From NCBI GenBank assembly GCA_024696355.1, contig JAILGV010000030.1, forward strand, positions 1 to 64,000: 64,000 bases of DNA. The letters are read 5' to 3'. The DNA is from Solobacterium sp. GTDB lineage: Bacteria > Bacillota_I > Bacilli_A > Erysipelotrichales > Erysipelotrichaceae. The notes under the pieces were generated by a model. The model made no database searches. It was given only the letters and a program-made list of their open reading frames with translations, and was not told the DNA's origin. Shown here piece by piece: positions 1 to 64,000 of this stretch; the stretch's first letter is position 1; the number at the start of each line of letters is the position of its first letter. A program made the position numbers and the translations under genes.

Positions 1-231
1 GGTGAAACACGTAAAGAGATGACCAAAAAAGTTTCAAAAATGGCTGAATCTGCCAAAGTCCAGATCAGAAACATCCGCCGCGATGCAAATCAGACGATCA
101 AAAAGGATGCTTCAATGGATGAAGACAATCAGAAAGATGCAGAAAAGGATATCCAGAAGCTGACAGATAAGTATATCGAACAGATTGACGAAGCCGCCGA
201 CAAAAAGAGTGCGGAAGTAATGAAGGTCTGA
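1..231 (+). CDS. frr: Ribosome recycling factor, C-terminal part (5' truncated by window)
   Basis: The reading frame is open from base 1 and ends with TGA at 229-231, giving the last 76 residues of a protein that is usually about 185 residues. The visible part has the typical RRF tail: TRKEMTKKV, an IRNIRRDAN stretch and a lysine/aspartate-rich three-helix-bundle segment ending in a conserved helix. RRF works with EF-G in the cytoplasm to split post-termination 70S ribosomes. In Bacillota frr normally follows pyrH, which would lie just outside the window. A hairpin with a T run directly follows the stop. Confidence 0.93.
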   Translation, partial: GETRKEMTKKVSKMAESAKVQIRNIRRDANQTIKKDASMDEDNQKDAEKDIQKLTDKYIEQIDEAADKKSAEVMKV

Positions 232-260
232 GCAGTAGACAGCAGAGAAAAGGAAAAAGG

Positions 261-287
261 CTGATTTTCAAAAATCAGTCTTTTTTT
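261..287. terminator. Bidirectional terminator between frr and citX
   Basis: CTGATTTT (261-268) and AAAATCAG (271-278) form a hairpin. A run of seven T follows on the plus strand. On the minus strand a shorter T run follows the same stem, so it can serve both convergent genes. Confidence 0.8.
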
Positions 288-316
288 GCGTGGAAATCAT
301 ATTCATCGGCTGTAAT

Positions 317-820
317 TCAGAAGTATCCGTCCAGCAGCGCCGTGACGGCATCCTGAAGCTCCCTGACGCTGTGGCGTCTGCTGCGGGCACAGTCCTGTGC
401 CTGCCTGCTGCAGATCAGACATCTGCGGAACGTATTTCTGGTCAGCTTCCTGCCGTCCGTATCAATGACATCCATGTCAAACAGTCTTCCCAGAGGGTGG
501 TTTTCTTCGATATCAGACGTGATTTTCTTCAGTGCCTCTGCTTCAGCCCGTACGCACAGAACGATTTCGTCGCCGGTGACTGCGTGGGTTTCCTCCTGTC
601 CGCATACCGCGGCGCTTTCATCCCGGAGTCTGCGGAGAAGCTCGTTTTTCCCTTCGTTGAAGGCAGATAAAATCTTCGGCGATGTTTTTATCGGGCCGGG
701 GATATTCATGCAGAAGGAAATGACAGGGCAGTGCTGCGTGTCAAGAAAATGATTCTGAACGCTGACGCGCCTGTCGCGGTTTTCGATAACCTGTGCAACA
801 TTTACTTCATTTATGCTCAT
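317..820 (-). CDS. citX: Citrate lyase holo-ACP synthase CitX
   Basis: A 167-residue protein of the CitX family (apo-citrate lyase phosphoribosyl-dephospho-CoA transferase), which attaches the prosthetic group to the acyl carrier subunit CitD. The family signature is clear: MDVID, GRKLTRN, then RRCLIC and a CARSRRHS block near residues 98-135. The length is normal for a stand-alone CitX. The ATG at 818-820 has a TAAAAT box (827-832) six bases upstream and no close Shine-Dalgarno sequence, so the transcript may be leaderless. citC lies 0.7 kb away on the same strand with a CarD-like gene inserted on the other strand. The citDEF structural genes are not in the window. Confidence 0.9.
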   Translation of the reverse strand: MSINEVNVAQVIENRDRRVSVQNHFLDTQHCPVISFCMNIPGPIKTSPKILSAFNEGKNELLRRLRDESAAVCGQEETHAVTGDEIVLCVRAEAEALKKITSDIEENHPLGRLFDMDVIDTDGRKLTRNTFRRCLICSRQAQDCARSRRHSVRELQDAVTALLDGYF

Positions 821-917
821 GGTTATATTTTACTCCGCAGCCGGTCTTTTGGCACCGGAATCATTGCCCGAACAATTGTGAAGCAAATAACAAATGTATA
901 TGCATACGGTGGAAATG

Positions 918-926
918 TGATATAAT
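918..926 (+). promoter_or_regulatory. Extended -10 promoter of the CarD-like gene
   Basis: TGA-TATAAT is a perfect -10 hexamer with an extended TG element. No good -35 is visible at the right spacing, which is usual for extended -10 promoters. A strong Shine-Dalgarno (gggagggg) follows before ATG 963. Confidence 0.6.
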
Positions 927-962
927 AGTAGAAATAATAATGCAGAGGGAGGGGTCACGGAT

Positions 963-1469
963 ATGTATAAAGTTAATGATGTGGTCGTCTACAAAAGAGA
1001 TGTCTGCAGAGTTACGGGTAAAAAAAGAAGTGACTTCACGGGCGAGATGTGCTACGTGCTTCAGCCGTATTACAGTACAGATGGTTCGACAACCATGCTT
1101 GTTCCGGTATCAAACAAGGGCGGGCATCTGCGTGACCTGATTACGAAGGAAGGGATTACGGAACTGTGCAGACGGGCTCCTGAAGTGGAAACTCTCGAAA
1201 GCAAGCCGGCAAATATGAAAAGCCAGTACGCCGCCGTGATGAAAGGTGACAGCATAGAAGATCTTGTTTGCATTATCAAGACCTCCTATCTCAGAAACAA
1301 CGAGCGTATCAGAAATCATAAAAAACTTGCAAGCATCGACGCCGAATACCTCAAGAAAGCGGAAGACTATCTCTACAATGAGCTGTCTGTCGCAATGGGA
1401 ATGCCGTACGATGAATGCAAGAAATACTTTGAAGAAGAAGTGATCAGACTGGAAAAAGAAGAATTATAG
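963..1469 (+). CDS. CarD/CdnL-type RNA polymerase-interacting regulator
   Basis: A 168-residue protein with the CarD_CdnL/TRCF RNAP-interaction domain at the N terminus: FKV-like MYKVNDVVVY start, a YYVLQPYY-type strand and a DGSTTMLVPV segment, residues 1-70. A helical C-terminal half ends in a charged tail. CarD proteins bind the RNA polymerase beta subunit and stabilise open promoter complexes. The gene is monocistronic, with its own extended -10 promoter, strong Shine-Dalgarno and terminator. It lies between citX and citC on the opposite strand. Whether it acts on them is unknown; the placement could be accidental. Confidence 0.85.
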   Translation: MYKVNDVVVYKRDVCRVTGKKRSDFTGEMCYVLQPYYSTDGSTTMLVPVSNKGGHLRDLITKEGITELCRRAPEVETLESKPANMKSQYAAVMKGDSIEDLVCIIKTSYLRNNERIRNHKKLASIDAEYLKKAEDYLYNELSVAMGMPYDECKKYFEEEVIRLEKEEL

Positions 1470-1491
1470 GATCTGCAAAGATCCTTTTTTT
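1468..1491 (+). terminator. Terminator after carD-like gene
   Basis: AGGATC (1468-1473) pairs with GATCCT (1480-1485), followed by a run of T. It overlaps the stop region of the CarD-like gene and abuts the stop of citC on the other strand. Confidence 0.8.
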
Positions 1492-2528
1492 CAGTAATGG
1501 ACCGTATCCTCCATGGCACAGATGCCGTTGATCACAGGCTCTGCCTCTTTGCTCATAAAATATGAAAGCGTCGTTTCCGGAAGATAGTGCCTGAGCACAT
1601 CGAATCTGCCGCTCTTGATCAGGGTGCGTACCGTGGATGCGCTGATCAGCTCATCACCGTACTGTTTTCTGGGAATAACGATGCATCTGATGCCGTGCTT
1701 CGGAAGTTCCTCCATCATGGTCTGATTGTAAATTCTTGTGACAACACTGCGGGGTTCTTCACCGGCATAGCGTGCCGTGATATTCATTGCCTCCGCGATC
1801 TTTGCAAACACGGAAACATCCACCAGTGCATGCGAGCGGTTGACAGCCTCCTCGTCTTTCTGGAAATAGGAGGGGAAGGTTGCGCTGCTGATGATATAAG
1901 ACCCCGAATCATGATAAATGATGTTGTTCAGATGCTTCGTGCCTTCCATGACAAGCCTTTTTCTTACTGCGAAGGGAATCGGACTCTTTTCCTCACTGAC
2001 GATAAACAGGTGCAGGCATTCGTTTTCACGGGCTGCTGTTTCAACCAGGTACTGATGTCCGAGGGTGAAGGGATTGGCGTTCATGACGATCGCGGCAGAC
2101 TTTCCCGGGACTGCAGTTTCGGCAAGATTCTTCAGATACTGTGAAAAGCCGGTGCGTTTGTTTTCCATGAAAACAATGTTTTCCTGCCGGACAATTTCAT
2201 AAAATCCGAGATCGCCGAAGAAAACCGCAGAGGACGGCTTTGTATAGAGAAAGACATGCATATTGCCGCGCTCAAACTGCTTTTCGAGAAGATGGGTGAT
2301 CAGCGTGTTTGTCAGGCCTTCACCGTTATGCTTCGGACTGACGGCGATGCAGCGCAGTGTATTGCCGCTGCAGCTGCCGGTTGCGGCAACGTTATAATCA
2401 TCGTCATAAATGACGCATGAATAGTCAACATTGGGATCAAGACGGATTCCCTGTTCCTTAAGAAGTGCAAGCATCTCTGCGAAGGCTGACCTGTCAGTCG
2501 GCTGAACCTGTGAAATTGAATAACTCAT
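1491..2528 (-). CDS. citC: [Citrate (pro-3S)-lyase] ligase CitC
   Basis: A 345-residue protein that acetylates the thiol of the citrate lyase prosthetic group using ATP and acetate, which activates the enzyme. An N-terminal GNAT-like domain (about 1-125; 'IAVSPKHNGEGL', 'DLGFYEI') is followed by a nucleotidyltransferase domain. That domain has NANPFTLGHQ (TLGH at 155-158) and a C-terminal ISASTVR motif, both standard for CitC. I chose ATG 2528 because GGGGAG sits five bases upstream; an in-frame extension to 2558 has no ribosome site. With citX it marks anaerobic citrate fermentation. The oxaloacetate decarboxylase that would take the product is at 36-39.5 kb. Confidence 0.92.
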   Translation of the reverse strand: MSYSISQVQPTDRSAFAEMLALLKEQGIRLDPNVDYSCVIYDDDYNVAATGSCSGNTLRCIAVSPKHNGEGLTNTLITHLLEKQFERGNMHVFLYTKPSSAVFFGDLGFYEIVRQENIVFMENKRTGFSQYLKNLAETAVPGKSAAIVMNANPFTLGHQYLVETAARENECLHLFIVSEEKSPIPFAVRKRLVMEGTKHLNNIIYHDSGSYIISSATFPSYFQKDEEAVNRSHALVDVSVFAKIAEAMNITARYAGEEPRSVVTRIYNQTMMEELPKHGIRCIVIPRKQYGDELISASTVRTLIKSGRFDVLRHYLPETTLSYFMSKEAEPVINGICAMEDTVHY

Positions 2529-2618
2529 AAACTCTCCCCGGGCTGCTGTGAGCCGCAATTACGGCATATCCTGTTTTTATTTTAACTGCAGGCGGCGGAT
2601 TCGTCATCAGAATATGTA

Positions 2619-2648
2619 TTGACGGTTCTGCATCATAACTGCTATATG
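2619..2648 (+). promoter_or_regulatory. Putative sigma-A promoter for the small ORF and kptA
   Basis: TTGACG (2619-2624), an 18-bp spacer and TATATG (2643-2648) lie just upstream of the 59-residue ORF. Confidence 0.45.
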
Positions 2649-2676
2649 AAAGTCAGAGAGACAGGAAACATGAAAT

Positions 2677-2856
2677 ATGAAAAAGAAAACAATTGAAGAA
2701 ATCCGGGAGGCTGTCATTGATTATTACGGGACAGCAGTTTCTGCCGCACCGGCTGCGCTGCTTGACGTGATCCGGGCGGAACGGATGAATGATGAGCAGC
2801 TGATTGAAACAGCTGTCAGGAACGGACTGATTGATGAAGATGATGTCATCAGATGA
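2677..2856 (+). CDS. Hypothetical 59-residue acidic protein
   Basis: A small ORF beginning MKKKTIEEIREAVIDYYG and ending in an acidic tail (IDEDDVIR). It is predicted to be helical, with no membrane segment or cysteine motif. It sits directly behind a plausible promoter, has codon use like its neighbours, and overlaps the first codons of kptA. It therefore looks like the first gene of a two-gene operon. The Shine-Dalgarno (acagga) is weak. I do not recognise the family and infer no function; it could be a translated leader that couples translation to kptA. Confidence 0.5.
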   Translation: MKKKTIEEIREAVIDYYGTAVSAAPAALLDVIRAERMNDEQLIETAVRNGLIDEDDVIR

Positions 2857-3382
2857 AAAAACATCCCTGAGCAGGTTTATCAGCCTGATTCTCCGGCATA
2901 AGCCGCAGGTAATCGGCATTGAACTTGATGAACACGGATGGGCGGATGTAAATGAGCTGATCAGCGGAATCAGCAGAACGAGAACCATCAGTCGGGAAGT
3001 CCTTGAGGAGATCGTCCGGACTGATGAAAAACAGAGGTACAGCTTCAATGAAGATCATTCCAGAGTGCGTGCCAATCAGGGGCATTCTGTTCCGGTTGAT
3101 GTTGAACTTAAGGAAGCTGTTCCGCCGGAAATCCTGTTTCACGGAACAGGCACAAAATATATCCCTTCCATTGAGAGGCAGGGTCTGATTCCGAAATCGC
3201 GTCTGTTTGTGCATCTTTCCGCAGATGCATCAACTGCCTTCAGAACGGGACAGAGGCACGGCGTCTGTGCGGTGCTTACCGTACACAGCGGCAGGATGCA
3301 TCGCGACGGGTTTGTGTTTTACAGGTCCGTCAACGGTGTATGGCTTACAAAAAGGGTTCCTCCCGAATATCTGCAGAAATAA
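2834..3382 (+). CDS. kptA: RNA 2'-phosphotransferase (Tpt1/KptA family)
   Basis: About 182 residues with the family hallmarks: a winged-helix N-terminal part containing LSRFISLILRHKP, a DEHGWADVNELI segment, and the C-terminal NAD+-binding half with ILFHGT, VHLSAD and the late FYRSVNGVWLT block. Tpt1/KptA transfers an RNA 2'-phosphate to NAD+, forming ADP-ribose 1'',2''-cyclic phosphate. Bacteria that lack yeast-type tRNA splicing have no obvious substrate, so its cellular role is open. The start is uncertain: ATG codons at 2834, 2840 and 2843 are all possible. The gene overlaps the preceding 59-residue ORF. Confidence 0.88.
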   Translation: MKMMSSDEKTSLSRFISLILRHKPQVIGIELDEHGWADVNELISGISRTRTISREVLEEIVRTDEKQRYSFNEDHSRVRANQGHSVPVDVELKEAVPPEILFHGTGTKYIPSIERQGLIPKSRLFVHLSADASTAFRTGQRHGVCAVLTVHSGRMHRDGFVFYRSVNGVWLTKRVPPEYLQK

Positions 3383-3436
3383 AAGCGGCTGCCTGTCAGG
3401 GTGCCGGGCTTCTGCATATCATCTCCTGGCATGCTG

Positions 3437-3449
3437 TATAATATAAATC
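3437..3449 (+). promoter_or_regulatory. -10 box abutting the start codon (leaderless candidate)
   Basis: TATAAT at 3437-3442 is followed by only seven bases before ATG 3450, with no Shine-Dalgarno sequence. Transcription would start at or next to the A of the ATG. Confidence 0.5.
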
Positions 3450-4100
3450 ATGAACGGCTACGAGTTTGAACAATACTGCGCAAAACTGCTGAAAAACAAA
3501 GGCTATACAAATATCGAAACGACACGTGCCTCAAAGGATCAGGGAATCGATATCATTGCCGACAAAGGCAGATACCGCTACGGCATCCAGTGCAAATACT
3601 ATGACAGGCCGGTGGGGAATTCGGCTGTTCAGGAGGCAGCTGCAGGCGCGAAGTATTACAAATGCGACAGGGCGGCTGTTATGACGAATTCGACGTTTAC
3701 GGAGCCTGCCTGCAGTCTGGCCGAAATTAACCGTGTGATGCTCTGGGACTCGATCAGGATTGATCCGGCAGTGGATCACGGGGGATGGCTGATTGACCGG
3801 ATTTCGAACCGTTTTTCGCTTCTGGCAGTGATACTGGCACTGATCCTCACCGCTGTGTCTTTCGGCGGATATTTCGCTTTAAAACCCGCTCTGTTCCTGC
3901 TGGCAGGTGCTCTCTTCAACTGCCGTGACATGAACAGCGGATCGCTCGTATTTCTGGCATGGATCTTTTATTCCGGTGCGCTTCTGCTGTATGTAATGCA
4001 TTACGGCTTTCTGTATACGGATTATTTTTTCTGGATCTACACAGTCCTTTTTCTGATCCAGTCCGTCAGGCTGGCAGGATCTTTCCGGCGTTTCTGGTGA
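3450..4100 (+). CDS. Membrane-tethered Mrr-like restriction endonuclease domain protein
   Basis: A 216-residue protein. Residues 1-105 form a PD-(D/E)xK nuclease fold of the Mrr_cat type: YEFEQYCAKLL helix, DQGIDIIAD with the catalytic aspartate, and the QCKYY strand giving the Q-x-K signature. Residues about 124-215 contain three or four hydrophobic helices (LLAVILALILTAVSFGGYFAL and others), so the nuclease would face the cytoplasm from the membrane. Related small Mrr/membrane proteins are common in Bacillota and are mostly uncharacterised; a role in DNA uptake or defence is inference only. The start is fixed by a leaderless-type promoter. Confidence 0.82.
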   Translation: MNGYEFEQYCAKLLKNKGYTNIETTRASKDQGIDIIADKGRYRYGIQCKYYDRPVGNSAVQEAAAGAKYYKCDRAAVMTNSTFTEPACSLAEINRVMLWDSIRIDPAVDHGGWLIDRISNRFSLLAVILALILTAVSFGGYFALKPALFLLAGALFNCRDMNSGSLVFLAWIFYSGALLLYVMHYGFLYTDYFFWIYTVLFLIQSVRLAGSFRRFW

Positions 4101-4133
4101 AAAGAGGGCTGTTCCCCGGTCTGCGGGGATAAT

Positions 4134-4193
4134 AAAAAGGAGCCGCAGACTCCCGTTCCTGTCCGGATGCACCGGACAGTTTTTCTGCAGCTC
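4134..4193 (-). terminator. Terminator of the WYL-sirtuin operon
   Basis: On the minus strand an outer stem (AGGAGCTGCAGA with TCTGCGGCTCCT) encloses an inner CTGTCCGG/CCGGACAG hairpin and is followed by TTTTTATT. Confidence 0.7.
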
Positions 4194-4928
4194 CTAAACT
4201 TTGATTTTCGGGAAAACGTCGGAGAAGCTTGCCTGAATCAGCAGATCAGCTTCACGGTCATAGGGGGTGACACTCCTGTTGATCAGCACGAGCTTCCTGC
4301 CTGAGAAATAACGGATCAGTCCGGCAGCCGGGTATACTACCAGGCTGGTTCCCAGGACAATCAGCACATCGGCGCTCTGTATGGCCGCCACCGCACCGTT
4401 GATTACGGGGGAACTCAGGCCTTCTTCATACAGAACTACGTCAGGCTTGACAATGGCGCCGCATTTGTCGCAGCAGGGAATGCCGCTGCTGTTTTTAATA
4501 TAGGAGGCATCGAAGAATTTGCCGCAGCGCGTGCAGTAGTTGCGCAGCACCGAGCCGTGCAGCTCATAGACACGTTTGCTGCCGGCTTTCTGGTGAAGTC
4601 CGTCAATATTCTGCGTGACGACCCCGAGGGATTTTCCTTTGGCTTCAAGCTTTGCCATCAGTTTGTGCGTATCATTGGGCTCGGCATCCAGAATCAGCAT
4701 TTTGTCTTTATAGAATCTGTAAAATTCCTCCGGATTCTCCTCGAAAAAATGGTGGGAGATGATTTCTTCCGGCGGATACCTGTACTGCATGCTGTAAAGG
4801 CCGTCCTGACTTCTGAAATCAGGAATGCCGCTGTCTGTGGATACACCTGCGCCGGTAAAGAAGACGATGCGCCGGCCTTCATCAATGATCGTCTGGAGTT
4901 CTTCAATTTTCCGTTGGAGTTCTGACAT
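4194..4928 (-). CDS. NAD-dependent protein deacylase, zinc-containing sirtuin
   Basis: A 244-residue SIR2 family protein, the usual size for bacterial CobB/SrtN. It carries the NAD+ motif GAGVSTDSGIPDFRS (26-40), TQNID (105-109) and catalytic His124 in ELHGS. A structural zinc site uses C132/C135 and C153/C156. These are the marks of a genuine protein deacylase, not the defence-type SIR2 NADases that lack the zinc module. ATG 4928 is chosen because aaagaaagtgag precedes it; an extension to a TTG at 4970 would overlap the upstream gene. It is 19 bp downstream of the WYL regulator and probably cotranscribed. Confidence 0.92.
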   Translation of the reverse strand: MSELQRKIEELQTIIDEGRRIVFFTGAGVSTDSGIPDFRSQDGLYSMQYRYPPEEIISHHFFEENPEEFYRFYKDKMLILDAEPNDTHKLMAKLEAKGKSLGVVTQNIDGLHQKAGSKRVYELHGSVLRNYCTRCGKFFDASYIKNSSGIPCCDKCGAIVKPDVVLYEEGLSSPVINGAVAAIQSADVLIVLGTSLVVYPAAGLIRYFSGRKLVLINRSVTPYDREADLLIQASFSDVFPKIKV

Positions 4929-4947
4929 ATCCGGTCTCACTTTCTTT

Positions 4948-5916
4948 TTAATTATTATAAGTCTTTTCAAGTGTTTGTGCCGTAGCTAGAAGTTCACTGA
5001 TCAGTTCCGCCGGTTTCAGTACCGTAAGCCTGCCCGTAAACATCAGAAGCCATGAGATCAGCGTGGGCGTTACCGATGTCCGGATACTGGCGGTAAATGA
5101 TGTGCTGTCGGTCTGGCTGATGATAATATCATCTCCGAATTCATCAAAAACGATATTTGCCATGGAAAGATCAAAACGGATGACAACTGTCTGTGCCTTT
5201 CCGCGGTAGGCATGAAATGACGTGCGCCGCCATGAAGCCGGATCGAACGGGAGCGGGTCAAAAGTGTCTTCAAGGACTTTTGCGCTTTCCATTTTATCGA
5301 TTCTGTAGTTGGCAAAGCTCCGGTGCTTTTCAGACCAGAGAACACAGTAATATCTTCCTTCGAAGGACATGACCGCATAGGGATTCAGATGATAGATCTG
5401 AGAGTTCCTGCGGTATTCTTTCTTTTTTGAAACTGTCAGATCATAGTAGCGGAATTCGACGGGATGGGCTCCCGCAATTGCCTTCAGGAGAAGTTCCATG
5501 ATCTGCATCACGTGGTCATTGTCTGTTTTTGTCTGGCAGAGCTGAAATGGGACAACAGCCTTTCTCTGATAAATGCTGAGTCTTTCATTGACGGCGGAGA
5601 TCATCTCTGCAGTCTGCTTCCGGGAAAGAGAGGGGGAGCCGGCCGCTGCATCACAGATGAGCATAGCCTGGGAAAGAGAAAACATATGTTCGATGTAATA
5701 TCCCTGTATTCCGCCGGCACGGCTGAAAACAATTTTGTGTCCGCTTTCCTTCAGGGCATCAATCGAAGCATACACTGATTTTCTCTCGGCGCTGATTCCC
5801 GCTTCATCCAGTTCCGCGATCAGTTCATCCATTGTAATCCGATGGTCGCTGTCTGTTTTTTCTTCAAGAATGCGGAGGACAGCCATCGTTCTTTTCAAAT
5901 GATTTCCGGTTCTCAT
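4948..5916 (-). CDS. WYL-domain transcriptional regulator
   Basis: A 322-residue regulator with an N-terminal DeoR-like winged helix (about 1-75, MDELIAELDEAGISAERKSV region). A central WYL domain (about 150-250) holds the strand HPVEFRYYD, the YHLNPYAVMSFEGRYY segment and FANYRIDKM. A C-terminal WCX-like extension follows. WYL domains sense ligands, often nucleic acids or nucleotides. It is the first gene of an operon with the sirtuin. Upstream on its strand TGG-TACAAT (5927-5935) and TATAAT (5922-5927) sit 10 and 5 bases before the ATG, with no Shine-Dalgarno, suggesting a leaderless message. Confidence 0.88.
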   Translation of the reverse strand: MRTGNHLKRTMAVLRILEEKTDSDHRITMDELIAELDEAGISAERKSVYASIDALKESGHKIVFSRAGGIQGYYIEHMFSLSQAMLICDAAAGSPSLSRKQTAEMISAVNERLSIYQRKAVVPFQLCQTKTDNDHVMQIMELLLKAIAGAHPVEFRYYDLTVSKKKEYRRNSQIYHLNPYAVMSFEGRYYCVLWSEKHRSFANYRIDKMESAKVLEDTFDPLPFDPASWRRTSFHAYRGKAQTVVIRFDLSMANIVFDEFGDDIIISQTDSTSFTASIRTSVTPTLISWLLMFTGRLTVLKPAELISELLATAQTLEKTYNN

Positions 5917-5994
5917 ATTTTATTATATTGTACCACTTTTCGGACAGTATAAAAGGTTCCCCGTCCTAATATGAAAGAGGAAAGAGGTGGAACT

Positions 5995-6594
5995 ATGAAT
6001 CAGACACAGAAATTTACAGTTAATGAGGGAATTCTTCTTCTTGCATATGCGTATGCATTCAGTGATTATACGGAAGCTTCGGTATTCTTCGGTGCACTGG
6101 CGCTGATCCTGTGCATATGGTTTCATTCGGCCGGCGTTTTTATGAGGCGCTACTTTGCAATTGCCGCACTCTCGCTCGTTCAGATTCTGCTGATCCGTTC
6201 TTCGCATATGAATGAAGTCTGGCCGTCACTGTCTTTTCTGGCATTCTGCAATTCCGCTTATTCAGTCATGTGGATGGACAGCTCTTATAAATCCGTAAGG
6301 AAAGTGACATACGGGGCGGCAGCTGTCATGCTGGGATATCTTCTGACTGCACTGATTCTTCCCGATGCGGCCGTACAGATTCTTATGAAGCAGAGCGGCT
6401 GCCGGCCGGATGTGCTGATCGGTCTTATCTTTCTTCCCCACCAGGCATGCTTTCTGGCAAAATACGGGAAACGTGAGTGCATGACTTTAAAAAGAAGAAT
6501 CTGTTCACTTATAATAAATCCTGTTGAAAGAAAGGACTGCAGTTATGACGGAATGGCTTCTCAGGCGGTTTGCCGGCACCCTCAGATCTTCTGA
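5995..6594 (+). CDS. Hypothetical polytopic membrane protein
   Basis: A 199-residue protein starting at ATG 5995 behind GAGGTGG. It has about five hydrophobic helices (around residues 13-60, 65-80, 88-105, 112-132 and 145-165), then a short basic cytoplasmic tail. Its last 50 bases overlap the start of the CDF transporter gene in another frame, so the two are probably translationally linked. I do not recognise a family. The final 35 residues (after CMTLKRRIC) lack hydrophobic character and lie in the overlap, so the annotated C terminus may be an unselected extension. Confidence 0.65.
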   Translation: MNQTQKFTVNEGILLLAYAYAFSDYTEASVFFGALALILCIWFHSAGVFMRRYFAIAALSLVQILLIRSSHMNEVWPSLSFLAFCNSAYSVMWMDSSYKSVRKVTYGAAAVMLGYLLTALILPDAAVQILMKQSGCRPDVLIGLIFLPHQACFLAKYGKRECMTLKRRICSLIINPVERKDCSYDGMASQAVCRHPQIF

Positions 6595-7726
6595 CCCTCA
6601 GAACATGCGTACGCAGTACGGCATGTTTTCAGGCGTTGTGGGACTTGTCTGCAATCTTGTTCTGTTTGCCTTCAAGCTGACCGCCGGACTGCTGATGCAT
6701 TCCATTGCGGTTGTGTCTGATGCGTTCAATAATCTTTCCGACGGATGTTCCTGCATTATTACCCTGGCCGGATACAGACTGGCCGGAAAACCGGCTGACA
6801 GGAAACATCCTTTCGGACACGGAAGAATGGAATATCTGGTTTCTCTTTCGGTATCGCTGCTGATTGTTCTGTCCGGCTTTGAACTGCTGAGAAGCAGTTT
6901 TGAGCGTCTTTTTATTCGCAGTCAGATCATCTTCCAGCCGCTGCTGTTTGTTTTTCTTGTTCTTTCCGCAGCTGTCAAACTCTGGATGAGACATTTCTAC
7001 ACAACAGTGGGAAACAGAATCAGGTCTGATGCTCTTCTGGCATCGGCACAGGATGCGGGAAATGATGTGCTGGCAACTTCCATCGCAGTTGCGGCAATGC
7101 TGCTGAATGCGTATACCGCCAGTTTTCCGTTTGACGCTGCGGCGGGACTTTTTGTTTCCGGAATGATCATGCTCTCCGGCTTTCAGATCGGCAGGGAAAT
7201 CCTGGACCGGCTGCTGGGGACGCCGGCGGACCGCGGGCTGGCCGATCAGATCGGTCAGATGATTCTGAACCACAGGGAAATCAGGGGTATGCATGACCTG
7301 ATGATTCATGACTACGGTCCCGGGACACAGATCGCCAGCGCACATGTCGAGATCGATCAGAATATGCCGTTCTTCAACGCGCACAAAATCGCAGATGAGA
7401 TTGAAAACGAGATTTTTGAAAAAATGCATGTGGAAATCACTCTGCATATGGATCCGGTGGAAACGGATAATCCTTTAACCGCGCAGTATCAGGAAAAAGC
7501 CGCCGGAATCCTTTCCGGATTTGACAGGAATATCAGGATACAGGATTTTCATGCGGTTTACGGGGATGATTCCGTGAATCTGATGTTTGAAGCCGTTGTG
7601 CCGTACAACAGCCAGGCTGATACAGAAACCATGCGCAGTGCACTGCGCGATGCATTCAGGAATGAAAATGTCACTGTCAGTCCGGTATTCAAGCATTCAT
7701 ATACCGGTGAGGATGCCGGGTCATGA
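6545..7726 (+). CDS. Cation diffusion facilitator (CDF) family metal transporter
   Basis: A 393-residue inner-membrane metal/H+ antiporter. Six transmembrane helices span roughly residues 25-210. The metal-site aspartates lie in SDAFNNLSD (helix 2) and SAQDAGND (helix 5), with KPADRKHPFGHGR in the loop between helices 2 and 3. The cytoplasmic C-terminal domain (about 215-300) has the ferredoxin-like CDF fold (IRGMHDLMIHDYGPG, HVEIDQNMP), followed by a second, less typical 90-residue extension. The substrate cannot be assigned; Zn2+ or Mn2+ are likely. ATG 6545 follows gaaagga. The stop overlaps the next ATG by 4 bp, so this gene leads a three-gene operon. Confidence 0.9.
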   Translation: MTEWLLRRFAGTLRSSDPQNMRTQYGMFSGVVGLVCNLVLFAFKLTAGLLMHSIAVVSDAFNNLSDGCSCIITLAGYRLAGKPADRKHPFGHGRMEYLVSLSVSLLIVLSGFELLRSSFERLFIRSQIIFQPLLFVFLVLSAAVKLWMRHFYTTVGNRIRSDALLASAQDAGNDVLATSIAVAAMLLNAYTASFPFDAAAGLFVSGMIMLSGFQIGREILDRLLGTPADRGLADQIGQMILNHREIRGMHDLMIHDYGPGTQIASAHVEIDQNMPFFNAHKIADEIENEIFEKMHVEITLHMDPVETDNPLTAQYQEKAAGILSGFDRNIRIQDFHAVYGDDSVNLMFEAVVPYNSQADTETMRSALRDAFRNENVTVSPVFKHSYTGEDAGS

Positions 7727-9108
7727 AAAAAGCAGTGATCTGGCATCAGAATGATGTGCATGCCCGCTTTGAGCGGTTTGCAGGCGCTGCCTTTTATCTG
7801 AAGCAGCATGCCGATGCAGAAAAGGACCTGATCCTGGATGCCGGAGATTTTTCGGATACCATGGATGTTACGGTCTGCGGCACGAACGGTGCAGGTCCCA
7901 TGGAACTGCTGAAGCACTGCGGTTTTGATGCGGCAGTACCGGGAAACAACGAGTTCTTTATGGGACCGCAGGCTCTGGAGGCAATGGCCTGTGTGTTCGG
8001 GCATATGATCTGTGCCAATATAGAAAAGCTGAATCACGAAAAGATTGCGGGAATCCGCGCATATGAACTGATTGAAAAGAACGGTGTGCGCTTTCTGATC
8101 ATCGGTCTGACACCGTACTTCAACGGTCCGGCAGCGTCGGATTTTACGGATATGGCGGGGATCAGGACATATGAGCCTTTCGGTGAAATCAGCCGGATTC
8201 AGCAGGAATGTGCCGGAAAGTATGATCTGTGCATTCTTTTGTCGCACTGCGGAATCAGAACGGACAGGCAGATTGCGGAGCGGACAAAAGTTCACCTGAT
8301 TATCGGCGGACACAGCCATACCGAAATGGACGGTGCGGAATGCGCTGACGGGGTTTATATCCATCAGTGCGGCTGTTTCGGAAAGTTCCTGGGAAAGACG
8401 GAAATATTTCTGGATGATGATATGCACATTCAGGATGTGCGGGCATGCAGTATTGATGTCAGCGGTATGCCGGCTGACGGGGAAACCATGCGGATTTATC
8501 TTGAGCAGAAGGAAATCGCCGAAAAAGCCCTGTCCGCAGTACTGTTTGAAATTGATGAGGAACTGGACTATGATGCCTGCCGCGAATGCCGTGCGGCCAA
8601 TGCCGCGGCGGATGCACTGTACGACCTGTGCCGATGTGATATGGCTCTGATCAACAACGGTATTCTGGAGAAGGGAATCGGCAGACAGATTACAGAAAAG
8701 TCACTGATCGAAGCATCTCCCAGCGGACTGTATCCGACTTCGGTTTACTGGTACGGATCAAAGATCCGCTCCGCTCTGGAAGCTTCGCGTGAAACGGAAC
8801 GGATCAGAGGCAGCGGAAAGGGAAGCGGGTTCAGGGGAACACGGCTCGGAACACTTGCGGTCAGCCGGAATGTGCGTATCCTGAACGGCGGAAGGGAGAT
8901 ACTGGTTGACGGAATTCCTCTGGACGACTGCAGGCTGTATCACGTCATGACCAGCGATTATCTGCAGAGGGGAACAGGCTATGAAATGCTCGGACCTTCC
9001 GAAACAGAAACGGAATATTTCAGGGGCTATATCCGGGACCTTCTTGAGGCTGCACTGAAGGATCCGGAATTTGTGAAACAGACGGCAGTCAGGAGGATAT
9101 ACGAATGA
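7723..9108 (+). CDS. 5'-nucleotidase/UshA-family metallophosphoesterase, cytosolic
   Basis: A 461-residue protein of the bifunctional UshA type. The N-terminal metallophosphatase domain (1-245) carries the metal ligands HQNDVHARF, DAGDFSD, GNNEF (usually GNHE), LSHCG and GGHSHT. The C-terminal 5'-nucleotidase domain (about 260-450) contains LINNGIL in place of the usual substrate-binding N-x-G-G and a LYHVMTSDYL block. There is no signal peptide, unlike UshA or YfkN, so it should act in the cytoplasm. The GNHE-to-GNNE change in a catalytic motif is unusual. It overlaps the CDF gene by 4 bp and the EamA gene by 4 bp (ATGA), so the operon links metal transport to a metal-dependent phosphatase. 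Confidence 0.87.
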   Translation: MKKAVIWHQNDVHARFERFAGAAFYLKQHADAEKDLILDAGDFSDTMDVTVCGTNGAGPMELLKHCGFDAAVPGNNEFFMGPQALEAMACVFGHMICANIEKLNHEKIAGIRAYELIEKNGVRFLIIGLTPYFNGPAASDFTDMAGIRTYEPFGEISRIQQECAGKYDLCILLSHCGIRTDRQIAERTKVHLIIGGHSHTEMDGAECADGVYIHQCGCFGKFLGKTEIFLDDDMHIQDVRACSIDVSGMPADGETMRIYLEQKEIAEKALSAVLFEIDEELDYDACRECRAANAAADALYDLCRCDMALINNGILEKGIGRQITEKSLIEASPSGLYPTSVYWYGSKIRSALEASRETERIRGSGKGSGFRGTRLGTLAVSRNVRILNGGREILVDGIPLDDCRLYHVMTSDYLQRGTGYEMLGPSETETEYFRGYIRDLLEAALKDPEFVKQTAVRRIYE

Positions 9109-9995
9109 AAAAAATGCACGGAAATCTTCTTCTGCTGACAGCGGCTTTTATCTGGGGCTTCGGCTTTATCACACAGACCGTAGCTATGGATCATATCGGT
9201 CCGCTGACGTTCAACGCTGTTAAATATCTGATCGGCGGTGTGACGCTGCTTTTTATAATCCCTGTTCTCGACAGGTTCAAAAGCCCCGGGGAAATGAAAA
9301 ACAATGATAACGCCGTAACTGTAAAGGGCGGCATAGCCTGCGGCGCAGTGCTGGCGGTGGCCTCGGCATTCCAGCAGTTCGGCATCATGCAGACAACGGT
9401 GGGAAAGGCAGGCTTTATCACTGCGCTGTATGTTGTTATCGTGCCGCTTCTGGCGGTTGTAATCGGAAAAAGGATCAGGCCGCTGATCTGGCTCTGCGTC
9501 ATTATGTCGGCTGCCGGTCTGTATTTTCTCAGCATGAAGGATTCGCTGAGGCTGTCTCATGGTGATCTGATGGTCTTTCTGTGTGCTGTCAGTTTTGCCG
9601 TCCATATTCTTGTGATTGATCATTTTATTCCCTATACCGACGGAGCCAGGCTTTCCTGCATTCAGTTTTTCACGGCAGGACTGATATCACTTGTTCCGGC
9701 TCTGATCAGGGAACATCCTGTTTTTACGGATCTTGCGGCTGCCGTTCTGCCGCTTCTTTACTCCGGTATGTTTTCCTCCGGGGCAGGATATACACTGCAG
9801 ATTATCGGACAGAAAAATGCGGACCCTGCGATTGCAAGCATGATTCTTTCACTGGAGTCGGTATTTGCGGCAATTGACGGATTTGTTTTCCTTCATCAGT
9901 CTGTTTCACTGCGTGAACTGTTCGGCATGGTTCTGATGTTTGCGGCAATCATCCTGTCGCAGCTTCCGGAAAAGAGTACCGCTGCCGAAATGTGA
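9105..9995 (+). CDS. EamA/DMT-family transporter
   Basis: A 296-residue protein with ten predicted transmembrane helices arranged as two EamA repeats. Signature stretches are LLTAAFIWGFGFITQTVAM near the N terminus and a late 'ADPAIASMILSLESVFAAIDG' repeat-two core. Drug/metabolite transporters of this type export amino acids or nucleotides, or take up metabolites; the substrate is not predictable here. It is the last gene of the CDF-phosphatase-EamA operon and overlaps the previous stop by 4 bp. Confidence 0.9.
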   Translation: MKKMHGNLLLLTAAFIWGFGFITQTVAMDHIGPLTFNAVKYLIGGVTLLFIIPVLDRFKSPGEMKNNDNAVTVKGGIACGAVLAVASAFQQFGIMQTTVGKAGFITALYVVIVPLLAVVIGKRIRPLIWLCVIMSAAGLYFLSMKDSLRLSHGDLMVFLCAVSFAVHILVIDHFIPYTDGARLSCIQFFTAGLISLVPALIREHPVFTDLAAAVLPLLYSGMFSSGAGYTLQIIGQKNADPAIASMILSLESVFAAIDGFVFLHQSVSLRELFGMVLMFAAIILSQLPEKSTAAEM

Positions 9996-10074
9996 AAAAA
10001 TGCAGAAATCTGAACGGACTTTGAAATATGACGGAATGATTGAAGTAGAATGTATGTAGCAGTGAGAGGGTAAA

Positions 10075-10449
10075 ATGAACGTACTGAAAAATATACTGTA
10101 TATCGCAGTTCTTGCGGCAGTAACTGCGGCTGTCATATATACTGTTTATCATCTTGTCATCAGGAGGGAGGAACATGCCGGGAATCCCGGTGCCGTACGC
10201 AGAGTCAAGGTCCGTGTCTCATCGAAGCGGACGGGGCATGAAGCGCCGGTGGACGAAGGAAATCACGGTGATTTCACGACACTGACCCTGCCGATTGTTC
10301 CGACGGCGTATTATGTGACGTTCGAGACACTGACGGGGCATAAGAAAAAGGAGTTCCGCGTATCCGGAAAGGCTTACGGATTTATTACGGAACAGGAAAC
10401 CGGAACCCTGATTTATCAGGAAGATGAGTTTATTGATTTTCTGCACTGA
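10075..10449 (+). CDS. DUF2500-family single-pass membrane protein
   Basis: A 124-residue protein with one N-terminal membrane helix (about 5-28) and a small beta domain facing outward or inward. The domain fits DUF2500 (YhhM-like): VKVRVSSKR, then TAYYVTFETLTGHKKKEFRVSG and a terminal FIDFLH-like strand. The family's function is unknown. It has its own Shine-Dalgarno (gagagggtaaa). Its 3' end overlaps the convergent minus-strand gene by 20 bp. Confidence 0.8.
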   Translation: MNVLKNILYIAVLAAVTAAVIYTVYHLVIRREEHAGNPGAVRRVKVRVSSKRTGHEAPVDEGNHGDFTTLTLPIVPTAYYVTFETLTGHKKKEFRVSGKAYGFITEQETGTLIYQEDEFIDFLH

Positions 10450-11047
10450 AGAGCGCTGAAAGTCTGCGGCGCAGGGAACGCCTGAGCCGCAGCTTTTTTC
10501 TTTTTGCATAAACAGCAAGAAAAATGCCGGAAAACAGAAGCGTCAGCGATACGGCGAAAAGCGGCACATTAAGGCGGTGTACGCCGAGAACTTTTCCCCT
10601 GACGTCGGCAGCGGAAGCTCTGTCTTTCACATAGATATCATAGCGCTGTACTTCTTCGTCCCAGTAGGAAGCTCCGCAGATATCAAGAACAACGGCATCC
10701 AGTTTTTTCCCGTTTACTTCGATTCTGATTTCATCAAACAGATCATACTGGCGGAATCCGGCCGGCAATGCATTATAATAGGCACATACACCGGATGTGC
10801 TTTCCGTGCAGTACCTGACGGCTGCGGCAACAACGACTCTGCCGTTGTACGTGAATCTGCCGTCTTCATCTGTTTCAAAAGAGGAAGTGCATAAAAGAGA
10901 AGCGGTGCAGGAAGAACTTCCTGTTCCGTCACCGGGATAGTATGATGTAAAACGGACATCCTGATCGGGTGTCCTGGGAAACAGCAGGAACAGATACAGT
11001 GCAGTAATCAGGGCCGCACAGAAACAGCGCAGATACTTCTTCATCAT
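10430..11047 (-). CDS. Membrane-anchored protein with a 3D/double-psi-barrel-like domain
   Basis: A 205-residue protein: an N-terminal signal anchor (about 4-22), an extracellular domain (about 30-165), a second membrane helix (about 170-188) and an arginine-rich cytoplasmic tail. The central part resembles 3D/RlpA-type barrels: SYYPGDGTGSSSCTASLL, GRVVVAAAV, FDEIRIEVNGKKLDAVVLD, and CGASYWDEEVQRYDIYV. The catalytic acids of lytic transglycosylases are not clearly conserved, so enzymatic function is uncertain. TATACT (11054-11059 on the minus strand) lies six bases before the ATG, another leaderless-type start. A role at the cell wall is inference. Confidence 0.65.
   Translation of the reverse strand: MMKKYLRCFCAALITALYLFLLFPRTPDQDVRFTSYYPGDGTGSSSCTASLLCTSSFETDEDGRFTYNGRVVVAAAVRYCTESTSGVCAYYNALPAGFRQYDLFDEIRIEVNGKKLDAVVLDICGASYWDEEVQRYDIYVKDRASAADVRGKVLGVHRLNVPLFAVSLTLLFSGIFLAVYAKRKKLRLRRSLRRRLSALFSAENQ
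10464..10505 (+). terminator. Terminator inside the 3' end of the convergent gene
   Basis: CTGCGG (10464-10469) pairs with CCGCAG (10487-10492) and is followed by ttttttcttttt. It terminates the DUF2500 gene while coding for the C terminus of the minus-strand gene. Confidence 0.65.
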
Positions 11048-11106
11048 CTCTTAAGTATACAGGAGAAGCAGGCCCCGGACATTGCATTTTTGAAAGGAGA
11101 GAGACG

Positions 11107-12006
11107 ATGCTGGATGTAACATTGCTGGGAACCGGCGGGGTCAGACCGCTGCCGGACCGCTTTCTGACATCGCTGCTCGTAAAATACAGGGGCAGGGAAA
11201 TCCTGATTGACTGCGGTGAAGGAACCCAGACAGCAATGAGGAAATATAAAAAGAGTCTGCAGGAGATTGACCTGATCTGTCTGACACACTTCCACGGGGA
11301 TCATATCCTGGGACTGCCGGGACTATTGATGTCCATGGGACTGGAAGGCAGGGAAAAAACACTTACCGTAGCGGGACCGAAAGGAGTCGGGGAGATTGTA
11401 TCCCTGTTCCGTCAGCTCGGACCGGTTCTGTTTCCTGTCAGGTTTATTGAAGTGCACGACTGGCAGGAGTTTTACAGGGAAGACAGTCTCAGCATAACGG
11501 CTTTTTCGGCGCTGCACAGTACGGTCTGCTTCGGATATCGCTTTGATGTCAGCAGAAGCCCGAAATTTGACCGGGAACGTGCCGAGGCACTGCAGATACC
11601 GCTGAAGTACTGGAACAGACTGCAGCACGGCGAAACGGTTGCCGCAGACGATAAGATTTATTATCCGGAGGACGTTCTCGGCGGACCGCGCAGAGGCATC
11701 CGGCTTTCCTACTATACAGATTCCAGACCTACGGAACACATTGCGGCAATGGTTGAAGGTTCTGATCTTCTGATCGGTGAGGCAATGTATCCGGACGACA
11801 GGGAAAAAGCGCGTGAAAGAGGACACAGCAGCGGAACGGAAACCGCAGTACTTGCGAAAAATGCCGGGGTCAGGGAACTGTGGCTGACACACTACAGTCC
11901 GTCCTTCGTGAACCCCGGGGAATGCGCGGAACAGCTGCGCAGCATATTTGCCGATACGGTTCTGCCGTCGGACGGCATGGAGAAAACACTCCGGTTCAGC
12001 GAATAA
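11107..12006 (+). CDS. rnz: Ribonuclease Z (tRNase Z)
   Basis: A 299-residue metallo-beta-lactamase-fold endonuclease that cleaves pre-tRNA 3' trailers. It has the metal motif THFHGDHILGLPG (H61, H63, D65, H66), the LLGTGG start typical of RNase Z, and later ligands in YTDSRP and a GHSSGTETA block. The C-terminal LTHYSPSF histidine is also conserved. The two tRNAs in this window do not encode CCA, so a processing enzyme of this type is expected. Start ATG 11107 follows gaaaggagagagacg. Monocistronic, ending at a bidirectional terminator shared with htpG. Confidence 0.93.
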   Translation: MLDVTLLGTGGVRPLPDRFLTSLLVKYRGREILIDCGEGTQTAMRKYKKSLQEIDLICLTHFHGDHILGLPGLLMSMGLEGREKTLTVAGPKGVGEIVSLFRQLGPVLFPVRFIEVHDWQEFYREDSLSITAFSALHSTVCFGYRFDVSRSPKFDRERAEALQIPLKYWNRLQHGETVAADDKIYYPEDVLGGPRRGIRLSYYTDSRPTEHIAAMVEGSDLLIGEAMYPDDREKARERGHSSGTETAVLAKNAGVRELWLTHYSPSFVNPGECAEQLRSIFADTVLPSDGMEKTLRFSE

Positions 12007-12041
12007 AAGACAGCTGCATCCGATGCAGTACGCAAAAGAAA

Positions 12042-12081
12042 AAAGTCCGTTTTGTGGATTAATTTACAAAACGGGCTTTTT
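12042..12081. terminator. Bidirectional terminator between rnz and htpG
   Basis: AAAGTCCGTTTTGT and ACAAAACGGGCTTT form a long stem around ggattaattt, with T-rich flanks on both strands. Confidence 0.85.
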
Positions 12082-12085
12082 GATG

Positions 12086-13987
12086 TTATTCCTTCGGACC
12101 TGCCTTGACCATCAGATCAACGATCTTCTTGGCGTAGGCAACCGGATCTTCAATCGGCAGACCTTCGATCAGAAGTGCCTGATCATACAGAACGTCCGCG
12201 TATTCCTTCAGAGCATCCGGATTGGATGCATTGACTTTCTGCAGTGTTTCAAAGATCGGATGGTCAGGATTGATTTCAAGGATTTTGGTGGCTTTCAGAC
12301 CCTTGCTGTTGGGGTCCTGTGAGAGAACCTTTTCCATTTCAATGGACATTCCCTGATCGGCAACCATGCATACGGGGTCATCCTTCAGTCTTGAGGAAAT
12401 TCTGACTTCCTTGACTTTGTCGCCCAGAGCTTCCTTCATGGCAGAAAGCATATCCTTGTTTTCTTCTGCTTTCTTCTCTCTGTCTTTCTTTTCTTCCTCG
12501 GTGCCCAGATCGAGGTCGCCCTCCGTAATGGACTTGAATGTCTTTCCGTTGTAGTCATTCATCATGCGGATGGCAAATTCATCAACATTGTCCGTAAAGT
12601 ACAGGACTTCGATGTCTCTGTCCCTGACTTTGTCCATGACCGGAAGTCTTTCGATGTCCGCAATGGAGGAGCCGCTGACAAAATAGATTTCATTTCTGTC
12701 TTCGGGCATTCTCTCAACGTACTCTTTCAGAGTGACGTACTTCTGTTCCCTGCTTGATCTGAACAGCAGAAGGTCCTGAAGCTTTTCCTTTTCCATGCCG
12801 TATGATTTGTAAAGGCTGTATTTCAGGTTGAGGCCGAAGCTGTCAAAGAATTTTTCATATTCCTCACGTTCCTTCTTCAGCATATCCTCAAGGGCTTTTG
12901 TTATCTTTTTGTCGATGGAGGAGGCAAGGGCCTTGACCTGACGGTCCTGCTGGAGGATTTCTCTTGAAATGTTCAGGCTGAGGTCTTCGCTGTCAACCAG
13001 ACCGGTGATGAATCTGTAGCAGTCGGGCAGCAGGTCCTTTGCTTTTTCAAGAATGAATACACCCTTGGAATAAAGCTGAAGTCCCGGCTCGAAGTCTGTA
13101 TTGTAGAAGTTATACGGAGCCTTCTTCGGAATAAACAGAAGGGCGGTATAACTCAGATTGCCTTCAACGGAGTAATGAATCACTTTCTGGGGATCTTCCC
13201 AGTCATTGAATTTTCCCTTGTAGAATTCGTTGTATTCTTCAGGCTTGATCTTTGAACGCTGTTTCTTCCAGATCGGAACCATGCTGTTGAGTGTTTCCTC
13301 CTGAACGGTGTCAATGGTCTTGTCCTCATCCGTCGGATCGGGAATACTCTTTGTCACATCCATTTTGATCGGGTATCTGACATAATCACTGTATTTCTTG
13401 ACGAGGGAACGGAGTTTGTATTCTTCAAGATATTCGGAGTACTTTTCATCATCCGTATCATTTTTGAGGGTAAGGGTGATTCTGGTTCCGATGCTGTCTT
13501 TTTCAGCCGGTGTAATGGTATAGCCGTCCTCTCCCGTCGAAACCCATTTCCATGCCTGATCGCTGCCGGCACTTCTGGATTCCACTTCAATCCTGTCTGC
13601 GACCATAAAGGCGCTGTAGAAGCCGACGCCGAACTGGCCGATGATATCAATGTTTTTATCGGCTTTTTCCAGCTGTGCCTGGAATTCGGCAGAGCCGGAT
13701 TTTGCGATTGTTCCGAGGTTCTTTTCCATTTCGGAATCGGTCATGCCGATGCCGGTGTCTTCAATGACCAGTGTGCGGTCATCTTTGCTGTGCTCGATTT
13801 TGATCCACAGATCTTTTTTGGCAACATTTTTTGATTCATCGGTAAGGCCGAGATAATAACGCTTGTCCAGTGCGTCGCTTGCGTTGGAAATCAGCTCACG
13901 CAGAAAGATTTCCTTGTTTGTGTAGATGGAATTGATCATCAGTCCAAGCAGACGTTTGGATTCTGCCTTAAATTGCTTTTTTGCCAT
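12086..13987 (-). CDS. htpG: Hsp90-family chaperone HtpG
   Basis: A 633-residue ATP-dependent chaperone, the normal length. The GHKL ATPase domain has LISNASDALDK, EDTGIGMT and GQFGVGFYSAF within residues 25-125. The middle domain has GLVDSEDLSLNISREILQQ, and the dimerisation domain ends the protein. It acts in the cytoplasm on stressed proteins. ATG 13987 follows AAGGAGG. The promoter overlaps a CIRCE element, so HrcA should repress it; in Bacillus subtilis htpG is not under HrcA, which makes this control a lineage feature worth noting. Confidence 0.96.
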   Translation of the reverse strand: MAKKQFKAESKRLLGLMINSIYTNKEIFLRELISNASDALDKRYYLGLTDESKNVAKKDLWIKIEHSKDDRTLVIEDTGIGMTDSEMEKNLGTIAKSGSAEFQAQLEKADKNIDIIGQFGVGFYSAFMVADRIEVESRSAGSDQAWKWVSTGEDGYTITPAEKDSIGTRITLTLKNDTDDEKYSEYLEEYKLRSLVKKYSDYVRYPIKMDVTKSIPDPTDEDKTIDTVQEETLNSMVPIWKKQRSKIKPEEYNEFYKGKFNDWEDPQKVIHYSVEGNLSYTALLFIPKKAPYNFYNTDFEPGLQLYSKGVFILEKAKDLLPDCYRFITGLVDSEDLSLNISREILQQDRQVKALASSIDKKITKALEDMLKKEREEYEKFFDSFGLNLKYSLYKSYGMEKEKLQDLLLFRSSREQKYVTLKEYVERMPEDRNEIYFVSGSSIADIERLPVMDKVRDRDIEVLYFTDNVDEFAIRMMNDYNGKTFKSITEGDLDLGTEEEKKDREKKAEENKDMLSAMKEALGDKVKEVRISSRLKDDPVCMVADQGMSIEMEKVLSQDPNSKGLKATKILEINPDHPIFETLQKVNASNPDALKEYADVLYDQALLIEGLPIEDPVAYAKKIVDLMVKAGPKE

Positions 13988-14001
13988 ATAAGCCTCCTTA
14001 G

Positions 14002-14016
14002 CACTCGAAACGAGTG
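14002..14016 (-). promoter_or_regulatory. Second, compact CIRCE-like inverted repeat at the htpG ribosome site
   Basis: CACTCG-TTT-CGAGTG is a perfect inverted repeat. On the minus strand it runs on into CTAAGGAGG, so the right arm equals a CIRCE half-site (GAGTGCTAA) joined to the Shine-Dalgarno. The arm spacing is shorter than in true CIRCE. It could be a weak HrcA site or an mRNA hairpin near the ribosome site. Confidence 0.5.
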
Positions 14017-14032
14017 ACTGCCAACATTAAGT

Positions 14033-14060
14033 ATTATAGTACGTTTTATCACTCTGTCAA
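14033..14060 (-). promoter_or_regulatory. Sigma-A promoter of htpG
   Basis: On the minus strand TTGACA (14055-14060), a 16-bp spacer and TATAAT (14033-14038). Both hexamers are perfect. The -35 lies inside the CIRCE spacer. Confidence 0.85.
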
Positions 14061-14072
14061 TATGAGTGCTAA
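14046..14072. promoter_or_regulatory. CIRCE operator (HrcA-binding site)
   Basis: TTATCACTC, nine bases and GAGTGCTAA differ from the consensus TTAGCACTC-N9-GAGTGCTAA at one position. It covers the htpG -35 box, a classical position for repression by HrcA in Bacillota. Confidence 0.9.
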
Positions 14073-14117
14073 AACGGCATCTGCGGACGGTATCCGGACT
14101 CGGCGGGATTAAAAAAG

Positions 14118-14160
14118 CCGGTCCTGCGGGGGATCAGCTTTGCGGAAGTTCAGGCCGGGA
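14118..14160 (-). terminator. Terminator of the zinc-ribbon membrane gene
   Basis: On the minus strand CCGGCCTG pairs with CAGGACCGG around a GC-rich loop and is followed by TTTTTT. Confidence 0.6.
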
Positions 14161-14169
14161 GGAAAGAGA

Positions 14170-14658
14170 CTAGCACCCGAGCAGGCCCAGGCATCCCAGG
14201 GCGATGCAGATGAGTCCCATCAGATAGCCGGCATTGGCGAGATTTGCGCCTTCTTCACCGGTCTGCGGGATTTCCGCCTGTGCCTTCTGTGAGAAATACG
14301 CTGCTGCGCAGCCGAGGACAAGCCGTAAAAAGCCGCGGAAAAGGATAAGGCCGGCAAGTGCAGCCCAGAATGCAGTCGACGCATTTTTGTTCGTGCGGGA
14401 TTTATCCGTTCTGACGGATTCCTCATGAACGGTTTCGGACACATGAACAGTTTCAGACTCATGAACCGGTTCGTCAACCAGCTCTGCTGTTACCTGTTCC
14501 GGTTCCTGAAACTGTGCCTGTGCCTGAACGTTTCCCTGTGTCTGCACGGCTGTATTGCTTGTGAAATCAGGCAGATCAGTTAATTTTGCTCCGCATGACT
14601 GGCAGAATCTGTCACTGTTTCTGACAATGGTGTTGCAGTATGGACAATGATAAGCCAT
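14170..14658 (-). CDS. Zinc-ribbon protein with C-terminal membrane helices
   Basis: A 162-residue protein. The N terminus is a zinc ribbon (CPYC at 5-8 and CQSC at 19-22). A low-complexity linker (about 30-95) is rich in Gln, Glu, Val and Thr and has two SETVH-type repeats. Two hydrophobic segments (about 96-120 and 143-162) follow. The layout, cytoplasmic zinc ribbon then linker then membrane, matches many uncharacterised Bacillota proteins and resembles the N-terminal half of the HtrA protein at 30-32 kb. Its function is unknown. GGAGGTTACC precedes the ATG. Confidence 0.75.
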   Translation of the reverse strand: MAYHCPYCNTIVRNSDRFCQSCGAKLTDLPDFTSNTAVQTQGNVQAQAQFQEPEQVTAELVDEPVHESETVHVSETVHEESVRTDKSRTNKNASTAFWAALAGLILFRGFLRLVLGCAAAYFSQKAQAEIPQTGEEGANLANAGYLMGLICIALGCLGLLGC

Positions 14659-14717
14659 GGTAACCTCCGGATCAGTTCTCTTGAAAACAGTATATCAAAA
14701 ACTGCATGAAAACTTTG

Positions 14718-14729
14718 TATAATTATTGC
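14718..14729 (+). promoter_or_regulatory. -10 box abutting the start codon (leaderless candidate)
   Basis: TATAAT (14718-14723) is six bases from ATG 14730 and no Shine-Dalgarno is present. Confidence 0.5.
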
Positions 14730-15509
14730 ATGGCAAAAACAAAGCAGACCATTGCGCTGGAAGATGCGCTGGACAGAAAAGCAAGGGAAAACAGGGAATA
14801 CGGCTGCCGGGAAATCACGATCGGTTTCCGCAGACAGGGTCACGGGGATGAAATTGTTGATTTTATGACTATGGATGCCCGCTCGGTATTCCGCTGCTAT
14901 GAACTGAAGGTTTCCCTGGCTGATTTAAAAAGCGAAGCAAAGAAGTCCTGGTACGGCGATTATAATTATCTTCTGACGACAGGGGAGGTGTTTCGGGCTG
15001 TTGAAGAGTGGGAAGACTATATCCCGCCGTTTGTCGGAATTCTGACGGATGAGACACTGACCGTCAGAAGAAAAGCACAGCGGCTCGGCATTGACGGTGA
15101 ACAGCGTGAGATGCTCAAGGATTCCCTGATCCGGAGCATGTTCTGGAAAATGAACGATTTCAGGGACAGCGCCGATCCGGAGGCGTACCGCAGTCTGAAA
15201 AATGATTTTGCCCGGCTGCAGGAGCGCTTTGAGGCATACCGTCTGGAAACAGACCGCAGGAACTGGGTTCTGGAAGATTATGAGAGATATTATGCCCTGA
15301 ATCATCAGCTGGAGGGTTTCTCTGCCGAGAATGATGCAAAAGTTCAGAGAAGCCAGTATTTTGCCAGAAAAAAAGGAGAATTCTGCTGGAGGAACAACCG
15401 GTGTCCTTCCTGCGGGAACTCTGCCCTTATAAATGAAAACGGACCGCAGCTTACTGATTTCTGTCCCTTCTGCGGGGCAGACCTGCGGCATCTTCGAGAG
15501 GTTTTCTGA
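14730..15509 (+). CDS. Predicted PD-(D/E)xK-type protein with C-terminal zinc ribbon
   Basis: A 259-residue protein from ATG 14730. The first 90 residues resemble an MmcB-like PD-(D/E)xK fold: CREITIGF, DEIVDFMTMDARSVFRCYELKVS (acidic residue followed by E-x-K) and a DYNYLLT strand. The middle is helical and charged. The C terminus has a zinc ribbon (CPSCGN and CPFCGA). The protein could bind or cut nucleic acid, but the active-site assignment is by eye. The start with TATAAT six bases upstream is preferred over ATG 14706, which would place the -10 box inside the gene. The 3' end overlaps rlmA (convergent) by 59 bp. Confidence 0.65.
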   Translation: MAKTKQTIALEDALDRKARENREYGCREITIGFRRQGHGDEIVDFMTMDARSVFRCYELKVSLADLKSEAKKSWYGDYNYLLTTGEVFRAVEEWEDYIPPFVGILTDETLTVRRKAQRLGIDGEQREMLKDSLIRSMFWKMNDFRDSADPEAYRSLKNDFARLQERFEAYRLETDRRNWVLEDYERYYALNHQLEGFSAENDAKVQRSQYFARKKGEFCWRNNRCPSCGNSALINENGPQLTDFCPFCGADLRHLREVF

Positions 15510-16269
15510 AGATGCGTATCAGGAATGAGGCGGTTATATCCAGACTCTGCACGGATGAAAGCTTCCTGATATCATTTTCGGAAGTGCGGTGGGCATAGGG
15601 TGTCATCATAAACAGGTTCTGAATCATTGTCTGATCAGCGTGGAATACGTGCTCTGTCACGTATTCTTTTTCTTTTGTGAGAACGGTGCTCAGCGGCACT
15701 GCGGCATTGTCATACGGTCTGTCATAAAGCACCTGCTTGAGTTCGGCGAGATGCTTCGGGGCAGGGGAAACAAAAACAAAAATCCCGCCCGGTCTCAGGA
15801 TGCGCATGACTTCACTGCCTGCAAAAGGGGCAAAGCATGTCAGTACCATGTCTGCACACTGATCCGGCATGGGCAGATGAAAAATAGACGCAATAATATA
15901 CTGTGTTGATTTGTCGGAGGCCGAAGCATGTCTGACGGCATCCTTTGACATATCAAAACCGTATTTTTCATCCGCGGCCAGGCCGCATGTATAATATCCT
16001 TCCCCGCAGCCGAGATCTGCGAGAATGCCGGGACGGTATTCTTCACTGATGCGGACAAGCTCATCTTTCAGAAAAGCGTAGGCGCCGCTGTTCAGAAAGC
16101 GCGTTCTGGCCTGCACCATTTCACGGTTGTCTCCGTGATCCGTGCTCTGTCTGATCAGAAGGTTCAGATATCCCTGCCTTGCATAATCAAAACTGTGCCT
16201 TCCGGCACATACGGCACTCCGGTTTTCACGGATCAGTTTTGCACCGCATACGGGGCATATAATTTCCAT
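15451..16269 (-). CDS. RlmA-family 23S rRNA (guanine-N1) methyltransferase
   Basis: A 272-residue protein with an N-terminal zinc-binding segment (CPVCGAKL, C and H in CAGRHSFD) and a Rossmann SAM domain (LADLGCGEGYYTC, about 86-98; FAPFAG; RPGGIF). It matches RlmA (E. coli G745 methylation; the RlmA-II/TlrB branch acts at G748). The ribosomal target cannot be told from sequence. The family starts a few residues before the zinc motif, so ATG 16269 (MEIICPVC) is better than ATG 16302. TGA-TATACT lies seven bases upstream and no Shine-Dalgarno is seen. Confidence 0.87.
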   Translation of the reverse strand: MEIICPVCGAKLIRENRSAVCAGRHSFDYARQGYLNLLIRQSTDHGDNREMVQARTRFLNSGAYAFLKDELVRISEEYRPGILADLGCGEGYYTCGLAADEKYGFDMSKDAVRHASASDKSTQYIIASIFHLPMPDQCADMVLTCFAPFAGSEVMRILRPGGIFVFVSPAPKHLAELKQVLYDRPYDNAAVPLSTVLTKEKEYVTEHVFHADQTMIQNLFMMTPYAHRTSENDIRKLSSVQSLDITASFLIRIFRKPLEDAAGLPRRRDRNQ

Positions 16270-16276
16270 GTCTTTC

Positions 16277-16285
16277 AGTATATCA
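16277..16285 (-). promoter_or_regulatory. Extended -10 abutting the rlmA-like start (leaderless candidate)
   Basis: On the minus strand TGA-TATACT with seven bases to ATG 16269. It lies inside the longer ORF beginning at 16302, which argues against that upstream start. Confidence 0.5.
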
Positions 16286-16314
16286 AAAATGTGATAATTC
16301 ACACATTAAAAGTA

Positions 16315-16343
16315 TTGACCGACGGTCAGTCAAAAGTGATAAT
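16315..16343 (+). promoter_or_regulatory. tetR promoter with overlapping 19-bp palindromic operator
   Basis: TTGACCGACGGTCAGTCAA (16315-16333) is a palindrome with one mismatched pair. Its left end is the -35 hexamer TTGACC, with GATAAT at 16338-16343 after 17 bp. The position fits autorepression by the TetR-family protein encoded next. Confidence 0.8.
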
Positions 16344-16366
16344 AAGGGTATGAAAGGAGTGAAACA

Positions 16367-16939
16367 ATGCGTGATGTAAAAGATTCTGATGTCAGAAAAG
16401 CAGAGTTTGTGGACGCGGCCGAAAAACTGTTTAAGGAAAACGGTATTATGGATACTACAATCAATGCCATTGTCAAGGAACTGAATGTAGCCAAAGGCCT
16501 GTTCTATTATTACTTCAAATCAAAGGACGACGTCATCGATGCAATCAGTGAGAGATACAATGTTGACTTCAAACAGGCTCTTGCAAGATCACTGAATGAA
16601 GAAGATGACTATGACGAACGGCTCAGCAGGTTCGTTGAAAATTGTATCGTTTCATTCCGCAGCATGTGGGAGAATCTGCACGGAGTAAATGAGAATATCG
16701 ACCTCTCCATTCTGAGCACGAGAAGTATTGATGAAGCCAAGGAAATTGCCTCACTTGCATTAAGGCAGCTTCTTGAAGAAGGAAAAGAGCTTCATAAACT
16801 GAACATTGAAAATCCCGGCTATTTTGCGGACATCATCATCGGCGGAATCGCCGATCTGGCAGCCCACACGGAGGCTGATGTACTTGAACTGAAAAAGATT
16901 ATTGAGGACCTGATCAGAAAGTCCGGAAAGGAAAAATAA
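16367..16939 (+). CDS. TetR/AcrR-family transcriptional regulator
   Basis: A 190-residue regulator with the TetR helix-turn-helix at about residues 11-57: AEKLFKENGIMDTTINAIVKELNVAKGLFYYYFKSKDD. The helical ligand-binding domain follows. The palindrome on its promoter is a ready operator. It forms an operon with a small coiled-coil protein three bases downstream, which is probably its regulatory target. GGAG precedes the start. The inducer is unknown. Confidence 0.93.
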   Translation: MRDVKDSDVRKAEFVDAAEKLFKENGIMDTTINAIVKELNVAKGLFYYYFKSKDDVIDAISERYNVDFKQALARSLNEEDDYDERLSRFVENCIVSFRSMWENLHGVNENIDLSILSTRSIDEAKEIASLALRQLLEEGKELHKLNIENPGYFADIIIGGIADLAAHTEADVLELKKIIEDLIRKSGKEK

Positions 16940-16942
16940 AAC

Positions 16943-17284
16943 ATGTCTGAACTCAACAAAAAAGCAGAAGAACTCGTCAAGTTTCTTAACGATACCGTTG
17001 ACAAGGGAGTCAAAATTGTCAATGAGTCCACAAAGGATATTACGGATTCACTGAAGAAAGAACGCAAAAAGATGGAAATCCGTTCTCAGATCGGTGAACA
17101 CCAGCGTGCTCTGACAAAAGCATACACAAGACTCGGTGAGGCTTACTACGCCAGCAAATCCACCGGAAAAGCCATGGAAAATACTGAGGATGTGGAAGGC
17201 CTGATCAAATCCAACAAGAAGGTTGTCGAACTGCTCAGCGAACAGCTTGAAGCCCTCGAAAAACAGAACGGTGAAACCGAATAA
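16943..17284 (+). CDS. Small coiled-coil protein in operon with TetR regulator
   Basis: A 113-residue hydrophilic, almost fully helical protein with heptad-like spacing at both ends (LNKKAEELVKFLNDTVDKG and SNKKVVELLSEQLEALEKQ). It has no cysteines, membrane segment or recognised domain, apart from a YTRLGEAYYASK stretch that recurs in small Bacillota coiled-coil proteins, some with an added zinc ribbon. It starts three bases after the tetR stop and ends at a strong terminator. Function unknown; co-regulation with tetR is inferred. Confidence 0.75.
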   Translation: MSELNKKAEELVKFLNDTVDKGVKIVNESTKDITDSLKKERKKMEIRSQIGEHQRALTKAYTRLGEAYYASKSTGKAMENTEDVEGLIKSNKKVVELLSEQLEALEKQNGETE

Positions 17285-17286
17285 AG

Positions 17287-17310
17287 AATCCGCGGAAGCG
17301 GATTTTTTTT
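17287..17310 (+). terminator. Terminator of the tetR operon
   Basis: AATCCGC, ggaa loop, GCGGATT and eight T. Confidence 0.88.
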
Positions 17311-17357
17311 CTGTTTCCTTTACTGCGGGTGATAGAATTAAGGAAGGAGGGAAAAGT

Positions 17358-18527
17358 ATGGACTACAGTAAACAGTCATTGAAAATTCATGAAGAGCATC
17401 AGGGCAAAATTGAAGTGGTTTCAAAAGTTGCAGTCAGAAACAGAGATGATCTGAGCCTGGCTTATACACCCGGCGTAGCGGAGCCGTGCAGAAAGATTGC
17501 GGCAGATAAAAACGAAGTCTACAGGTACACATCCAAAGGGAATATGGTGGCCGTGGTAACGGACGGCACGGCAGTTCTCGGTCTTGGCGATATCGGACCG
17601 GAGGCAGGGCTTCCCGTCATGGAAGGCAAGGCGGTGCTGTTTAAGGAATTCGGAAACGTGGATGCTTTTCCGATCTGTCTGAATACCAAAGATACGGACG
17701 AAATCGTTGAAACAGTCGTAAGGATCGCTCCTTCGTTCGGCGGCATCAATCTCGAGGACATCGCTGCACCGAGATGCTTTGAAATTGAGGCAAAGCTTAA
17801 GGAAAGGCTGGATATTCCGGTATTTCATGACGATCAGCACGGAACGGCTGTAGTGCTGCTGGCGGCGCTGATCAATGCGCTGAAAGTTGTAGGCAAGAAG
17901 CCGCAGGATGTCAGAACCGTGATCAGCGGAGCCGGTTCGGCCGGAACTGCAATCGGAATGCTTCTGCTGCAGTACGGAATCGGTCATCTGGTTTACTGTG
18001 ACAGAAACGGCGTCCTGAACAGGGATACGGCACTGAATGATGCCCAGCTGGCACTGTGTGACGTGACAAATCCCGAAAATCTTCACGGAACAATTGCGGA
18101 CGCATTAAAAGGAGCAGATGTCTTCATCGGTGTTTCGGCTCCCGGAATCGTCACAGAGGAAATGATCGCCTCCATGAATAAAGATGCCATTGTTTTCCCG
18201 ATGGCAAATCCGGTTCCCGAAATCATGCCGGAACTGGCAAAGAAAGGCGGCGCAAGAATCATCGGGACGGGAAGAAGCGATTATCCCAACCAGATCAACA
18301 ATGTGCTTGTTTTCCCGGGAATCTTCAGAGGTGCCCTGGATGTCAGAGCAAAAGAGATTACGGAAGGAATGAAGATTGCGGCCGCAAATGCAATCGCTTC
18401 CCTTGTCAGCGATGAGGAGCGGAACGAGGAATATATTATTCCGGATGTATTTGACAAGCGTGTTGCACCTGCCGTGGCAAAGGCGGCGGCCGAGGAAGCC
18501 AGAAAAGCCGGCGTAGCAGGGATTTAA
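17358..18527 (+). CDS. NAD(P)-dependent malic enzyme (short form)
   Basis: A 389-residue protein for malate to pyruvate plus CO2. It shows LAYTPGVAEPC and GLGDIGPEAGLPVMEGKA in the N-terminal half, FHDDQHGTA with the metal-binding acids, the NAD(P) motif SGAGSAGTA (about 194-202) and the late ANPVPE motif. This is the short bacterial type without the phosphotransacetylase domain of MaeB. Cofactor preference cannot be read with confidence. ATG 17358 follows AAGGAGGG. It would connect malate, oxaloacetate and pyruvate with the oxaloacetate decarboxylase and PckA encoded 20 kb away. Confidence 0.93.
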   Translation: MDYSKQSLKIHEEHQGKIEVVSKVAVRNRDDLSLAYTPGVAEPCRKIAADKNEVYRYTSKGNMVAVVTDGTAVLGLGDIGPEAGLPVMEGKAVLFKEFGNVDAFPICLNTKDTDEIVETVVRIAPSFGGINLEDIAAPRCFEIEAKLKERLDIPVFHDDQHGTAVVLLAALINALKVVGKKPQDVRTVISGAGSAGTAIGMLLLQYGIGHLVYCDRNGVLNRDTALNDAQLALCDVTNPENLHGTIADALKGADVFIGVSAPGIVTEEMIASMNKDAIVFPMANPVPEIMPELAKKGGARIIGTGRSDYPNQINNVLVFPGIFRGALDVRAKEITEGMKIAAANAIASLVSDEERNEEYIIPDVFDKRVAPAVAKAAAEEARKAGVAGI

Positions 18528-18550
18528 GTCGAACGCGTGTTCACAAAAAG

Positions 18551-18577
18551 GCCATATCAGCCGATATGGCTTTTTTT
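18551..18577 (+). terminator. Terminator after malic enzyme
   Basis: GCCATATC, agcc loop, GATATGGC and seven T. Confidence 0.9.
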
Positions 18578-18625
18578 GCAGGCAGAGAATACGGAGGAAC
18601 AAATGATTTATCCGGAATGCAAAAA

Positions 18626-18634
18626 TGCTAAGAT
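18626..18634 (+). promoter_or_regulatory. Extended -10 abutting the SDR start (leaderless candidate)
   Basis: TGC-TAAGAT ends six bases before ATG 18641; no Shine-Dalgarno is present. Confidence 0.5.
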
Positions 18635-18640
18635 GTAACT

Positions 18641-19390
18641 ATGAAAACTGTACTGATTACGGGCAGTTCCCGGGGGATCGGATTTCAGCTTGCCAGATGC
18701 TATGCGGCTGACGGGTGGTTTGTGCTGCTCAACGGAAGAAATGAGGAATCCCTACGGCAGGCTCAGGTTCTGCTTGAAAATGAATATCATGCCGGAACAG
18801 ACATTTTTGTCTGTGATCTTTCCGTCACGGGAAGTGCGGAAAAACTGTATGATTCAGTCAGAAGAAAAGGATATCTTCCGGACTGCCTGATCAACAATGC
18901 AGGGGTGGGATATCTGGAAAGAAGCTGGAAAATACCGGAAGACAGGGATGAGGCACTCGTTGTGCTGAACGACATTTCCATGATGACGCTCTGCAAGCTG
19001 TTTATCAGAGACCATGCAGAGTCCGGGACGGGAACAATCATCAATATCGCCAGCACAGGAGCTTTTCAGCCGGGACCCTATATCGCATCGTACTATGCCT
19101 CCAAGTCCTTTGTTGTTTCGTATTCCCGGGCACTTGCCGCAGAGGCGGAGCAGTACGGCATTCATGTATGTGTGTTCTGCCCGGGTCCGGTCGATACCGA
19201 ATTTTATGAAAGATCCGGAGGCAGGGCGCCGGCAGGTGCGATGGACGCCTGCAGGGCTGCAAGATACTGCTATAAGCATCAGAGCAGGAACGTTGTCATC
19301 CCCGGTCTGCTGAACAGGGCGGCGCTTCTTGTTCCGTCAGGAATCAAAATGAAGATTGTGGGCTTCCTGAAGAAAAAGCAGCTGAAATGA
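18641..19390 (+). CDS. Short-chain dehydrogenase/reductase
   Basis: A 249-residue classical SDR. It has the cofactor motif TGSSRGIGFQLA (6-17), NNAGVGY, the catalytic serine in INIAST and Tyr/Lys in YYASK. The C terminus is basic (KKKQLK) with a hydrophobic stretch, similar to DltE-like or YqjQ-like SDRs. The substrate cannot be assigned. The arginine after TGSS favours NADPH, which is family knowledge. It is a single gene with its own promoter next to the convergent queA-queH operon. Confidence 0.87.
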   Translation: MKTVLITGSSRGIGFQLARCYAADGWFVLLNGRNEESLRQAQVLLENEYHAGTDIFVCDLSVTGSAEKLYDSVRRKGYLPDCLINNAGVGYLERSWKIPEDRDEALVVLNDISMMTLCKLFIRDHAESGTGTIINIASTGAFQPGPYIASYYASKSFVVSYSRALAAEAEQYGIHVCVFCPGPVDTEFYERSGGRAPAGAMDACRAARYCYKHQSRNVVIPGLLNRAALLVPSGIKMKIVGFLKKKQLK

Positions 19391-19430
19391 TAAAAGCAAA
19401 GGCCGCTTCATTCGGATGCGGATTTTCTGT

Positions 19431-19460
19431 AAAAAAAGGCATAACCGCAGGGGTTATGCC
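19431..19460 (-). terminator. Terminator of the queA-queH operon
   Basis: GGCATAACC and GGTTATGCC form a nine-bp stem, with seven T following on the minus strand. Confidence 0.88.
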
Positions 19461-19467
19461 GGAATTC

Positions 19468-20175
19468 TCATGAATTATCCTTCTGTGCTTTCTGACTGTT
19501 TTTCGCAGCCTGCCGTTCAAGCCAGGAGTATTCACAGCCGCAGTAATCCTGCCGGTAAAGGCAGTACTGTTCGACAAGTTCATGCTGGCGGACCTGACCT
19601 CCGCCTTTTTTGAAATCAGAATAGAAATAGCGTACGGAAGGGTATTTCCGGGAAAGGCTTCTGCCGATTTCATTCATTTTCTGGCTGTCCTTCTGGCGCG
19701 AGATCGACATGACCGTCGTAAAGTAGTCAAATCCGTGTTCTTCCGCATACTGATATGCTTCATCCATGCGCAGGGTGTAGCACAGAAAACATCTTCTGAA
19801 ACCCTCCGGATCATCACGGTACGGCTCGAGCTTCTTCATATAGTTTTCATTGTCGTAGTCCGTCACGATCAGACCGATCCGGGACCCGCTCTCCTCAATG
19901 TACCGCTTCAGCTCCGAGAGTCTTCTGTCATATTCGGCTTTCGGCCATATATTTGAGTTGTTGTAGTAAATCGTCACGTCAAAAATATCTGTCAGAAATT
20001 CAATCGGGAATGAAGCACAGACTGCGCAGCATGCATGAAGAAGCAGCTTCGGTCTGCGGCCGGCAGACTCTTTTTTTATTTTTTCGGCTTCTTTCAGCGA
20101 TTCCAGATAGTAGTTTGTTTTCGGACAGCTTTTTCTCTGTTTCAGATATTCGAGGAATTCTTCTTTGCTAGTCAT
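19468..20175 (-). CDS. queH: Epoxyqueuosine reductase QueH
   Basis: A 235-residue protein of the DUF208/QueH family, the non-homologous replacement of QueG that reduces epoxyqueuosine to queuosine in tRNA. Diagnostic features are the [11 protein letters not shown] motif (adjacent cysteines near residues 48-52), the [14 protein letters not shown] segment, RCFLCY, and a C-terminal [15 protein letters not shown] cluster of iron-sulfur ligands. Its start overlaps the queA stop by 8 bp, which places the last two queuosine steps in one operon. The length is typical. Confidence 0.92.
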
Positions 20176-21199
20176 TTGTCAGCAGCATGCAGTCCCCGAA
20201 GGAGAAGAAACGGTAGCGTTCCCTGACTGCCTCCTGATATGCCCTGAATACGAGGTCCTTTCCGGCCAAAGAACAGATCATCATAATCAGCGTGGATTTC
20301 GGAAGATGGAAATTTGTCAGCATGCCGTCAATGGTATGCCACTGATAGCCGGGATATATAAAGATGGAAGTTTCGCCGGAGCATTCTTCAAAACGGGAAA
20401 ATCTGTTCCAGACGGTTTCCATGGTGCGCACGCTTGTTGTGCCGATGGCGAAAATCCTTCTGCCTTCCTGTTTGGCAAGATTGAGCGCATCCGCGGTTTC
20501 CTTCGGCATATAGTACACTTCCGAATGCATGACGTGCTCCTCAATATTCTCCGTATCCATCGGACGGAATGTGCCAAGTCCCACATGCAGGGTGACATCC
20601 AGAATCTGAACGCCTTTATCCTGCAGCTTTCTGAAAATTTCGGGGGTGAAATGCAGGCCGGCAGTGGGAGCTGCCGCAGAGCCGTCCACTTTTGCATAAA
20701 CCGTCTGATAGCGGTCCGGGTCATCCAGTTTCTCCCTGATGTAGGGGGGAAGGGGAACCGTCCCGAGTTCATCGAGGATTTCCGTGAATATTCCGTCGTA
20801 AATCATCTTCATTTTGCGGATGCCTTTTTCGCCGACTTCGGTGCACTGTGCACGCAGTTTTCCGTCATGGAAGGAAACAACGGTTCCGACCTTGACCGTT
20901 TTGGCATTGCCGGCAAGACATTCCCAGATATCGTCGGGCTCCTGTCTCAGAAGAAGAAGCTCCACATGCGCACCGGTCACTTCCTTGGTGCCGAAAAGGC
21001 GGGCAGGAATCACCCTTGTGTTATTGCGGACAATGACATCCCCTTCATGCAGATAATCTGTTATGTCATAGAAATGTCTGTGCTCCAGTTCACCGCTGTT
21101 CATATGCACGACCATCATTCTGCTGGTTGTGCGGTCCTTCAGGGGTGTCTGGGCAATCAGTTCCTGGGGGAGTTCATAATCAAAATCACTAGTCTTCAT
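20168..21199 (-). CDS. queA: S-adenosylmethionine:tRNA ribosyltransferase-isomerase QueA
   Basis: A 343-residue enzyme that transfers and isomerises the ribosyl moiety of SAM to preQ1 in tRNA. It begins [17 protein letters not shown], the standard QueA start, and contains VELLLLR, the TAGLHFTPE motif, HVGLGTFRP and [13 protein letters not shown] 21199 follows GAGG at six bases; an upstream in-frame codon at 21211 lacks a ribosome site. It is the first gene of the queA-queH operon. No preQ1 riboswitch is apparent in its 60-bp upstream region. Confidence 0.95.
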
Positions 21200-21233
21200 A
21201 TTTAACCTCAACCGTCAATATATTAGACACCAA

Positions 21234-21260
21234 ATAAAAAAAAGAAAAGCCCGCAGGCTT
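21234..21260 (-). terminator. Terminator of the S24 repressor gene
   Basis: AAGCC, four-base loop, GGCTT on the minus strand, then a T-rich run (complement of 21232-21246). Confidence 0.65.
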
Positions 21261-21261
21261 C

Positions 21262-21867
21262 TCAGAAGTATGTTTTGCAGGAAATAACCTTTCCGATAAT
21301 CCGCACGGGCAGGGTTTCGATGTCCTTCATGCTGAAAATCCTGTCTTCATAATCGGGGTTTGCCGCCGCCAGACGCAGGGCATTCTTTTCATATACGACG
21401 CGTTTGACAGTGACTTCGTCACCCACCAGGACAACACCGATTTTCCCGCTGTCGATCGTATCGCACTTCTTGACCAGGACCAGGGATCCGTCAAGAATGC
21501 CGATGCCGCTCATGGAGTCGCCCGTAACCTTCAGAAAGTAATCGGCGCGCCGGGCATCATCGAGGGATGTTTCTTCCTCACCGAGATAGTTTTCCTCCGC
21601 AAAAAGATCATAGCCGGCCCTGACATATCCCAGTACGGGCATTTTCACCGGCGCATAGGAATTGCTCAGCACATATTCCACGTCGTAGCCGACCAGATCA
21701 CTCAGCCTCTGGAGCTGATCACCGTACAGTTTTCTGATCTGTCCGCTTCCCCATCTTGCCGCGGTGGTCCTGTTTACCCCGCATTTTCTGCCCAGCTCGG
21801 CATAACTGATCCCGGTTTTCTGAATATAATCTTTTACTATTTCCTGCAGCGTTATCATATTTTTCAC
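21262..21867 (-). CDS. XRE-type repressor with LexA-like S24 autoprotease domain (HdiR/UmuR-like)
   Basis: A 201-residue protein. An XRE helix-turn-helix (about 12-60; YAELGRKCGVNRTTAARWGSG) replaces LexA's winged helix. The C-terminal S24 domain has the cleavage site in YVRAG, the nucleophile in GDSMSG and the general-base lysine in VTVKRVV. This is the layout of HdiR in Lactococcus and similar SOS regulators that self-cleave on RecA filaments. It is divergent from the Y-family polymerase and probably represses it. The start is GTG 21867 or ATG 21858. TATAAT (21879-21884) is 11 bases from the GTG, so the leader is very short. Confidence 0.88.
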   Translation of the reverse strand: MKNMITLQEIVKDYIQKTGISYAELGRKCGVNRTTAARWGSGQIRKLYGDQLQRLSDLVGYDVEYVLSNSYAPVKMPVLGYVRAGYDLFAEENYLGEEETSLDDARRADYFLKVTGDSMSGIGILDGSLVLVKKCDTIDSGKIGVVLVGDEVTVKRVVYEKNALRLAAANPDYEDRIFSMKDIETLPVRIIGKVISCKTYF

Positions 21868-21914
21868 TTTATGAGCTTATTATATCACCGATTTTGTGCG
21901 AATAAACAGAAGCG

Positions 21915-21937
21915 TGCATTTTATGTTGAAAAATGCA
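21915..21937. promoter_or_regulatory. Candidate operator of the SOS-like cassette
   Basis: TGCATTTT (21915-21922), seven bases, AAAATGCA (21930-21937) is a perfect 8+8 palindrome covering the -35 of the polymerase promoter. It is unlike the Bacillota LexA box CGAAC-N4-GTTCG, which fits a repressor with a different DNA-binding domain. Assignment to the adjacent repressor is inference. Confidence 0.65.
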
Positions 21938-21954
21938 TCACGCAATTCTATAAT
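21926..21954 (+). promoter_or_regulatory. Sigma-A promoter of the Y-family polymerase gene
   Basis: TTGAAA (21926-21931), 17-bp spacer, TATAAT (21949-21954). Confidence 0.8.
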
Positions 21955-21976
21955 CAGAGATGTGAGGCGGAATTGT

Positions 21977-23242
21977 ATGGGAAAACGCATCATTTTTCAT
22001 ATAGATATCAACCATTGCTATGCTCAGATTGAGGAAATGAAGCATCCGCAGCTCCGTGATGTGCCGATGGCGGTGGGCGGTCATGAGGAAAAAAGACACG
22101 GCATTATTCTGGCAAAGAACGATCTGGCCAAACGCGGGGGAGTAAAAACAGGGGAAAGTCTTCGCGAGGCGAGAAGCGCCTGCCCGGATCTGCTGATCAT
22201 TCCCCCGGCATATGATGACTACATTTACTATACGGAACAGGTAAAGAACATTTACCGCGAATACAGTGACACCGTGGAATCGTTCGGGCTTGATGAGGCA
22301 TGGGTTGATTATACGGATTCGCAGCATCTGTTCGGTGATCCGGTCGTGACGGCGCGCAATATTCAGGAGCGGGTGCTGCGGGAGATCGGTCTGACGGTAT
22401 CGGTGGGTGTTTCCTGGAACAAGGTGTTTGCAAAACTGGGAAGCGATATGAAAAAGCCGAGCGGTCTGACGGTGATCACTGAAGAAAACTACCGTGATAT
22501 TGTCTGGCCGCTGCCGGTCGGAGATCTGCTGTATGTCGGCCCGGCAACACAGCGCAAGCTGCACGAAAGAGCGCTTTACACGATCGGCGACCTGGCAAAT
22601 TACCCGGAATATTATCTCCGGAAGAATATGGGCGCTGCCGGAACGATGATTCATGCCTTTGCCAACGGACTTGATCCCAGTCCGGTCGCCCTGAACAGTT
22701 TCCGTGCCCCCGTGAAATCCGTGGGCAATGCAATGACAATGATCCATGATACGGAAAGCGCGGAGGAAGTCCGGCCGGTTTATTTCATGCTGTGTGAATC
22801 TGTTGCGTCCCGTCTGAAGGACGAAGGAGCTGAGGGAAATGTTGTTACGGTGACGATGCGGAGTTCTGACCTGAACTGGTACATGCATCAGAAGAAACTG
22901 GATGCGTATACCGATGTCAGCAGCGAAATTCTGCATTCCGCCATGGAACTCGTAGAAAAAAATTATGACTTTTCAATGCCGCTGAGAGCCGTCGGCGTTA
23001 CCGTATCCGGATTAAGAGGATGCAGGGGCGGCAGGCAGCTTTCCATATTCGCCGATGAGCAGGCACATGACAGAAGCAGGCTCATGGACACCGCAATGGA
23101 TGATATCCGTTCCAAATACGGATTCTATACGGTCAGGCGGGCATGTACGGCGGTGGATCCCGCACTGACGGGTTTCAATGCCAAAGGTGACCATACGATT
23201 CATCCGATCGGATATTTTCAGGGAAGGAAGATGATTCTTTGA
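21977..23242 (+). CDS. Y-family DNA polymerase (DinB/UmuC type)
   Basis: A 421-residue translesion polymerase. Catalytic acids lie in FHIDINHCYAQ near the N terminus and SFGLDEAWVDY. A helix-hairpin-helix region (LYVGPATQRKLHERALYTIGDLA) and a little-finger domain follow. ATG 21977 is preceded by GAGGCGG; the in-frame extension to 21896 would cross the promoter. The gene starts behind a promoter covered by a palindrome and is divergent from a self-cleaving repressor, so DNA-damage induction is likely. It overlaps the next small gene by one base. Confidence 0.92.
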   Translation: MGKRIIFHIDINHCYAQIEEMKHPQLRDVPMAVGGHEEKRHGIILAKNDLAKRGGVKTGESLREARSACPDLLIIPPAYDDYIYYTEQVKNIYREYSDTVESFGLDEAWVDYTDSQHLFGDPVVTARNIQERVLREIGLTVSVGVSWNKVFAKLGSDMKKPSGLTVITEENYRDIVWPLPVGDLLYVGPATQRKLHERALYTIGDLANYPEYYLRKNMGAAGTMIHAFANGLDPSPVALNSFRAPVKSVGNAMTMIHDTESAEEVRPVYFMLCESVASRLKDEGAEGNVVTVTMRSSDLNWYMHQKKLDAYTDVSSEILHSAMELVEKNYDFSMPLRAVGVTVSGLRGCRGGRQLSIFADEQAHDRSRLMDTAMDDIRSKYGFYTVRRACTAVDPALTGFNAKGDHTIHPIGYFQGRKMIL

Positions 23243-23484
23243 TGGAACTGTTTAAAAGATATGTGGATGTCGTACTGCTGCAGAGAAAGAACGGCGAACT
23301 GATTCCGATGTATGTCTGCTGGGACAACGGCAGAAGATATAAAATCGATAAAATACTGAACAGGCAGAGAAGGGCTTCCCCCGCAGGAGGATGCGGCATG
23401 CGCTATACATGTCTGATCAGCGGAAACAGAAGAAATCTCTATCTGGAAAAAGACAGATGGTTTATAGAAAGCATGAGGCCGTAA
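23242..23484 (+). CDS. Small protein coupled to the Y-family polymerase
   Basis: An 80-residue protein (MELFKRYVDVVL...) predicted to be mainly beta strand, with WDNGRRYKIDKIL, GGCGMRYTCLI and DRWFIES motifs. Its ATG overlaps the polymerase stop (TGATG), so translation is coupled. Short partners of this appearance often sit next to Y-family polymerases in Bacillota, and DUF6504 fills a similar place in actinobacteria; relation to that family is a guess. A role as polymerase accessory factor is inferred from position only. Confidence 0.72.
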   Translation: MELFKRYVDVVLLQRKNGELIPMYVCWDNGRRYKIDKILNRQRRASPAGGCGMRYTCLISGNRRNLYLEKDRWFIESMRP

Positions 23485-23490
23485 AAAAAG

Positions 23491-23564
23491 CGTCCCCGGC
23501 GCGACTCGAACGCGCGACAACACGCTTAGAAGGCGTGTGCTCTATCCAGCTGAGCTACGGGGAC
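23491..23564 (-). tRNA. tRNA-Arg (anticodon TCT)
   Basis: The minus strand folds as a full cloverleaf. The acceptor pair is GTCCCCG (23558-23564) with CGGGGAC (23492-23498). The D arm is GCTCAGCTGGATAGAGC and the anticodon loop CTTCTAA gives TCT. The T loop is GTTCGAGTC. The discriminator is G and CCA is not encoded; a T run follows at once and may terminate transcription. TTGAAT-N17-TAATAT lies upstream on this strand. Confidence 0.93.
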
Positions 23565-23699
23565 ACAATTTGCAAATGCATAAACATATTACTCTTTCGG
23601 TTTCATAAATTCAACCGGAAAATCATATTTTTGTATTTCCGCATACTGCGGAAAGAAAATAATTTTTCCTGAAATTTCATGTTTTTTGGGCAAAGGGGC

Positions 23700-23728
23700 T
23701 TGTACTTTGTGCATAATTCGAGTAGGAT
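23700..23728 (+). promoter_or_regulatory. Promoter of tRNA-Arg (ACG)
   Basis: TTGTAC (23700-23705), 17-bp spacer, TAGGAT (23723-23728). Transcription would start about 12 bases before the tRNA. Confidence 0.5.
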
Positions 23729-23746
23729 TAATTCGCTTCAGGAAAT

Positions 23747-23820
23747 GCGCCCGTAGCTCAACTGGATAGAGTGTTTGACTACGAATCAAAAGGTTGCGGA
23801 TTCGATTTCTGCCGGGCGCG
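23747..23820 (+). tRNA. tRNA-Arg (anticodon ACG)
   Basis: GCGCCCG (23747-23753) pairs with CGGGCGC (23813-23819). The D arm is GCTCAACTGGATAGAGT and the anticodon loop GACTACGAATC carries ACG, which needs TadA editing to inosine. The T arm GCGGA-TTCGATT-TCTGC contains one G-T pair. No encoded CCA. Confidence 0.92.
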
Positions 23821-23829
23821 CTGGAAAGA

Positions 23830-23862
23830 GAAAGGACGCTCATTTAACGGACGTCCTTTCTC
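23830..23862 (+). terminator. Hairpin after tRNA-Arg (ACG)
   Basis: GAAAGGACG and CGTCCTTTC form a nine-bp stem between the tRNA and argS. The T run is short, so it may only attenuate and allow some read-through into argS. Confidence 0.5.
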
Positions 23863-23894
23863 GTATTTAGGTGACTGAATAGTTTGGAGGCTTT

Positions 23895-25550
23895 ATGAAT
23901 GCAGTAGAGACAAGGATCATTACTGAAATCGGAAATGCGCTGAAGGAACTTTACGGACTTGTCAGGGATGAAGGCTTCATTATGATCGAGACACCCCGTG
24001 ATCCTAAAATGGGCGATTATGCCACAAATATTGCCATGCGTCTTGCAAAAGAACTGCACAGAAATCCTTTTGATATCGCAAACGAGATTGCAGCGGTGCT
24101 CCGGGAAAAACTGACGGAGGCTTCTTCCGTCGAAGCCGCAAGACCCGGCTTTATCAATTTCCGCATGAAGGGTGAAAGCCTTGCGGACAATCTGAAAGTC
24201 ATTCTGGAGGAAGGCGATGCCTACGGCCGCAATGATTCCGGAAAGGGTCAGAAGATTCTGGTCGAGTGGGTATCCGCAAATCCGACCGGTGATCTGCACT
24301 GCGGACATGCAAGAAACGCTGCCTGGGGTGATTCCATCTCACGTCTGCTCGAGGCTTCCGGATATGACAACCTCAGGGAGTATTACATCAATGATGCGGG
24401 CAATCAGATTGTGATGCTCGGTGAGTCCCTGACGGCCAGATACTTTGAACACTTCGGCAAAGAGTACCCGCTTCCCGAGGACGGATATCATGCCCAGGAC
24501 ATCATCGATATCGCCGATGCAATCGCAGAGACGGACGGCGACAGATGGCTGTATGAAGAGGATGCGGAAAAGAGGCTGGAATACTTCAAGAAGGAAGGCG
24601 TCAGACGCGAGCTGAAGAAGATCGAGAAGGATCTTGAAATGTTCGGTGTCCGCTTTGATTCCTGGATGCATGAAACATTCTTTTATGAAAACGGCGGGGA
24701 ACGCATCAATGCTGTCCTGGAACGCATGCAGCGGATGGGACTGACTTATGAAAAGGACGGTGCCCTCTGGTTCAGATCGAGTGAATACGGCGACGACAAG
24801 GACCGTGTTCTGAAAAAGAGCGACGGCACTTATGCATATCTGACTCCGGATATTGCAAATCATGTATATAAGTACGAAAGAGGCTACAGGAAGCTGGTCG
24901 ACCTGTGGGGTGCAGACCATCACTCCTACATTACGCGCATGAAGTGTGCACTGACCGCACTGGGATATGACAGGGATCTGCTGGATGTGGATATTATTCA
25001 GATGGTCCGCATGGTGGAAGACGGCGTGGAAGTCAAGATGTCCAAGCGTACCGGCAATGCCATCACGATCCGCGAGCTGGTCGAAGATGTCGGATGCGAT
25101 GCGGCAAGATGGTTCTTTGTTTCCAAGGATGTCTCCAGCCATATGGATTTTGACTTTAACTTCGCCAGGAAAAAGAGCGAGGACAATCCGGTTTATTATG
25201 CACAGTATGCGCACGCAAGAATGTGTTCCATTCTCAGGCAGTGCCCTGAGCTGAAGCCGGTTGAGACCTATGATCTTCTGACCGATCAGAAAGAGATCGA
25301 GCTGATGAAGTATCTGAATGAATTCCCTACGGTTGTGGCTGATGCGGCGAGAACCAGAATGCCGAACAAGATCTGCCAGTATATCCAGACAGTGGCCCGT
25401 CTGTTCCACAGCTTCTACGGGGTGTGCCGTGTAAATGACAGTGCCAATCCCGAACTGAGCAATCAGCGTGCCGCGCTTGTGACAGCCGCAAAAATCACAA
25501 TGAAAAACGCCCTTTACCTGATCGGCGTATCGGCTCCGGAAAAAATGTAA
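23895..25550 (+). CDS. argS: Arginyl-tRNA synthetase
   Basis: A 551-residue class I synthetase of normal length. An N-terminal additional domain (about 1-95) is followed by the catalytic fold with ANPTGDLHCGHARNA (HIGH equivalent), then VKMSKRTGN (KMSKS equivalent), and the DALR anticodon-binding domain. ATG 23895 follows TTGGAGG. It lies directly behind two tRNA-Arg genes, one of them on the same strand 75 bp upstream, so tRNA and synthetase for the same amino acid are clustered. No T-box leader is seen. Confidence 0.96.
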   Translation: MNAVETRIITEIGNALKELYGLVRDEGFIMIETPRDPKMGDYATNIAMRLAKELHRNPFDIANEIAAVLREKLTEASSVEAARPGFINFRMKGESLADNLKVILEEGDAYGRNDSGKGQKILVEWVSANPTGDLHCGHARNAAWGDSISRLLEASGYDNLREYYINDAGNQIVMLGESLTARYFEHFGKEYPLPEDGYHAQDIIDIADAIAETDGDRWLYEEDAEKRLEYFKKEGVRRELKKIEKDLEMFGVRFDSWMHETFFYENGGERINAVLERMQRMGLTYEKDGALWFRSSEYGDDKDRVLKKSDGTYAYLTPDIANHVYKYERGYRKLVDLWGADHHSYITRMKCALTALGYDRDLLDVDIIQMVRMVEDGVEVKMSKRTGNAITIRELVEDVGCDAARWFFVSKDVSSHMDFDFNFARKKSEDNPVYYAQYAHARMCSILRQCPELKPVETYDLLTDQKEIELMKYLNEFPTVVADAARTRMPNKICQYIQTVARLFHSFYGVCRVNDSANPELSNQRAALVTAAKITMKNALYLIGVSAPEKM

Positions 25551-25559
25551 TAAATACAG

Positions 25560-25587
25560 CCTGCGGAAGATACCGCAGGTTTTATTT
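25560..25587 (+). terminator. Terminator after argS
   Basis: CCTGCGG, aagata loop, CCGCAGG, then ttttattt. Confidence 0.85.
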
Positions 25588-25637
25588 GCAAAAGAGAATA
25601 CGTTGTGCCGTGCGATTTTGTAGTAAACTAATGAAGT

Positions 25638-26951
25638 ATGAAAAAGAGCAGAATAAAAACATCCGTACTTAAGGCTGCGGCCGTCCTGCTTGTTGTCCTG
25701 CTTGCAGTTCTCACGGTCATTTTGCTGAAAAAAGACAGAACTGCCGTTGAAACGGAGCCGGCTGCCTCTCCGTCCGCTGCCGCTGAAGAGCATTATGATG
25801 CAACGGAAAATGTCATTGATGTGAAAGAGTTTGACGGAACGGTCCTTGCCGAAACAGAAGACGGCGGAAGCGAGTATCTGAATTCGACGCTGTTTCTGGG
25901 CGATTCAAACACCGCCAGGTTTCTGACATTCAGAAGCAGTGAGGGAAGTACGTTCACAACCAAAAACAATACGATCGGTGTTGTCGGAATGGGAATTGAT
26001 GCCATTGCCTCAATGCCGGTAATGGATTTTACCTCGGGAAGATTTTCCATGCCGCAGTCGGTCAGGATTCTTCAGCCGGAAAGGGTAATCATTACCTTCG
26101 GCACAAACAATCTCTCCGGCACAAGCACGGATGCGACTTCGTTTATCGAGCGCTATACAAAGGCTGTTGCGGCAGTTCAGAATGCTTATCCCTCGGTTGA
26201 TATCATTGTCAACTCGATCCCTCCGGTATCCAGAAACAGATCATATGTCAATGTGACCATGACACAGATCGATGCATACAATAAAGCGATTGCCGGGATG
26301 TGCAGGGAAAATGACTGGAAATATCTGAATTCCGCGGAAGCACTCAAGGATGAAAAAACAGGATATGCAAAAGACGGATATATGTCGCCGGACGGCCTGC
26401 ATCTGTCACAGGCAGGCCTGCAGGCGCTGTTTGACTATATCCGGACGCACACATGGATTACCGAAGATGACAGACCGAAGCCGCTTGCGGCAGTCCCGGG
26501 CATCATCGGTGTTCCGCCCGGACTGTTCCAGACTGATCCTCTGACAAACAAAGAATTTACGGAAGATCCCGCTGCGGCCGAAACAGCCACACCGACACCG
26601 GAGACCAGGGAAGAAAAGGAAAAGAAAACGCCGAAGCCCGAAGAAACGGCCACCCCCGAACCGACGGAGGAACCGACACCGGTACCGACGGGGGATCCGT
26701 CACCTTCACCTGAGCCGACAGAAGAACCCACACCGGTACCGACAGCCGAGCCGACGCCCGTTTCCACTCCGGAGCCTACACCGGTACCGACGCCTGTTTC
26801 CACCCCTGAACCCACCCCTGAGCCGACACCTGATCCGGAAGCGGAATGTGTTTATGCAGGCGGTGAATGGAACGGATATGAATGCATTTATCCGACTCCC
26901 GTGCCGACGGGGGAAGCGGAACAGACGGATACAGTTCAGCAGTCTGAATAA
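25638..26951 (+). CDS. Exported SGNH/GDSL hydrolase with proline-rich tail and terminal cysteine motif
   Basis: A 437-residue protein with an uncleaved signal anchor (about 11-32) and a SGNH hydrolase domain (about 80-275). Block I is LFLGDSNTARF (Ser near 90), block III FGTNNLSG and block V SPDGLHLS. A Pro/Thr/Glu-rich tail (about 315-400) made of PTPVPT-type repeats follows. The last 40 residues hold a CVYAGGEWNGYEC motif, two cysteines bracketing GG-W-G, and end in an acidic tail without LPxTG. Likely an extracellular or wall-associated esterase, for instance of peptidoglycan or polysaccharide acyl groups; the substrate is not known. TAAACT (25624-25629) eight bases before the ATG suggests a leaderless start. 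Confidence 0.82.
   Translation: MKKSRIKTSVLKAAAVLLVVLLAVLTVILLKKDRTAVETEPAASPSAAAEEHYDATENVIDVKEFDGTVLAETEDGGSEYLNSTLFLGDSNTARFLTFRSSEGSTFTTKNNTIGVVGMGIDAIASMPVMDFTSGRFSMPQSVRILQPERVIITFGTNNLSGTSTDATSFIERYTKAVAAVQNAYPSVDIIVNSIPPVSRNRSYVNVTMTQIDAYNKAIAGMCRENDWKYLNSAEALKDEKTGYAKDGYMSPDGLHLSQAGLQALFDYIRTHTWITEDDRPKPLAAVPGIIGVPPGLFQTDPLTNKEFTEDPAAAETATPTPETREEKEKKTPKPEETATPEPTEEPTPVPTGDPSPSPEPTEEPTPVPTAEPTPVSTPEPTPVPTPVSTPEPTPEPTPDPEAECVYAGGEWNGYECIYPTPVPTGEAEQTDTVQQSE
26586..26835 (+). repeat. Imperfect tandem repeats coding for the proline-rich linker
   Basis: Short units related to ccgacaccggtaccgacg repeat about a dozen times within the hydrolase gene and encode TPVPTP/TPEPTP steps. They are coding low-complexity DNA, probably length-variable between strains. 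Confidence 0.85.
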
Positions 26952-26977
26952 CATGGCGTTAATCCGCCATGTTTTTT
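26951..26977 (+). terminator. Terminator after the SGNH hydrolase
   Basis: ACATGGCG and CGCCATGT stem followed by TTTTTT. Confidence 0.85.
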
Positions 26978-27065
26978 CTGTACTGTTCCGTAAACAGTAA
27001 GTTCATTTTCCGCTGAAATGTTATAATCAGTACGGCGGTTACAAAGAAGGGAGTATCAATCATTT

Positions 27066-28490
27066 ATGTATGATGTTGTAATCATTGGGGCAGGTATTAC
27101 CGGCACGATGCTGGCCAGGGATCTGTCCCGTTATAAGCTGAAAGTGGCTCTGATCGATAAGGAGAACGATATCGCCGACGGTGCCACGATGGCCAATTCA
27201 GCTATTGTGCACACCGGATATGATCCGGAGGACGGAACGCTGAAGGCACTGCTGAATCCCGAGGGGGCACGCATTTATGATACTTTGCTTGACGATCTCG
27301 GATGCAGATACAGGACTGCCGGAGCGTATATCGCTGCCTGCGGACCTGAGGAAGAGGCACATCTGGACGTGCTGGCAGACAGAGCCGACAGAAGGGGAAT
27401 CCCTTATGAATGGCTTACCGGCGATGAAGCACGCAGAAATGAACCGAACCTGAATGATCAGGTTACAAAAGTCCTCAATTTCTACACGACAAAGATTATT
27501 TATCCGTGGGAAGTGGCAATCGCATGCGCTGAAGTGGCTGTCGGAAACGGGGTCGAATTATATCTGAATTCTCCCTGCACCGGCATTGACAAAACAGAAT
27601 CCGGATATACCGTTCATACGCCGGAACATGATTTCGAAACGAAGCTGATCGTCAACGCGGCCGGTGTCTGTGCGGATCAGATTAATGCAATGGTCGGAAA
27701 ACCGCGGTTTGAAATGAGACCGAAAAAGGGCGAGTACTTTGTCATTGATAATAATGTTCATTATGTTGATCATATAATTTTCCCGGTTCCCTCGGCAAAG
27801 GGAAAAGGCGTCCTTGCAGTTCCTACGGTATACGGAAATACGCTGATCGGACCCAACAGTGACTACATTGCAAGCACGACAGATACCGGAAGCTCCTTCC
27901 AGGGTCTGGACTATGTCCGCACCAATATTGTCAGGATCATGAAGAATGCACCTCTCAACCGTTCGATCCGCAACTTCGCAGGTCTGCGTCCGAGCAGCTC
28001 CGTTTCTGATTTCATCATTGAGGAGGCGGCTGATGCGCCCGGTTTTGTAAATGCGGCAAGTATTGAGTCACCCGGTCTGGCCAGTGCGCCGGCTGTTTCG
28101 AAATACATCATTGAGAACATTCTCAGGGACAAACTGGAATGGACGGAAAATCCGGATGCGGTAATGACCAGGGAAAGACCGGTGGTCATGGCGGAACTTT
28201 CCGAGGAAGAACGTGCGGAAATGATCAGAAAGAATCCCCTGTACGGCAGAATCATCTGCCGCTGCGAACAGATCAGCGAAGGTGAGATTGTGGACTGCAT
28301 CAGAAGACCGTGCGGCGCTCATACCGTAAAAGGCGTGAAGAAGCGTGTGCGTCCGGGTATGGGAAGATGCCAGGGCGGCTTCTGTGAGCCGAGAGTGCTT
28401 GCGATCCTTGCCAGAGAACTGAATATTTCTCCTCTGGATGTTGTGCTGGATTCAAAAGCGTCCAGGATTCTTTGTCAGGAGAACAGATAA
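27066..28490 (+). CDS. GlpA-like FAD-dependent oxidoreductase with BFD-type [2Fe-2S] domain
   Basis: A 474-residue flavoprotein. FAD binding is shown by VVIIGAGITG (4-13) and a DAO/glycerol-3-phosphate dehydrogenase-type domain covers about 1-365. A BFD-like cysteine domain (about 395-445: IICRCEQISEGEIVDCI, GMGRCQGGFC) follows. This is the layout of anaerobic glycerol-3-phosphate dehydrogenase subunit A and related dehydrogenases of unknown substrate. It starts a three-gene operon with an NADH-oxidase-like flavoprotein and a DUF1667 protein, the usual trio. No glycerol kinase or facilitator is adjacent, so the substrate remains open. The start is ATG 27066, without a strong ribosome site (aagaagggag is 12 or more bases away). 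Confidence 0.85.
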   Translation: MYDVVIIGAGITGTMLARDLSRYKLKVALIDKENDIADGATMANSAIVHTGYDPEDGTLKALLNPEGARIYDTLLDDLGCRYRTAGAYIAACGPEEEAHLDVLADRADRRGIPYEWLTGDEARRNEPNLNDQVTKVLNFYTTKIIYPWEVAIACAEVAVGNGVELYLNSPCTGIDKTESGYTVHTPEHDFETKLIVNAAGVCADQINAMVGKPRFEMRPKKGEYFVIDNNVHYVDHIIFPVPSAKGKGVLAVPTVYGNTLIGPNSDYIASTTDTGSSFQGLDYVRTNIVRIMKNAPLNRSIRNFAGLRPSSSVSDFIIEEAADAPGFVNAASIESPGLASAPAVSKYIIENILRDKLEWTENPDAVMTRERPVVMAELSEEERAEMIRKNPLYGRIICRCEQISEGEIVDCIRRPCGAHTVKGVKKRVRPGMGRCQGGFCEPRVLAILARELNISPLDVVLDSKASRILCQENR

Positions 28491-28491
28491 T

Positions 28492-29745
28492 ATGAGAAAC
28501 TATCAGGCAGTTATTATCGGCGGCGGAAGTGCAGGACTGGCCGCAGCCGTTACATTGAAGCAGAAGGGTATTGAGGATATTCTGGTCCTGGAAAAAGACG
28601 GCGAAGCCGGCGGTATTCTGAATCAGTGCATTCACAACGGCTTCGGTCTTCAGACATTCAAGGAGCAGCTTTCCGGACCTGCATATGCAGAACGCTTTGA
28701 AGATCAGGCAGAGCAGCTGAATGTTGAAATCAAGCTGAATACCATGGTAACCGGACTGAATGCCCAAAGGCAGATCACTTATGTAAATCCGGATGAGGGC
28801 TATGTGACAATCAGTGCGGATGCCGTTATACTGGCGGTCGGATGCTATGAAAGAAGCAGGGGCGCAGTTGAAATTCCGGGAGAAAGGCCGTCCGGCATTT
28901 ATACGGCAGGCCAGGCACAGAGATATCTGAATATTGACGGTTATCTGGTCGGAAAAAAGGTATTTATTCTGGGATCAGGAGACATCGGCCTGATTATGGC
29001 GAGAAGAATGACGCTTGAAGGCGCAAAGGTATACGGTGTTGCGGAACTGATGCCGTATTCAAACGGACTGCCGAGAAACATGAAGCAGTGTCTGGAAGAT
29101 TTCGGAATACCTCTGTATCTGAGTCATACCGTGACAAAGATCTACGGCCATGACAGGCTGGAGGGAATCGATATTGCGAAGGTCGGACCCGACAGAAAGC
29201 CTGTGCCGGGTTCGGAAATTCACTTTGATGTGGATACGCTTCTTCTTTCCGTAGGTCTGATTCCGGAGAATCATCTGGGTGATGAAGCGGGAATTGAAAT
29301 GGATCCGAGAACCAGGGGACCTGTTGTGGACGAAAGCTACATGACAGGCATCCGCGGAATCTTTGCCTGCGGCAACGGTCTGCATGTACATGATCTTGTG
29401 GACTTTGTATCCCTGCAGGCTGCACGGGCAGCCGAAGGTGCAGCCAGATATATCAGAGAGGGCGAGCCGGAGGGCAGAACCGTCAATACGGCGGCCGGAG
29501 AAAATGTGCTGTACGTAGTCCCGGGAAAAATTCACACCGACAATGTTCCCGGACATACCGAATTCTTCTTCCGTGTCAGAAAGCCGATGGATGATGCCGT
29601 TCTGACTGTCAGAGCCGGCAGCAAAGTTATCCGTACTGTCAGAAAAAAGAAACTGATTCCTTCCGAAATGGAACGTCTCCTGCTCACACAGAAGCAGCTG
29701 ACGGGACTTGAAGGTGATCTTGTGATAGAGGTCAGGGAGAACTGA
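28492..29745 (+). CDS. NAD(P)/FAD-dependent oxidoreductase, partner of GlpA-like protein
   Basis: A 417-residue pyridine nucleotide-disulfide reductase-fold protein. It has FAD motif VIIGGGSAGLAAA (6-18), a second dinucleotide motif FILGSGDIGLIMA (about 158-170) and the late GIFACGNG-x-x-HVHDLVD segment. CIHNGFG lies near the first cysteine region, but a redox CxxxxC pair is not obvious. It starts one base after the preceding stop, with GGAG upstream at 28478. In related operons this subunit passes electrons between the GlpA-like dehydrogenase and NAD(P)H or an electron carrier. Physiological partner unknown. Confidence 0.85.
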   Translation: MRNYQAVIIGGGSAGLAAAVTLKQKGIEDILVLEKDGEAGGILNQCIHNGFGLQTFKEQLSGPAYAERFEDQAEQLNVEIKLNTMVTGLNAQRQITYVNPDEGYVTISADAVILAVGCYERSRGAVEIPGERPSGIYTAGQAQRYLNIDGYLVGKKVFILGSGDIGLIMARRMTLEGAKVYGVAELMPYSNGLPRNMKQCLEDFGIPLYLSHTVTKIYGHDRLEGIDIAKVGPDRKPVPGSEIHFDVDTLLLSVGLIPENHLGDEAGIEMDPRTRGPVVDESYMTGIRGIFACGNGLHVHDLVDFVSLQAARAAEGAARYIREGEPEGRTVNTAAGENVLYVVPGKIHTDNVPGHTEFFFRVRKPMDDAVLTVRAGSKVIRTVRKKKLIPSEMERLLLTQKQLTGLEGDLVIEVREN

Positions 29746-29746
29746 A

Positions 29747-30112
29747 ATGGAAAACAAGGAACTGATATGCGTCAACTGCCCCATGGGATGCCGGATTACC
29801 GTCACTCTTGATGAAGGCAGGGTAATTGACATCAAGGGATATACCTGTGAGAAGGGAAAAAACTACGCTGCCCAGGAAACGGTCAGACCGATGAGAGTTC
29901 TGACCTCAACTGTCAGAATCAACGGGGCACTTGCGAGGGTTCTTCCGGTCATTACCAGTCAGGAGATTCCCCTGGATATGATGGAAGAGGCAATGGAGGC
30001 CGTCAGAATGCTCACTGTTGATGCGCCGGTGCGTGTCAATCAGGTTCTGATTCCGCATTTTCTCGGAACTGACGCCGATCTGGTAGCTTCCAGATCAATG
30101 AAAAAAATCTGA
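29747..30112 (+). CDS. DUF1667-family cysteine-containing protein
   Basis: A 121-residue protein with the DUF1667 signature: ICVNCPMGC near residues 7-15, GYTCEKGKNYAAQE (about 41-54) and PMRVLTSTVRI. The four conserved cysteines suggest a metal or iron-sulfur site. DUF1667 proteins regularly follow GlpA-like and NADH-oxidase-like flavoproteins, as here, with a one-base gap to the previous stop. Probably a small electron-transfer subunit; this is inferred from the genomic pairing. Confidence 0.88.
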   Translation: MENKELICVNCPMGCRITVTLDEGRVIDIKGYTCEKGKNYAAQETVRPMRVLTSTVRINGALARVLPVITSQEIPLDMMEEAMEAVRMLTVDAPVRVNQVLIPHFLGTDADLVASRSMKKI

Positions 30113-30137
30113 ACTGCATGACAATTTGAAGCATGAG

Positions 30138-30165
30138 GGATCATTCTGCGGAATGATCCTTTTTT
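30138..30165 (+). terminator. Terminator of the GlpA-like operon
   Basis: GGATCATTC, tgcg loop, GAATGATCC and six T. Confidence 0.9.
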
Positions 30166-30174
30166 CCTGGCCGC

Positions 30175-30205
30175 AAAAAAAAGCACTTCCCGTTCCGGAA
30201 AGTGC
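30175..30205 (-). terminator. Terminator of the htrA gene
   Basis: On the minus strand GCACTT pairs with AAGTGC and is followed by eight T. Confidence 0.8.
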
Positions 30206-30227
30206 CCGCTGCTGCAAATCAGTATGT

Positions 30228-31952
30228 TTATTCTTCCTTGACAGTTCCGTCCGTAATAACTTCCGTAAGAGTGACGGATACGTCCATCTGTTCGTTATCG
30301 CGTACGATCGTCAGATTCAGCGTGTCGCCGATTTCCTTCTTTAACAGAACTGCGCTCAGTTCGGTGTATGAAGAGATTTCCTTTCCGTCGGCAGCGATGA
30401 TTCTGTCACCGTACTTCAGACCTGCCTGATCGGCACCGCTTCCTTCAACAACACCGACGATGTAGAGACCCGCTTCATACTGTCCGTTGGACTGGGTCAC
30501 CGTCTGCAGTGAGATGCCGATATAGGGACGGTTTGTCACAACACCGTTTGTCATCAGATCATTTGCGATTTTCATGGCATCGTTGATGGGGATTGCGAAG
30601 CCGAGTCCTTCGATGGTGGCTCCGGAATTTGTAATGCCGCTGTCCTTGGCATTGACAATGCCGATCAGTCTGCCGTGGCTGTCAAACAGACCGCCGCCGG
30701 AGTTGCCGTTATTGATGGCTGCGTTTGTCTGCAGGAGGTTCATTGTTTCATTGTTCAGTGTAATCTCACGGTCCTTGGCGGAAATGATTCCGTCAGTGAC
30801 TGTGCCGCCGAGTGTGCCCAGCGGATTGCCGATTACAACAGCCAGGTCTCCGACAAGAATATCGTCGGAATCCCCGATGACTGCGGCAGGCAGTCCTTCT
30901 GCTTCGATCTTGATTACGGCAATATCGCCTTTGCTGTCTTTTCCGACAAGGCTTGCCTCGTAAACGGTTCCGTCATACAGTGTGACACTGATGAATGTTG
31001 CGTCATCGACGACATGATTGTTTGTGATGATATATCCGTCATCGGAGATGATTACACCTGAGCCGGCTGCCTGGGCAAGATAGCTTCCGCCGAACATTCC
31101 GAAGGACTGTGTTTCTGTTTCAACAACAATCTCCACGACAGAAGGTGCTGCCTTTGCGGCAATTTCCTGAATTGTGAGAGTTCCGTCGGAAGCGGCAGGA
31201 ATGACCGCCGGAACCGTCTGGGGTGCAGGCTGTGTTTCGGCAGACGCAGACGGCTCGGATTCTGCGGTTTCCGCAGGTGTTTCCTGAGCGTCGGCCGCAC
31301 TGCCGCCGGCAAATTTCTGAACGGCAAGATATCCTCCGCCGAAACCGGAGGCGAGTCCGATCAGACCTGCGAGAAGGGCAGTTAACAGCGGACTGGCTGT
31401 TTTTGTCCTGACAGGAACTTCTCTTTCCGCACGGGGAGCTGTTTCCGTATAAACCGGAGCTGCCGGTTTTACGGGTTCCTTCTTCTCTTCCGCAGGGATG
31501 ACAGGTTCTTTTTCCGGAAGCGGTTCAGAAACTGTTTCCGGTGCCGTGACAGTCTCTTCAGCCTGCGGTACGGTTTCCCCGGCTGTTTCCGGCGCTGTTT
31601 CCTCAGTCTGCGGTACAGTTTCCTGCACAGCCGCGTCAGCTTCGTCTGCGGCTGTTTCCGGTGCTGTCTCCTCAGCCGGTTCAGCTGTTTCGGAAACTGC
31701 TTCCTTTACAGGCCCGGCAGCTTCTTCGATTTTTTCCGCTGTTTCTTCAGCTGTCTGAACTGCTTCGTCATCTGCCGGAATCGTACGTTCCGCAGGAGCC
31801 GGTGCTGTATTCTCCTGTTCCGTGGGCATAACGGGAGTAACTGATATTTCAGGCTTCCTTGTGCCGCACTGGGTACAGAAGTTGCCGATATTTTCCTTTC
31901 CGCATACTGTGCATTTCCACACAGGATTGATATTTTTATTTAATTCTTCCAT
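30228..31952 (-). CDS. HtrA/DegP-like serine protease with N-terminal zinc ribbon
   Basis: A 574-residue membrane-anchored protease. An N-terminal zinc ribbon (C14, C17, C26, C29) faces the cytoplasm. A long Glu/Ala/Pro/Thr-rich linker (about 38-180) follows, then a membrane helix (about 188-212), then the trypsin-like domain with ITNNHVVDD (His), GDIAVIKI (Asp) and NNGNSGGGLF (Ser), and one PDZ domain (about 465-570). It should degrade or chaperone misfolded proteins at the outer face of the membrane. The cytoplasmic zinc ribbon and its 140-residue linker are additions to the standard HtrA plan and recall the zinc-ribbon membrane protein at 14.2 kb. AAAGGAGA precedes the start. Confidence 0.9.
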   Translation of the reverse strand: MEELNKNINPVWKCTVCGKENIGNFCTQCGTRKPEISVTPVMPTEQENTAPAPAERTIPADDEAVQTAEETAEKIEEAAGPVKEAVSETAEPAEETAPETAADEADAAVQETVPQTEETAPETAGETVPQAEETVTAPETVSEPLPEKEPVIPAEEKKEPVKPAAPVYTETAPRAEREVPVRTKTASPLLTALLAGLIGLASGFGGGYLAVQKFAGGSAADAQETPAETAESEPSASAETQPAPQTVPAVIPAASDGTLTIQEIAAKAAPSVVEIVVETETQSFGMFGGSYLAQAAGSGVIISDDGYIITNNHVVDDATFISVTLYDGTVYEASLVGKDSKGDIAVIKIEAEGLPAAVIGDSDDILVGDLAVVIGNPLGTLGGTVTDGIISAKDREITLNNETMNLLQTNAAINNGNSGGGLFDSHGRLIGIVNAKDSGITNSGATIEGLGFAIPINDAMKIANDLMTNGVVTNRPYIGISLQTVTQSNGQYEAGLYIVGVVEGSGADQAGLKYGDRIIAADGKEISSYTELSAVLLKKEIGDTLNLTIVRDNEQMDVSVTLTEVITDGTVKEE

Positions 31953-32104
31953 ATCATTGATTCTCCTTTCATTGATACATCTTTAATCTAATCATTGAAT
32001 GTGAATTGTATGTGAACTTTTGCTTAAAGGAAACCAAATATTTGCATCAGGCGTTTCTGTTCCGGCTTCTGTTTCAAAACATCGGCCGGAAACTGTGCGC
32101 CCTG

Positions 32105-32671
32105 TTATTTTCTGTGCGGATTTACTGCCATGCCGTAAACTGCACCGATTGCACCGCCGATGATATGCGTCAGCTGTGATACGTTGTCGCGCAGCACGAC
32201 GCCGTGAAAAATCTGCTGGGTGATATAAATGAGCGCGGCAATCAGCAGGGTGAGGGGAATGGAATTGCTGTTCTTAGTTCCTGTGACGGATGCCAGCAGG
32301 ATGAATGCAAATACCACGCCGCTGGCTCCGAGAAGTCCCGTGGCGGGTGAAATCAGAATATGAACCAGTCCCGTGATTACAGCTACAATGACAATAATTT
32401 CCAGAAGGTTTCTGGACCCGTATTTTTCCTCAAGCAGGGGACCTACAAGAAGGAAAAGAAGCATATTGTTGGCGTAATGCTCAAGGGAAGCATGTCCGAG
32501 AACATGTGTCAGAAGGCGCAGATAGAAAAGCGGATCGGCCAGAGAGCCTCTGTATACGGTAAATAAATATGCTGTTGATCTGCCTCCGGTAAGCCATCCG
32601 GCAGCCAGAGAGGCTGCGGAAAGCAGTGCGAATGAGAGTACAACAGGCGAATTCCAGGTGATTTTTTTCAT
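32105..32671 (-). CDS. Rhomboid-family intramembrane serine protease
   Basis: A 188-residue polytopic protein with six predicted membrane helices. The rhomboid features are EHYANNMLLFLLVGPLLE (the H-xx-xN-M segment of helix 2), the nucleophile motif GLLGASG and the catalytic histidine in THIIGG. It is a minimal six-helix rhomboid without the cytosolic domain of GlpG. GAGGAGT lies before the ATG, and TATAAT (complement near 32694) is the likely -10. It lies between htrA on the same strand and the divergent sseB. Confidence 0.9.
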   Translation of the reverse strand: MKKITWNSPVVLSFALLSAASLAAGWLTGGRSTAYLFTVYRGSLADPLFYLRLLTHVLGHASLEHYANNMLLFLLVGPLLEEKYGSRNLLEIIVIVAVITGLVHILISPATGLLGASGVVFAFILLASVTGTKNSNSIPLTLLIAALIYITQQIFHGVVLRDNVSQLTHIIGGAIGAVYGMAVNPHRK

Positions 32672-32761
32672 GTCGGTTACTCCTCAGGACTATTATAGCG
32701 CCAGTCTTTCGTTGAGAAAGAATGAAGATATGCATTATAATTACGTTTGGGAGAAATTAAT

Positions 32762-33580
32762 ATGGCAAAAAAGACAGATAAGAAAATCAATGTAAATATC
32801 AGACAGATCAAGGCTTCCGAGGTCAAAAACGATGACCTGAAGAAGGCCCTTCAGCTGCTGAAGGAGAATAAAAACCCGCAGAATGAGGCAATGATGTTCG
32901 GCGCGCTTCAGAAAGCGAATCTGCTTGTTCCGGCAGTATTTCAGGGAAATTCACCGAAAAATCTGCAGGTGAAGTTTGTCATGGTCAATACCAATGACGG
33001 AAGAAGCTTCTTCCCGGCATTTACGGATGAAGAGGAAGCACTGAAGCTGAAAATGAATGTTGAGGACAATAAAAGACAGTATGTTGTCCGCACTCTCAGG
33101 GACTATGCACTGATGCTCAGAGACGGCAGGTCAAATGCCGAGGGAATTGTCCTTAATCCGATGAGTGCAAATATTGTGATTCCGAAGGCGGCTGTTATCA
33201 AGCTCTGCGAAGCACAGCAGCTGAAGCAGAAGCAGGAGGCTGCCATGGCACAGGGCATTATTCCGGCCGGCGTCAATGTATCTTACAGCGAGCCGCGCAT
33301 TTATCCGACCGCTCTGGTCAATGCGGTGCATGACGCCTGCAGGGATATTCCCGAGGTCAGCAGGGTCTGGCTCAAGCAGATGATGGCCGGCTCGGCAGTC
33401 AGTTTCTCGCTGATTGTCGACACGGAAAGCAATGATCCGGCACTGTTTGACAGAATCCGTGAGATTGCCGTCCCGTATGCGAAGGATGTTCCGGTAGTGA
33501 CGGAAAAGTATACGGAGGAACTGGAAAAGAAAGCCGTACAGGATTCGTTCCCTCTGTTTGACAAGGAATTTGATGTCTGA
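32762..33580 (+). CDS. SseB-family protein
   Basis: A 272-residue protein with an SseB N-terminal domain (about 35-135; NEAMMFGALQKANLLVPAVF, FFPAFTDEEEAL, GIVLNPMS) and an SseB_C-like domain (about 165-265). SseB-type proteins are widespread and poorly characterised; in E. coli overexpression affects serine sensitivity. ATG 32762 follows GGGAG; the in-frame TTG at 32747 lies within that ribosome site. Its stop overlaps the next start by one base (TGATG), so it forms an operon with the GNAT/pyrophosphatase-like fusion. Confidence 0.8.
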   Translation: MAKKTDKKINVNIRQIKASEVKNDDLKKALQLLKENKNPQNEAMMFGALQKANLLVPAVFQGNSPKNLQVKFVMVNTNDGRSFFPAFTDEEEALKLKMNVEDNKRQYVVRTLRDYALMLRDGRSNAEGIVLNPMSANIVIPKAAVIKLCEAQQLKQKQEAAMAQGIIPAGVNVSYSEPRIYPTALVNAVHDACRDIPEVSRVWLKQMMAGSAVSFSLIVDTESNDPALFDRIREIAVPYAKDVPVVTEKYTEELEKKAVQDSFPLFDKEFDV

Positions 33581-34338
33581 TGGCAGTCAGAAGACTTGAC
33601 CGGGATGAATATCCCGATGCGGTGAATCTTGCCAGGGAAGTCTTCTTTTCACAGGGAAATCTGGGATTTTCCAGAGAGGGCGCCAGGTCGTTTCTGGAAT
33701 ATGTAAGTGCACACGGGGATCTTCTGGAATACTACGGTGCATATGAAGGAGACCTGAAGGGCATCATAGGATTTGACGATACATATCATATTTCACTGTT
33801 TTTCGTCAGGAGTGAGAATCAGAAGCAGGGAATCGGCAGAGAACTGCTGCAGGCGCTGACAGCGGAAGCGGCGGAGAACGGTGCCGCCAGAATTACGGTA
33901 AATGCGGCTGAATCTGCTGTGCCGGTATATGAGGCTCTCGGTTTTGAACAGGAAGGTGAACTGAGGGAGGAAGACGGAATCAGATATGTTCCGATGGAAC
34001 TGCTTCTCTGCAGCGGCATACTGGGCAGAACCGTGACCGTCTTCGTGGACAGGCCCTACGGGAGTTTTCATCCGTATTACGGGGATGTACAGTATACGGC
34101 AAACTACGGATATATCAGCACGATGACCGACGGTGCGTTTCAGGATGCATATGTATACGGACCCGGGGAACCTGTTGAAGTATTCAAAGGCACCGTAATT
34201 GCCGTGCTGTACAGGAAAAACAGCCATCAGTCAGTCTGGATCGTATCCTCCTGCAGTGATTATGAAAGACAGGATGTCCTGGATGCTGTGGGCAGCACCG
34301 AACAGTTTGAAGATACAAGGATCATATGGGATCACTGA
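33580..34338 (+). CDS. Fusion: GNAT acetyltransferase plus inorganic-pyrophosphatase-like domain
   Basis: A 252-residue protein. Residues 1-142 are a GNAT domain: ISLFFVRSENQKQGIGRELLQAL is the acetyl-CoA site, followed by VYEALGFEQEGE. Residues about 145-252 resemble small proteins of clostridia annotated as inorganic pyrophosphatase-like: GRTVTVFVDRPYGSFHP, YGDVQYTANYGYI and DAYVYGPGEPVEVFKGTVIAVLYRKN. Only some of the acidic metal ligands of true family I pyrophosphatases are apparent, so enzymatic activity of that half is doubtful. It is translationally coupled to sseB. The fusion is continuous in frame with no internal start seen. Confidence 0.75.
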   Translation: MAVRRLDRDEYPDAVNLAREVFFSQGNLGFSREGARSFLEYVSAHGDLLEYYGAYEGDLKGIIGFDDTYHISLFFVRSENQKQGIGRELLQALTAEAAENGAARITVNAAESAVPVYEALGFEQEGELREEDGIRYVPMELLLCSGILGRTVTVFVDRPYGSFHPYYGDVQYTANYGYISTMTDGAFQDAYVYGPGEPVEVFKGTVIAVLYRKNSHQSVWIVSSCSDYERQDVLDAVGSTEQFEDTRIIWDH

Positions 34339-34382
34339 TCCGCCTGAGCGGCAGATCCCGGCATCACATATTATGGATACAG

Positions 34383-34416
34383 AAGCCGTCCGTTCTGCTG
34401 AAGCGGATGGCTTTTC
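34383..34416 (+). terminator. Terminator of the sseB operon
   Basis: AAGCCGTCCG and CGGATGGCTT pair with one G-T wobble around a short loop, followed by TTTTC. Confidence 0.7.
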
Positions 34417-34525
34417 ATATGCGTATCTCACAAATTTCTCACTTTTGTTCAGTAAAAATTCACATTTGATTCAAACGGCAGACAGATTCGGCAGGTATTC
34501 TCTTAACTGCAAGGAGGAAAACAAC

Positions 34526-35311
34526 ATGAAGGCTGTTGAAACATTCCTGAGAGTGGAGCACAAGTATCCGCTTACTGCAGCACAGGCCGTGCAGTTTATG
34601 GAACTGGCCGGGAAATACCTCAGACCGGATATTTACCCGGAATATGAACTGCACAATATATATTACGACACCGAGGCAAATGAAATTGCCGTTCACTGTC
34701 TGAACAAACCGGAATACAAGGAAAAGCTGAGGCTGAGATCCTACGGTGATCCGGAACCGGGCACAACTGTCTATCTGGAAATAAAAAAGAAGTTCAGGGA
34801 GGACGGTGCAAAAAGAAGAATCCCGATGACCGAGAAACAGGCATCTGATTATATAGAATACGGAAAAAGGCCGGAGGCGGACAACAGGCAGATCGCCGGT
34901 GAGATTGATTATATTGTCAGCCGCTGTGATCTGAAGCCGAAGATATTTATTGCCTACCACCGGAAAGCATTCTCGGGAATCAATGAAAGTGACGTGAGAA
35001 TTACGTTTGATACAGATATCCGTTTCCGGACCGGGAACGTCTCGCTTCACGAATCGGGTGAAGAGAAGTATATCACCGGTCAGGATGATGTCCTGATGGA
35101 GATCAAAGTCAGCGGACGCTATCCGTACTGGCTGATGAAAATCCTGTCAGAGATGAAGCTGGTGCGCTCAAGCTTTTCAAAATACGGAATGATATATTCC
35201 GAACTGCTGAGACAGTCGGAGGAAAAGCGTGCATCCGCTGCGGTCCTGACGGAAACAGAATACAGAAATATGATGAACAGAAAGGAAAAAGTATGTTTAG
35301 TTCAATTTTAA
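34526..35311 (+). CDS. VTC-domain polyphosphate polymerase-like protein
   Basis: A 261-residue protein of the VTC/CYTH-like tunnel fold: LRVEHKYPLT at the start, NIYYDTE, KLRLRSYG, YLEIKKKF, an IFIAYHRKAF strand, RITFDTDIRFR, and VLMEIKVSGRYPYWL at the end. The basic and acidic residues lining the tunnel in yeast Vtc4 are recognisable. Bacterial VTC proteins pair with DUF4956 membrane proteins, as here, where the next ORF overlaps by 19 bp. Polyphosphate synthesis is likely but unproven for this group. AAGGAGG before ATG 34526 fixes the start; upstream in-frame codons cross the preceding gene and terminator. Confidence 0.85.
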   Translation: MKAVETFLRVEHKYPLTAAQAVQFMELAGKYLRPDIYPEYELHNIYYDTEANEIAVHCLNKPEYKEKLRLRSYGDPEPGTTVYLEIKKKFREDGAKRRIPMTEKQASDYIEYGKRPEADNRQIAGEIDYIVSRCDLKPKIFIAYHRKAFSGINESDVRITFDTDIRFRTGNVSLHESGEEKYITGQDDVLMEIKVSGRYPYWLMKILSEMKLVRSSFSKYGMIYSELLRQSEEKRASAAVLTETEYRNMMNRKEKVCLVQF

Positions 35312-35964
35312 CAGGTACATCATCCCTTACGATGATTCAGGTTCTTGTCTGCGCAGGCTCTGCGCTGGCATGCGGCCTGATAACGGCAACCGCTTATAAA
35401 ACAGCGGCCAATCCCTCCAAAGGCTTTACGGTTTCACTGATCCTCATGCCGGTGCTTGTCATGATGGTCATTATGATGGTCAACGGGAATCTCGGCATCG
35501 GAGTTGCGGTTGCCGGATCATTCCAGCTGATCAGGTTCCGTTCACTTCCCGGCAGGTCGAGTGATATGGCGGTGGTATTTCTCACCATGGCCGACGGACT
35601 GGCATGCGGCATGGGCTATACATTGTTTGCGCTGTTTATGACAGTACTGACGGTTCTTGCTGCAATGGCTGCGGACAGAATCGGCTTCTTCGGCCGCAGT
35701 GACCGCTTCCGCTATATTACCGTTACAATTCCCGAAGACCTGAACTACACGGATGCAATTACGCCGGTAATGGAAAAGTACACTTCCGGATACAGACAGA
35801 CAGGCATAAAGACGGTGAATCTGGGAACATTGTATGAACTGAATTATGAGGTAAAACTGACGGATGCGGCACTGGAAAAAGAACTTCTCGATCAGATCAG
35901 AGTGCGCAACGGCAATCTGACGGTCCGTTCTTCACTCCATGCACCTGTGATCCAGGAACTGTAA
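35293..35964 (+). CDS. DUF4956-family membrane protein, VTC partner
   Basis: A 223-residue protein with about four membrane helices in the first 130 residues (LVCAGSALACGLITA, LILMPVLVMMVIMMV, FALFMTVLTVLAAMAA). It has a conserved GSFQLIRFRSLPG loop and a soluble C-terminal ferredoxin-like domain (about 145-220). These are DUF4956 hallmarks. It overlaps the VTC gene and probably forms the membrane part of a polymerase-translocator. AAAGGAAAAAG precedes ATG 35293. Function is inferred from pairing. Confidence 0.85.
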   Translation: MFSSILTGTSSLTMIQVLVCAGSALACGLITATAYKTAANPSKGFTVSLILMPVLVMMVIMMVNGNLGIGVAVAGSFQLIRFRSLPGRSSDMAVVFLTMADGLACGMGYTLFALFMTVLTVLAAMAADRIGFFGRSDRFRYITVTIPEDLNYTDAITPVMEKYTSGYRQTGIKTVNLGTLYELNYEVKLTDAALEKELLDQIRVRNGNLTVRSSLHAPVIQEL

Positions 35965-36031
35965 CGGCAGCTGTGGATGCCGGCATGGCGCAGAGGGTTA
36001 TGAGAATCTGCAGCTGAACATACGGAAAATG

Positions 36032-36072
36032 CCCGGGAGGATGCGGAAAAATACTCCCGGGTTTTGTTGTTT
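36032..36072 (+). terminator. Terminator of the VTC operon
   Basis: CCCGGGAG and CTCCCGGG stem followed by ttttgttgttt. It lies in the 298-bp gap between DUF4956 and oadA. The rest of that gap is AT-rich promoter DNA, with a possible earlier TATAAT near 36131. Confidence 0.85.
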
Positions 36073-36217
36073 CCTGAGGGGCATTGCGCTTCTGCTGTGT
36101 CAGATGCGGGTGCAGACAGTCGTGAAATCTGTATAATTGTAAACATAATATGAATAAATATTTTTTTATAAAAATAATTTGCATCACCGTCAACACCTCG
36201 TATAAAGAAAAAAAGTA

Positions 36218-36226
36218 TGCTAAAAT
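36218..36226 (+). promoter_or_regulatory. Extended -10 promoter of the oxaloacetate decarboxylase operon
   Basis: TGC-TAAAAT lies 36 bp before ATG 36263; AAAAAAGGAGG is the ribosome site. Confidence 0.55.
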
Positions 36227-36262
36227 TTTAACTGATATGTAAAAAAGGAGGATTACTGCTTT

Positions 36263-37648
36263 ATGGGAAGACAAGTACATATTACCGAGGTGGTTCTGCG
36301 TGATGCCAATCAGTCTCAGATCGCTACCCGAATGCCCAGATCTGATTTTGAGGATATTCTCGAAACAATGGATCAGGCGGGTTATTACTCGATGGAAGTG
36401 TGGGGCGGTGCAACATTTGATTCCTGCCTGAGATATTTGGATGAAGATCCGTGGGACAGACTTCGTTTTATCCGTTCCAAAGTTAAAAACACCAAGCTGC
36501 AGATGCTTCTGAGAGGACAGAACATTCTCGGCTATAAACATTACTCTGATGATACCGTACGTGCATTTGTACGCAAATCCGTTGAAAACGGAATTGACAT
36601 CATCAGAATCTTTGACGCGCTGAACGATCCGCAGAACATGGCAACCGCTATTGATGAATGCCTGAAGGCAGGCGGACATGCCCAGGGATCAATCTGCTAT
36701 ACAGTCAGCCCGATTCATACATTCGAAAGCTATGTTGAGCTCGGCAAAAAACTCGAGAAGATGGGCTGCAATTCCATCTGCATCAAGGATATGGCCGGCA
36801 TTATGAGCCCTCAGGTCTGCTATGATCTGGTTTCCGCTCTGAAAAAGGAAGTCAATCTTCCGGTCTACGTTCATTCCCACAGCACAACAGGCCTCGGCCC
36901 GATGACTCTGGTGAAAGCTGTTGAAGCAGGCGCTGACGGAATTGATACGGCAATTTCCATTTTCTCCGGCGGAACATCACATCCTGCGACAGAATCCCTG
37001 GTCTATACGCTGAATGAAATGGGATTCGATACCGGTGTCAACCTGAAGGTCTGCCAGAAGATCAATGATCACTTCAAGCCTGTTCAGGAAAGATTCCTGA
37101 AAGAGGGCGGACTGAATCCGTCGGTTCTTACAACAAAGATTGACGCTCTGAACTATCAGATTCCGGGCGGAATGCTTTCCAACCTGATTTCACAGCTGAC
37201 TTCAGTAAATCAGCTCGACAAGCTGGATGAAGTTCTTCTGGAAACTCCGAAAGTAAGAAAAGACATGGGTTATCCTCCGCTGGTTACACCGATGAGCCAG
37301 ATGGTAGGTGCCCAGGCAGTTACGAATGTACTGCTCGGTGAACGCTATAAGTCCGTATCAAAAGAAGTTAAGGCATATCTGCTCGGAGAATACGGAAAAG
37401 CACCGGGAGAAGTCAGCGAAGAACTGATGAAGATCGCGCTCGGTGATCAGAAACCGTACGAAGGCCGTTATGATGACCTGATTGAACCGGAGATTCCGGG
37501 AGCGAAAGCATATCTCGGTGATCTTGCCGAGAGTGAAGAGGATGTTCTGAGTTATGTTGCATTCCCGCAGCAGGCTGAAGCGTTCTTAAAGAAGCGCCGT
37601 GAGAAGAAAGCTCTGAAGGTGTCCTATACCATTCAGGAGGTAGAATAA
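36263..37648 (+). CDS. oadA: Oxaloacetate decarboxylase alpha subunit, carboxyltransferase only
   Basis: A 461-residue HMGL-like/PYC_OADA carboxyltransferase that moves the C4 carboxyl of oxaloacetate to biotin, leaving pyruvate. Metal and catalytic residues are visible: D14 in VVLRDANQSQ, K175 in CIKDMAG, and H204/H206 in VHSHSTTG. It lacks the C-terminal biotin domain of classical OadA; biotin is carried by the separate protein two genes downstream. The motif reads DANQSQIATRM where many homologues have DAHQSLLATRM. It is the first gene of a four-gene operon encoding a Na+-pumping decarboxylase. Confidence 0.93.
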   Translation: MGRQVHITEVVLRDANQSQIATRMPRSDFEDILETMDQAGYYSMEVWGGATFDSCLRYLDEDPWDRLRFIRSKVKNTKLQMLLRGQNILGYKHYSDDTVRAFVRKSVENGIDIIRIFDALNDPQNMATAIDECLKAGGHAQGSICYTVSPIHTFESYVELGKKLEKMGCNSICIKDMAGIMSPQVCYDLVSALKKEVNLPVYVHSHSTTGLGPMTLVKAVEAGADGIDTAISIFSGGTSHPATESLVYTLNEMGFDTGVNLKVCQKINDHFKPVQERFLKEGGLNPSVLTTKIDALNYQIPGGMLSNLISQLTSVNQLDKLDEVLLETPKVRKDMGYPPLVTPMSQMVGAQAVTNVLLGERYKSVSKEVKAYLLGEYGKAPGEVSEELMKIALGDQKPYEGRYDDLIEPEIPGAKAYLGDLAESEEDVLSYVAFPQQAEAFLKKRREKKALKVSYTIQEVE

Positions 37649-37649
37649 T

Positions 37650-37979
37650 ATGCCGCTTATTCAGGCATTAATGATCGCGCTGTCAGGCTTTATCGTAGTA
37701 TTCATGATGCTCTGCATACTTTGGGGACTGATTTCGCTGGTAAGCAGAATTGTTGCCAGACTTCAGCCTGCCGAAGTACCTGCTCTGAAGCTTGCAGAGC
37801 CTGAAAAACGGAGTCAGCTGAAAGCTGAAGCGAAAAAACCTGCGGAAATATACGGCGGCGAAATTGCCCTGTATGATGTGGACGAAAAGACAGCAGCCTG
37901 CATTATGGCAATCATCAGTGATTCCACAAAGATTCCGCTGGATCATCTTATCTTCAAATCAATCAGAGCTTTGGACTAA
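37650..37979 (+). CDS. Oxaloacetate decarboxylase small membrane subunit (OadG-like)
   Basis: A 109-residue protein with one N-terminal membrane helix (about 8-34), a polar linker and a C-terminal ALYDVDEKTAACIMAIISD helix typical of OadG-family subunits that hold the complex together. Classical OadG binds Zn2+ through its C-terminal tail; no His-rich tail is present here. It starts two bases after the oadA stop, with AGGAGG upstream. It is expected to tether the alpha subunit to the membrane pump OadB. Confidence 0.85.
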   Translation: MPLIQALMIALSGFIVVFMMLCILWGLISLVSRIVARLQPAEVPALKLAEPEKRSQLKAEAKKPAEIYGGEIALYDVDEKTAACIMAIISDSTKIPLDHLIFKSIRALD

Positions 37980-37994
37980 AGGGGGATTGCAGTC

Positions 37995-38393
37995 ATGAAA
38001 TATATCGTTACATTAAACGGAAAAAAATATGAAGTTGAAGTAGAAAACGGCGAAGCTACAGCTGTCTATACAGGACCCGCCGAAGCAGTCAGTGCCGCAC
38101 CGGCACCCGCTGCGGCTCCTGCAGCTGCTCCTGCAGCAGCACCGGAACCTGAAGCTGTTCCGGCAGCACCTGCCGGAGCAGGAGATCCTGTCAAAGCACC
38201 GATGCCCGGAACAATTCTGGATGTTAAAGTTTCTGCCGGACAGAATGTCAAGGAAGGCGATGTCCTGTTTGTGCTTGAAGCAATGAAGATGGAAAATGAA
38301 ATTGTGGCTCCGAAAAACGGACAGATTACATCTGTTACAGTAGCCAAGGGAGCATCCGTTAAGACAGATCAGGTTCTGGCAACTCTGCAGTAA
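37995..38393 (+). CDS. Biotin carboxyl carrier subunit of the decarboxylase
   Basis: A 132-residue biotinyl protein. An N-terminal segment (1-28) is followed by a flexible Ala/Pro linker (about 30-62) and a biotinyl domain (about 63-132) with [11 protein letters not shown], the target lysine being K98. It shuttles carboxybiotin from OadA to OadB. The Ala-Pro linker is typical of swinging arms. It sits between the small and beta subunit genes; GGGGGA precedes the start. BirA, encoded 1.3 kb downstream on the other strand, would attach the biotin. Confidence 0.93.
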
Positions 38394-38405
38394 GGAGGAT
38401 TATTC

Positions 38406-39530
38406 ATGTATATTATTGATGTCCTTCTGAAAATCTTTGAAGAATCGGGATTTGCCGGTCTGATTGAAGACCCCAGATACCTGATTATGATTCTGATTGC
38501 ATGTTTCCTGCTTTACCTCGGTATCGGCAAGAAATATGAACCGCTCCTGATGGTTCCGATTGCCTTCGGCATGCTGCTGGCAAATCTGCCGCGTACGGGA
38601 ATCACGGACGGTCTGATTCATTATCTGTCACTCGGTGTTGAATACGGAATTTACCCGTCACTGGTATTCCTGGGTACCGGAGCCATGACGGACTTCGGAC
38701 CGCTGATTGCGACGCCGTCCTCCCTGATAATGGGAGCCGGTGCACAGTTCGGCATCTTCACTGCATTCCTGATGGCGCTTGCACTCGGATTTGAACCGAA
38801 CGTTGCAGCTGCGATCGGTGTAATCGGCGGTGCGGACGGACCTACAGCGATCCTGACGGCATCAAAGCTTGCCATGGATTATCTGCCGGCAATTGCAATT
38901 GCTGCATATTCATACATGGCTCTGATTCCTATGATTCAGCCGCCTCTGATGCGTCTTGTCACAACGGAAAAAGAGCGCAAGGTCGTCATGAAGCAGGCAC
39001 GTACTGTTTCCAAGACGGAAAGAATCATTTTCCCGATCGTTGTTGCTATTTTCGTAGCTCTCCTGATTCCTGACACAGCTCCTCTGATCGGCATGCTGAT
39101 GTTCGGAAATCTTCTGAAGGAAACAGGTCTGACGGACAGACTCAGTGATACAGCACAGAATGCTCTGACTAATATTGTCATCATCTTCCTCGGCATGTCA
39201 GTCGGTGCAAAGGCAGTTGCAGTTACATTCCTGACATTCCGTACAATTGAAATTGTTGTTCTCGGTCTGATTGCCTTCAGCTTCAGTACGATCGGCGGCC
39301 TTCTGCTCGGCAAGCTGATGTACAAACTGACAAAGGGCAAGGTCAATCCTCTGATCGGTTCCGCAGGTGTATCTGCTGTTCCTATGGCTGCACGTGTCAG
39401 CCAGATGGAAGGTCAGAAAGCTAATCCGAGCAACTATCTGCTTATGCATGCCATGGGTCCCAATGTGGCAGGCGTAATCGGTTCCGCAGTTGCGGCGGGC
39501 TTCATGCTCAAGATCTTCGGAAGCTTATAA
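38406..39530 (+). CDS. oadB: Na+-pumping oxaloacetate decarboxylase beta subunit
   Basis: A 374-residue polytopic protein with about nine to eleven membrane segments. It contains the OadB signature regions [15 protein letters not shown], a conserved GGADGPTAI loop bearing the essential aspartate, and [10 protein letters not shown]. It decarboxylates carboxybiotin and exports Na+. AAGGAGG precedes the start, and the stop is followed by a strong terminator. The length agrees with the family. With oadA, the small subunit and the carrier, the pump is complete. Confidence 0.95.
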
Positions 39531-39553
39531 TACGGCAGTTCATTCAGGTGATC

Positions 39554-39579
39554 AGTCCCGCATAAGCGGGACTTTTCTT
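39554..39579 (+). terminator. Terminator of the oxaloacetate decarboxylase operon
   Basis: AGTCCCGC, ataa loop, GCGGGACT, then TTTTCTT. Confidence 0.88.
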
Positions 39580-39626
39580 ATGGACACAGGAAAAAACTGC
39601 TCTTTACAGCAGAGCGCGGTGAGGAA

Positions 39627-39664
39627 ATAAAAGAAAAACACTCAGCTTTCTGAGGGCTGAGTGT
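39627..39664 (-). terminator. Terminator of birA
   Basis: On the minus strand ACACTCAG pairs with CTGAGTGT across the birA stop, followed by TTTTTCTTTTAT. Confidence 0.75.
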
Positions 39665-40436
39665 CCCAGGATGCCAGTGATACTTCACCTGAAGACAGAA
39701 TATACTCTCTGTCTGCCCGGACTATCAGATTGCCGTCATCATTGATGTCCACGGCTTTTCCGGTAATAATCCGTCCGTTCAGATGAAAGGATACTGTTCT
39801 TCCTGTCAGAAAGGAATAACTCCGGTAGGCATTGATCAGTTCCGGATCGTCAAGCCTTCTGCTCCAGTACATCAGACGGTTTGTAAGTTCGGCTGTCAGG
39901 ATGTTTCTGTCAAGATCCGGACAGTTCAGACTGCCGGCAGTATTCCGGATTTCCTCAGGAAATTCTTCGGTGAAAATGTTGATTCCGATTCCGGTGATGA
40001 TCCCCATTAATTCTCCTCTGCTGTTCCGCGGTGCTTCACACAGGATGCCGGCTACTTTGCGTCCGTTTACATAAAGGTCATTGACCCACTTGATGTCACA
40101 GGGAATGCCGGAACATGCAAGAACGGCTTCCCGCAGGGCAACCGCTGCAGCGACAGTCATGCGGCTGACGGCAGATTGTTCATCTTCGGGAAAAGTGACA
40201 AGCGTGTAGTAAAGGCCGGAGGAGGGGGAAAAGAAGGTGTGGCCTTTCCTGCCTCTTCCTGCGGTTTGTTCTTCCGCAGCGAAAACAGCAGGTGTACAGA
40301 GTCCCTCTGTCATCCGGCGCCGTGCTTCATCGTTTGTTGATCCGACTGATTCAAATGTAAATATTTTTATATCCGGATTATCCAGATAATGCATGATTTT
40401 CTCATTTGACAACATTTTCACATTTTTATTCTTCAT
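39642..40436 (-). CDS. birA: Biotin-protein ligase, no regulatory HTH
   Basis: A 264-residue ligase of the short BirA type. It shows ESVGSTNDEARR, the biotinyl-AMP loop AEEQTAGRGRKGH, DIKWVNDLYVNGRKVAGIL and GIGINIF, and a C-terminal SH3-like cap (GKAVDINDDGNLIV). The N-terminal helix-turn-helix of the repressor form of BirA is absent, so it should not regulate biotin genes. It lies next to the biotin-dependent decarboxylase operon, which may be its main client. Start ATG 40436; ATG 40415 is a possible alternative. Confidence 0.93.
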   Translation of the reverse strand: MKNKNVKMLSNEKIMHYLDNPDIKIFTFESVGSTNDEARRRMTEGLCTPAVFAAEEQTAGRGRKGHTFFSPSSGLYYTLVTFPEDEQSAVSRMTVAAAVALREAVLACSGIPCDIKWVNDLYVNGRKVAGILCEAPRNSRGELMGIITGIGINIFTEEFPEEIRNTAGSLNCPDLDRNILTAELTNRLMYWSRRLDDPELINAYRSYSFLTGRTVSFHLNGRIITGKAVDINDDGNLIVRADREYILSSGEVSLASWDTQPSES

Positions 40437-40519
40437 ATCTCTTTAATTCGGCACTAAAAAATTATACAATGAAATTGAAATCGGTATGTATGATTTCGTA
40501 GAAAAAATGGAGGCATATA

Positions 40520-42109
40520 ATGGAAACTTTCAATTTAGAGGCGCTCGGAATTATTAATCCGAAGGCTGTTTACCGCAACCTCGGACCTGCACAGCTCACA
40601 GAGCATGCTCTGAGACGCGGAGAAGGTGAACTGATGAACACCGGTGCACTTGTTGTCAAGACAGGAAAATATACCGGCCGTTCTGCAAAGGACAAGTTCA
40701 TCGTTGATTCCGAAGGAACACATGATAAGGTTGCCTGGGGCGATGTGAACTTCAAGATCTCGAAGGAAAAATTTGATGCTATCAAATCCAAGGTTGTAGC
40801 TTACCTTCAGGGACGTGAGATTTTTATCTTCGATGGTATGGCAGGTGCTGATCCGGCCTACACAATGAAGTTCCGTATTGTTAACGAACTCGCAAGCCAG
40901 AATTTATTTATTCATCAGCTTCTGATCCGTCCTACAAAGGAAGAACTGGAAAACTTCGGTGAAGCAGACTTCACAGTTATTGCGGCACCGGGCTTCAAGT
41001 GCATTCCGGAGATTGACGGAACACGTTCCGAAGCTGCTATTCTGCTCGACTATGACAGAAGAATCGCTGTCATCTGCGGATCACAGTATTCAGGTGAAAT
41101 CAAGAAGACAGTCTTCTCGACAATGAATTACTACCTTCCGCTCAACGGCATTCTTCCGATGCATTCTTCCGCAAACATGGATCCTGTCACAAAGGAAACA
41201 GCTGTATTCTTCGGCCTTTCCGGAACCGGCAAGACAACACTGTCCGCAGATCCCAACAGAATGCTGATCGGTGACGATGAGCACGGCTGGACAGACAACG
41301 GCATCTTCAACATGGAAGGCGGATGCTATGCAAAGTGCATTCATCTGTCCAAGGAAGGTGAGCCTGAAATCTACAATGCAATCAAGTTCGGTTCACTGGT
41401 TGAAAATGTTGTTATCGATCCTGAAACAAGAATGCCGGATTATGATGATGCTTCACTGGCAGAAAACAGCCGTGTAGGTTATCCGATTGACTATATTCCC
41501 AACGCTGCGATTCCGTCTGTAGGCGGCATCCCCAAGACAGTCATCTTCCTGACAGCAGACTCCTTCGGTGTTCTGCCTCCGATCAGCAGACTGACTACCG
41601 ACGCTGCAATGTATCAGTTCGTTACCGGCTTCACATCCAAGGTTGCCGGAACAGAAATCGGCATTACAGAACCCGTACCGACATTCTCAACACTGTTCGG
41701 TGAGCCGTTCATGCCGCTCGATGCAAGCGTTTATGCAAACATGCTGGGTGAAAAGATTGAAAAGTACGGCACAAAAGTTTATCTGGTCAACACCGGATGG
41801 ACAGGCGGTCCTTACGGAGTCGGAAGCCGTATGAAGCTGAAGTATACACGTGCAATGGTTACAGCTGCCCTCAACGATGAATTCGACAATGTTGAATTCA
41901 AGCATGATGACCGCTTCAACCTTGAAGTGCCTCAGTCCTGCCCGAATGTACCGTCCGAGATCATGAATCCCCGCGACACATGGGCTGACAAAGATGCTTA
42001 TGATGCACAGGCTGACAAACTTGCCAAGATGTTCGATGACAACTTCACAAAGAAGTATCCGAACATGCCTGCAAATATCGTCAACGCAGGTCCGAAACCG
42101 CTCAAATAA
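40520..42109 (+). CDS. pckA: Phosphoenolpyruvate carboxykinase (ATP)
   Basis: A 529-residue enzyme interconverting oxaloacetate plus ATP and PEP plus CO2 plus ADP. The P-loop GLSGTGKTTLSADPNR (about 232-247) and the kinase-2-like LIGDDEHGW motif are present, as are KAVYRNL at the start and RVGYPIDYI. In anaerobes this enzyme often runs toward oxaloacetate, feeding malate and succinate formation. ATGGAGG is the ribosome site. TACAAT (40465-40470) with TTTAAT 17 bp upstream is the likely promoter, divergent from birA. Confidence 0.96.
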   Translation: METFNLEALGIINPKAVYRNLGPAQLTEHALRRGEGELMNTGALVVKTGKYTGRSAKDKFIVDSEGTHDKVAWGDVNFKISKEKFDAIKSKVVAYLQGREIFIFDGMAGADPAYTMKFRIVNELASQNLFIHQLLIRPTKEELENFGEADFTVIAAPGFKCIPEIDGTRSEAAILLDYDRRIAVICGSQYSGEIKKTVFSTMNYYLPLNGILPMHSSANMDPVTKETAVFFGLSGTGKTTLSADPNRMLIGDDEHGWTDNGIFNMEGGCYAKCIHLSKEGEPEIYNAIKFGSLVENVVIDPETRMPDYDDASLAENSRVGYPIDYIPNAAIPSVGGIPKTVIFLTADSFGVLPPISRLTTDAAMYQFVTGFTSKVAGTEIGITEPVPTFSTLFGEPFMPLDASVYANMLGEKIEKYGTKVYLVNTGWTGGPYGVGSRMKLKYTRAMVTAALNDEFDNVEFKHDDRFNLEVPQSCPNVPSEIMNPRDTWADKDAYDAQADKLAKMFDDNFTKKYPNMPANIVNAGPKPLK

Positions 42110-42131
42110 GCAAAGTATTTCAAAATCTGAG

Positions 42132-42167
42132 AACCTGGTCCCCGTTTTGAGGGGATCAGGTTTTTTT
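42132..42167 (+). terminator. Terminator after pckA
   Basis: AACCTGGTCCCC and GGGGATCAGGTT form a stem with one mismatch, followed by seven T. Confidence 0.88.
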
Positions 42168-42271
42168 ATTGATCCGGTCAGGATGCATGCGGCAAAACAG
42201 CAGCGGTTCTGCCGAAAAGATATGTATCGGTGCGGAAAGGAGTTTGTTCTGCACTTTTTTATCTGCTTGCT

Positions 42272-42280
42272 TGCTATAAT
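42272..42280 (+). promoter_or_regulatory. Extended -10 promoter of the Gfo/Idh-hflX-aminopeptidase operon
   Basis: TGC-TATAAT, 22 bp before ATG 42303; AAAGGAG is the ribosome site. Confidence 0.65.
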
Positions 42281-42302
42281 ACTCTGAGTAAAGGAGTAAT
42301 TT

Positions 42303-43289
42303 ATGCGTTTTGGAATAGTAGGTACAAATTTTATTTCCGACCGGTTTGTTTCCTCGGCGGTAAAAACGGATGGTGCCGAGCTGTACGGCGTGACGTCCGG
42401 TCATTATGAAAACGCTGCGGCATTCGCAGAAAAATACGCAATTCCCCATATATACAGCAGTCTGCAGGAGATGCTTTCCGATGATCAGATCGAAGCGGTT
42501 TATCTTGCCACACCGAACAGCATGCATTATGAACAGACGCTTCAGTGCATTGAAGCCGGAAAACATGTAATGACTGAAAAACCGTTCACACCGGCTGTCA
42601 GACAGGCAGAGCAGCTGTTTGCTGCCGCGGAAAGAAAACATGTATATGTGCATGATGCTCTTGTTCCGATGTACGGCGAGGGAATCCGTGTTATGAAGCA
42701 GGAACTGAAACGATGCGGAAGGATCAGAAGAGCAGTATTCAGTATTTCGCAGTATTCCAGCCGCTTTGACGCTTATCTTGAAGGAAGGAATCCCACAACA
42801 TTCAGAAGAGAACTGTGCAACGGAGCGTGGATGGATCTTGGTGTATATGCGCTTTCCTGCGCTGCCGCGCTGTTCGGAAAACCCGGTCAGATTCTGGCTG
42901 TATCGCAGCTGCTTGATACCGGCACAGATGTCACTTCATCGGCATTCCTCCGTTATGAAGGCTTCGACGCTGTAATTACCTGCAGCAAAGCCGCACTTTC
43001 CGAAATGACATGCGAGATCGGCGGGGAAAACGGAACATTGATCCTTGACCATCCGAACCGGACGGGCAAGGTCTGGTTCACCGACAGACGGACAAAGGAA
43101 AAGACGCTGCTGTTTGAGGCGCATCAGGATGATTTTGTCCTTCAGCTTGAGGACTTTATAGAGAATGTACAAAACGGCAGAACCGAATCAGAGCGACTGC
43201 CGCATGCTCTGACGCTTGATATTATCGGCATACTGGAAACATGCCGGAAACAGTCGGGAGTGATTTATCCCTGTGATGAGGAGGAATGA
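42303..43289 (+). CDS. Gfo/Idh/MocA-family oxidoreductase
   Basis: A 328-residue NAD(P)-dependent oxidoreductase. The Rossmann domain starts MRFGIVGTNFISDRF and has the EKPFTPAV motif (the EKP lysine) near residue 97. The C-terminal alpha/beta domain has CNGAWMDLGVYALS, where the catalytic histidine region GGxxxDxGxH is replaced by GAWMDLGVY. Substrates in this family are sugars, inositols or diols and cannot be predicted here. It leads a five-gene operon whose members overlap or abut; its stop overlaps the ribosome site of the amidohydrolase. Confidence 0.87.
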   Translation: MRFGIVGTNFISDRFVSSAVKTDGAELYGVTSGHYENAAAFAEKYAIPHIYSSLQEMLSDDQIEAVYLATPNSMHYEQTLQCIEAGKHVMTEKPFTPAVRQAEQLFAAAERKHVYVHDALVPMYGEGIRVMKQELKRCGRIRRAVFSISQYSSRFDAYLEGRNPTTFRRELCNGAWMDLGVYALSCAAALFGKPGQILAVSQLLDTGTDVTSSAFLRYEGFDAVITCSKAALSEMTCEIGGENGTLILDHPNRTGKVWFTDRRTKEKTLLFEAHQDDFVLQLEDFIENVQNGRTESERLPHALTLDIIGILETCRKQSGVIYPCDEEE

Positions 43290-43291
43290 AT

Positions 43292-44848
43292 ATGCGCGGA
43301 TTTATTAATGCAGACATCTGGAAAAACACAGCAACGGCATTTATTGTCGACGAAGGGCGTTTTGCTTTCCTGGGAACCGATGAGGAAGTGAAGCAGAGGC
43401 TTACAGAAAGCGACGAACTGATTGATCTTCAGGGTATGTTTGTCACGCCGGGGTTTATTGACAGCCATATGCATCTGCTCGGATACGGTCATTTTCTCAA
43501 CGGGCTTCAGCTTGCGGATGCGCACTCCGTGATGGATGTGATGCGCATGCTGAAAAAGAAGGCTGATGAGCATCCGGACTGGATTATTGCAAGAGGATTC
43601 AACGAGGAGCTCTTCGATGTCCCGGCAATGCCGCTGAAAAGCGATCTTGATGCAGTGTCAACTGAGATTCCGATTTCCATTACACGTGTGTGCGGCCACA
43701 AAATGATTGCCAATTCGAAGGCGCTGGAACTTGCCGGAATCGGTCCGGATTCCGTTATCGAGGGCGGATACATTGACTTTGAAAAGGGATATCTGGAGGA
43801 ATCCGGAATGAATCCTGTTCAGGCTGTATGGCCGAAGCCGACAGTGGAAAGCATGCAGAAGGATATTCTTGCGGGTTCAAAGTCACTGAACAGTTATGGC
43901 ATTACATCCTGCGGATCGGATGATTTTGTGTCTCTTTCGAATGACTGGCGGATGGTGATTGATGCATATATGCGTCTGGGCTATCAGAGAAGGATGACTG
44001 TCCGTGTCAACGAACAGTGTCACTTTGAGAATCCCCGGGAATTTGCGCATTTCCTTGATGAAGGATATACCTTTGACGTCGGTGATGATTATTTCCGGAT
44101 CGGTCCGCTTAAGATCATCGCAGACGGATCACTCGGTGCCCGCACTGCCGCACTGACAAAGCCGTACAGTGATGCACCGGAAAAAAAGGGTATTCTGATT
44201 TACACAAAAAGTGAAATGAAGATATTCCTTGAGCTTGCATCAAGGTATAATATGCCTTCGATCATACATGCGATCGGCGACAGGGCGCTGGATCAGGTGC
44301 TGAAGCTTTATGACGATATTGTCCTTGAGGGCAATCCGCTTCACCACGGTATCGTTCACTGCCAGATCATGACTCCCGAGCAGATCAGGAAAGTCGTTGA
44401 TATGAAGCTGAACTGCTACTTCCAGTCACTCTTCGTTGACTTCGATGCAAAGATTCTTAATTCCCGTGTCGGTGAAAAGCGCGCTGCTTCCTCATATCCT
44501 TACCGGACACTGTTTGAAGGCACATGTGCCTCCAACGGAAGCGATGCGCCGGTGGAAGTGCCGGATCCTCTCAAGGGTATTCAGCTTGCAGTCACAAGAA
44601 CGTCCCTGGACAAAAGTGCATCCATGAATCCGGACGAATGCCTTACTGTCGATCAGGCGATTGAATCATATACGGAGAAGGCTGCACAGACTTTCTTCGC
44701 TGATGACAGGCTGGGAAAGATCTGCGAGGGTTATATTGCAGACTTTGCTGTTACAGACCGGAATATTACGAAAATACCTGCAGATGAGATTTCAGCGTGC
44801 AGGATTATGATGACAGTCATGGACGGTGAAACGGTATTTGAGAGATGA
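43292..44848 (+). CDS. Amidohydrolase family 3 (YtcJ-like) metal-dependent hydrolase
   Basis: A 518-residue protein with the amidohydrolase barrel. It has TPGFIDSHMHLLGYG (metal histidines), a carboxylated-lysine region near LKIIADGSLGARTAAL, IIHAIGDRALDQ, HHGIVHCQIM and NGSDAPVEVPDPL with the final aspartate. This is the Amidohydro_3 family, which hydrolyses imides, formamides or cyclic amides; the substrate is unknown. GAGGAGG is placed seven bases before ATG 43292, so the in-frame ATG at 43286 is less likely. The stop overlaps the GNAT start (ATGA). Confidence 0.88.
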   Translation: MRGFINADIWKNTATAFIVDEGRFAFLGTDEEVKQRLTESDELIDLQGMFVTPGFIDSHMHLLGYGHFLNGLQLADAHSVMDVMRMLKKKADEHPDWIIARGFNEELFDVPAMPLKSDLDAVSTEIPISITRVCGHKMIANSKALELAGIGPDSVIEGGYIDFEKGYLEESGMNPVQAVWPKPTVESMQKDILAGSKSLNSYGITSCGSDDFVSLSNDWRMVIDAYMRLGYQRRMTVRVNEQCHFENPREFAHFLDEGYTFDVGDDYFRIGPLKIIADGSLGARTAALTKPYSDAPEKKGILIYTKSEMKIFLELASRYNMPSIIHAIGDRALDQVLKLYDDIVLEGNPLHHGIVHCQIMTPEQIRKVVDMKLNCYFQSLFVDFDAKILNSRVGEKRAASSYPYRTLFEGTCASNGSDAPVEVPDPLKGIQLAVTRTSLDKSASMNPDECLTVDQAIESYTEKAAQTFFADDRLGKICEGYIADFAVTDRNITKIPADEISACRIMMTVMDGETVFER

Positions 44849-45387
44849 TCAGACATATCACAGAAAAAGATATTCCTGTGATCCTCGGATGGTACAACTG
44901 GTATATAGCCAACAGTACGGCAACGTTTGAAACGGAACAGCTGAGCCCGGAGGTATTTTCGCAGCGGGTAAGCGACATTACACGCAGCTATCCGTGGCTT
45001 GTTCTTGAAGAGGACGGCATTCTGAAGGGATATGCGTATCTCAGTCAGTTCAATCCGCGCAGTGCATATATCTGGACGGCGGACGCAGCTGTATATGTCG
45101 ATCCGGCACAGAAGGGCAGAGGCTGCGGCAGGAAGCTGATGGAAGCACTTTGTGCGTCAGCGAAGCAGAACGGCTATAAAAAAATTGTGTCGATCGTGAC
45201 ACAGGGAAATACGGCAAGCGAAAGACTTCATGAGTCATGCGGGTTTGCAAAGGCTGCGGAATTCGACCGTTTCGGGTGGAAATCCGGAATGTGGCTGGGA
45301 GTGACATACTACGTGAAGAATCTGAGTGATGTTTATGAAAGCAGTCCTGCTCTGCCGGAAAACAAAGAATACAGGGAATCAGAATGA
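44845..45387 (+). CDS. GNAT N-acetyltransferase, phosphinothricin/methionine-sulfone type
   Basis: A 180-residue GNAT protein close to the Pat/MddA group: IRHITEKDIPVILGWYNWYIANSTATFETE at the start (given here as the family pattern), YLSQFNPRSAYIWTADAAVYVDPAQKGRGCGRKLM at the acetyl-CoA site, and the late LHESCGFAKAAEFDRFGWKSG. Members acetylate methionine sulfoximine, methionine sulfone or phosphinothricin. The natural substrate here is not known. It overlaps both neighbours by 4 bp in the operon. Confidence 0.88.
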   Translation: MIRHITEKDIPVILGWYNWYIANSTATFETEQLSPEVFSQRVSDITRSYPWLVLEEDGILKGYAYLSQFNPRSAYIWTADAAVYVDPAQKGRGCGRKLMEALCASAKQNGYKKIVSIVTQGNTASERLHESCGFAKAAEFDRFGWKSGMWLGVTYYVKNLSDVYESSPALPENKEYRESE

Positions 45388-46652
45388 GGACAGCAGTACT
45401 GGCGGCAGTTATACTGAAAGATCAGAAACAGAAATATGAATCCGTAATTGAGGAATGCAGGCAGCTGTGCATCGCCTGTGATACAAAGCCGGCGGCAACT
45501 GTGACACAGCTGTCAAGATCGGTTGATCCCAATACGGTATTCCGCAGCGGCAAGCTGCAGGAACTTGCGGAAGCAGTCAGAGCAGTGAATGCCGACGTGG
45601 TCGTTTTCTGCAATCCGCTTTCGTTTTCGGCAGGAAACAGAATTGCGGAAGCGTGCGGTACCGCTGTGATTGACAGAACAGCACTGATTCTTGATATTTT
45701 CTCGATGCGCGCCAGAACGGCGCAGGCGAAAATTCAGGTTGAAAGCGCCAGACTGCAGTATGCACTGGGAAGAGTGTATGATGCGGATGAGGAAGAGACA
45801 CATCAGCGTGCCGGCGGATACCGGAACAGGGGAGCCGGTGAAATGCGCTCCAGTGTTATCAGACGGAAGTATCAGAACCGGATTTCAAGCCTGAAAAAGC
45901 AGCTCAGGGAAATACAGAAGCAGAACAGAACTGCAGAGATCAGAAGAACAAAGTCTGCGCTGGGCAGGGCGGCCCTTGTCGGATATACGAATTCCGGCAA
46001 GAGTTCGGTGATGAATGCGCTTCTGAAAATGGCTGACCGACATGACAGTACGGTTCTGGAAAAAGATATGCTGTTCGCCACGCTCGACACGAGCGTCAGA
46101 AGTCTGTCCTTTGAAGGAAAATCATTCCTGCTTTACGACACCGTCGGCTTTGTGTCGGATCTGCCCGGTGAGCTGATCGACGCTTTTGACAGCACATTGG
46201 ATGCGGCAAGAGACGCAGATCTTCTGATTCATGTGATTGATGCATCGGACAGCGGATGGCAGAAAAAAGCCGATGATACGACAGAGACACTGAAGAGGAT
46301 CGGCGCCGGAAACATTCCCGTTCTGCGTGTCTTTAACAAAATGGACCTGACGGAAAACCGTGAGCAGTTTGAGGGAATATGTATTTCCGCACTGAAAGGG
46401 GAAGGGCTTGAAAACCTTCTCAGACGGATTACGGAAATGCTTTATCCTGAGGAAGAAGTTATACAATGCCTGATACCTTATGATAAAATCAGTGAGGTTC
46501 AGCCATACCGCAGTACAGTCAGGATGACGGTACGGGAAGAGTGTGAAAACGGGATCAGAATGGAGGTTGCCGGCCAGGCAGTCAGGCTGATTCCGTTCCA
46601 TAAATATTCGGAAAGGAAATCAAATGGAGAAAACAGTTTGGGAAAAGTATGA
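45384..46652 (+). CDS. hflX: GTPase HflX
   Basis: A 422-residue ribosome-associated GTPase that splits stalled or hibernating 70S ribosomes. The N-terminal HflX domain has SRSVDPNTVFRSGKLQEL and the D-R-T-A-L-I-L-DIFSMRARTAQAK block. A coiled-coil linker follows, and the G domain has GYTNSGKSS (about 199-207), DTVGFVSDLP and NKMD. The tail extends 29 bp into the next gene. It overlaps the preceding GNAT gene by 4 bp. Confidence 0.94.
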   Translation: MRTAVLAAVILKDQKQKYESVIEECRQLCIACDTKPAATVTQLSRSVDPNTVFRSGKLQELAEAVRAVNADVVVFCNPLSFSAGNRIAEACGTAVIDRTALILDIFSMRARTAQAKIQVESARLQYALGRVYDADEEETHQRAGGYRNRGAGEMRSSVIRRKYQNRISSLKKQLREIQKQNRTAEIRRTKSALGRAALVGYTNSGKSSVMNALLKMADRHDSTVLEKDMLFATLDTSVRSLSFEGKSFLLYDTVGFVSDLPGELIDAFDSTLDAARDADLLIHVIDASDSGWQKKADDTTETLKRIGAGNIPVLRVFNKMDLTENREQFEGICISALKGEGLENLLRRITEMLYPEEEVIQCLIPYDKISEVQPYRSTVRMTVREECENGIRMEVAGQAVRLIPFHKYSERKSNGENSLGKV

Positions 46653-48003
46653 AGAAGAAGGTCTGAATAAGATCAGTGAGTTTGCGGAAGACTACCGTCT
46701 GTTTCTTTCTGCTTCAAAAACGGAAAGAGAATTTACCGAAAATGCAAGAAAGGCAGCAGAGGAATGCGGATTCGCTGATCTGAACAGCCTGAGCGGACCG
46801 CTGAAAGCCGGCGACAGAGTGTATGCGGTAAACAGAAACAAAAACATCTGTCTGTTTGTCATCGGCAGAAAGCCTCTGACATGCGGAATGAACATCCTCG
46901 GAGCGCATATTGACAGCCCCAGGATGGATCTGAAGCAGCATCCGCTGTACGAAAAGGACGGTATTGCGCTTTTTGATACGCATTACTACGGCGGCATCAA
47001 GAAATATCAGTGGGTTGCCCGCCCGATGGCGCTTCACGGAATTGTCTGCCTGAAAGACGGAACAAGCGTCAGTATTGTGATCGGCGAAAAGGATGATGAT
47101 CCCGTTGTGGGAGTTACGGATCTTCTGATTCATCTTGCGGCGAAGCAGATGCAGAAAAAAGGATCCGAGGTTGTGGAAGGAGAAGCACTGAATCTCACAG
47201 TCGGATCCATTCCGGCAAAGACTGAAGATGATAAAGTCAAGGAACCTGTCAAGCAGTACATTCTTGATCTTCTCAAGGAGAGATACGGCATTGAAGAGGA
47301 AGACTTTGTCTCGGCAGAGATCGAAGTTGTCCCGGCAGGCCCTGCAAGAGACTACGGACTGGACCGTTCCATGATCATGGGTTACGGTCATGATGACAGA
47401 GTCTGCGCATATACGTCCATGCGTGCGCTGTTCGATACGGACGCTCCGGAAAGAACTTCCTGCTGCATTCTTGTGGATAAAGAGGAAATCGGCTCTGTCG
47501 GTGCGACGGGCATGCACAGCAGATGGTTTGAAATGGTCGTCACGAGAATGCTCGGACTCAACGGACAGGCTGATCTGATCAGTCTCAATGATACATTTAC
47601 GAATTCCAAAATGCTCTCTTCCGATGTATCCGCCGGTTATGATCCGAATTATCCCGAAGTCAATGATCCGAAGAACTGTGCATATTTCGGAAAGGGTATT
47701 GTTTTCAATAAATTTACGGGAGCGAGAGGAAAGTCCGGCTCCAATGATGCAAATCCGGAATTCATTGCCGAAGTCAGAAAGGCAATGGAGCTTGATGATG
47801 TCATGTACCAGACTTCCGAGCTTGGCGCAGTTGATGTCGGCGGCGGAGGAACAATTGCCTATATTACGGCACAGCTGAACATGGATGTTCTTGATGCCGG
47901 CATATCCGTACACAATATGCATGCGCCCAGTGAGATTGTATCCAAGGCGGATGTATACGAAGGCTACCGCGCTTACAAGGCATTCCTGAAGAATATCGGC
48001 TGA
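46624..48003 (+). CDS. M18-family aminopeptidase
   Basis: A 459-residue cytosolic zinc aminopeptidase of the ApeA/aspartyl-aminopeptidase family. Metal ligands lie in LGAHIDSPRMD, the GYGHDDRVCAY aspartate region, the DKEEIGSVG glutamates and a late VHNMHAPSE histidine. It is the last gene of the Gfo/Idh-amidohydrolase-GNAT-hflX operon and starts inside the hflX 3' end, with AAAGGA before ATG 46624. M18 enzymes remove N-terminal acidic or neutral residues from peptides. Confidence 0.93.
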   Translation: MEKTVWEKYEEEGLNKISEFAEDYRLFLSASKTEREFTENARKAAEECGFADLNSLSGPLKAGDRVYAVNRNKNICLFVIGRKPLTCGMNILGAHIDSPRMDLKQHPLYEKDGIALFDTHYYGGIKKYQWVARPMALHGIVCLKDGTSVSIVIGEKDDDPVVGVTDLLIHLAAKQMQKKGSEVVEGEALNLTVGSIPAKTEDDKVKEPVKQYILDLLKERYGIEEEDFVSAEIEVVPAGPARDYGLDRSMIMGYGHDDRVCAYTSMRALFDTDAPERTSCCILVDKEEIGSVGATGMHSRWFEMVVTRMLGLNGQADLISLNDTFTNSKMLSSDVSAGYDPNYPEVNDPKNCAYFGKGIVFNKFTGARGKSGSNDANPEFIAEVRKAMELDDVMYQTSELGAVDVGGGGTIAYITAQLNMDVLDAGISVHNMHAPSEIVSKADVYEGYRAYKAFLKNIG

Positions 48004-48055
48004 TTCATCCTGCATCTGAACTGCAGGGCAGCATTGCGTAAGCAAAAAATAAAGA

Positions 48056-48084
48056 GAACCGATGACATGATCATCGGTTCTTTG
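48056..48084. terminator. Bidirectional terminator between the aminopeptidase and the AraC regulator
   Basis: GAACCGATGA and TCATCGGTTC form a ten-bp stem that includes the AraC stop codon. A short T stretch follows on plus and TTTATTTTTT on minus. Confidence 0.75.
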
Positions 48085-48967
48085 TGTTTCTGCTTTCCGG
48101 ATCCTGCATGTAAATCCTCTGGTATTCCTTCGGAGACAGGCCGTATTCTTTTTTGAATGCTCTGAAGAAACTGGAATAATCAGAAAATCCGTAACGGCTG
48201 TATACATCAGTGATGCCTTCCTCCCGGAGCATTGCCGTACGGCAGGCTTCCAGACGTTTTTTCAGAATGTACTGATGTATGGAAATTCCGAAATTTTCCT
48301 TGAAAAAATGACTGATGTAATATTTCGATACATAGAACTGACCGGCAAGACTGTCCAGGGAAAGATCATCGGAAAGATGCTTGTCAATATAGAAGACAAG
48401 TGTTTCCGATATATCCGTTTTGTTTCCTTCGTATCTTGTGTTGTTCCGCTCATATTCGATTCTGTTCAGACTGAGAATCAGATCAGACACCTGCAGGCGC
48501 AGGGAAGTCTGCCTTCCGAAACGGTTTCCCTGTACTTCCTCAAGCAGTCCGATGACTTTGGCCTGAATGAAATTGAACATAACAGCCTCGTTATGGAATA
48601 TGTAATAACCTTTCTGCAGGCTTTTTGAAATCAGATAGCCGTAATCAGCGGATTCTGCGATCAGGCCGTCGGCGAAGCTCCGTGAAATCCAGAACACAAA
48701 GCGCTGATATGAAATTTCCGGGTCCCTGATAACAATATGATGGTTAACCAGCGGCGGTATCAGTACCACATCGCCGCGGACAAGAGGATAATCGTTTCCC
48801 GAGATATGCATGGCACAGTCGCCGTTGATGAAGACATAAAATTCATAGTAATCATGGGAATGATTCTTTTCCGAACGGAAGTGAAGATCACTGTAATAGT
48901 AGATTTCAAAATCTTTCTCCAGCATGTACTGTCTGGAATTAAAAGAAGACCGCAGATTTTTTTTCAT
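48071..48967 (-). CDS. AraC-family transcriptional regulator, divergent from uxuA
   Basis: A 298-residue regulator with an N-terminal cupin sensor domain (about 20-105; HSHDYYEFYVFINGDC, LVRGDVVLIPP) and two C-terminal helix-turn-helix motifs (about 200-290; LSLDSLAGQFYVSKYYISHFFKE and the second VYSRYGFSDYSSFFRAFKKEYG). It is divergent from the uxuA operon and is probably its activator, sensing a hexuronate or derivative. ATG 48967 is preferred: TGG-TTAAAT (48974-48982) lies six bases upstream, a leaderless-type start, and the longer version starts at a TTG without a ribosome site. Confidence 0.88.
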   Translation of the reverse strand: MKKNLRSSFNSRQYMLEKDFEIYYYSDLHFRSEKNHSHDYYEFYVFINGDCAMHISGNDYPLVRGDVVLIPPLVNHHIVIRDPEISYQRFVFWISRSFADGLIAESADYGYLISKSLQKGYYIFHNEAVMFNFIQAKVIGLLEEVQGNRFGRQTSLRLQVSDLILSLNRIEYERNNTRYEGNKTDISETLVFYIDKHLSDDLSLDSLAGQFYVSKYYISHFFKENFGISIHQYILKKRLEACRTAMLREEGITDVYSRYGFSDYSSFFRAFKKEYGLSPKEYQRIYMQDPESRNTKNR

Positions 48968-49019
48968 AACTCTATTTAACCACAACTTTTGCAATGTTGA
49001 TAACAATTTTGTCAATTCT

Positions 49020-49034
49020 TTGAGAGCGCTTTAC
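49020..49034. promoter_or_regulatory. cre-like site between the AraC gene and uxuA
   Basis: TTGAGAGCGCTTTAC resembles the catabolite-responsive element (TTGAAAGCGCTTTCA) with a few mismatches in one half. It lies between the AraC and uxuA starts, where CcpA control of uronate use would be expected. A LacI-type regulator could use the same sequence. Confidence 0.4.
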
Positions 49035-49074
49035 AGGTTATAAATATATTGTAAAAACAAAGGAGAAAAAAATT

Positions 49075-50151
49075 ATGGAAATGACATTACGCTGGTACGG
49101 CAGTCAGTACGACACAGTCACACTTGAACAGATCAGACAGATTCCCGGTGTGAAGGGTGTTATTACAACACTTTACTACAAGCAGCCCGGTGAACTCTGG
49201 ACACGTGAAGAAATCAGAGCATTAAAGGATGAAGTTGCGGCAGCGGGAATGCATATTGCCGGCATTGAAAGCGTTAATGTTTCCGACGCAATCAAGACCG
49301 GTTCCGAAGGCCGTGATCATGATATTGAAAACTACATTAAAACTCTGGAGAATCTCGGCAAAGAGGACATTCATCTTGTCTGCTATAATTTCATGCCGGT
49401 ATTCGACTGGACAAGAACCGAACTGGCAAGAAAGAGAGAAGACGGTTCTACAGTACTGGCCTACACACAGGCAGCTGTTGATTCACTGAATCCCGAAAAG
49501 ATGTTTGATTCCATCGCCGGTGACATGAACGGAACAGTTATGCCGGGCTGGGAGCCTGAGCGTATGGCGAGAGTCAAGGAGCTCTTTGAGACATATAAAG
49601 ATATCGACAACGAAAAGCTGTTTGAAAATCTTGTTTACTTCCTGAAGGCTATTATGCCTGTATGCAACGAATATGACATCAAAATGGCCATCCATCCGGA
49701 TGATCCGGCATGGTCCGTCTTCGGTCTGCCGAGAATTATCATCAACAAGGAAAACATTCTCCGTCTGATGAATGCTGTGGACGATGTTCACAACGGTGTT
49801 ACTTTCTGCTCCGGTTCCTACGGAACAAATCTCAACAATAATCTGCCTGAGATGATCCGCAGCCTGAAGGGAAGAATTCACTTTGCACATGTAAGAAATC
49901 TGAAGTTCAACAGCCCCGATGATTTCGAGGAGGCAGCACATCTGTCCTCTGACGGTACATTCGATATGTATGAAATCATCAAGGCACTCTATGACATCGG
50001 CTTCGACGGACCGATCAGACCCGACCACGGCCGCATGATCTGGGGTGAAGTGGCAATGCCGGGTTACGGTCTCTATGACCGTGCGCTCGGTGCAGCATAT
50101 ATCAACGGCTTATGGGAAGCTGTAGAAAAAGCATCCGAGAGAGGTATCTGA
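49075..50151 (+). CDS. uxuA: Mannonate dehydratase
   Basis: A 358-residue TIM-barrel enzyme that dehydrates D-mannonate to 2-keto-3-deoxy-D-gluconate (KDG) using Mn2+/Fe2+. It begins with the conserved EMTLRWYG and shows FCSGSYG, HFAHVRN and the RPDHGRMIWGE ligand motif. Length is normal. AAAGGAG precedes the start. It is followed after one base by the uxuB::eda fusion, so the operon covers reduction, dehydration and aldol cleavage of the glucuronate/fructuronate branch. A hexuronate isomerase (UxaC) and KDG kinase are not in the window. Confidence 0.95.
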   Translation: MEMTLRWYGSQYDTVTLEQIRQIPGVKGVITTLYYKQPGELWTREEIRALKDEVAAAGMHIAGIESVNVSDAIKTGSEGRDHDIENYIKTLENLGKEDIHLVCYNFMPVFDWTRTELARKREDGSTVLAYTQAAVDSLNPEKMFDSIAGDMNGTVMPGWEPERMARVKELFETYKDIDNEKLFENLVYFLKAIMPVCNEYDIKMAIHPDDPAWSVFGLPRIIINKENILRLMNAVDDVHNGVTFCSGSYGTNLNNNLPEMIRSLKGRIHFAHVRNLKFNSPDDFEEAAHLSSDGTFDMYEIIKALYDIGFDGPIRPDHGRMIWGEVAMPGYGLYDRALGAAYINGLWEAVEKASERGI

Positions 50152-50152
50152 A

Positions 50153-52408
50153 ATGAAACTTTCAAATGAAGGACTGAAAAACAGAGAAGAGTGGATTTCC
50201 AAAGGATATGCGCTTCCGGAATTTGACCGGGAGGAAATGGTCAGGGAAACACTTGCCCATCCGGTATGGGTTCACTTCGGCGCAGGCAATATCTTCCGTG
50301 CTTTCCAGGCTGCCGCAGCACAGAAACTTCTGAATGAAGGCATCATGAAATCCGGCATTATTGCGGTTGACGGGTTTGATTATGAAATTGTCGAAAAAGC
50401 ATACAGACCCAATGACAACCTGTCCGTTCTGGTCACTCTGAAGGCAAACGGAACAGTTGAGAAAAATGTTATCGGTTCTATCGGAGAATCATGCATGCTT
50501 GATTCCGAAAATGCCGCTGAATATGCTAGACTAAAAGAGATCTTCAGAAGTGACAGCCTTCAGTTATGCACATTCACAATCACGGAAAAAGGCTATGCAC
50601 TGACAGACGCTTCCGGAAAGGAACTGGCTTCTGTTACGGAAGATATCGAAAAGGGAGTTGAAAAGCCGATGAGCTACATCGGCAAGGTCACATCACTGCT
50701 TTATGCAAGATATCTGGCGGGTGAGAAACCGATCGCAATGGTTTCCACTGACAACTGCAGCCACAACGGCGACAAGCTGTTTGCGGCGGTAGATACCTTT
50801 GCAAAGCGCTGGGCTGAAAAGGGACATGTTGAAAAGGGATTTGCCGAGTATATCGAAAATCCCAAAAAGGTATCGTTCCCCTGGTCAATGATCGATAAGA
50901 TTACGCCGAGACCTGATCACTCCGTAGAGGAAATTCTGAAAAAGGACGGACTTCCTCTTGAACCGGTTATCACATCCAGAAAGAGCTATGTGGCTCCGTT
51001 CGTAAATGCGGAGGAAAGTGAATATCTTGTCATCGAGGACTGGTTCCCCAACGGAAGACCGGCCCTGGAAAAAGCAGGATTCTACTTCACTGACAGAGAG
51101 ACTGTAGACAAAGTCGAAAGAATGAAAGTCTGCACATGTCTGAATCCGCTTCATACAGCACTGGCTGTATTCGGATGTCTGCTTGGCTACAGCAAGATTT
51201 CCGATGAAATGAAGGATGAAAATCTTGTATCCCTGGTCAAGACAATCGGCTACAAAGAAGGTCTGCCTGTCGTTGTCAATCCTGGCATTCTGGATCCGAA
51301 ACAGTTTATTGACACTGTTGTCAATGTACGTATTCCGAATCCGTTTATGCCGGATACACCGCAGAGAATTGCCACAGATACTTCCCAGAAGCTGTCAATC
51401 CGTTACGGAGAGACGATCAAGGCATATCTCGCTGATGACAGCCTTGATGTCAGAGATCTGAAAAAGATACCGCTGGTATTCGCAGGATGGCTCAGATACC
51501 TGATGGGAGTGGACGATGAGGGCAATGCGTTTGAGCTGAGCCCGGATCCGCTGCTGGAAGATGTAAAAGCCTATGTCAGTGATTTCAGGTGCGGCGAGGT
51601 TCCTTCTGAAGAAACAGTAAAAGCAAAACTGCTTCCTCTGCTCAAAAACGCCAAAATATTCGGCGTTGATCTTGAAGAGGCTGGCATGAGCGGCGCTGTG
51701 ATCAGGCATTTCATGGAAATGCTGAAAGGAAAAGGAGCGGTAAGAAACGTGTTAAAAGAAAATACCAAATCAGAGAGCATTATTGATCAGCTCGGCAAAA
51801 TCGGAATTGTACCGGTTGTTGTAATCAATGACGTAAAAGACGCTGTACCTCTTGCAAAGGCGCTCGTTGAGGGCGGACTTCCCTGTGCAGAAGTAACATT
51901 CAGAACTGAAGCTGCCGAAGAAGCAATCAGACAGATGGTTGCGGCATATCCTGAAATGCTCGTCGGTGCAGGAACAGTCCTGACAAAAGAGCAGGCTGAC
52001 CGTGCAATCGCTGCAGGTTCAAAATTCATCGTATCCCCCGGCCTGAATCCTGAAGTTGTTGAGTATGTTCTTTCCAAGGGCGTACCTATGACACCGGGCA
52101 CATGCACACCGAGCGATATTGAAAAAGCACTCTCACTCGGTCTGACAGAAGTGAAATTCTTCCCGGCAGAGCCTTCCGGAGGTCTGAAGATGATCAAGGC
52201 TCTGGCAGCACCGTATGTTAATGTCAGATTTATGCCTACAGGCGGAATCGGCCCGGGCAACGTCAGAGAATATCTGGCATACAACAAGATCTTTGCCTGC
52301 GGCGGAAGCTGGATGGTAAAGGGCGATCTGATCAAAGAAGGAAAATTTGACGAGATCAAGGCACTTGTTAAAGAAGCAGCTGACATCGTAAAGGAAGTCA
52401 GAGGCTGA
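50153..52408 (+). CDS. Fusion: fructuronate reductase (UxuB) plus KDPG aldolase (Eda)
   Basis: A 751-residue protein. Residues 1-530 are a mannitol dehydrogenase-family D-fructuronate reductase: WVHFGAGNIFRAFQAA binds NAD, FPWSMIDKITPRP and the LHTALAVFGCLLGY helix follow, and the C terminus ends in a GAVR motif. Residues 533-751 are a class I KDPG/KHG aldolase: GIVPVVVINDV, EVTFRT, GAGTV, the Schiff-base lysine near 667 in EVKFFPAE, and PTGGIGPGNV. The first and last steps around mannonate dehydratase are thus joined in one polypeptide. In frame at the joint lies GTG 51749, where a free aldolase would start, with AAAGGAG 11 bases upstream; separate translation of the aldolase is possible. 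Confidence 0.9.
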   Translation: MKLSNEGLKNREEWISKGYALPEFDREEMVRETLAHPVWVHFGAGNIFRAFQAAAAQKLLNEGIMKSGIIAVDGFDYEIVEKAYRPNDNLSVLVTLKANGTVEKNVIGSIGESCMLDSENAAEYARLKEIFRSDSLQLCTFTITEKGYALTDASGKELASVTEDIEKGVEKPMSYIGKVTSLLYARYLAGEKPIAMVSTDNCSHNGDKLFAAVDTFAKRWAEKGHVEKGFAEYIENPKKVSFPWSMIDKITPRPDHSVEEILKKDGLPLEPVITSRKSYVAPFVNAEESEYLVIEDWFPNGRPALEKAGFYFTDRETVDKVERMKVCTCLNPLHTALAVFGCLLGYSKISDEMKDENLVSLVKTIGYKEGLPVVVNPGILDPKQFIDTVVNVRIPNPFMPDTPQRIATDTSQKLSIRYGETIKAYLADDSLDVRDLKKIPLVFAGWLRYLMGVDDEGNAFELSPDPLLEDVKAYVSDFRCGEVPSEETVKAKLLPLLKNAKIFGVDLEEAGMSGAVIRHFMEMLKGKGAVRNVLKENTKSESIIDQLGKIGIVPVVVINDVKDAVPLAKALVEGGLPCAEVTFRTEAAEEAIRQMVAAYPEMLVGAGTVLTKEQADRAIAAGSKFIVSPGLNPEVVEYVLSKGVPMTPGTCTPSDIEKALSLGLTEVKFFPAEPSGGLKMIKALAAPYVNVRFMPTGGIGPGNVREYLAYNKIFACGGSWMVKGDLIKEGKFDEIKALVKEAADIVKEVRG

Positions 52409-52427
52409 GAATAAGTACAAACCAGGG

Positions 52428-52456
52428 AACCGGTCATTGTGAAATGACCGGTTTTT
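52428..52456 (+). terminator. Terminator of the uxu operon
   Basis: AACCGGTCATT and AATGACCGGTT stem followed by TTTTT. Confidence 0.88.
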
Positions 52457-52511
52457 GCATGCGGAAAGCAGTTCTCTGGTTTGACCAAGTGATGACGCAG
52501 GATGATATTAA

Positions 52512-52520
52512 TGCTAAAAT
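52512..52520 (+). promoter_or_regulatory. Extended -10 promoter of the large flavoprotein gene
   Basis: TGC-TAAAAT, with TAAGGAGAA as ribosome site before ATG 52557. An alternative promoter is TTGACC (52481-52486) with GATATT 17 bp downstream. Confidence 0.5.
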
Positions 52521-52556
52521 AGTCGGGAACTGATCTGCAGATAAGGAGAACCGATC

Positions 52557-55367
52557 ATGATTGCTAAAGAAGTCAACCCGAATATTCATGTAAATGAATG
52601 GGATTTTCCGCGCGAAGATTATCACTGCAGCGATCCGGAAAAGAAAAAACTAGTTAAACAGCTGGCTGTTATGATAACCGACAGCATTCCCCGGAAGCTT
52701 CCCGGGGGAATGAAAGAAAATCACATGGATTTCTGGATTCTGGACAGACTTCTGACCAAGGATGAAGTCCGCTTCATGCTGAGCTTTAAGAAAAGAAGAA
52801 CCGGTCTTACAACAAGGGAACTCGCTGAACGCAACCGCATGACGGAAGAGCAGACGCAGACGGTCATCGATCATCTGCTGTGGATCGGTCTGCTGGAACA
52901 GAACCGCGATAATGAAGATCATCATATCCAGTACCTTATTCCGAAGTGGGTGGTCGGATCAGGTGAATATATGGTGGAGCATCCGACACTTGCCGATATG
53001 CATCCGGAAGTGGCTACCATGTTCAATTTGGCACCGCAGGAACCGCTGGAAATAGCGGCTCCGCTGATTCCTCCCGGAGGGGCGGGAATCGGAATGCATG
53101 TAATTCCGGTGGAAAAGGCAATTGAAGCGGAATCGCAGTCGGTCAGTGTAGAGCATCTTTCACACTGGCTGAACAAATATGACACTTTCTGCGCTATGGT
53201 CTGCGCCTGCCGGAAAGCACAGCGTTACAGAGGTGAAGGCGTAGGCGACATCGAGGGATACATGTGCATCGGTGTCGGCGATATTGCGGAATTCCTGGTA
53301 ACATCCGGAAAGGATGCACATTATATCAGCAGGGAAGAGGCAATGGATATTATCATCCGTGCGGAACGCAAGGGCTACGTGCACCAGATTACCAATCTGG
53401 ACGGACCCAACCGCATTGTCGGCATCTGCAACTGCTCGCCGGGAAGCTGCTACGGTCTGAGAACCTCACAGCTGTTCAATACCCCGAACATGTCAAGAAG
53501 TGCATACCGTGCCCATGTTGATCATGCAAAGTGCACTGCCTGCGGAAAATGCGTTGAGGTATGTCCAGCAGGTGCGGCAAAACTGGGACAGAAGCTCTGC
53601 CGTAAAAACGGCACAAAAGTAACATACCCGATGCATGAGCTGCCTGATGAGACGGAATGGGGCGAAGACAAGTGGGACAGAGATTACCGTGACCATAACA
53701 GGATCAACTGCTATGACACCGGTACCGCTCCCTGCAAAACAGCATGTCCGGCACACCTGGCCGTTCAGGGATATGTCAGAATGGCGGCGGAAGGAAGATA
53801 CCGTGATGCGCTCAGGCTGATCAGACAGGACAATCCTTTCCCTGCGGTATGCGGAGCAGTATGCAACCGCCGCTGTGAGGACAGATGCACCAGAGGAATG
53901 ATCGATGAGCCTGTCGCCATTGATGAGATCAAGAAATTCCTTGCTTACAGGGAGCTTAATGAAGCAGATCAGTATATTCCGGTATGTGAAAACGGAGACG
54001 GTGAACAGTGGAAGGATTATCCCGTTGCCGTAATCGGTGCCGGTCCCGCAGGGCTTACGGCAGCTTATTATCTGCGGACGGAAGGCTATCCGGTAACTGT
54101 ATTTGAGAAGGAAAGCAGGCCGGGAGGCATGCTTGTCAACGGAATTCCCGACTTCAGGCTGGACAAGAAGGTTGTCGACGCCGAAATCAGCATTATCAGA
54201 AAGATGGGTGCGGAAATCATATGCGGCACAGAAGTCGGAAAGGATATTACTCTTGATGAGCTCCGTGCCAGAGGCTTCAAGGCATTCTATATTGCTATCG
54301 GACTTCAGGGCGGCAGAAAGGCCGGAGTTCCGGGTGAGGACGCTGCGGGCACCGGAAGCGGCATTGCCTTCCTGAAGCGCGTAAATCAGGATCATTCCGT
54401 ACGTCTGAGCGGTGATACTGTTGTAATCGGCGGCGGAAACGTCGCGGCGGATGTTGCGCGTACTGCAGTCCGTGCTTCCCAAGGCAGGGTAACCATGGTC
54501 TGCCTTGAGCAGAGACGGCAGATGCCGGCGGCGAAGGATGAGGTAAGAGAAGTCCTTGAAGAAGGCATCGAAATTCTGAACGGCTGGGGTCCGAAGGAGA
54601 TTATTGCCGAAAACGGAAAGACAGCCGGTGTCATATTTAAGAAATGCACGTCTGTATTTGATGAAGAAGGCAGATTTGCGCCGGAATACAATGAAGAGGA
54701 AACAATCACTGTCAGATGCGAAAATGTGCTTCTGGCAATCGGCCAGAGCGCTGAATGGGGCGGCCTGCTTAACGGCACAAAGGTTGAACTGAAAGCAAAC
54801 GGAACCGCAGCTGCGGATCCTGTGACGCTGCAGACAGCAGAACCGGACATCTTTATCGGCGGGGATATCTTCCGCGGACCGCGCTTTGCGATTGATGCAA
54901 TCGCTGACGGAAGGGAAGGCATGGTTTCCATCAACCGGTATGTGCATCCGGGGCAGTCACTGACAATCGGAAGGGATCTCAGGCAGTTTATTGAACTTGA
55001 CCGTGATGATATTTCCGTTTACGGCTATGATACCGCCGGACGTCAGGCTCCGGGAATGAGGGAAGGCGAGCCGCTCGGGAGCTTTGAGGACTTCAGGCTG
55101 CCGCTGACTGAGGAGCAGGTCAGAACAGAAGCGGCAAGATGTCTGAGCTGCGGCGCAACAACTGTAGATCTGAACAAATGCATCGGATGCGGACTGTGCA
55201 CGACAAGATGTGAATTTGATGCAATTCACCTGAGCAGGGATATTCCGCATGCCAGTGACATGCATACTGCAGAGGAAATGATGAAGGTTGTGGCACCTTA
55301 TGCGGCAAAGCGTGCAGTTAAAATTGCTCTGAAGAAAAGAAAATCAAATAAAGCCGCAAATGCATAA
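52557..55367 (+). CDS. 936-residue multi-domain iron-sulfur flavoprotein (HTH-like, ferredoxin, GltD-like)
   Basis: A modular oxidoreductase. Residues about 1-120 contain a winged-helix-like segment (TTRELAERNRMTEEQTQTVI). Residues 170-310 are a cysteine domain with CACRKAQR and ICNCSPGSCYG. A ferredoxin module starts at C325 (CTACGKCVEVCP). Residues about 375-800 are GltD-like: C-rich entry CKTACPAHLAVQGYV, FAD motif AVIGAGPAGLTAAY (about 489), second dinucleotide motif VVIGGGNVAADVA (about 621) and IGQSAEW. A terminal ferredoxin has CIGCGLCTTRC (about 874). It probably moves electrons between NAD(P)H and ferredoxin or an unknown substrate. It lies between uxu and ula genes but has its own promoter and terminator. 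No glutamate synthase large subunit is nearby. Confidence 0.8.
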   Translation: MIAKEVNPNIHVNEWDFPREDYHCSDPEKKKLVKQLAVMITDSIPRKLPGGMKENHMDFWILDRLLTKDEVRFMLSFKKRRTGLTTRELAERNRMTEEQTQTVIDHLLWIGLLEQNRDNEDHHIQYLIPKWVVGSGEYMVEHPTLADMHPEVATMFNLAPQEPLEIAAPLIPPGGAGIGMHVIPVEKAIEAESQSVSVEHLSHWLNKYDTFCAMVCACRKAQRYRGEGVGDIEGYMCIGVGDIAEFLVTSGKDAHYISREEAMDIIIRAERKGYVHQITNLDGPNRIVGICNCSPGSCYGLRTSQLFNTPNMSRSAYRAHVDHAKCTACGKCVEVCPAGAAKLGQKLCRKNGTKVTYPMHELPDETEWGEDKWDRDYRDHNRINCYDTGTAPCKTACPAHLAVQGYVRMAAEGRYRDALRLIRQDNPFPAVCGAVCNRRCEDRCTRGMIDEPVAIDEIKKFLAYRELNEADQYIPVCENGDGEQWKDYPVAVIGAGPAGLTAAYYLRTEGYPVTVFEKESRPGGMLVNGIPDFRLDKKVVDAEISIIRKMGAEIICGTEVGKDITLDELRARGFKAFYIAIGLQGGRKAGVPGEDAAGTGSGIAFLKRVNQDHSVRLSGDTVVIGGGNVAADVARTAVRASQGRVTMVCLEQRRQMPAAKDEVREVLEEGIEILNGWGPKEIIAENGKTAGVIFKKCTSVFDEEGRFAPEYNEEETITVRCENVLLAIGQSAEWGGLLNGTKVELKANGTAAADPVTLQTAEPDIFIGGDIFRGPRFAIDAIADGREGMVSINRYVHPGQSLTIGRDLRQFIELDRDDISVYGYDTAGRQAPGMREGEPLGSFEDFRLPLTEEQVRTEAARCLSCGATTVDLNKCIGCGLCTTRCEFDAIHLSRDIPHASDMHTAEEMMKVVAPYAAKRAVKIALKKRKSNKAANA

Positions 55368-55387
55368 ATTACAGAAACTGCAAAAAG

Positions 55388-55427
55388 AGGAACTGCATAA
55401 CCCGAGCGGGAACATGCAGTTCCTTTC
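55388..55427 (+). terminator. Terminator of the large flavoprotein gene
   Basis: AGGAACTGCAT and ATGCAGTTCCT form an eleven-bp stem followed by TTTC. Confidence 0.7.
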
Positions 55428-55432
55428 ATAAA

Positions 55433-55457
55433 AATATCCTCCCGGGGGGAGGATATT
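55433..55457. terminator. Hairpin between the convergent flavoprotein and ulaF genes
   Basis: AATATCCTCCC, ggg loop, GGGAGGATATT. T-rich sequence follows on both sides, so it probably ends the ula minus-strand operon. Confidence 0.65.
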
Positions 55458-55478
55458 CTTCTTGTTTTACGAACAGGA

Positions 55479-56177
55479 TCAGTTTCCCTGACCGTAGTAT
55501 GCATTCGCACCGTGCTTGCGGTAATAATGCTTGTCCTGCAGTTCCTGCGGGGCTTCTTTTACCTTCGGCTCAATCAGTTCCGTACGAAGAGCCATCTTGG
55601 CAACTTCTTCCAGAACAACCGCACAGTGCACTGCGTCTTCTGCATTCTTTCCCCAGCAGAAAGGACCGTGGTTCTTGCAGAGCGCTGCCGATACTGCTTC
55701 GTAGTCGATGCCCATGCGGCCGAACTCATTGACGATCAGATGGCCTGTGTTCTCTTCGTAAGCCTCATCAATTTCTTCCTTCGTCAGGCAGCGCAGGCAG
55801 GGAACATCACCGTAGAAATAGTCGGCATGTGTTGTGCCGTAGCAGGGGATGCTGCGGCCGGCCTGGGCCCAGCTTGTTGCATAAGGGGAGTGCGTGTGAA
55901 CAACGCCGCCGATGTTGGGGAATGCTTTGTAAAGCTCGACGTGTGTTGCAGTATCGCTTGACGGATTCAGTTTTCCTTCGACAACGTTTCCGTTCAGATC
56001 GACAACAACCATATCCTCCGGTGTGAGCTTGTCGTAGTCGACGCCGCTCGGTTTGATAACAAACAGACCTTTTTCACGGTCGATTCCGGAAACATTGCCC
56101 CATGTGAATGTTACAAGTCCGTATTTCGGAAGCAGCATATTTGCTTCATAAACTTCTTTTTTTAATTCTTCAAGCAT
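55479..56177 (-). CDS. ulaF: L-ribulose-5-phosphate 4-epimerase
   Basis: A 232-residue class II aldolase-fold epimerase of the AraD/UlaF/SgaE group. It has the TWGNVSGID phosphate site, [14 protein letters not shown], the zinc histidines in VVHTHSPYA (H94, H96) and a later KNHGPF histidine. It forms D-xylulose-5-phosphate, the entry point to the pentose phosphate pathway. The context with ulaE and ulaG supports UlaF over AraD. ATG 56177 follows GAGGAG; the in-frame ATG 56192 overlaps the ulaE stop and the ribosome site. Confidence 0.92.
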
Positions 56178-56188
56178 ATTTATTCTCC

Positions 56189-57046
56189 TCATTCACACTG
56201 CGCAGCAGCTTCTTCAATTTTGGCACGCAGGAATTTCGCTGAATCACAGATTGTTTTTTCGTAGTCCTGACCTTTCTGGTGCCAGAACTCACCGGTAAAC
56301 ATACGGACGCCCATTTCAAGGGAAGCCTTGATGCATCTGACATATTCGGTATGTCCTGTGGGATCGCCGAAATTCATATCTCTGTACAGACCGGGCTTTG
56401 TTTCCTTGAGATGCACTGCGAAGATATGACCGCTTCCGCGCTTCATGTCTTCCACGACATCGGTTCCGTAGATCAGTGATGCATTTTTCAGATTTCCGAT
56501 ATCCGGATAAACACCCAGCCACGGGGAATCAATCAGATCGACATAATGCATGGACTTTGTGACAGTGTCCATGAACGGAGTTTCCATTGTCTCAAAGGCA
56601 AGCACAACGCCGTATTCTGCAGCAATCTCGGCAGATTTAGCCAGATTCTCGCGGAACCAGCGCTCGGTATCAGCGTCGCCGTCTTCGTAATATACATCAT
56701 AGCCGGCAAGCTGGATGATGCGGATTCCCGTATTTGCCGAGAATACAATGGCCTTTTTCATCATTTCCAGTGCTCTTTCCCGTGTTTTTTCATCATGGGA
56801 GCCGAGCGGCCATTTGCGGTGTCCGGACAGGCACATTGTCAGAAGGGGAGTGCCCATCGTACGTGAAAGCTGACCAAGCTCACGCTGTTTTTCCTCGCTC
56901 CAGTCCAGGCGTTCCTGACGCCAGTCTGTTTCATCGATACTGATCTCCAGGCGGTCAAATCCGCTGGTGCGGGCAATATCGAACATTCTGGCAAAATCAT
57001 ATCCGGCAGGAATGGCCTTTTCATAAAGCCCAAGTGAATATTTCAT
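56189..57046 (-). CDS. ulaE: L-ribulose-5-phosphate 3-epimerase (UlaE type)
   Basis: A 285-residue TIM-barrel epimerase (UlaE/SgaU). It starts [13 protein letters not shown] and contains [48 protein letters not shown], the metal glutamate in [19 protein letters not shown] and HLKETKPG. These motifs are specific for the L-xylulose-5-phosphate 3-epimerase group. It lies between ulaF (12 bp downstream) and the propeller gene (25 bp upstream), clearly one transcript. Confidence 0.94.
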
Positions 57047-57071
57047 ATTCCGTTACCTGTTCCCGCGCTGT

Positions 57072-58118
57072 TTACTTTGTCAGAGTATATACTGCAATTT
57101 CGTCGGTTTCACGGTTGGCTGCAATGAGCTTGTCCTGATCTCCGTCACGGAAATACATGCAGTTTGCAGGTCCTGCGCCGGCATCAAGAACATCAAATAC
57201 ATAGCCGCCGTCATAATGAATCGCAAGAAGCTCACGGTCTTCCTGACGGTTTCCGATAAATGCATATTCCGTTCCGTCAAGATTTGCGCCCCAGACTGCG
57301 TGCAGGAACGGCATCTTCTTCTCTGCTTCGAATACCTTTTCGAAACTGCCGTTCTTTTCTTTATAGACAGCAAGTGTGTCGCCGTGGAAAGGTGAAAGAA
57401 CGAGGAGTTCCTTTTTTCCGTCGCCGTCATAGTCCTGATACAGCATGTCGCTCGTCGGAACGTCAAGAATCTTCTCGGCGGACCATTCACCGTCGGCGGA
57501 TGCGGGAGCATCTACGCGGTAAACACCGTTCTCCGTGCCGACCAGAACAAATTCATCATCACCGTCAGCCACTTTTGCAAAGCCGTGGTTTTTGTACAGG
57601 CCGCTGACCAGCGGTGTCAGTTCAAGCTGATGCTCGCTGCTGTATGCACGGATGTCTTCGGGAAGCTTTCCGACCCAGATGCGTCCGGGACATGTCCAGT
57701 CATTCTTGAAGGCATGGGCACTCTTGAGCGTGCAGGCAACGATGTAGTATTCGCCGGCTTTTCTGATGACGCCGAAACGGTGGACAAACGGCAGGTCGCA
57801 CAGTACGTGCATGATCCATTTTCCGTTTTCACGTGTATAGTACACAATCTTTGCTTCAGCTGAATTATTCGGACTGTAGAACTTGTATGTCGCCATAAGA
57901 ATCGGATCATCATCAGCTGAAAGGGGATACTGGGCAAGAGTCATGACACCGCCCGGACCTTCCCAGAGGGTATCCGTACGTGTTCCGTCAAGGTCAAATA
58001 CATATGCAGGATCTTCTTTTTCTGCAGCACAGATCAGATGACGTTTTCCGTCAAATTTCATTTCAGCTACTGCGTAGCATTTGTTCAGATTTGCAATAAC
58101 CTTTTTTTCTGCTTTCAT
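57072..58118 (-). CDS. Cytosolic beta-propeller-like protein of unknown function in the ula operon
   Basis: A 348-residue protein without signal peptide or membrane helix. It is built of repeated beta-rich units with recurring short strands (HLICAAEKED, EYYIVACTLKS, DEFVLVGTENGVYRV, KELLVLSPFHGDTLAVY, EYAFIGNRQEDRELLAI, DKLIAANRETDEIAVYTL). One unit has DYDGDGKKELLV, like the calcium loop of FG-GAP/VCBS repeats. About six or seven blades are likely. GAAGGAGAT precedes the ATG. It sits where ulaD would be expected, between ulaG and ulaE. A lactonase, epimerase or sugar-binding role are all possible; I do not assign one. Confidence 0.72.
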   Translation of the reverse strand: MKAEKKVIANLNKCYAVAEMKFDGKRHLICAAEKEDPAYVFDLDGTRTDTLWEGPGGVMTLAQYPLSADDDPILMATYKFYSPNNSAEAKIVYYTRENGKWIMHVLCDLPFVHRFGVIRKAGEYYIVACTLKSAHAFKNDWTCPGRIWVGKLPEDIRAYSSEHQLELTPLVSGLYKNHGFAKVADGDDEFVLVGTENGVYRVDAPASADGEWSAEKILDVPTSDMLYQDYDGDGKKELLVLSPFHGDTLAVYKEKNGSFEKVFEAEKKMPFLHAVWGANLDGTEYAFIGNRQEDRELLAIHYDGGYVFDVLDAGAGPANCMYFRDGDQDKLIAANRETDEIAVYTLTK

Positions 58119-58147
58119 TGTTAAATCTCCTTCTCCATAAATCGGAA

Positions 58148-58176
58148 CTTCCTCCCGCCGGAAGAGCGGGAGGAAG
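58148..58176 (-). other. Intercistronic hairpin between ulaG and the propeller gene
   Basis: CTTCCTCCCGC and GCGGGAGGAAG form a perfect eleven-bp stem with a seven-base loop and no T run. It is more likely an mRNA processing or stability element than a terminator. Confidence 0.65.
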
Positions 58177-58187
58177 GTATTGCCTGA

Positions 58188-59291
58188 TCAGAGTACTGAA
58201 CGGAACGGTACGTTCGGCTCTTCCTCGAAGCAGTCGTGGAAACCACGGTCGTGATGATATGCCATACGGTCCTTGTCATCCGGATATACATAATGTCCGC
58301 CGACTTCCCAGAAGAACGGATGGAACTTGTAGTCCAGACGGTCCTTGCGCATTTCCCAGAGAACCTTGATTTCATTCACGTCAGCCTGGAAGTTCGTCCA
58401 GACGTCATGGTGGATAGGAATTACAACCTTGCAGTTGAGGGCTTCAGCCATACGGAGTACATCTGTAGCTTCCATCTTGTCCTGGATGCCGACCGGATTA
58501 AGTCCGTAAGCTGCTGTAGCAACATCAATGTCATAATCTTTGCCGTGCTTTGCAAAGTAAATAGAGTAGTGTGAGTCACCGCTGTGATAGATGTTTCCGC
58601 CGGGAGTCTTAATGATGTAGTTAACGGCTTTTTCATCCATGTCAGTAGGGCACTTGCCGTACAGATCTTCACGGTCCGGTCCTGTTGAATCAGTTGTGAC
58701 GATGCATGTTCTGTCAAATGAATCAACTGCAACAATTTCAATATCCTTGATCTTGATGGAATCGCCCGGCTTTACAACGATGCAGCGGTCTTCGGGAACG
58801 CCCCAGTTGACCCAGTAGTCGACGCACTTGCGCGGTCCGATGAACGGTACAGGGATTTCCTTTCCGTTTTCATCAAATGTTGTCATTCCGCTGTTTACGA
58901 CATGAGCTGCCAGTTCAGCGCTCATATGATCCTGATGATAATGAGTTGCAAGTACTGCATCGAGATGCTTGACCATAAACGGATCAATTACAAACGGTAC
59001 ATTGCGGAGATTCGGCTGCATTGCACGGGCACCGGCCATGTTTGCCATCTGGTGTCCGACCTTCATCTTGCCGTCGCCGTGTGTGCGCTTACCGTTTCCT
59101 GCCCACAGGTCAACCGTGATGTTCGCGCCGCCCGGTGTCTTGAACCACATGCCGACGCATCCGAGCCACCACATTGCGACTGTTCCGGGCTTTACATCCC
59201 AATTTTCAATCTCTTCGCTGAGCCAGGTTCCCCATTCCGGGAATGTGCTCATAACCCACTTTTCACGGGTCATCTCACTGATTTTACTCAT
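58188..59291 (-). CDS. ulaG: L-ascorbate-6-phosphate lactonase
   Basis: A 367-residue metallo-beta-lactamase-fold lactonase that opens L-ascorbate-6-phosphate to 3-keto-L-gulonate-6-phosphate. It has [12 protein letters not shown] (H117, H119, D121, H122), [18 protein letters not shown] near the start, [11 protein letters not shown] and [10 protein letters not shown]. Length and motifs match UlaG closely. ATG 59291 follows GGAGG; an upstream in-frame codon at 59324 lacks a ribosome site. It is the first gene of the minus-strand operon ulaG-propeller-ulaE-ulaF, divergent from the PTS genes. Confidence 0.95.
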
Positions 59292-59345
59292 ATTTTCCTC
59301 CATTCCGCTATCTGAGCAAATCATGTCCGCAGATGTCTTATTAAT

Positions 59346-59524
59346 ATAATAAAAGACAAGATACGAACTGCTTCAAGTTCAGTTTAGCGGTCTTAAACAA
59401 CGAAGGTCAATATCAAGCGAACATTAAATGTGCACCTTTCGCCCAAAATTGTTCGTTTTATTGAAAATGTTTCAGTAAAACGTGAAAGAAATGTGCGTAT
59501 TTTCTGCGAAACATAAATAAAACG
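59346..59524. promoter_or_regulatory. Divergent ula control region with inverted and direct repeats
   Basis: The 314-bp gap between ulaG and ulaC holds no gene. It contains CGTTTTATTG (59454-59463) and CAGTAAAACG (59473-59482), an inverted repeat with one mismatch. A further TAAAACG lies at 59518-59524, 42 bp from the one at 59476. There are direct AAATGTGC copies at 59426 and 59489 (63 bp apart) and a palindrome ACATTAAATGT at 59421-59431. The 42- and 63-bp spacings equal four and six helical turns. They are candidate sites for the DeoR-family protein encoded downstream and for looping; the binding protein is inferred. Confidence 0.55.
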
Positions 59525-59556
59525 ATCTTTTACAAGCTTTTTTCCGTCTTTTTCGA

Positions 59557-59584
59557 TTGATTTCCGATCATAAACTACTAAAAT
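59557..59584 (+). promoter_or_regulatory. Promoter of the ulaCAB operon
   Basis: TTGATT (59557-59562), 16-bp spacer, TAAAAT (59579-59584). GAGAGGAAGGG is the ribosome site before ATG 59606. Confidence 0.6.
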
Positions 59585-59605
59585 GTTTATTGAGAGGAAG
59601 GGTTT

Positions 59606-60091
59606 ATGGCTAGTGTATTACAGAATATTGTCGAGAAGAAGCATTACCGCTTCATCGACGGCGAAGGTGTTTCCTGGCAGGAAGCAGTAAGACTTTCGGC
59701 AGAATCGCTCGTAGCTGACGGCAGTGTCAGCGAAGACTATTACAAACAGATCGTTGCATGCATCGAAAAGTTTGGACCTTATGTGGTCTTCGAACACAAC
59801 ATTGCTATGCCGCATACGACCGAAAATGCGACAGGCGCCTTCAAAACAGGCATCGGTTTCATGGTTTCAAAGCATATGATTGATTTCGGAGTGGACGAAT
59901 TCGGAGACAAAAAAGAGGCGAATCTGTTCTTCACGCTTTCCGCAGTCAATCCTGAGGAACACATGAACAACATTCAACAGCTTTCATTTATCTTTATGAA
60001 TGAGCCTCTGATCGATGCTCTTGCCCAGGCAAGAACACCGGAGGACATTCTCGCAGCGGAAGCAAAATTCCCCTGTGAAGAAATGGAATGA
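59606..60091 (+). CDS. ulaC: PTS EIIA component, ascorbate type
   Basis: A 161-residue EIIA of the mannitol/fructose-like superfamily used by ascorbate PTS. The phosphorylated histidine is H70 in NIAMPHTTE, with HMIDFGVDEFGDKKEANLFF and NIQQLSFIF as family strands. It accepts phosphate from HPr and passes it to UlaB. It is first in the plus-strand operon; ulaA follows after 42 bp with AAAGGAGG. Confidence 0.92.
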   Translation: MASVLQNIVEKKHYRFIDGEGVSWQEAVRLSAESLVADGSVSEDYYKQIVACIEKFGPYVVFEHNIAMPHTTENATGAFKTGIGFMVSKHMIDFGVDEFGDKKEANLFFTLSAVNPEEHMNNIQQLSFIFMNEPLIDALAQARTPEDILAAEAKFPCEEME

Positions 60092-60133
60092 CAAATCATT
60101 TTCACTAATTAAAAAAGGAGGAATTAGGGAAAA

Positions 60134-61633
60134 ATGGGCGTTTTAAGTGCTATTTGGAGTTTCTTTGCAACATATGTACTGCAGAAGGCTCCGTACATGG
60201 TCGGATTCCTGACCCTTCTCGGTTACTGCCTGATGGGCAAAAAGTGGTATGACACTCTGGCAGGAACCCTTAAAGCTATCATCGGTATGCTGATTCTGAA
60301 CGTTGGTTCAGGCGGACTTACCAGCAACTTCCGTCCGATTCTTGCCGGTCTGAAGGACCGCTTCAATCTGACAGCAGCTGTTATCGACCCGTACTATGGT
60401 CAGAACGCTGTTACAGCAGGTGTTGAAGAAGTATTCGGAAAAGGATTTGCAAACGTTATGACGCTGCTTCTCATTGCGTTCATCGTTAACATTCTTCTCG
60501 TTCGCTTCAACAAGATCACAAAGTGCCGCACACTGTTCACAACCGGTCACGTACAGGTTCAGCAGGCTGCTACAGCTTACTGGCTGATCCTCTTCGCTCT
60601 GCCGGCTCTGAGAAACAATGACGTTGCTCTTATGATCGTTATGTCCGTTATCCTTGGTGCTTACTGGGCAGTCGGCTCCAACCTCACAGTCAAGCCTATG
60701 CAGGAACTGACTGAAGGTGCAGGCTTCGCTATTGCTCACCAGCAGATGTTCGGTATCCGTCTGGGTTCCTGGCTCGCTGAAAAGCTCTTCGGTGACAAGG
60801 ACGGAACACGTGAAGTCAAGAAAGTCGGCGAACTTGAAATGCCGGGCTTCTTCTCAATCTTCAACGAGAACATGGTATGTACTGCCATCCTCATGACTGT
60901 ATTCTTCGGAATCATCATGGCAGTTATCGGCAAGCCGTTCTTTGTAGCAAGCGGTGCTACAAAGGAAACTGAGAACTTCCTGTTCTATATCTTCAATACA
61001 TCACTGCAGTTCGCTGTTTATCTGGCTATCCTGCAGCTCGGTGTACGTACATTCGTCACAGAACTCACAGCTTCATTCCAGGGTATTGCCGACAAGCTTC
61101 TGCCGGCTTCAGTTCCTGGTGTTGACTGTGCAGTCTGCTATGGTTTCGGTGATTCAAACGCTGTTACATTCGGCTTCCTTGCCGGTCTTACAGGTCAGAT
61201 CATTGCAATTATCACACTGATCCTTATCAAGTCCCCGACAATCATCATCTGCGGTTTCGTACCTGTATTCTTCGATAACGCTACAATCGGACTTGTTGCG
61301 AATGAAAAGGGCGGTCTCAAAGCCTGCCTCGTTATTCCGTTCCTGTCCGGTCTGATCCAGGTATTCGGCGCAGCTCTGATTTCCGGTTGGGTCGGACTTG
61401 CTCAGTACGGCGGATATCTTGGAATGTTTGACTGGGATACTGTATGGCCGCTGTTCACGGTTGTCATGCACTTCCTCGGCTATGTAGGTGTTGCACTCGT
61501 TGTTATTGCTCTGCTTGCAATCCCGCAGATCGAATACCGCATGGATCCGGAAGGCTACTTCCTGATTACTGAGGATTACGACGCATACGTCGAACACAAA
61601 AAGAACCTCAAGGCAAAGAAAGCCAAGGCTTGA
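60134..61633 (+). CDS. ulaA: PTS EIIC ascorbate permease
   Basis: A 499-residue polytopic protein with about ten or eleven membrane helices, the permease of an SgaT/UlaA-type PTS. Conserved segments include LKAIIGMLILNVGSGGL, FTTGHVQVQQAATAYW, FFVASGATKETENFLFY and the VYGFGDSNAVTFGFLAGL-like loop (here CYGFGDSNAV). It imports L-ascorbate and phosphorylates it with UlaB. The C terminus is a lysine-rich cytoplasmic tail. Most similar to ascorbate systems; other PTS of this family may take other sugar acids. Confidence 0.94.
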   Translation: MGVLSAIWSFFATYVLQKAPYMVGFLTLLGYCLMGKKWYDTLAGTLKAIIGMLILNVGSGGLTSNFRPILAGLKDRFNLTAAVIDPYYGQNAVTAGVEEVFGKGFANVMTLLLIAFIVNILLVRFNKITKCRTLFTTGHVQVQQAATAYWLILFALPALRNNDVALMIVMSVILGAYWAVGSNLTVKPMQELTEGAGFAIAHQQMFGIRLGSWLAEKLFGDKDGTREVKKVGELEMPGFFSIFNENMVCTAILMTVFFGIIMAVIGKPFFVASGATKETENFLFYIFNTSLQFAVYLAILQLGVRTFVTELTASFQGIADKLLPASVPGVDCAVCYGFGDSNAVTFGFLAGLTGQIIAIITLILIKSPTIIICGFVPVFFDNATIGLVANEKGGLKACLVIPFLSGLIQVFGAALISGWVGLAQYGGYLGMFDWDTVWPLFTVVMHFLGYVGVALVVIALLAIPQIEYRMDPEGYFLITEDYDAYVEHKKNLKAKKAKA

Positions 61634-61683
61634 GAATTCTGAACCATAACCCTGAATCAAATTAGTCACATGGAGGAGAAAAA

Positions 61684-61989
61684 ATGGCAAAACTTGATGG
61701 AAAAAGGCTTCTTGCATGCTGTGCAAACGGTGCCGGTTCTTCACTGATGATGGAGAACGCAATCAAAAAGGTTCTGAAAAAGTACAATATCAAACCGTCT
61801 GAACTGCGTCACTGCGCAGTATCCGAAGGTAAGAGTGCTGCACGCAACTACGATTTAGTATTCTGTGCACGTACTTTTGTCAAAAACTTCGAAGGTGTCG
61901 GTGCCAACACAATCGTAATTCCCTTAAAGAACGTTATGTCCGATAAGGAAATTGAAGCCGCCCTCAAAGAAGCAGATCTTCTTGACTGA
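61684..61989 (+). CDS. ulaB: PTS EIIB component, ascorbate type
   Basis: A 101-residue EIIB. The phosphocysteine lies in LLACCANGAGSSLMM (C12/C13; the second cysteine, followed by ANGAGSS, fits the P-loop). The protein has the small alpha/beta fold typical of the lactose/ascorbate EIIB group. AGGAGG precedes the start. It completes the three-component PTS in the order A-C-B. Confidence 0.93.
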   Translation: MAKLDGKRLLACCANGAGSSLMMENAIKKVLKKYNIKPSELRHCAVSEGKSAARNYDLVFCARTFVKNFEGVGANTIVIPLKNVMSDKEIEAALKEADLLD

Positions 61990-62052
61990 GACTTCGTGTC
62001 TGCTGGGGATGATCAACAGAAGACAGCATTTCTGAATCTCTTTTAGTGATCA

Positions 62053-62107
62053 GGGTGAAGCAGTCACGTACGCTGTACAGGCGTTTACGAACGCTTCACC
62101 CTTTTTT
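62053..62107 (+). terminator. Terminator of the ulaCAB genes
   Basis: GGGTGAAGC (62053-62061) pairs with GCTTCACCC (62093-62101) around a GC-rich inner loop that also forms GTACGCTGTAC-like pairs, followed by six T. Expression of the downstream HAD and DeoR genes would need read-through or another promoter. Confidence 0.85.
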
Positions 62108-62113
62108 AGAAAG

Positions 62114-62803
62114 ATGAAAATGATCAGAACGATAGTATTTGACATTGACGGTACGCTTTACGATTATGACTCTGCGGACCTGGCAGCATCCGGGGCAGTG
62201 GCAGATTATGCCGTGCAGAACCTCGGCATGACTGACGCTGAATTCCGCAGTGCATTAAAAGAAGCCTCGGGACAGCTGACCGCAGCTGTCGGCAAAACTG
62301 CGGCTTCACACAATCGGCTGATCCGGTATGCATTTATCCTGGAAAGTGCTTCACTCCCGCTGACCCATGCGATCAGAATGGAAGAACTGTACTGGGATAC
62401 GCTGCTGGAACATGCAGTAGTGTTTGAAGGCACAAAAGAAGCGCTTGAGCACTTAAAGCAGCAGGGATACAAACTCGGGATCGGATCAAATATGACAGCA
62501 TATATACAGTACCGCAAACTTGAAAAGTTCGGTCTGCTGGGATTGTTTGATTTTATCGTAACCAGCGAAGAAACCGGGTGTGAAAAACCTGATCCGGCTT
62601 TGTTCCTCAGATGTGCCGAACTTGCCGGCTGCAGTCCCGCAGAATGCATGTACGTAGGAGACAGCCTGAAGAATGATGCGGAAGGTGCCGCTTCAGCTGG
62701 TATGACAGCAGTGCTTTTCGATGCAAAACGCACATATAAGCGAACAAATGATGGTATAATAATCATAAATTGTATGACTGAACTATATGATTTGGTCAAT
62801 TAA
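62114..62803 (+). CDS. HAD-superfamily hydrolase (subfamily IA, YjjG-like)
   Basis: A 229-residue phosphatase with motif I VFDIDGTLYDYDS (nucleophile and general acid aspartates), a helical cap (about 18-95), motif II IGSNMT, motif III lysine EKPDP and motif IV YVGDSLKNDAEGA. Length and cap resemble YjjG/phosphoglycolate-phosphatase types. It follows the PTS operon immediately after the terminator and precedes the DeoR regulator. A sugar-phosphate substrate related to the ula pathway is possible but not shown. Start ATG 62114 or 62120; no strong ribosome site. Confidence 0.88.
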   Translation: MKMIRTIVFDIDGTLYDYDSADLAASGAVADYAVQNLGMTDAEFRSALKEASGQLTAAVGKTAASHNRLIRYAFILESASLPLTHAIRMEELYWDTLLEHAVVFEGTKEALEHLKQQGYKLGIGSNMTAYIQYRKLEKFGLLGLFDFIVTSEETGCEKPDPALFLRCAELAGCSPAECMYVGDSLKNDAEGAASAGMTAVLFDAKRTYKRTNDGIIIINCMTELYDLVN

Positions 62804-62845
62804 TAATATATGTGAATTACCGTATATTATAAATCGGGAGACTAT

Positions 62846-63652
62846 ATGAGAACGGCGCAGAAGGATCTTATCGCAAGACATCAGGAAATACTCAGCCAGC
62901 TTCGCGAACAGGGTGAATTGAGGTCTGAGAATTTTGCTGCGGCCCACGGAATCAGCATGATGACTGTCCGGCGCGATCTGCAGCTGCTTGAAGATAAAGG
63001 TCTTTTAAGACGGACACACGGCGGTGCAGTTGCTGTTGAATCTGCATCCGGTGATAAACCGTTCACATATTCCGAGGATGTTATGGCATGCCGGAACGCA
63101 ATCTCCAGATTTGCGGCATCATTTGTGGAAGAGGGTGACAGGCTGTTCATCAACGGCAGCCGGACGGCACTCAATATCCTGAAATATGTAAGGAACAAAA
63201 ACATTTCTGTATATACAAACAACGGCTGGGCAATCGGCGAAATCTATGATCCGGGAGTTTCCGTGCGGATCGTCGGCGGTGACCTGCACGACAAAATTAT
63301 GGTTGGAGAATTTACGATGCGCAATCTTCTTAATATGCGCGCCGAGAAAACATTCATAGGATGCTATGCAGTCTATGATGACGGTGTATTCTCCTACAGT
63401 ATTCCTACCGAGATCGGCATCAATGAAGCCATGATCGGAAGAACAACAGATCACCTTTATATACTCGCTGATCATTCGAAAATCAGATCTCATGAGGAAA
63501 AGGACGATTCCTACGGAAGCTGCACATATGACAGAAAGATAACGCTTATCACTGACAGCAGGGCGAATCCGGAGAGTCTGAATCATCTGAGAAGCCGCGG
63601 AATCGAGGTTCTCGTAGTTCCGGCGGATGACAGTGCTGAAGGTGCGGTTTAA
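62846..63652 (+). CDS. DeoR/GlpR-family repressor, likely of the ula genes
   Basis: A 268-residue regulator with an N-terminal winged helix (about 10-60; SENFAAAHGISMMTVRRDLQLLEDKGLLRRTHGGAV, the canonical DeoR motif) and a sugar-phosphate-binding DeoRC domain (about 80-240; LFINGSRTALNILKYV, YTNNGWAIGE, ILADHSK). In E. coli the homologous UlaR senses ascorbate-6-phosphate. Position next to the PTS supports the same role here. GGGAG precedes ATG 62846. Confidence 0.9.
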   Translation: MRTAQKDLIARHQEILSQLREQGELRSENFAAAHGISMMTVRRDLQLLEDKGLLRRTHGGAVAVESASGDKPFTYSEDVMACRNAISRFAASFVEEGDRLFINGSRTALNILKYVRNKNISVYTNNGWAIGEIYDPGVSVRIVGGDLHDKIMVGEFTMRNLLNMRAEKTFIGCYAVYDDGVFSYSIPTEIGINEAMIGRTTDHLYILADHSKIRSHEEKDDSYGSCTYDRKITLITDSRANPESLNHLRSRGIEVLVVPADDSAEGAV

Positions 63653-63672
63653 TCAGAGAACACTTTAAAAAT

Positions 63673-64000
63673 ATGTTTGATATGAAAAATGATTGTGTAA
63701 AAGCTCTGTTTCTGGATCTTGACGGAACATTTCTTGATGACGGGAAAAACATTCCTCAGGAGAACCGGGATGCCTTAAAGCTTATGCTTGATGCAGGACA
63801 TAAGGCAATAATCACTACCGGAAGACCTCTGCCGAGTGCAGTCAAGCAGGCAGTAAAACTAGGTCTGACCGGTTCCGGATGTTACCTTATCGCCTACAAC
63901 GGCGGGGTTTTGTATGACACCGGGAATGAAACGGTTATCTTTGAAAAAACTCTGCCGCTTGACTGCGTATATGAAATCAACAGGGAAGCCCGCAGAAGAA
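63673..64000 (+). CDS. Cof-type HAD hydrolase, N-terminal part (3' truncated by window)
   Basis: The frame is open to the end of the window, giving 109 residues. Motif I is LFLDLDGTFLDDGKNI and motif II is ITTGRPLPSAVKQA, followed by YNGGVLYD; these define the Cof/YidA group of sugar-phosphate phosphatases. ATG 63673 or 63682 could start it; the ribosome site is weak. It is 20 bp behind the DeoR gene and likely cotranscribed with it. Confidence 0.88.
   Translation, partial: MFDMKNDCVKALFLDLDGTFLDDGKNIPQENRDALKLMLDAGHKAIITTGRPLPSAVKQAVKLGLTGSGCYLIAYNGGVLYDTGNETVIFEKTLPLDCVYEINREARRR

Follow-up and report, generated by a model that had tools for sequence, protein, structure and literature searches.

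The propeller gene and its neighbors in the ascorbate locus

The window described here is the whole 64,000-nucleotide stretch of Solobacterium sp. DNA that was analyzed (GCA_024696355.1, contig JAILGV010000030.1). It carries an ascorbate (ula) locus in which an open reading frame of 348 codons (57072-58118) is found on the minus strand in the order ulaG-X-ulaE-ulaF, divergent from genes for a PTS and a regulator. The features of the locus are:

55433..55457, no strand assigned: symmetric hairpin with an 11-pair stem just past ulaF, likely operon terminator (consensus match only)
55479..56192 (start may be 56177), minus strand: UlaF, L-ribulose-5-phosphate 4-epimerase (NF006047, 395 bits, cut-off 257; aligned with E. 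coli UlaF)
56189..57046, minus strand: UlaE, L-xylulose-5-phosphate 3-epimerase of the L-ribulose-5-phosphate 3-epimerase family (TIGR00542, 282 bits, cut-off 272)
57072..58118, minus strand: beta-propeller protein, 348 aa (ORF with ATG start; AlphaFold2 pLDDT 95.7; conserved in ula operons)
58188..59324, minus strand: UlaG, L-ascorbate-6-phosphate lactonase (NF008688, 613 bits, cut-off 306)
59325..59605, no strand assigned: divergent intergenic region, candidate shared operator (promoter-like sites on both strands; 13-bp inverted repeat at 59454-59482)
59606..60091, plus strand: PTS EIIA, ascorbate type, UlaC-like (PF00359; best NCBIfam model ascorbate IIA, under its cut-off)
60134..61633, plus strand: PTS EIIC, ascorbate type, UlaA-like (PF03611, 345 bits; ascorbate IIC model, 371 of 380 bits)
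61684..61989, plus strand: PTS EIIB, ascorbate type, UlaB-like (PF02302; best models ascorbate IIB/IIBC)
62114..62803, plus strand: HAD-family phosphatase, likely cotranscribed with the PTS genes (PF00702, PF13419)
62846..63652, plus strand: DeoR-family regulator in an UlaR-like position (PF08220 and PF00455)

The first-pass annotation of this DNA had placed a propeller gene inside an ascorbate operon, and both the reading frame and its flanking genes are borne out: UlaG, UlaE and UlaF all exceed curated cut-offs, as expected of a ula operon. UlaG retains the HxHxDH metal motif, and homology suggests that it starts at 59291. UlaE can be aligned with E. coli UlaE over its length; this alignment and its passing of the epimerase cut-off led us to reject the idea that it is a non-epimerase with swapped roles. 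Two of the three intergenic distances given earlier, 69 and 25 bp, are correct, and the third, 11 bp, holds only for the second Met start of UlaF, the first ATG giving a 4-bp overlap of the UlaF and UlaE genes instead. The divergent EIIA, EIIC, EIIB and DeoR genes described earlier are real and lie on the plus strand. Membership of EIIC in the EIIC-GAT family is certain, and its nearest models are of ascorbate type, with a score just under the equivalog cut-off. The inverted repeat at 59454-59482 (CGTTTTATTGAAA / TTTCAGTAAAACG) between the divergent operons is a candidate DeoR operator; the promoter-like sites of this region (59325..59605) are consensus matches only, and their number is near chance.

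Other genes of the window merit mention in their own right. A UxuA-like gene at 49075-50151, a mannonate dehydratase by eye, directly precedes a gene for a 751-aa fusion protein (50153-52408, plus strand), in which a mannitol-dehydrogenase-family domain resembling fructuronate reductase is joined to a KDPG/KHG aldolase domain, so that two steps of hexuronate breakdown are apparently combined in one protein. Just after the fusion gene lies one for a 936-aa protein (52557-55367, plus strand), which by eye shows 4Fe-4S cysteine motifs, an FAD-dependent oxidoreductase of the glutamate-synthase small-subunit type and an additional N-terminal part.

Conservation of the propeller in ula operons

NCBIfam and Pfam scans returned neither an NCBIfam name nor a curated family name for the propeller protein, its score against PF13517 (FG-GAP), 24.9 bits, falling just under the cut-off of 26.9. 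In the host family, 41 of 146 genomes contain UlaG, 42 the propeller and 39 both (Fisher p 1.9e-29, uncorrected for shared ancestry), and most of the few departures from this pattern involve fragments or contig ends. The usual operon order is UlaG-IIA-IIC-IIB-propeller-UlaF-UlaE; in 39 loci of the family, the propeller is followed directly by UlaF in 34 cases and preceded directly by a PTS gene in 27.

An alignment-based scan of the collection yielded 80 named propeller loci, from Erysipelotrichaceae, Anaerostipes, Blautia, Megamonas, Pectinatus, Propionispira, Trichococcus, Clostridium, segmented filamentous bacteria, Treponema, Anaerolineae and Bipolaricaulota, with outliers in Spirochaetota, Verrucomicrobiota, Planctomycetota and Bacteroidota. 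UlaG, UlaE or UlaF lies near the propeller in 67 of the 79 loci counted, a sample that is non-random because these loci were retrieved via the propeller; the family survey and the class survey described below are free of that bias. A broad propeller search of 296 Bacteroidota genomes gave a single match. The propeller cluster is kept in dozens of genomes and is therefore not a chance arrangement, and absence of the gene from all related ula operons, which the first-pass annotation had named as an argument against an essential pathway role, did not occur.

Two of these operons contain further genes that hint at their substrates. In Blautia (L074, 3219-5600), a GH31 glycosidase gene within the ula operon hints at ascorbate glycosides, and in Megamonas (L079, 2553-9974), corrinoid-protein, RACo and URO-D-like genes hint at methylated ascorbate.

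Absence of UlaD

A whole-genome search for UlaD and OMP-decarboxylase homologues, as proposed at the outset, found none of the former in the host assembly (G000; draft, 83% complete, 192 contigs). The sole member of the UlaD superfamily there is PyrF, on another contig, and the possibility of a UlaD gene elsewhere in this draft was rejected. Several near-complete relatives also lack UlaD. Eight genomes with a propeller operon (G031, G076, G041, G037, G081, G047, G623 and G628) contain no member of the OMP-decarboxylase family, five others (G126, G017, G073, G006 and G071) contain one each, with a PyrF-level score, and no protein passed the UlaD cut-off in any of 40 further named propeller genomes. 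The assembly of G031 consists of one contig, is 99% complete and has a propeller operon with the UlaD superfamily absent. In its seven-gene operon the propeller is the only gene without an assigned step, and decarboxylation is the only step without a gene.

These genomes bear on the alternative that the propeller catalyzes some other step on the open-chain keto acid, as a tautomerase, isomerase, hydratase or epimerase, with decarboxylation proceeding spontaneously or by an unrecognized enzyme encoded elsewhere. Beta-keto acids can lose CO2 slowly unaided, and the nearest solved fold, that of aldos-2-ulose dehydratase, belongs to an enzyme that acts on keto sugars as both a lyase and an isomerase. 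However, such a role would leave the decarboxylation gap open in the genomes devoid of any UlaD-family member. Because the substrates of the intact UlaE and UlaF are pentulose phosphates, CO2 must be lost before either enzyme acts. The propeller, moreover, occupies the exact position of UlaD and is usually missing where UlaD is present. We regard this alternative as unlikely, and favor the reading that the propeller itself replaces UlaD.

Alternation of UlaD and the propeller

The exchange of the two genes is evident in related operons. In G130, of the host family, the arrangement is DeoR|UlaG-IIA-IIC-IIB-UlaD-UlaE-UlaF, and in G031 it is DeoR|UlaG-IIA-IIC-IIB-propeller-UlaF-UlaE; the G130 UlaD, which exceeds the NF009832 cut-off, thus occupies the slot held by the propeller in relatives. 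A class-wide survey of 267 genomes found UlaG in 18, with the propeller present in 13 of them and absent from 5. UlaD was found in all five UlaG genomes without a propeller, as had been predicted beforehand, and within 0.5 kb of UlaG in four (Fisher p 7e-4, one unlinked UlaD-like gene being counted against the alternation). An unlinked UlaD-like gene occurs in G025.

On a tree of 69 UlaG rows, UlaD and propeller operons are intermingled and the UlaD label changes at least four times on well-supported branches; replacement therefore seems, from these sequences, to have taken place more than once. One row (L197) spans only half its locus and was recoded in the later swap test. Only three independent swaps could be paired, all in the expected direction, a number too small for significance.

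UlaD and the propeller are not strictly exclusive. The propeller and a UlaD-like gene occur together in about eight named loci, including those of Holdemania and Solobacterium-like genomes, and these constitute the main evidence against simple replacement. Most such loci combine a PTS-propeller-UlaF-UlaE unit with a separate, divergent UlaG-UlaE'-UlaD-like unit, and the UlaD-like proteins that were scored reach 187-237 bits, under the 250-bit UlaD cut-off. These genes may be relics, belong to a parallel branch or serve a different substrate. A ulaD gene elsewhere in the same regulon was the other finding that the first-pass annotation had put forward as counting against an essential role; only a minority of related loci have one, in diverged form. 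In six loci (L128, L130, L116, L144, L115 and L051), a class II aldolase-like gene and a PTS-propeller-UlaF-UlaE operon lie opposite a divergent UlaG-UlaE'-UlaD' unit, giving two ascorbate-like branches side by side, in which the UlaD' proteins that were scored fall under the curated cut-off.

Loci with both units would fit an operon devoted to a different lactone or sugar acid phosphate, in which the propeller is that pathway's own enzyme and the two units are parallel branches; the window EIIC and EIIA, which score under the ascorbate equivalog cut-offs, are also consistent with this. Yet UlaG lies far above the ascorbate-6-phosphate lactonase cut-off (613 vs. 306 bits), related operons differ essentially by the presence of UlaD or the propeller, and UlaG proteins from the two kinds of operon interleave on one tree. 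A different substrate is accordingly improbable in our estimation, slightly more so than a different step on the same keto acid, and replacement of UlaD within ascorbate breakdown is the reading carried forward below.

Fold and invariant residues

The term propeller was originally a guess by eye. AlphaFold2 prediction with 50 homologues now indicates an all-beta propeller with high confidence (pLDDT 95.7), confirming the guess and completing the structure prediction that had been recommended. The nearest solved fold by VIA-align 2 is that of aldos-2-ulose dehydratase (Z 35.4, rmsd 2.7, 335 residues), separated by a clear margin from the next structural family (Z 28.9). At the sequence level the relationship is faint: PF22301, the propeller domain of that enzyme, matched 5 of the 50 members weakly (best E 7.9e-4) and the window protein not at all, a phmmer search of PDB sequences gave nothing meaningful, and a profile search of the same sequences recovered the shared DxDxDG loop only. 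Neither the window propeller nor any of 50 relatives matches PF00215 or NF009832, and the predicted fold is likewise not a TIM barrel; by sequence and by fold, the protein falls outside the UlaD family.

Eight charged or histidine residues, E33, H113, R114, D140, H178, H245, H273 and R291, are invariant in 50 of 50 sequences from several phyla. That the invariant polar residues share one face of the propeller is inferred from its secondary structure, in which 11 of the 15 polar positions that are nearly invariant map to the D-A and B-C loops of that face (p 4e-4), the assignment being taken from the DSSP string of the predicted structure with blade boundaries chosen by the analyst. Three of the other four lie in the region of the DxDxDG metal-binding loop (D229, D231, D233, G234 and E237), which is itself invariant or nearly so in the 50 sequences.

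Lectins and binding scaffolds are numerous among FG-GAP/VCBS propellers (PMC8023676), and the window protein carries the calcium-binding DxDxDG motif of that group, raising the prospect that it serves the ascorbate regulon without catalysis, as a sugar-binding sensor, a scaffold or a lectin-like protein. We consider this very improbable. The eight invariant residues, which secondary structure places on one face, form the pattern of an active site; the propeller trades places with an enzyme gene instead of supplementing it; and in one distant locus (L147) it is fused to a dehydrogenase. An enzymatic function is thus preferred.

A second genomic setting

Outside the Firmicutes, propeller homologues are found within sugar-acid gene sets that have no UlaG. 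Two Bacteroidales share the gene order RpiB-DhaK-DhaL-GntP-propeller-HIBADH:

L188 (G464), 3668-9046: RpiB-DhaK-DhaL-GntP-propeller-beta-hydroxyacid dehydrogenase operon
L147, 6529-11905: the same operon

The propeller is fused in frame to the dehydrogenase in L147, and the two are separate genes in L188. A related set, HIBADH-RpiB-DhaL-propeller, occurs in one Spirochaetales genome (L143), DhaK/DhaL adjoin the propeller in L150, and HIBADH adjoins it in L149 and L139. The dehydrogenases of this setting belong to the beta-hydroxyacid family, which produces oxo acids, and score also as tartronate semialdehyde reductase. A beta-keto acid formed in this way would need a decarboxylase to provide a substrate for DhaK/DhaL, presumably a triulose or tetrulose, and the propeller is again the only gene without an assigned role. 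The Bacteroidales operon looks like an undescribed sugar-acid pathway. The neighbors in three distant loci (L145, L146 and L151) do not make up a clear beta-keto-acid pathway.

FGGY sugar kinases adjoin the propeller in L035 and L199, pairs that parallel the adjacency of LyxK and SgbH in E. coli. Two further candidate fusions were considered: a 663-aa ORF in L139 was rejected, its extension being antisense to a dehydrogenase, and the long open frame in G623 has no recognized fused domain to support it.

Proposed function

Genome context suggests that the propeller is a decarboxylase that replaces UlaD in the ascorbate operon, a reading to which we assign a probability of about 0.65. The original proposal that the propeller takes the place of UlaD in a variant operon is strongly supported by the UlaD searches, the recurrence of the cluster and the alternation in the same slot; the several vague roles offered with it (processing of a lactone, binding of a sugar acid, marking of a variant pathway) can be narrowed to an enzyme replacing the decarboxylation step. 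PTS import would convert ascorbate to ascorbate-6-phosphate, UlaG would open its lactone, the propeller would remove CO2 from the resulting beta-keto acid to yield L-xylulose-5-phosphate, and UlaE followed by UlaF would convert this product to D-xylulose-5-phosphate.

Direct evidence covers the gene and its operon, their recurrence, the lack of UlaD, the exchange of the two genes in one slot, the fold and the invariant polar residues; the chemistry, including the metal and what each residue does, is our inference. A metal ion in the central funnel, held by the invariant histidines and acids, could stabilize the enediolate that arises upon departure of CO2, and the invariant arginines could hold the carboxylate or phosphate. 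UlaD with Mg2+ also relies on a metal-stabilized enediolate, and by analogy the propeller and UlaD may have arrived at the same chemical solution on different scaffolds. We know of no propeller-fold decarboxylase.

A broader proposal, which we hold at roughly even odds, is that these proteins constitute a new class of metal-dependent beta-keto sugar-acid decarboxylases built on a beta-propeller, swapped with the TIM-barrel UlaD more than once in the vitamin C operons of anaerobes and serving a second sugar-acid pathway in other phyla. That pathway would comprise GntP import, the beta-hydroxyacid dehydrogenase, the propeller decarboxylase, the DhaK/DhaL kinase and an RpiB-type isomerase.

The ulaABCDEF genes are the usual basis for predicting vitamin C breakdown in anaerobic gut bacteria. 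By that standard, a genome with the propeller variant seems to miss an essential step and would be scored as unable to break down the vitamin. If the proposal is true, gut Firmicutes include a whole clade with a different decarboxylase, an uncharacterized family without a curated name gains a precise and cheaply testable function, and a textbook step can be carried out in a second, unrelated way, by a fold that to our knowledge has no decarboxylase among its members; the second setting points beyond this to a sugar-acid pathway as yet undescribed.

Comparison with known systems

The propeller corresponds to UlaD in its operon slot and would correspond to it in the one pathway step that is missing from the operon. 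The two differ in architecture, UlaD being a TIM barrel (PF00215) and the propeller an all-beta protein with no PF00215 match.

The propeller domain of aldos-2-ulose dehydratase (AUDH; PF22301; PDB 4a7k, 4a7y and 4a7z) is the best structural match and shares the same fold. According to the PDB titles, this enzyme has an active-site metal and binds ascopyrone M, and it acts on keto sugars. In contrast to the protein described here, AUDH is a fungal, multidomain protein of about 900 aa with only 12-13% identity to the propeller, and it is a dehydratase/isomerase of unphosphorylated sugars rather than a decarboxylase. VCBS and FG-GAP propellers (PF13517, PF01839) have the DxDxDG loop and the blade type in common with the window protein, which differs in having only one recognizable blade motif and conserved residues of catalytic appearance, and in being a bacterial, single-domain protein with no evident signal peptide.

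A search of chiefly open-access literature found no account of a propeller in ascorbate catabolism or of a replacement of UlaD. A 2011 survey of UlaG operons reported the ulaABCDEF unit "in all cases" (PMC3219644), and the propeller variant is therefore not described there. The ulaABCDEF-G regulon of E. coli and Gram-positive bacteria (PMC3219644) shares UlaG, the PTS, UlaE, UlaF and a DeoR regulator with the propeller operon and differs from it in that UlaD is replaced; the propeller operon is a variant of the known ula system, with an enzyme that is probably new and non-homologous.
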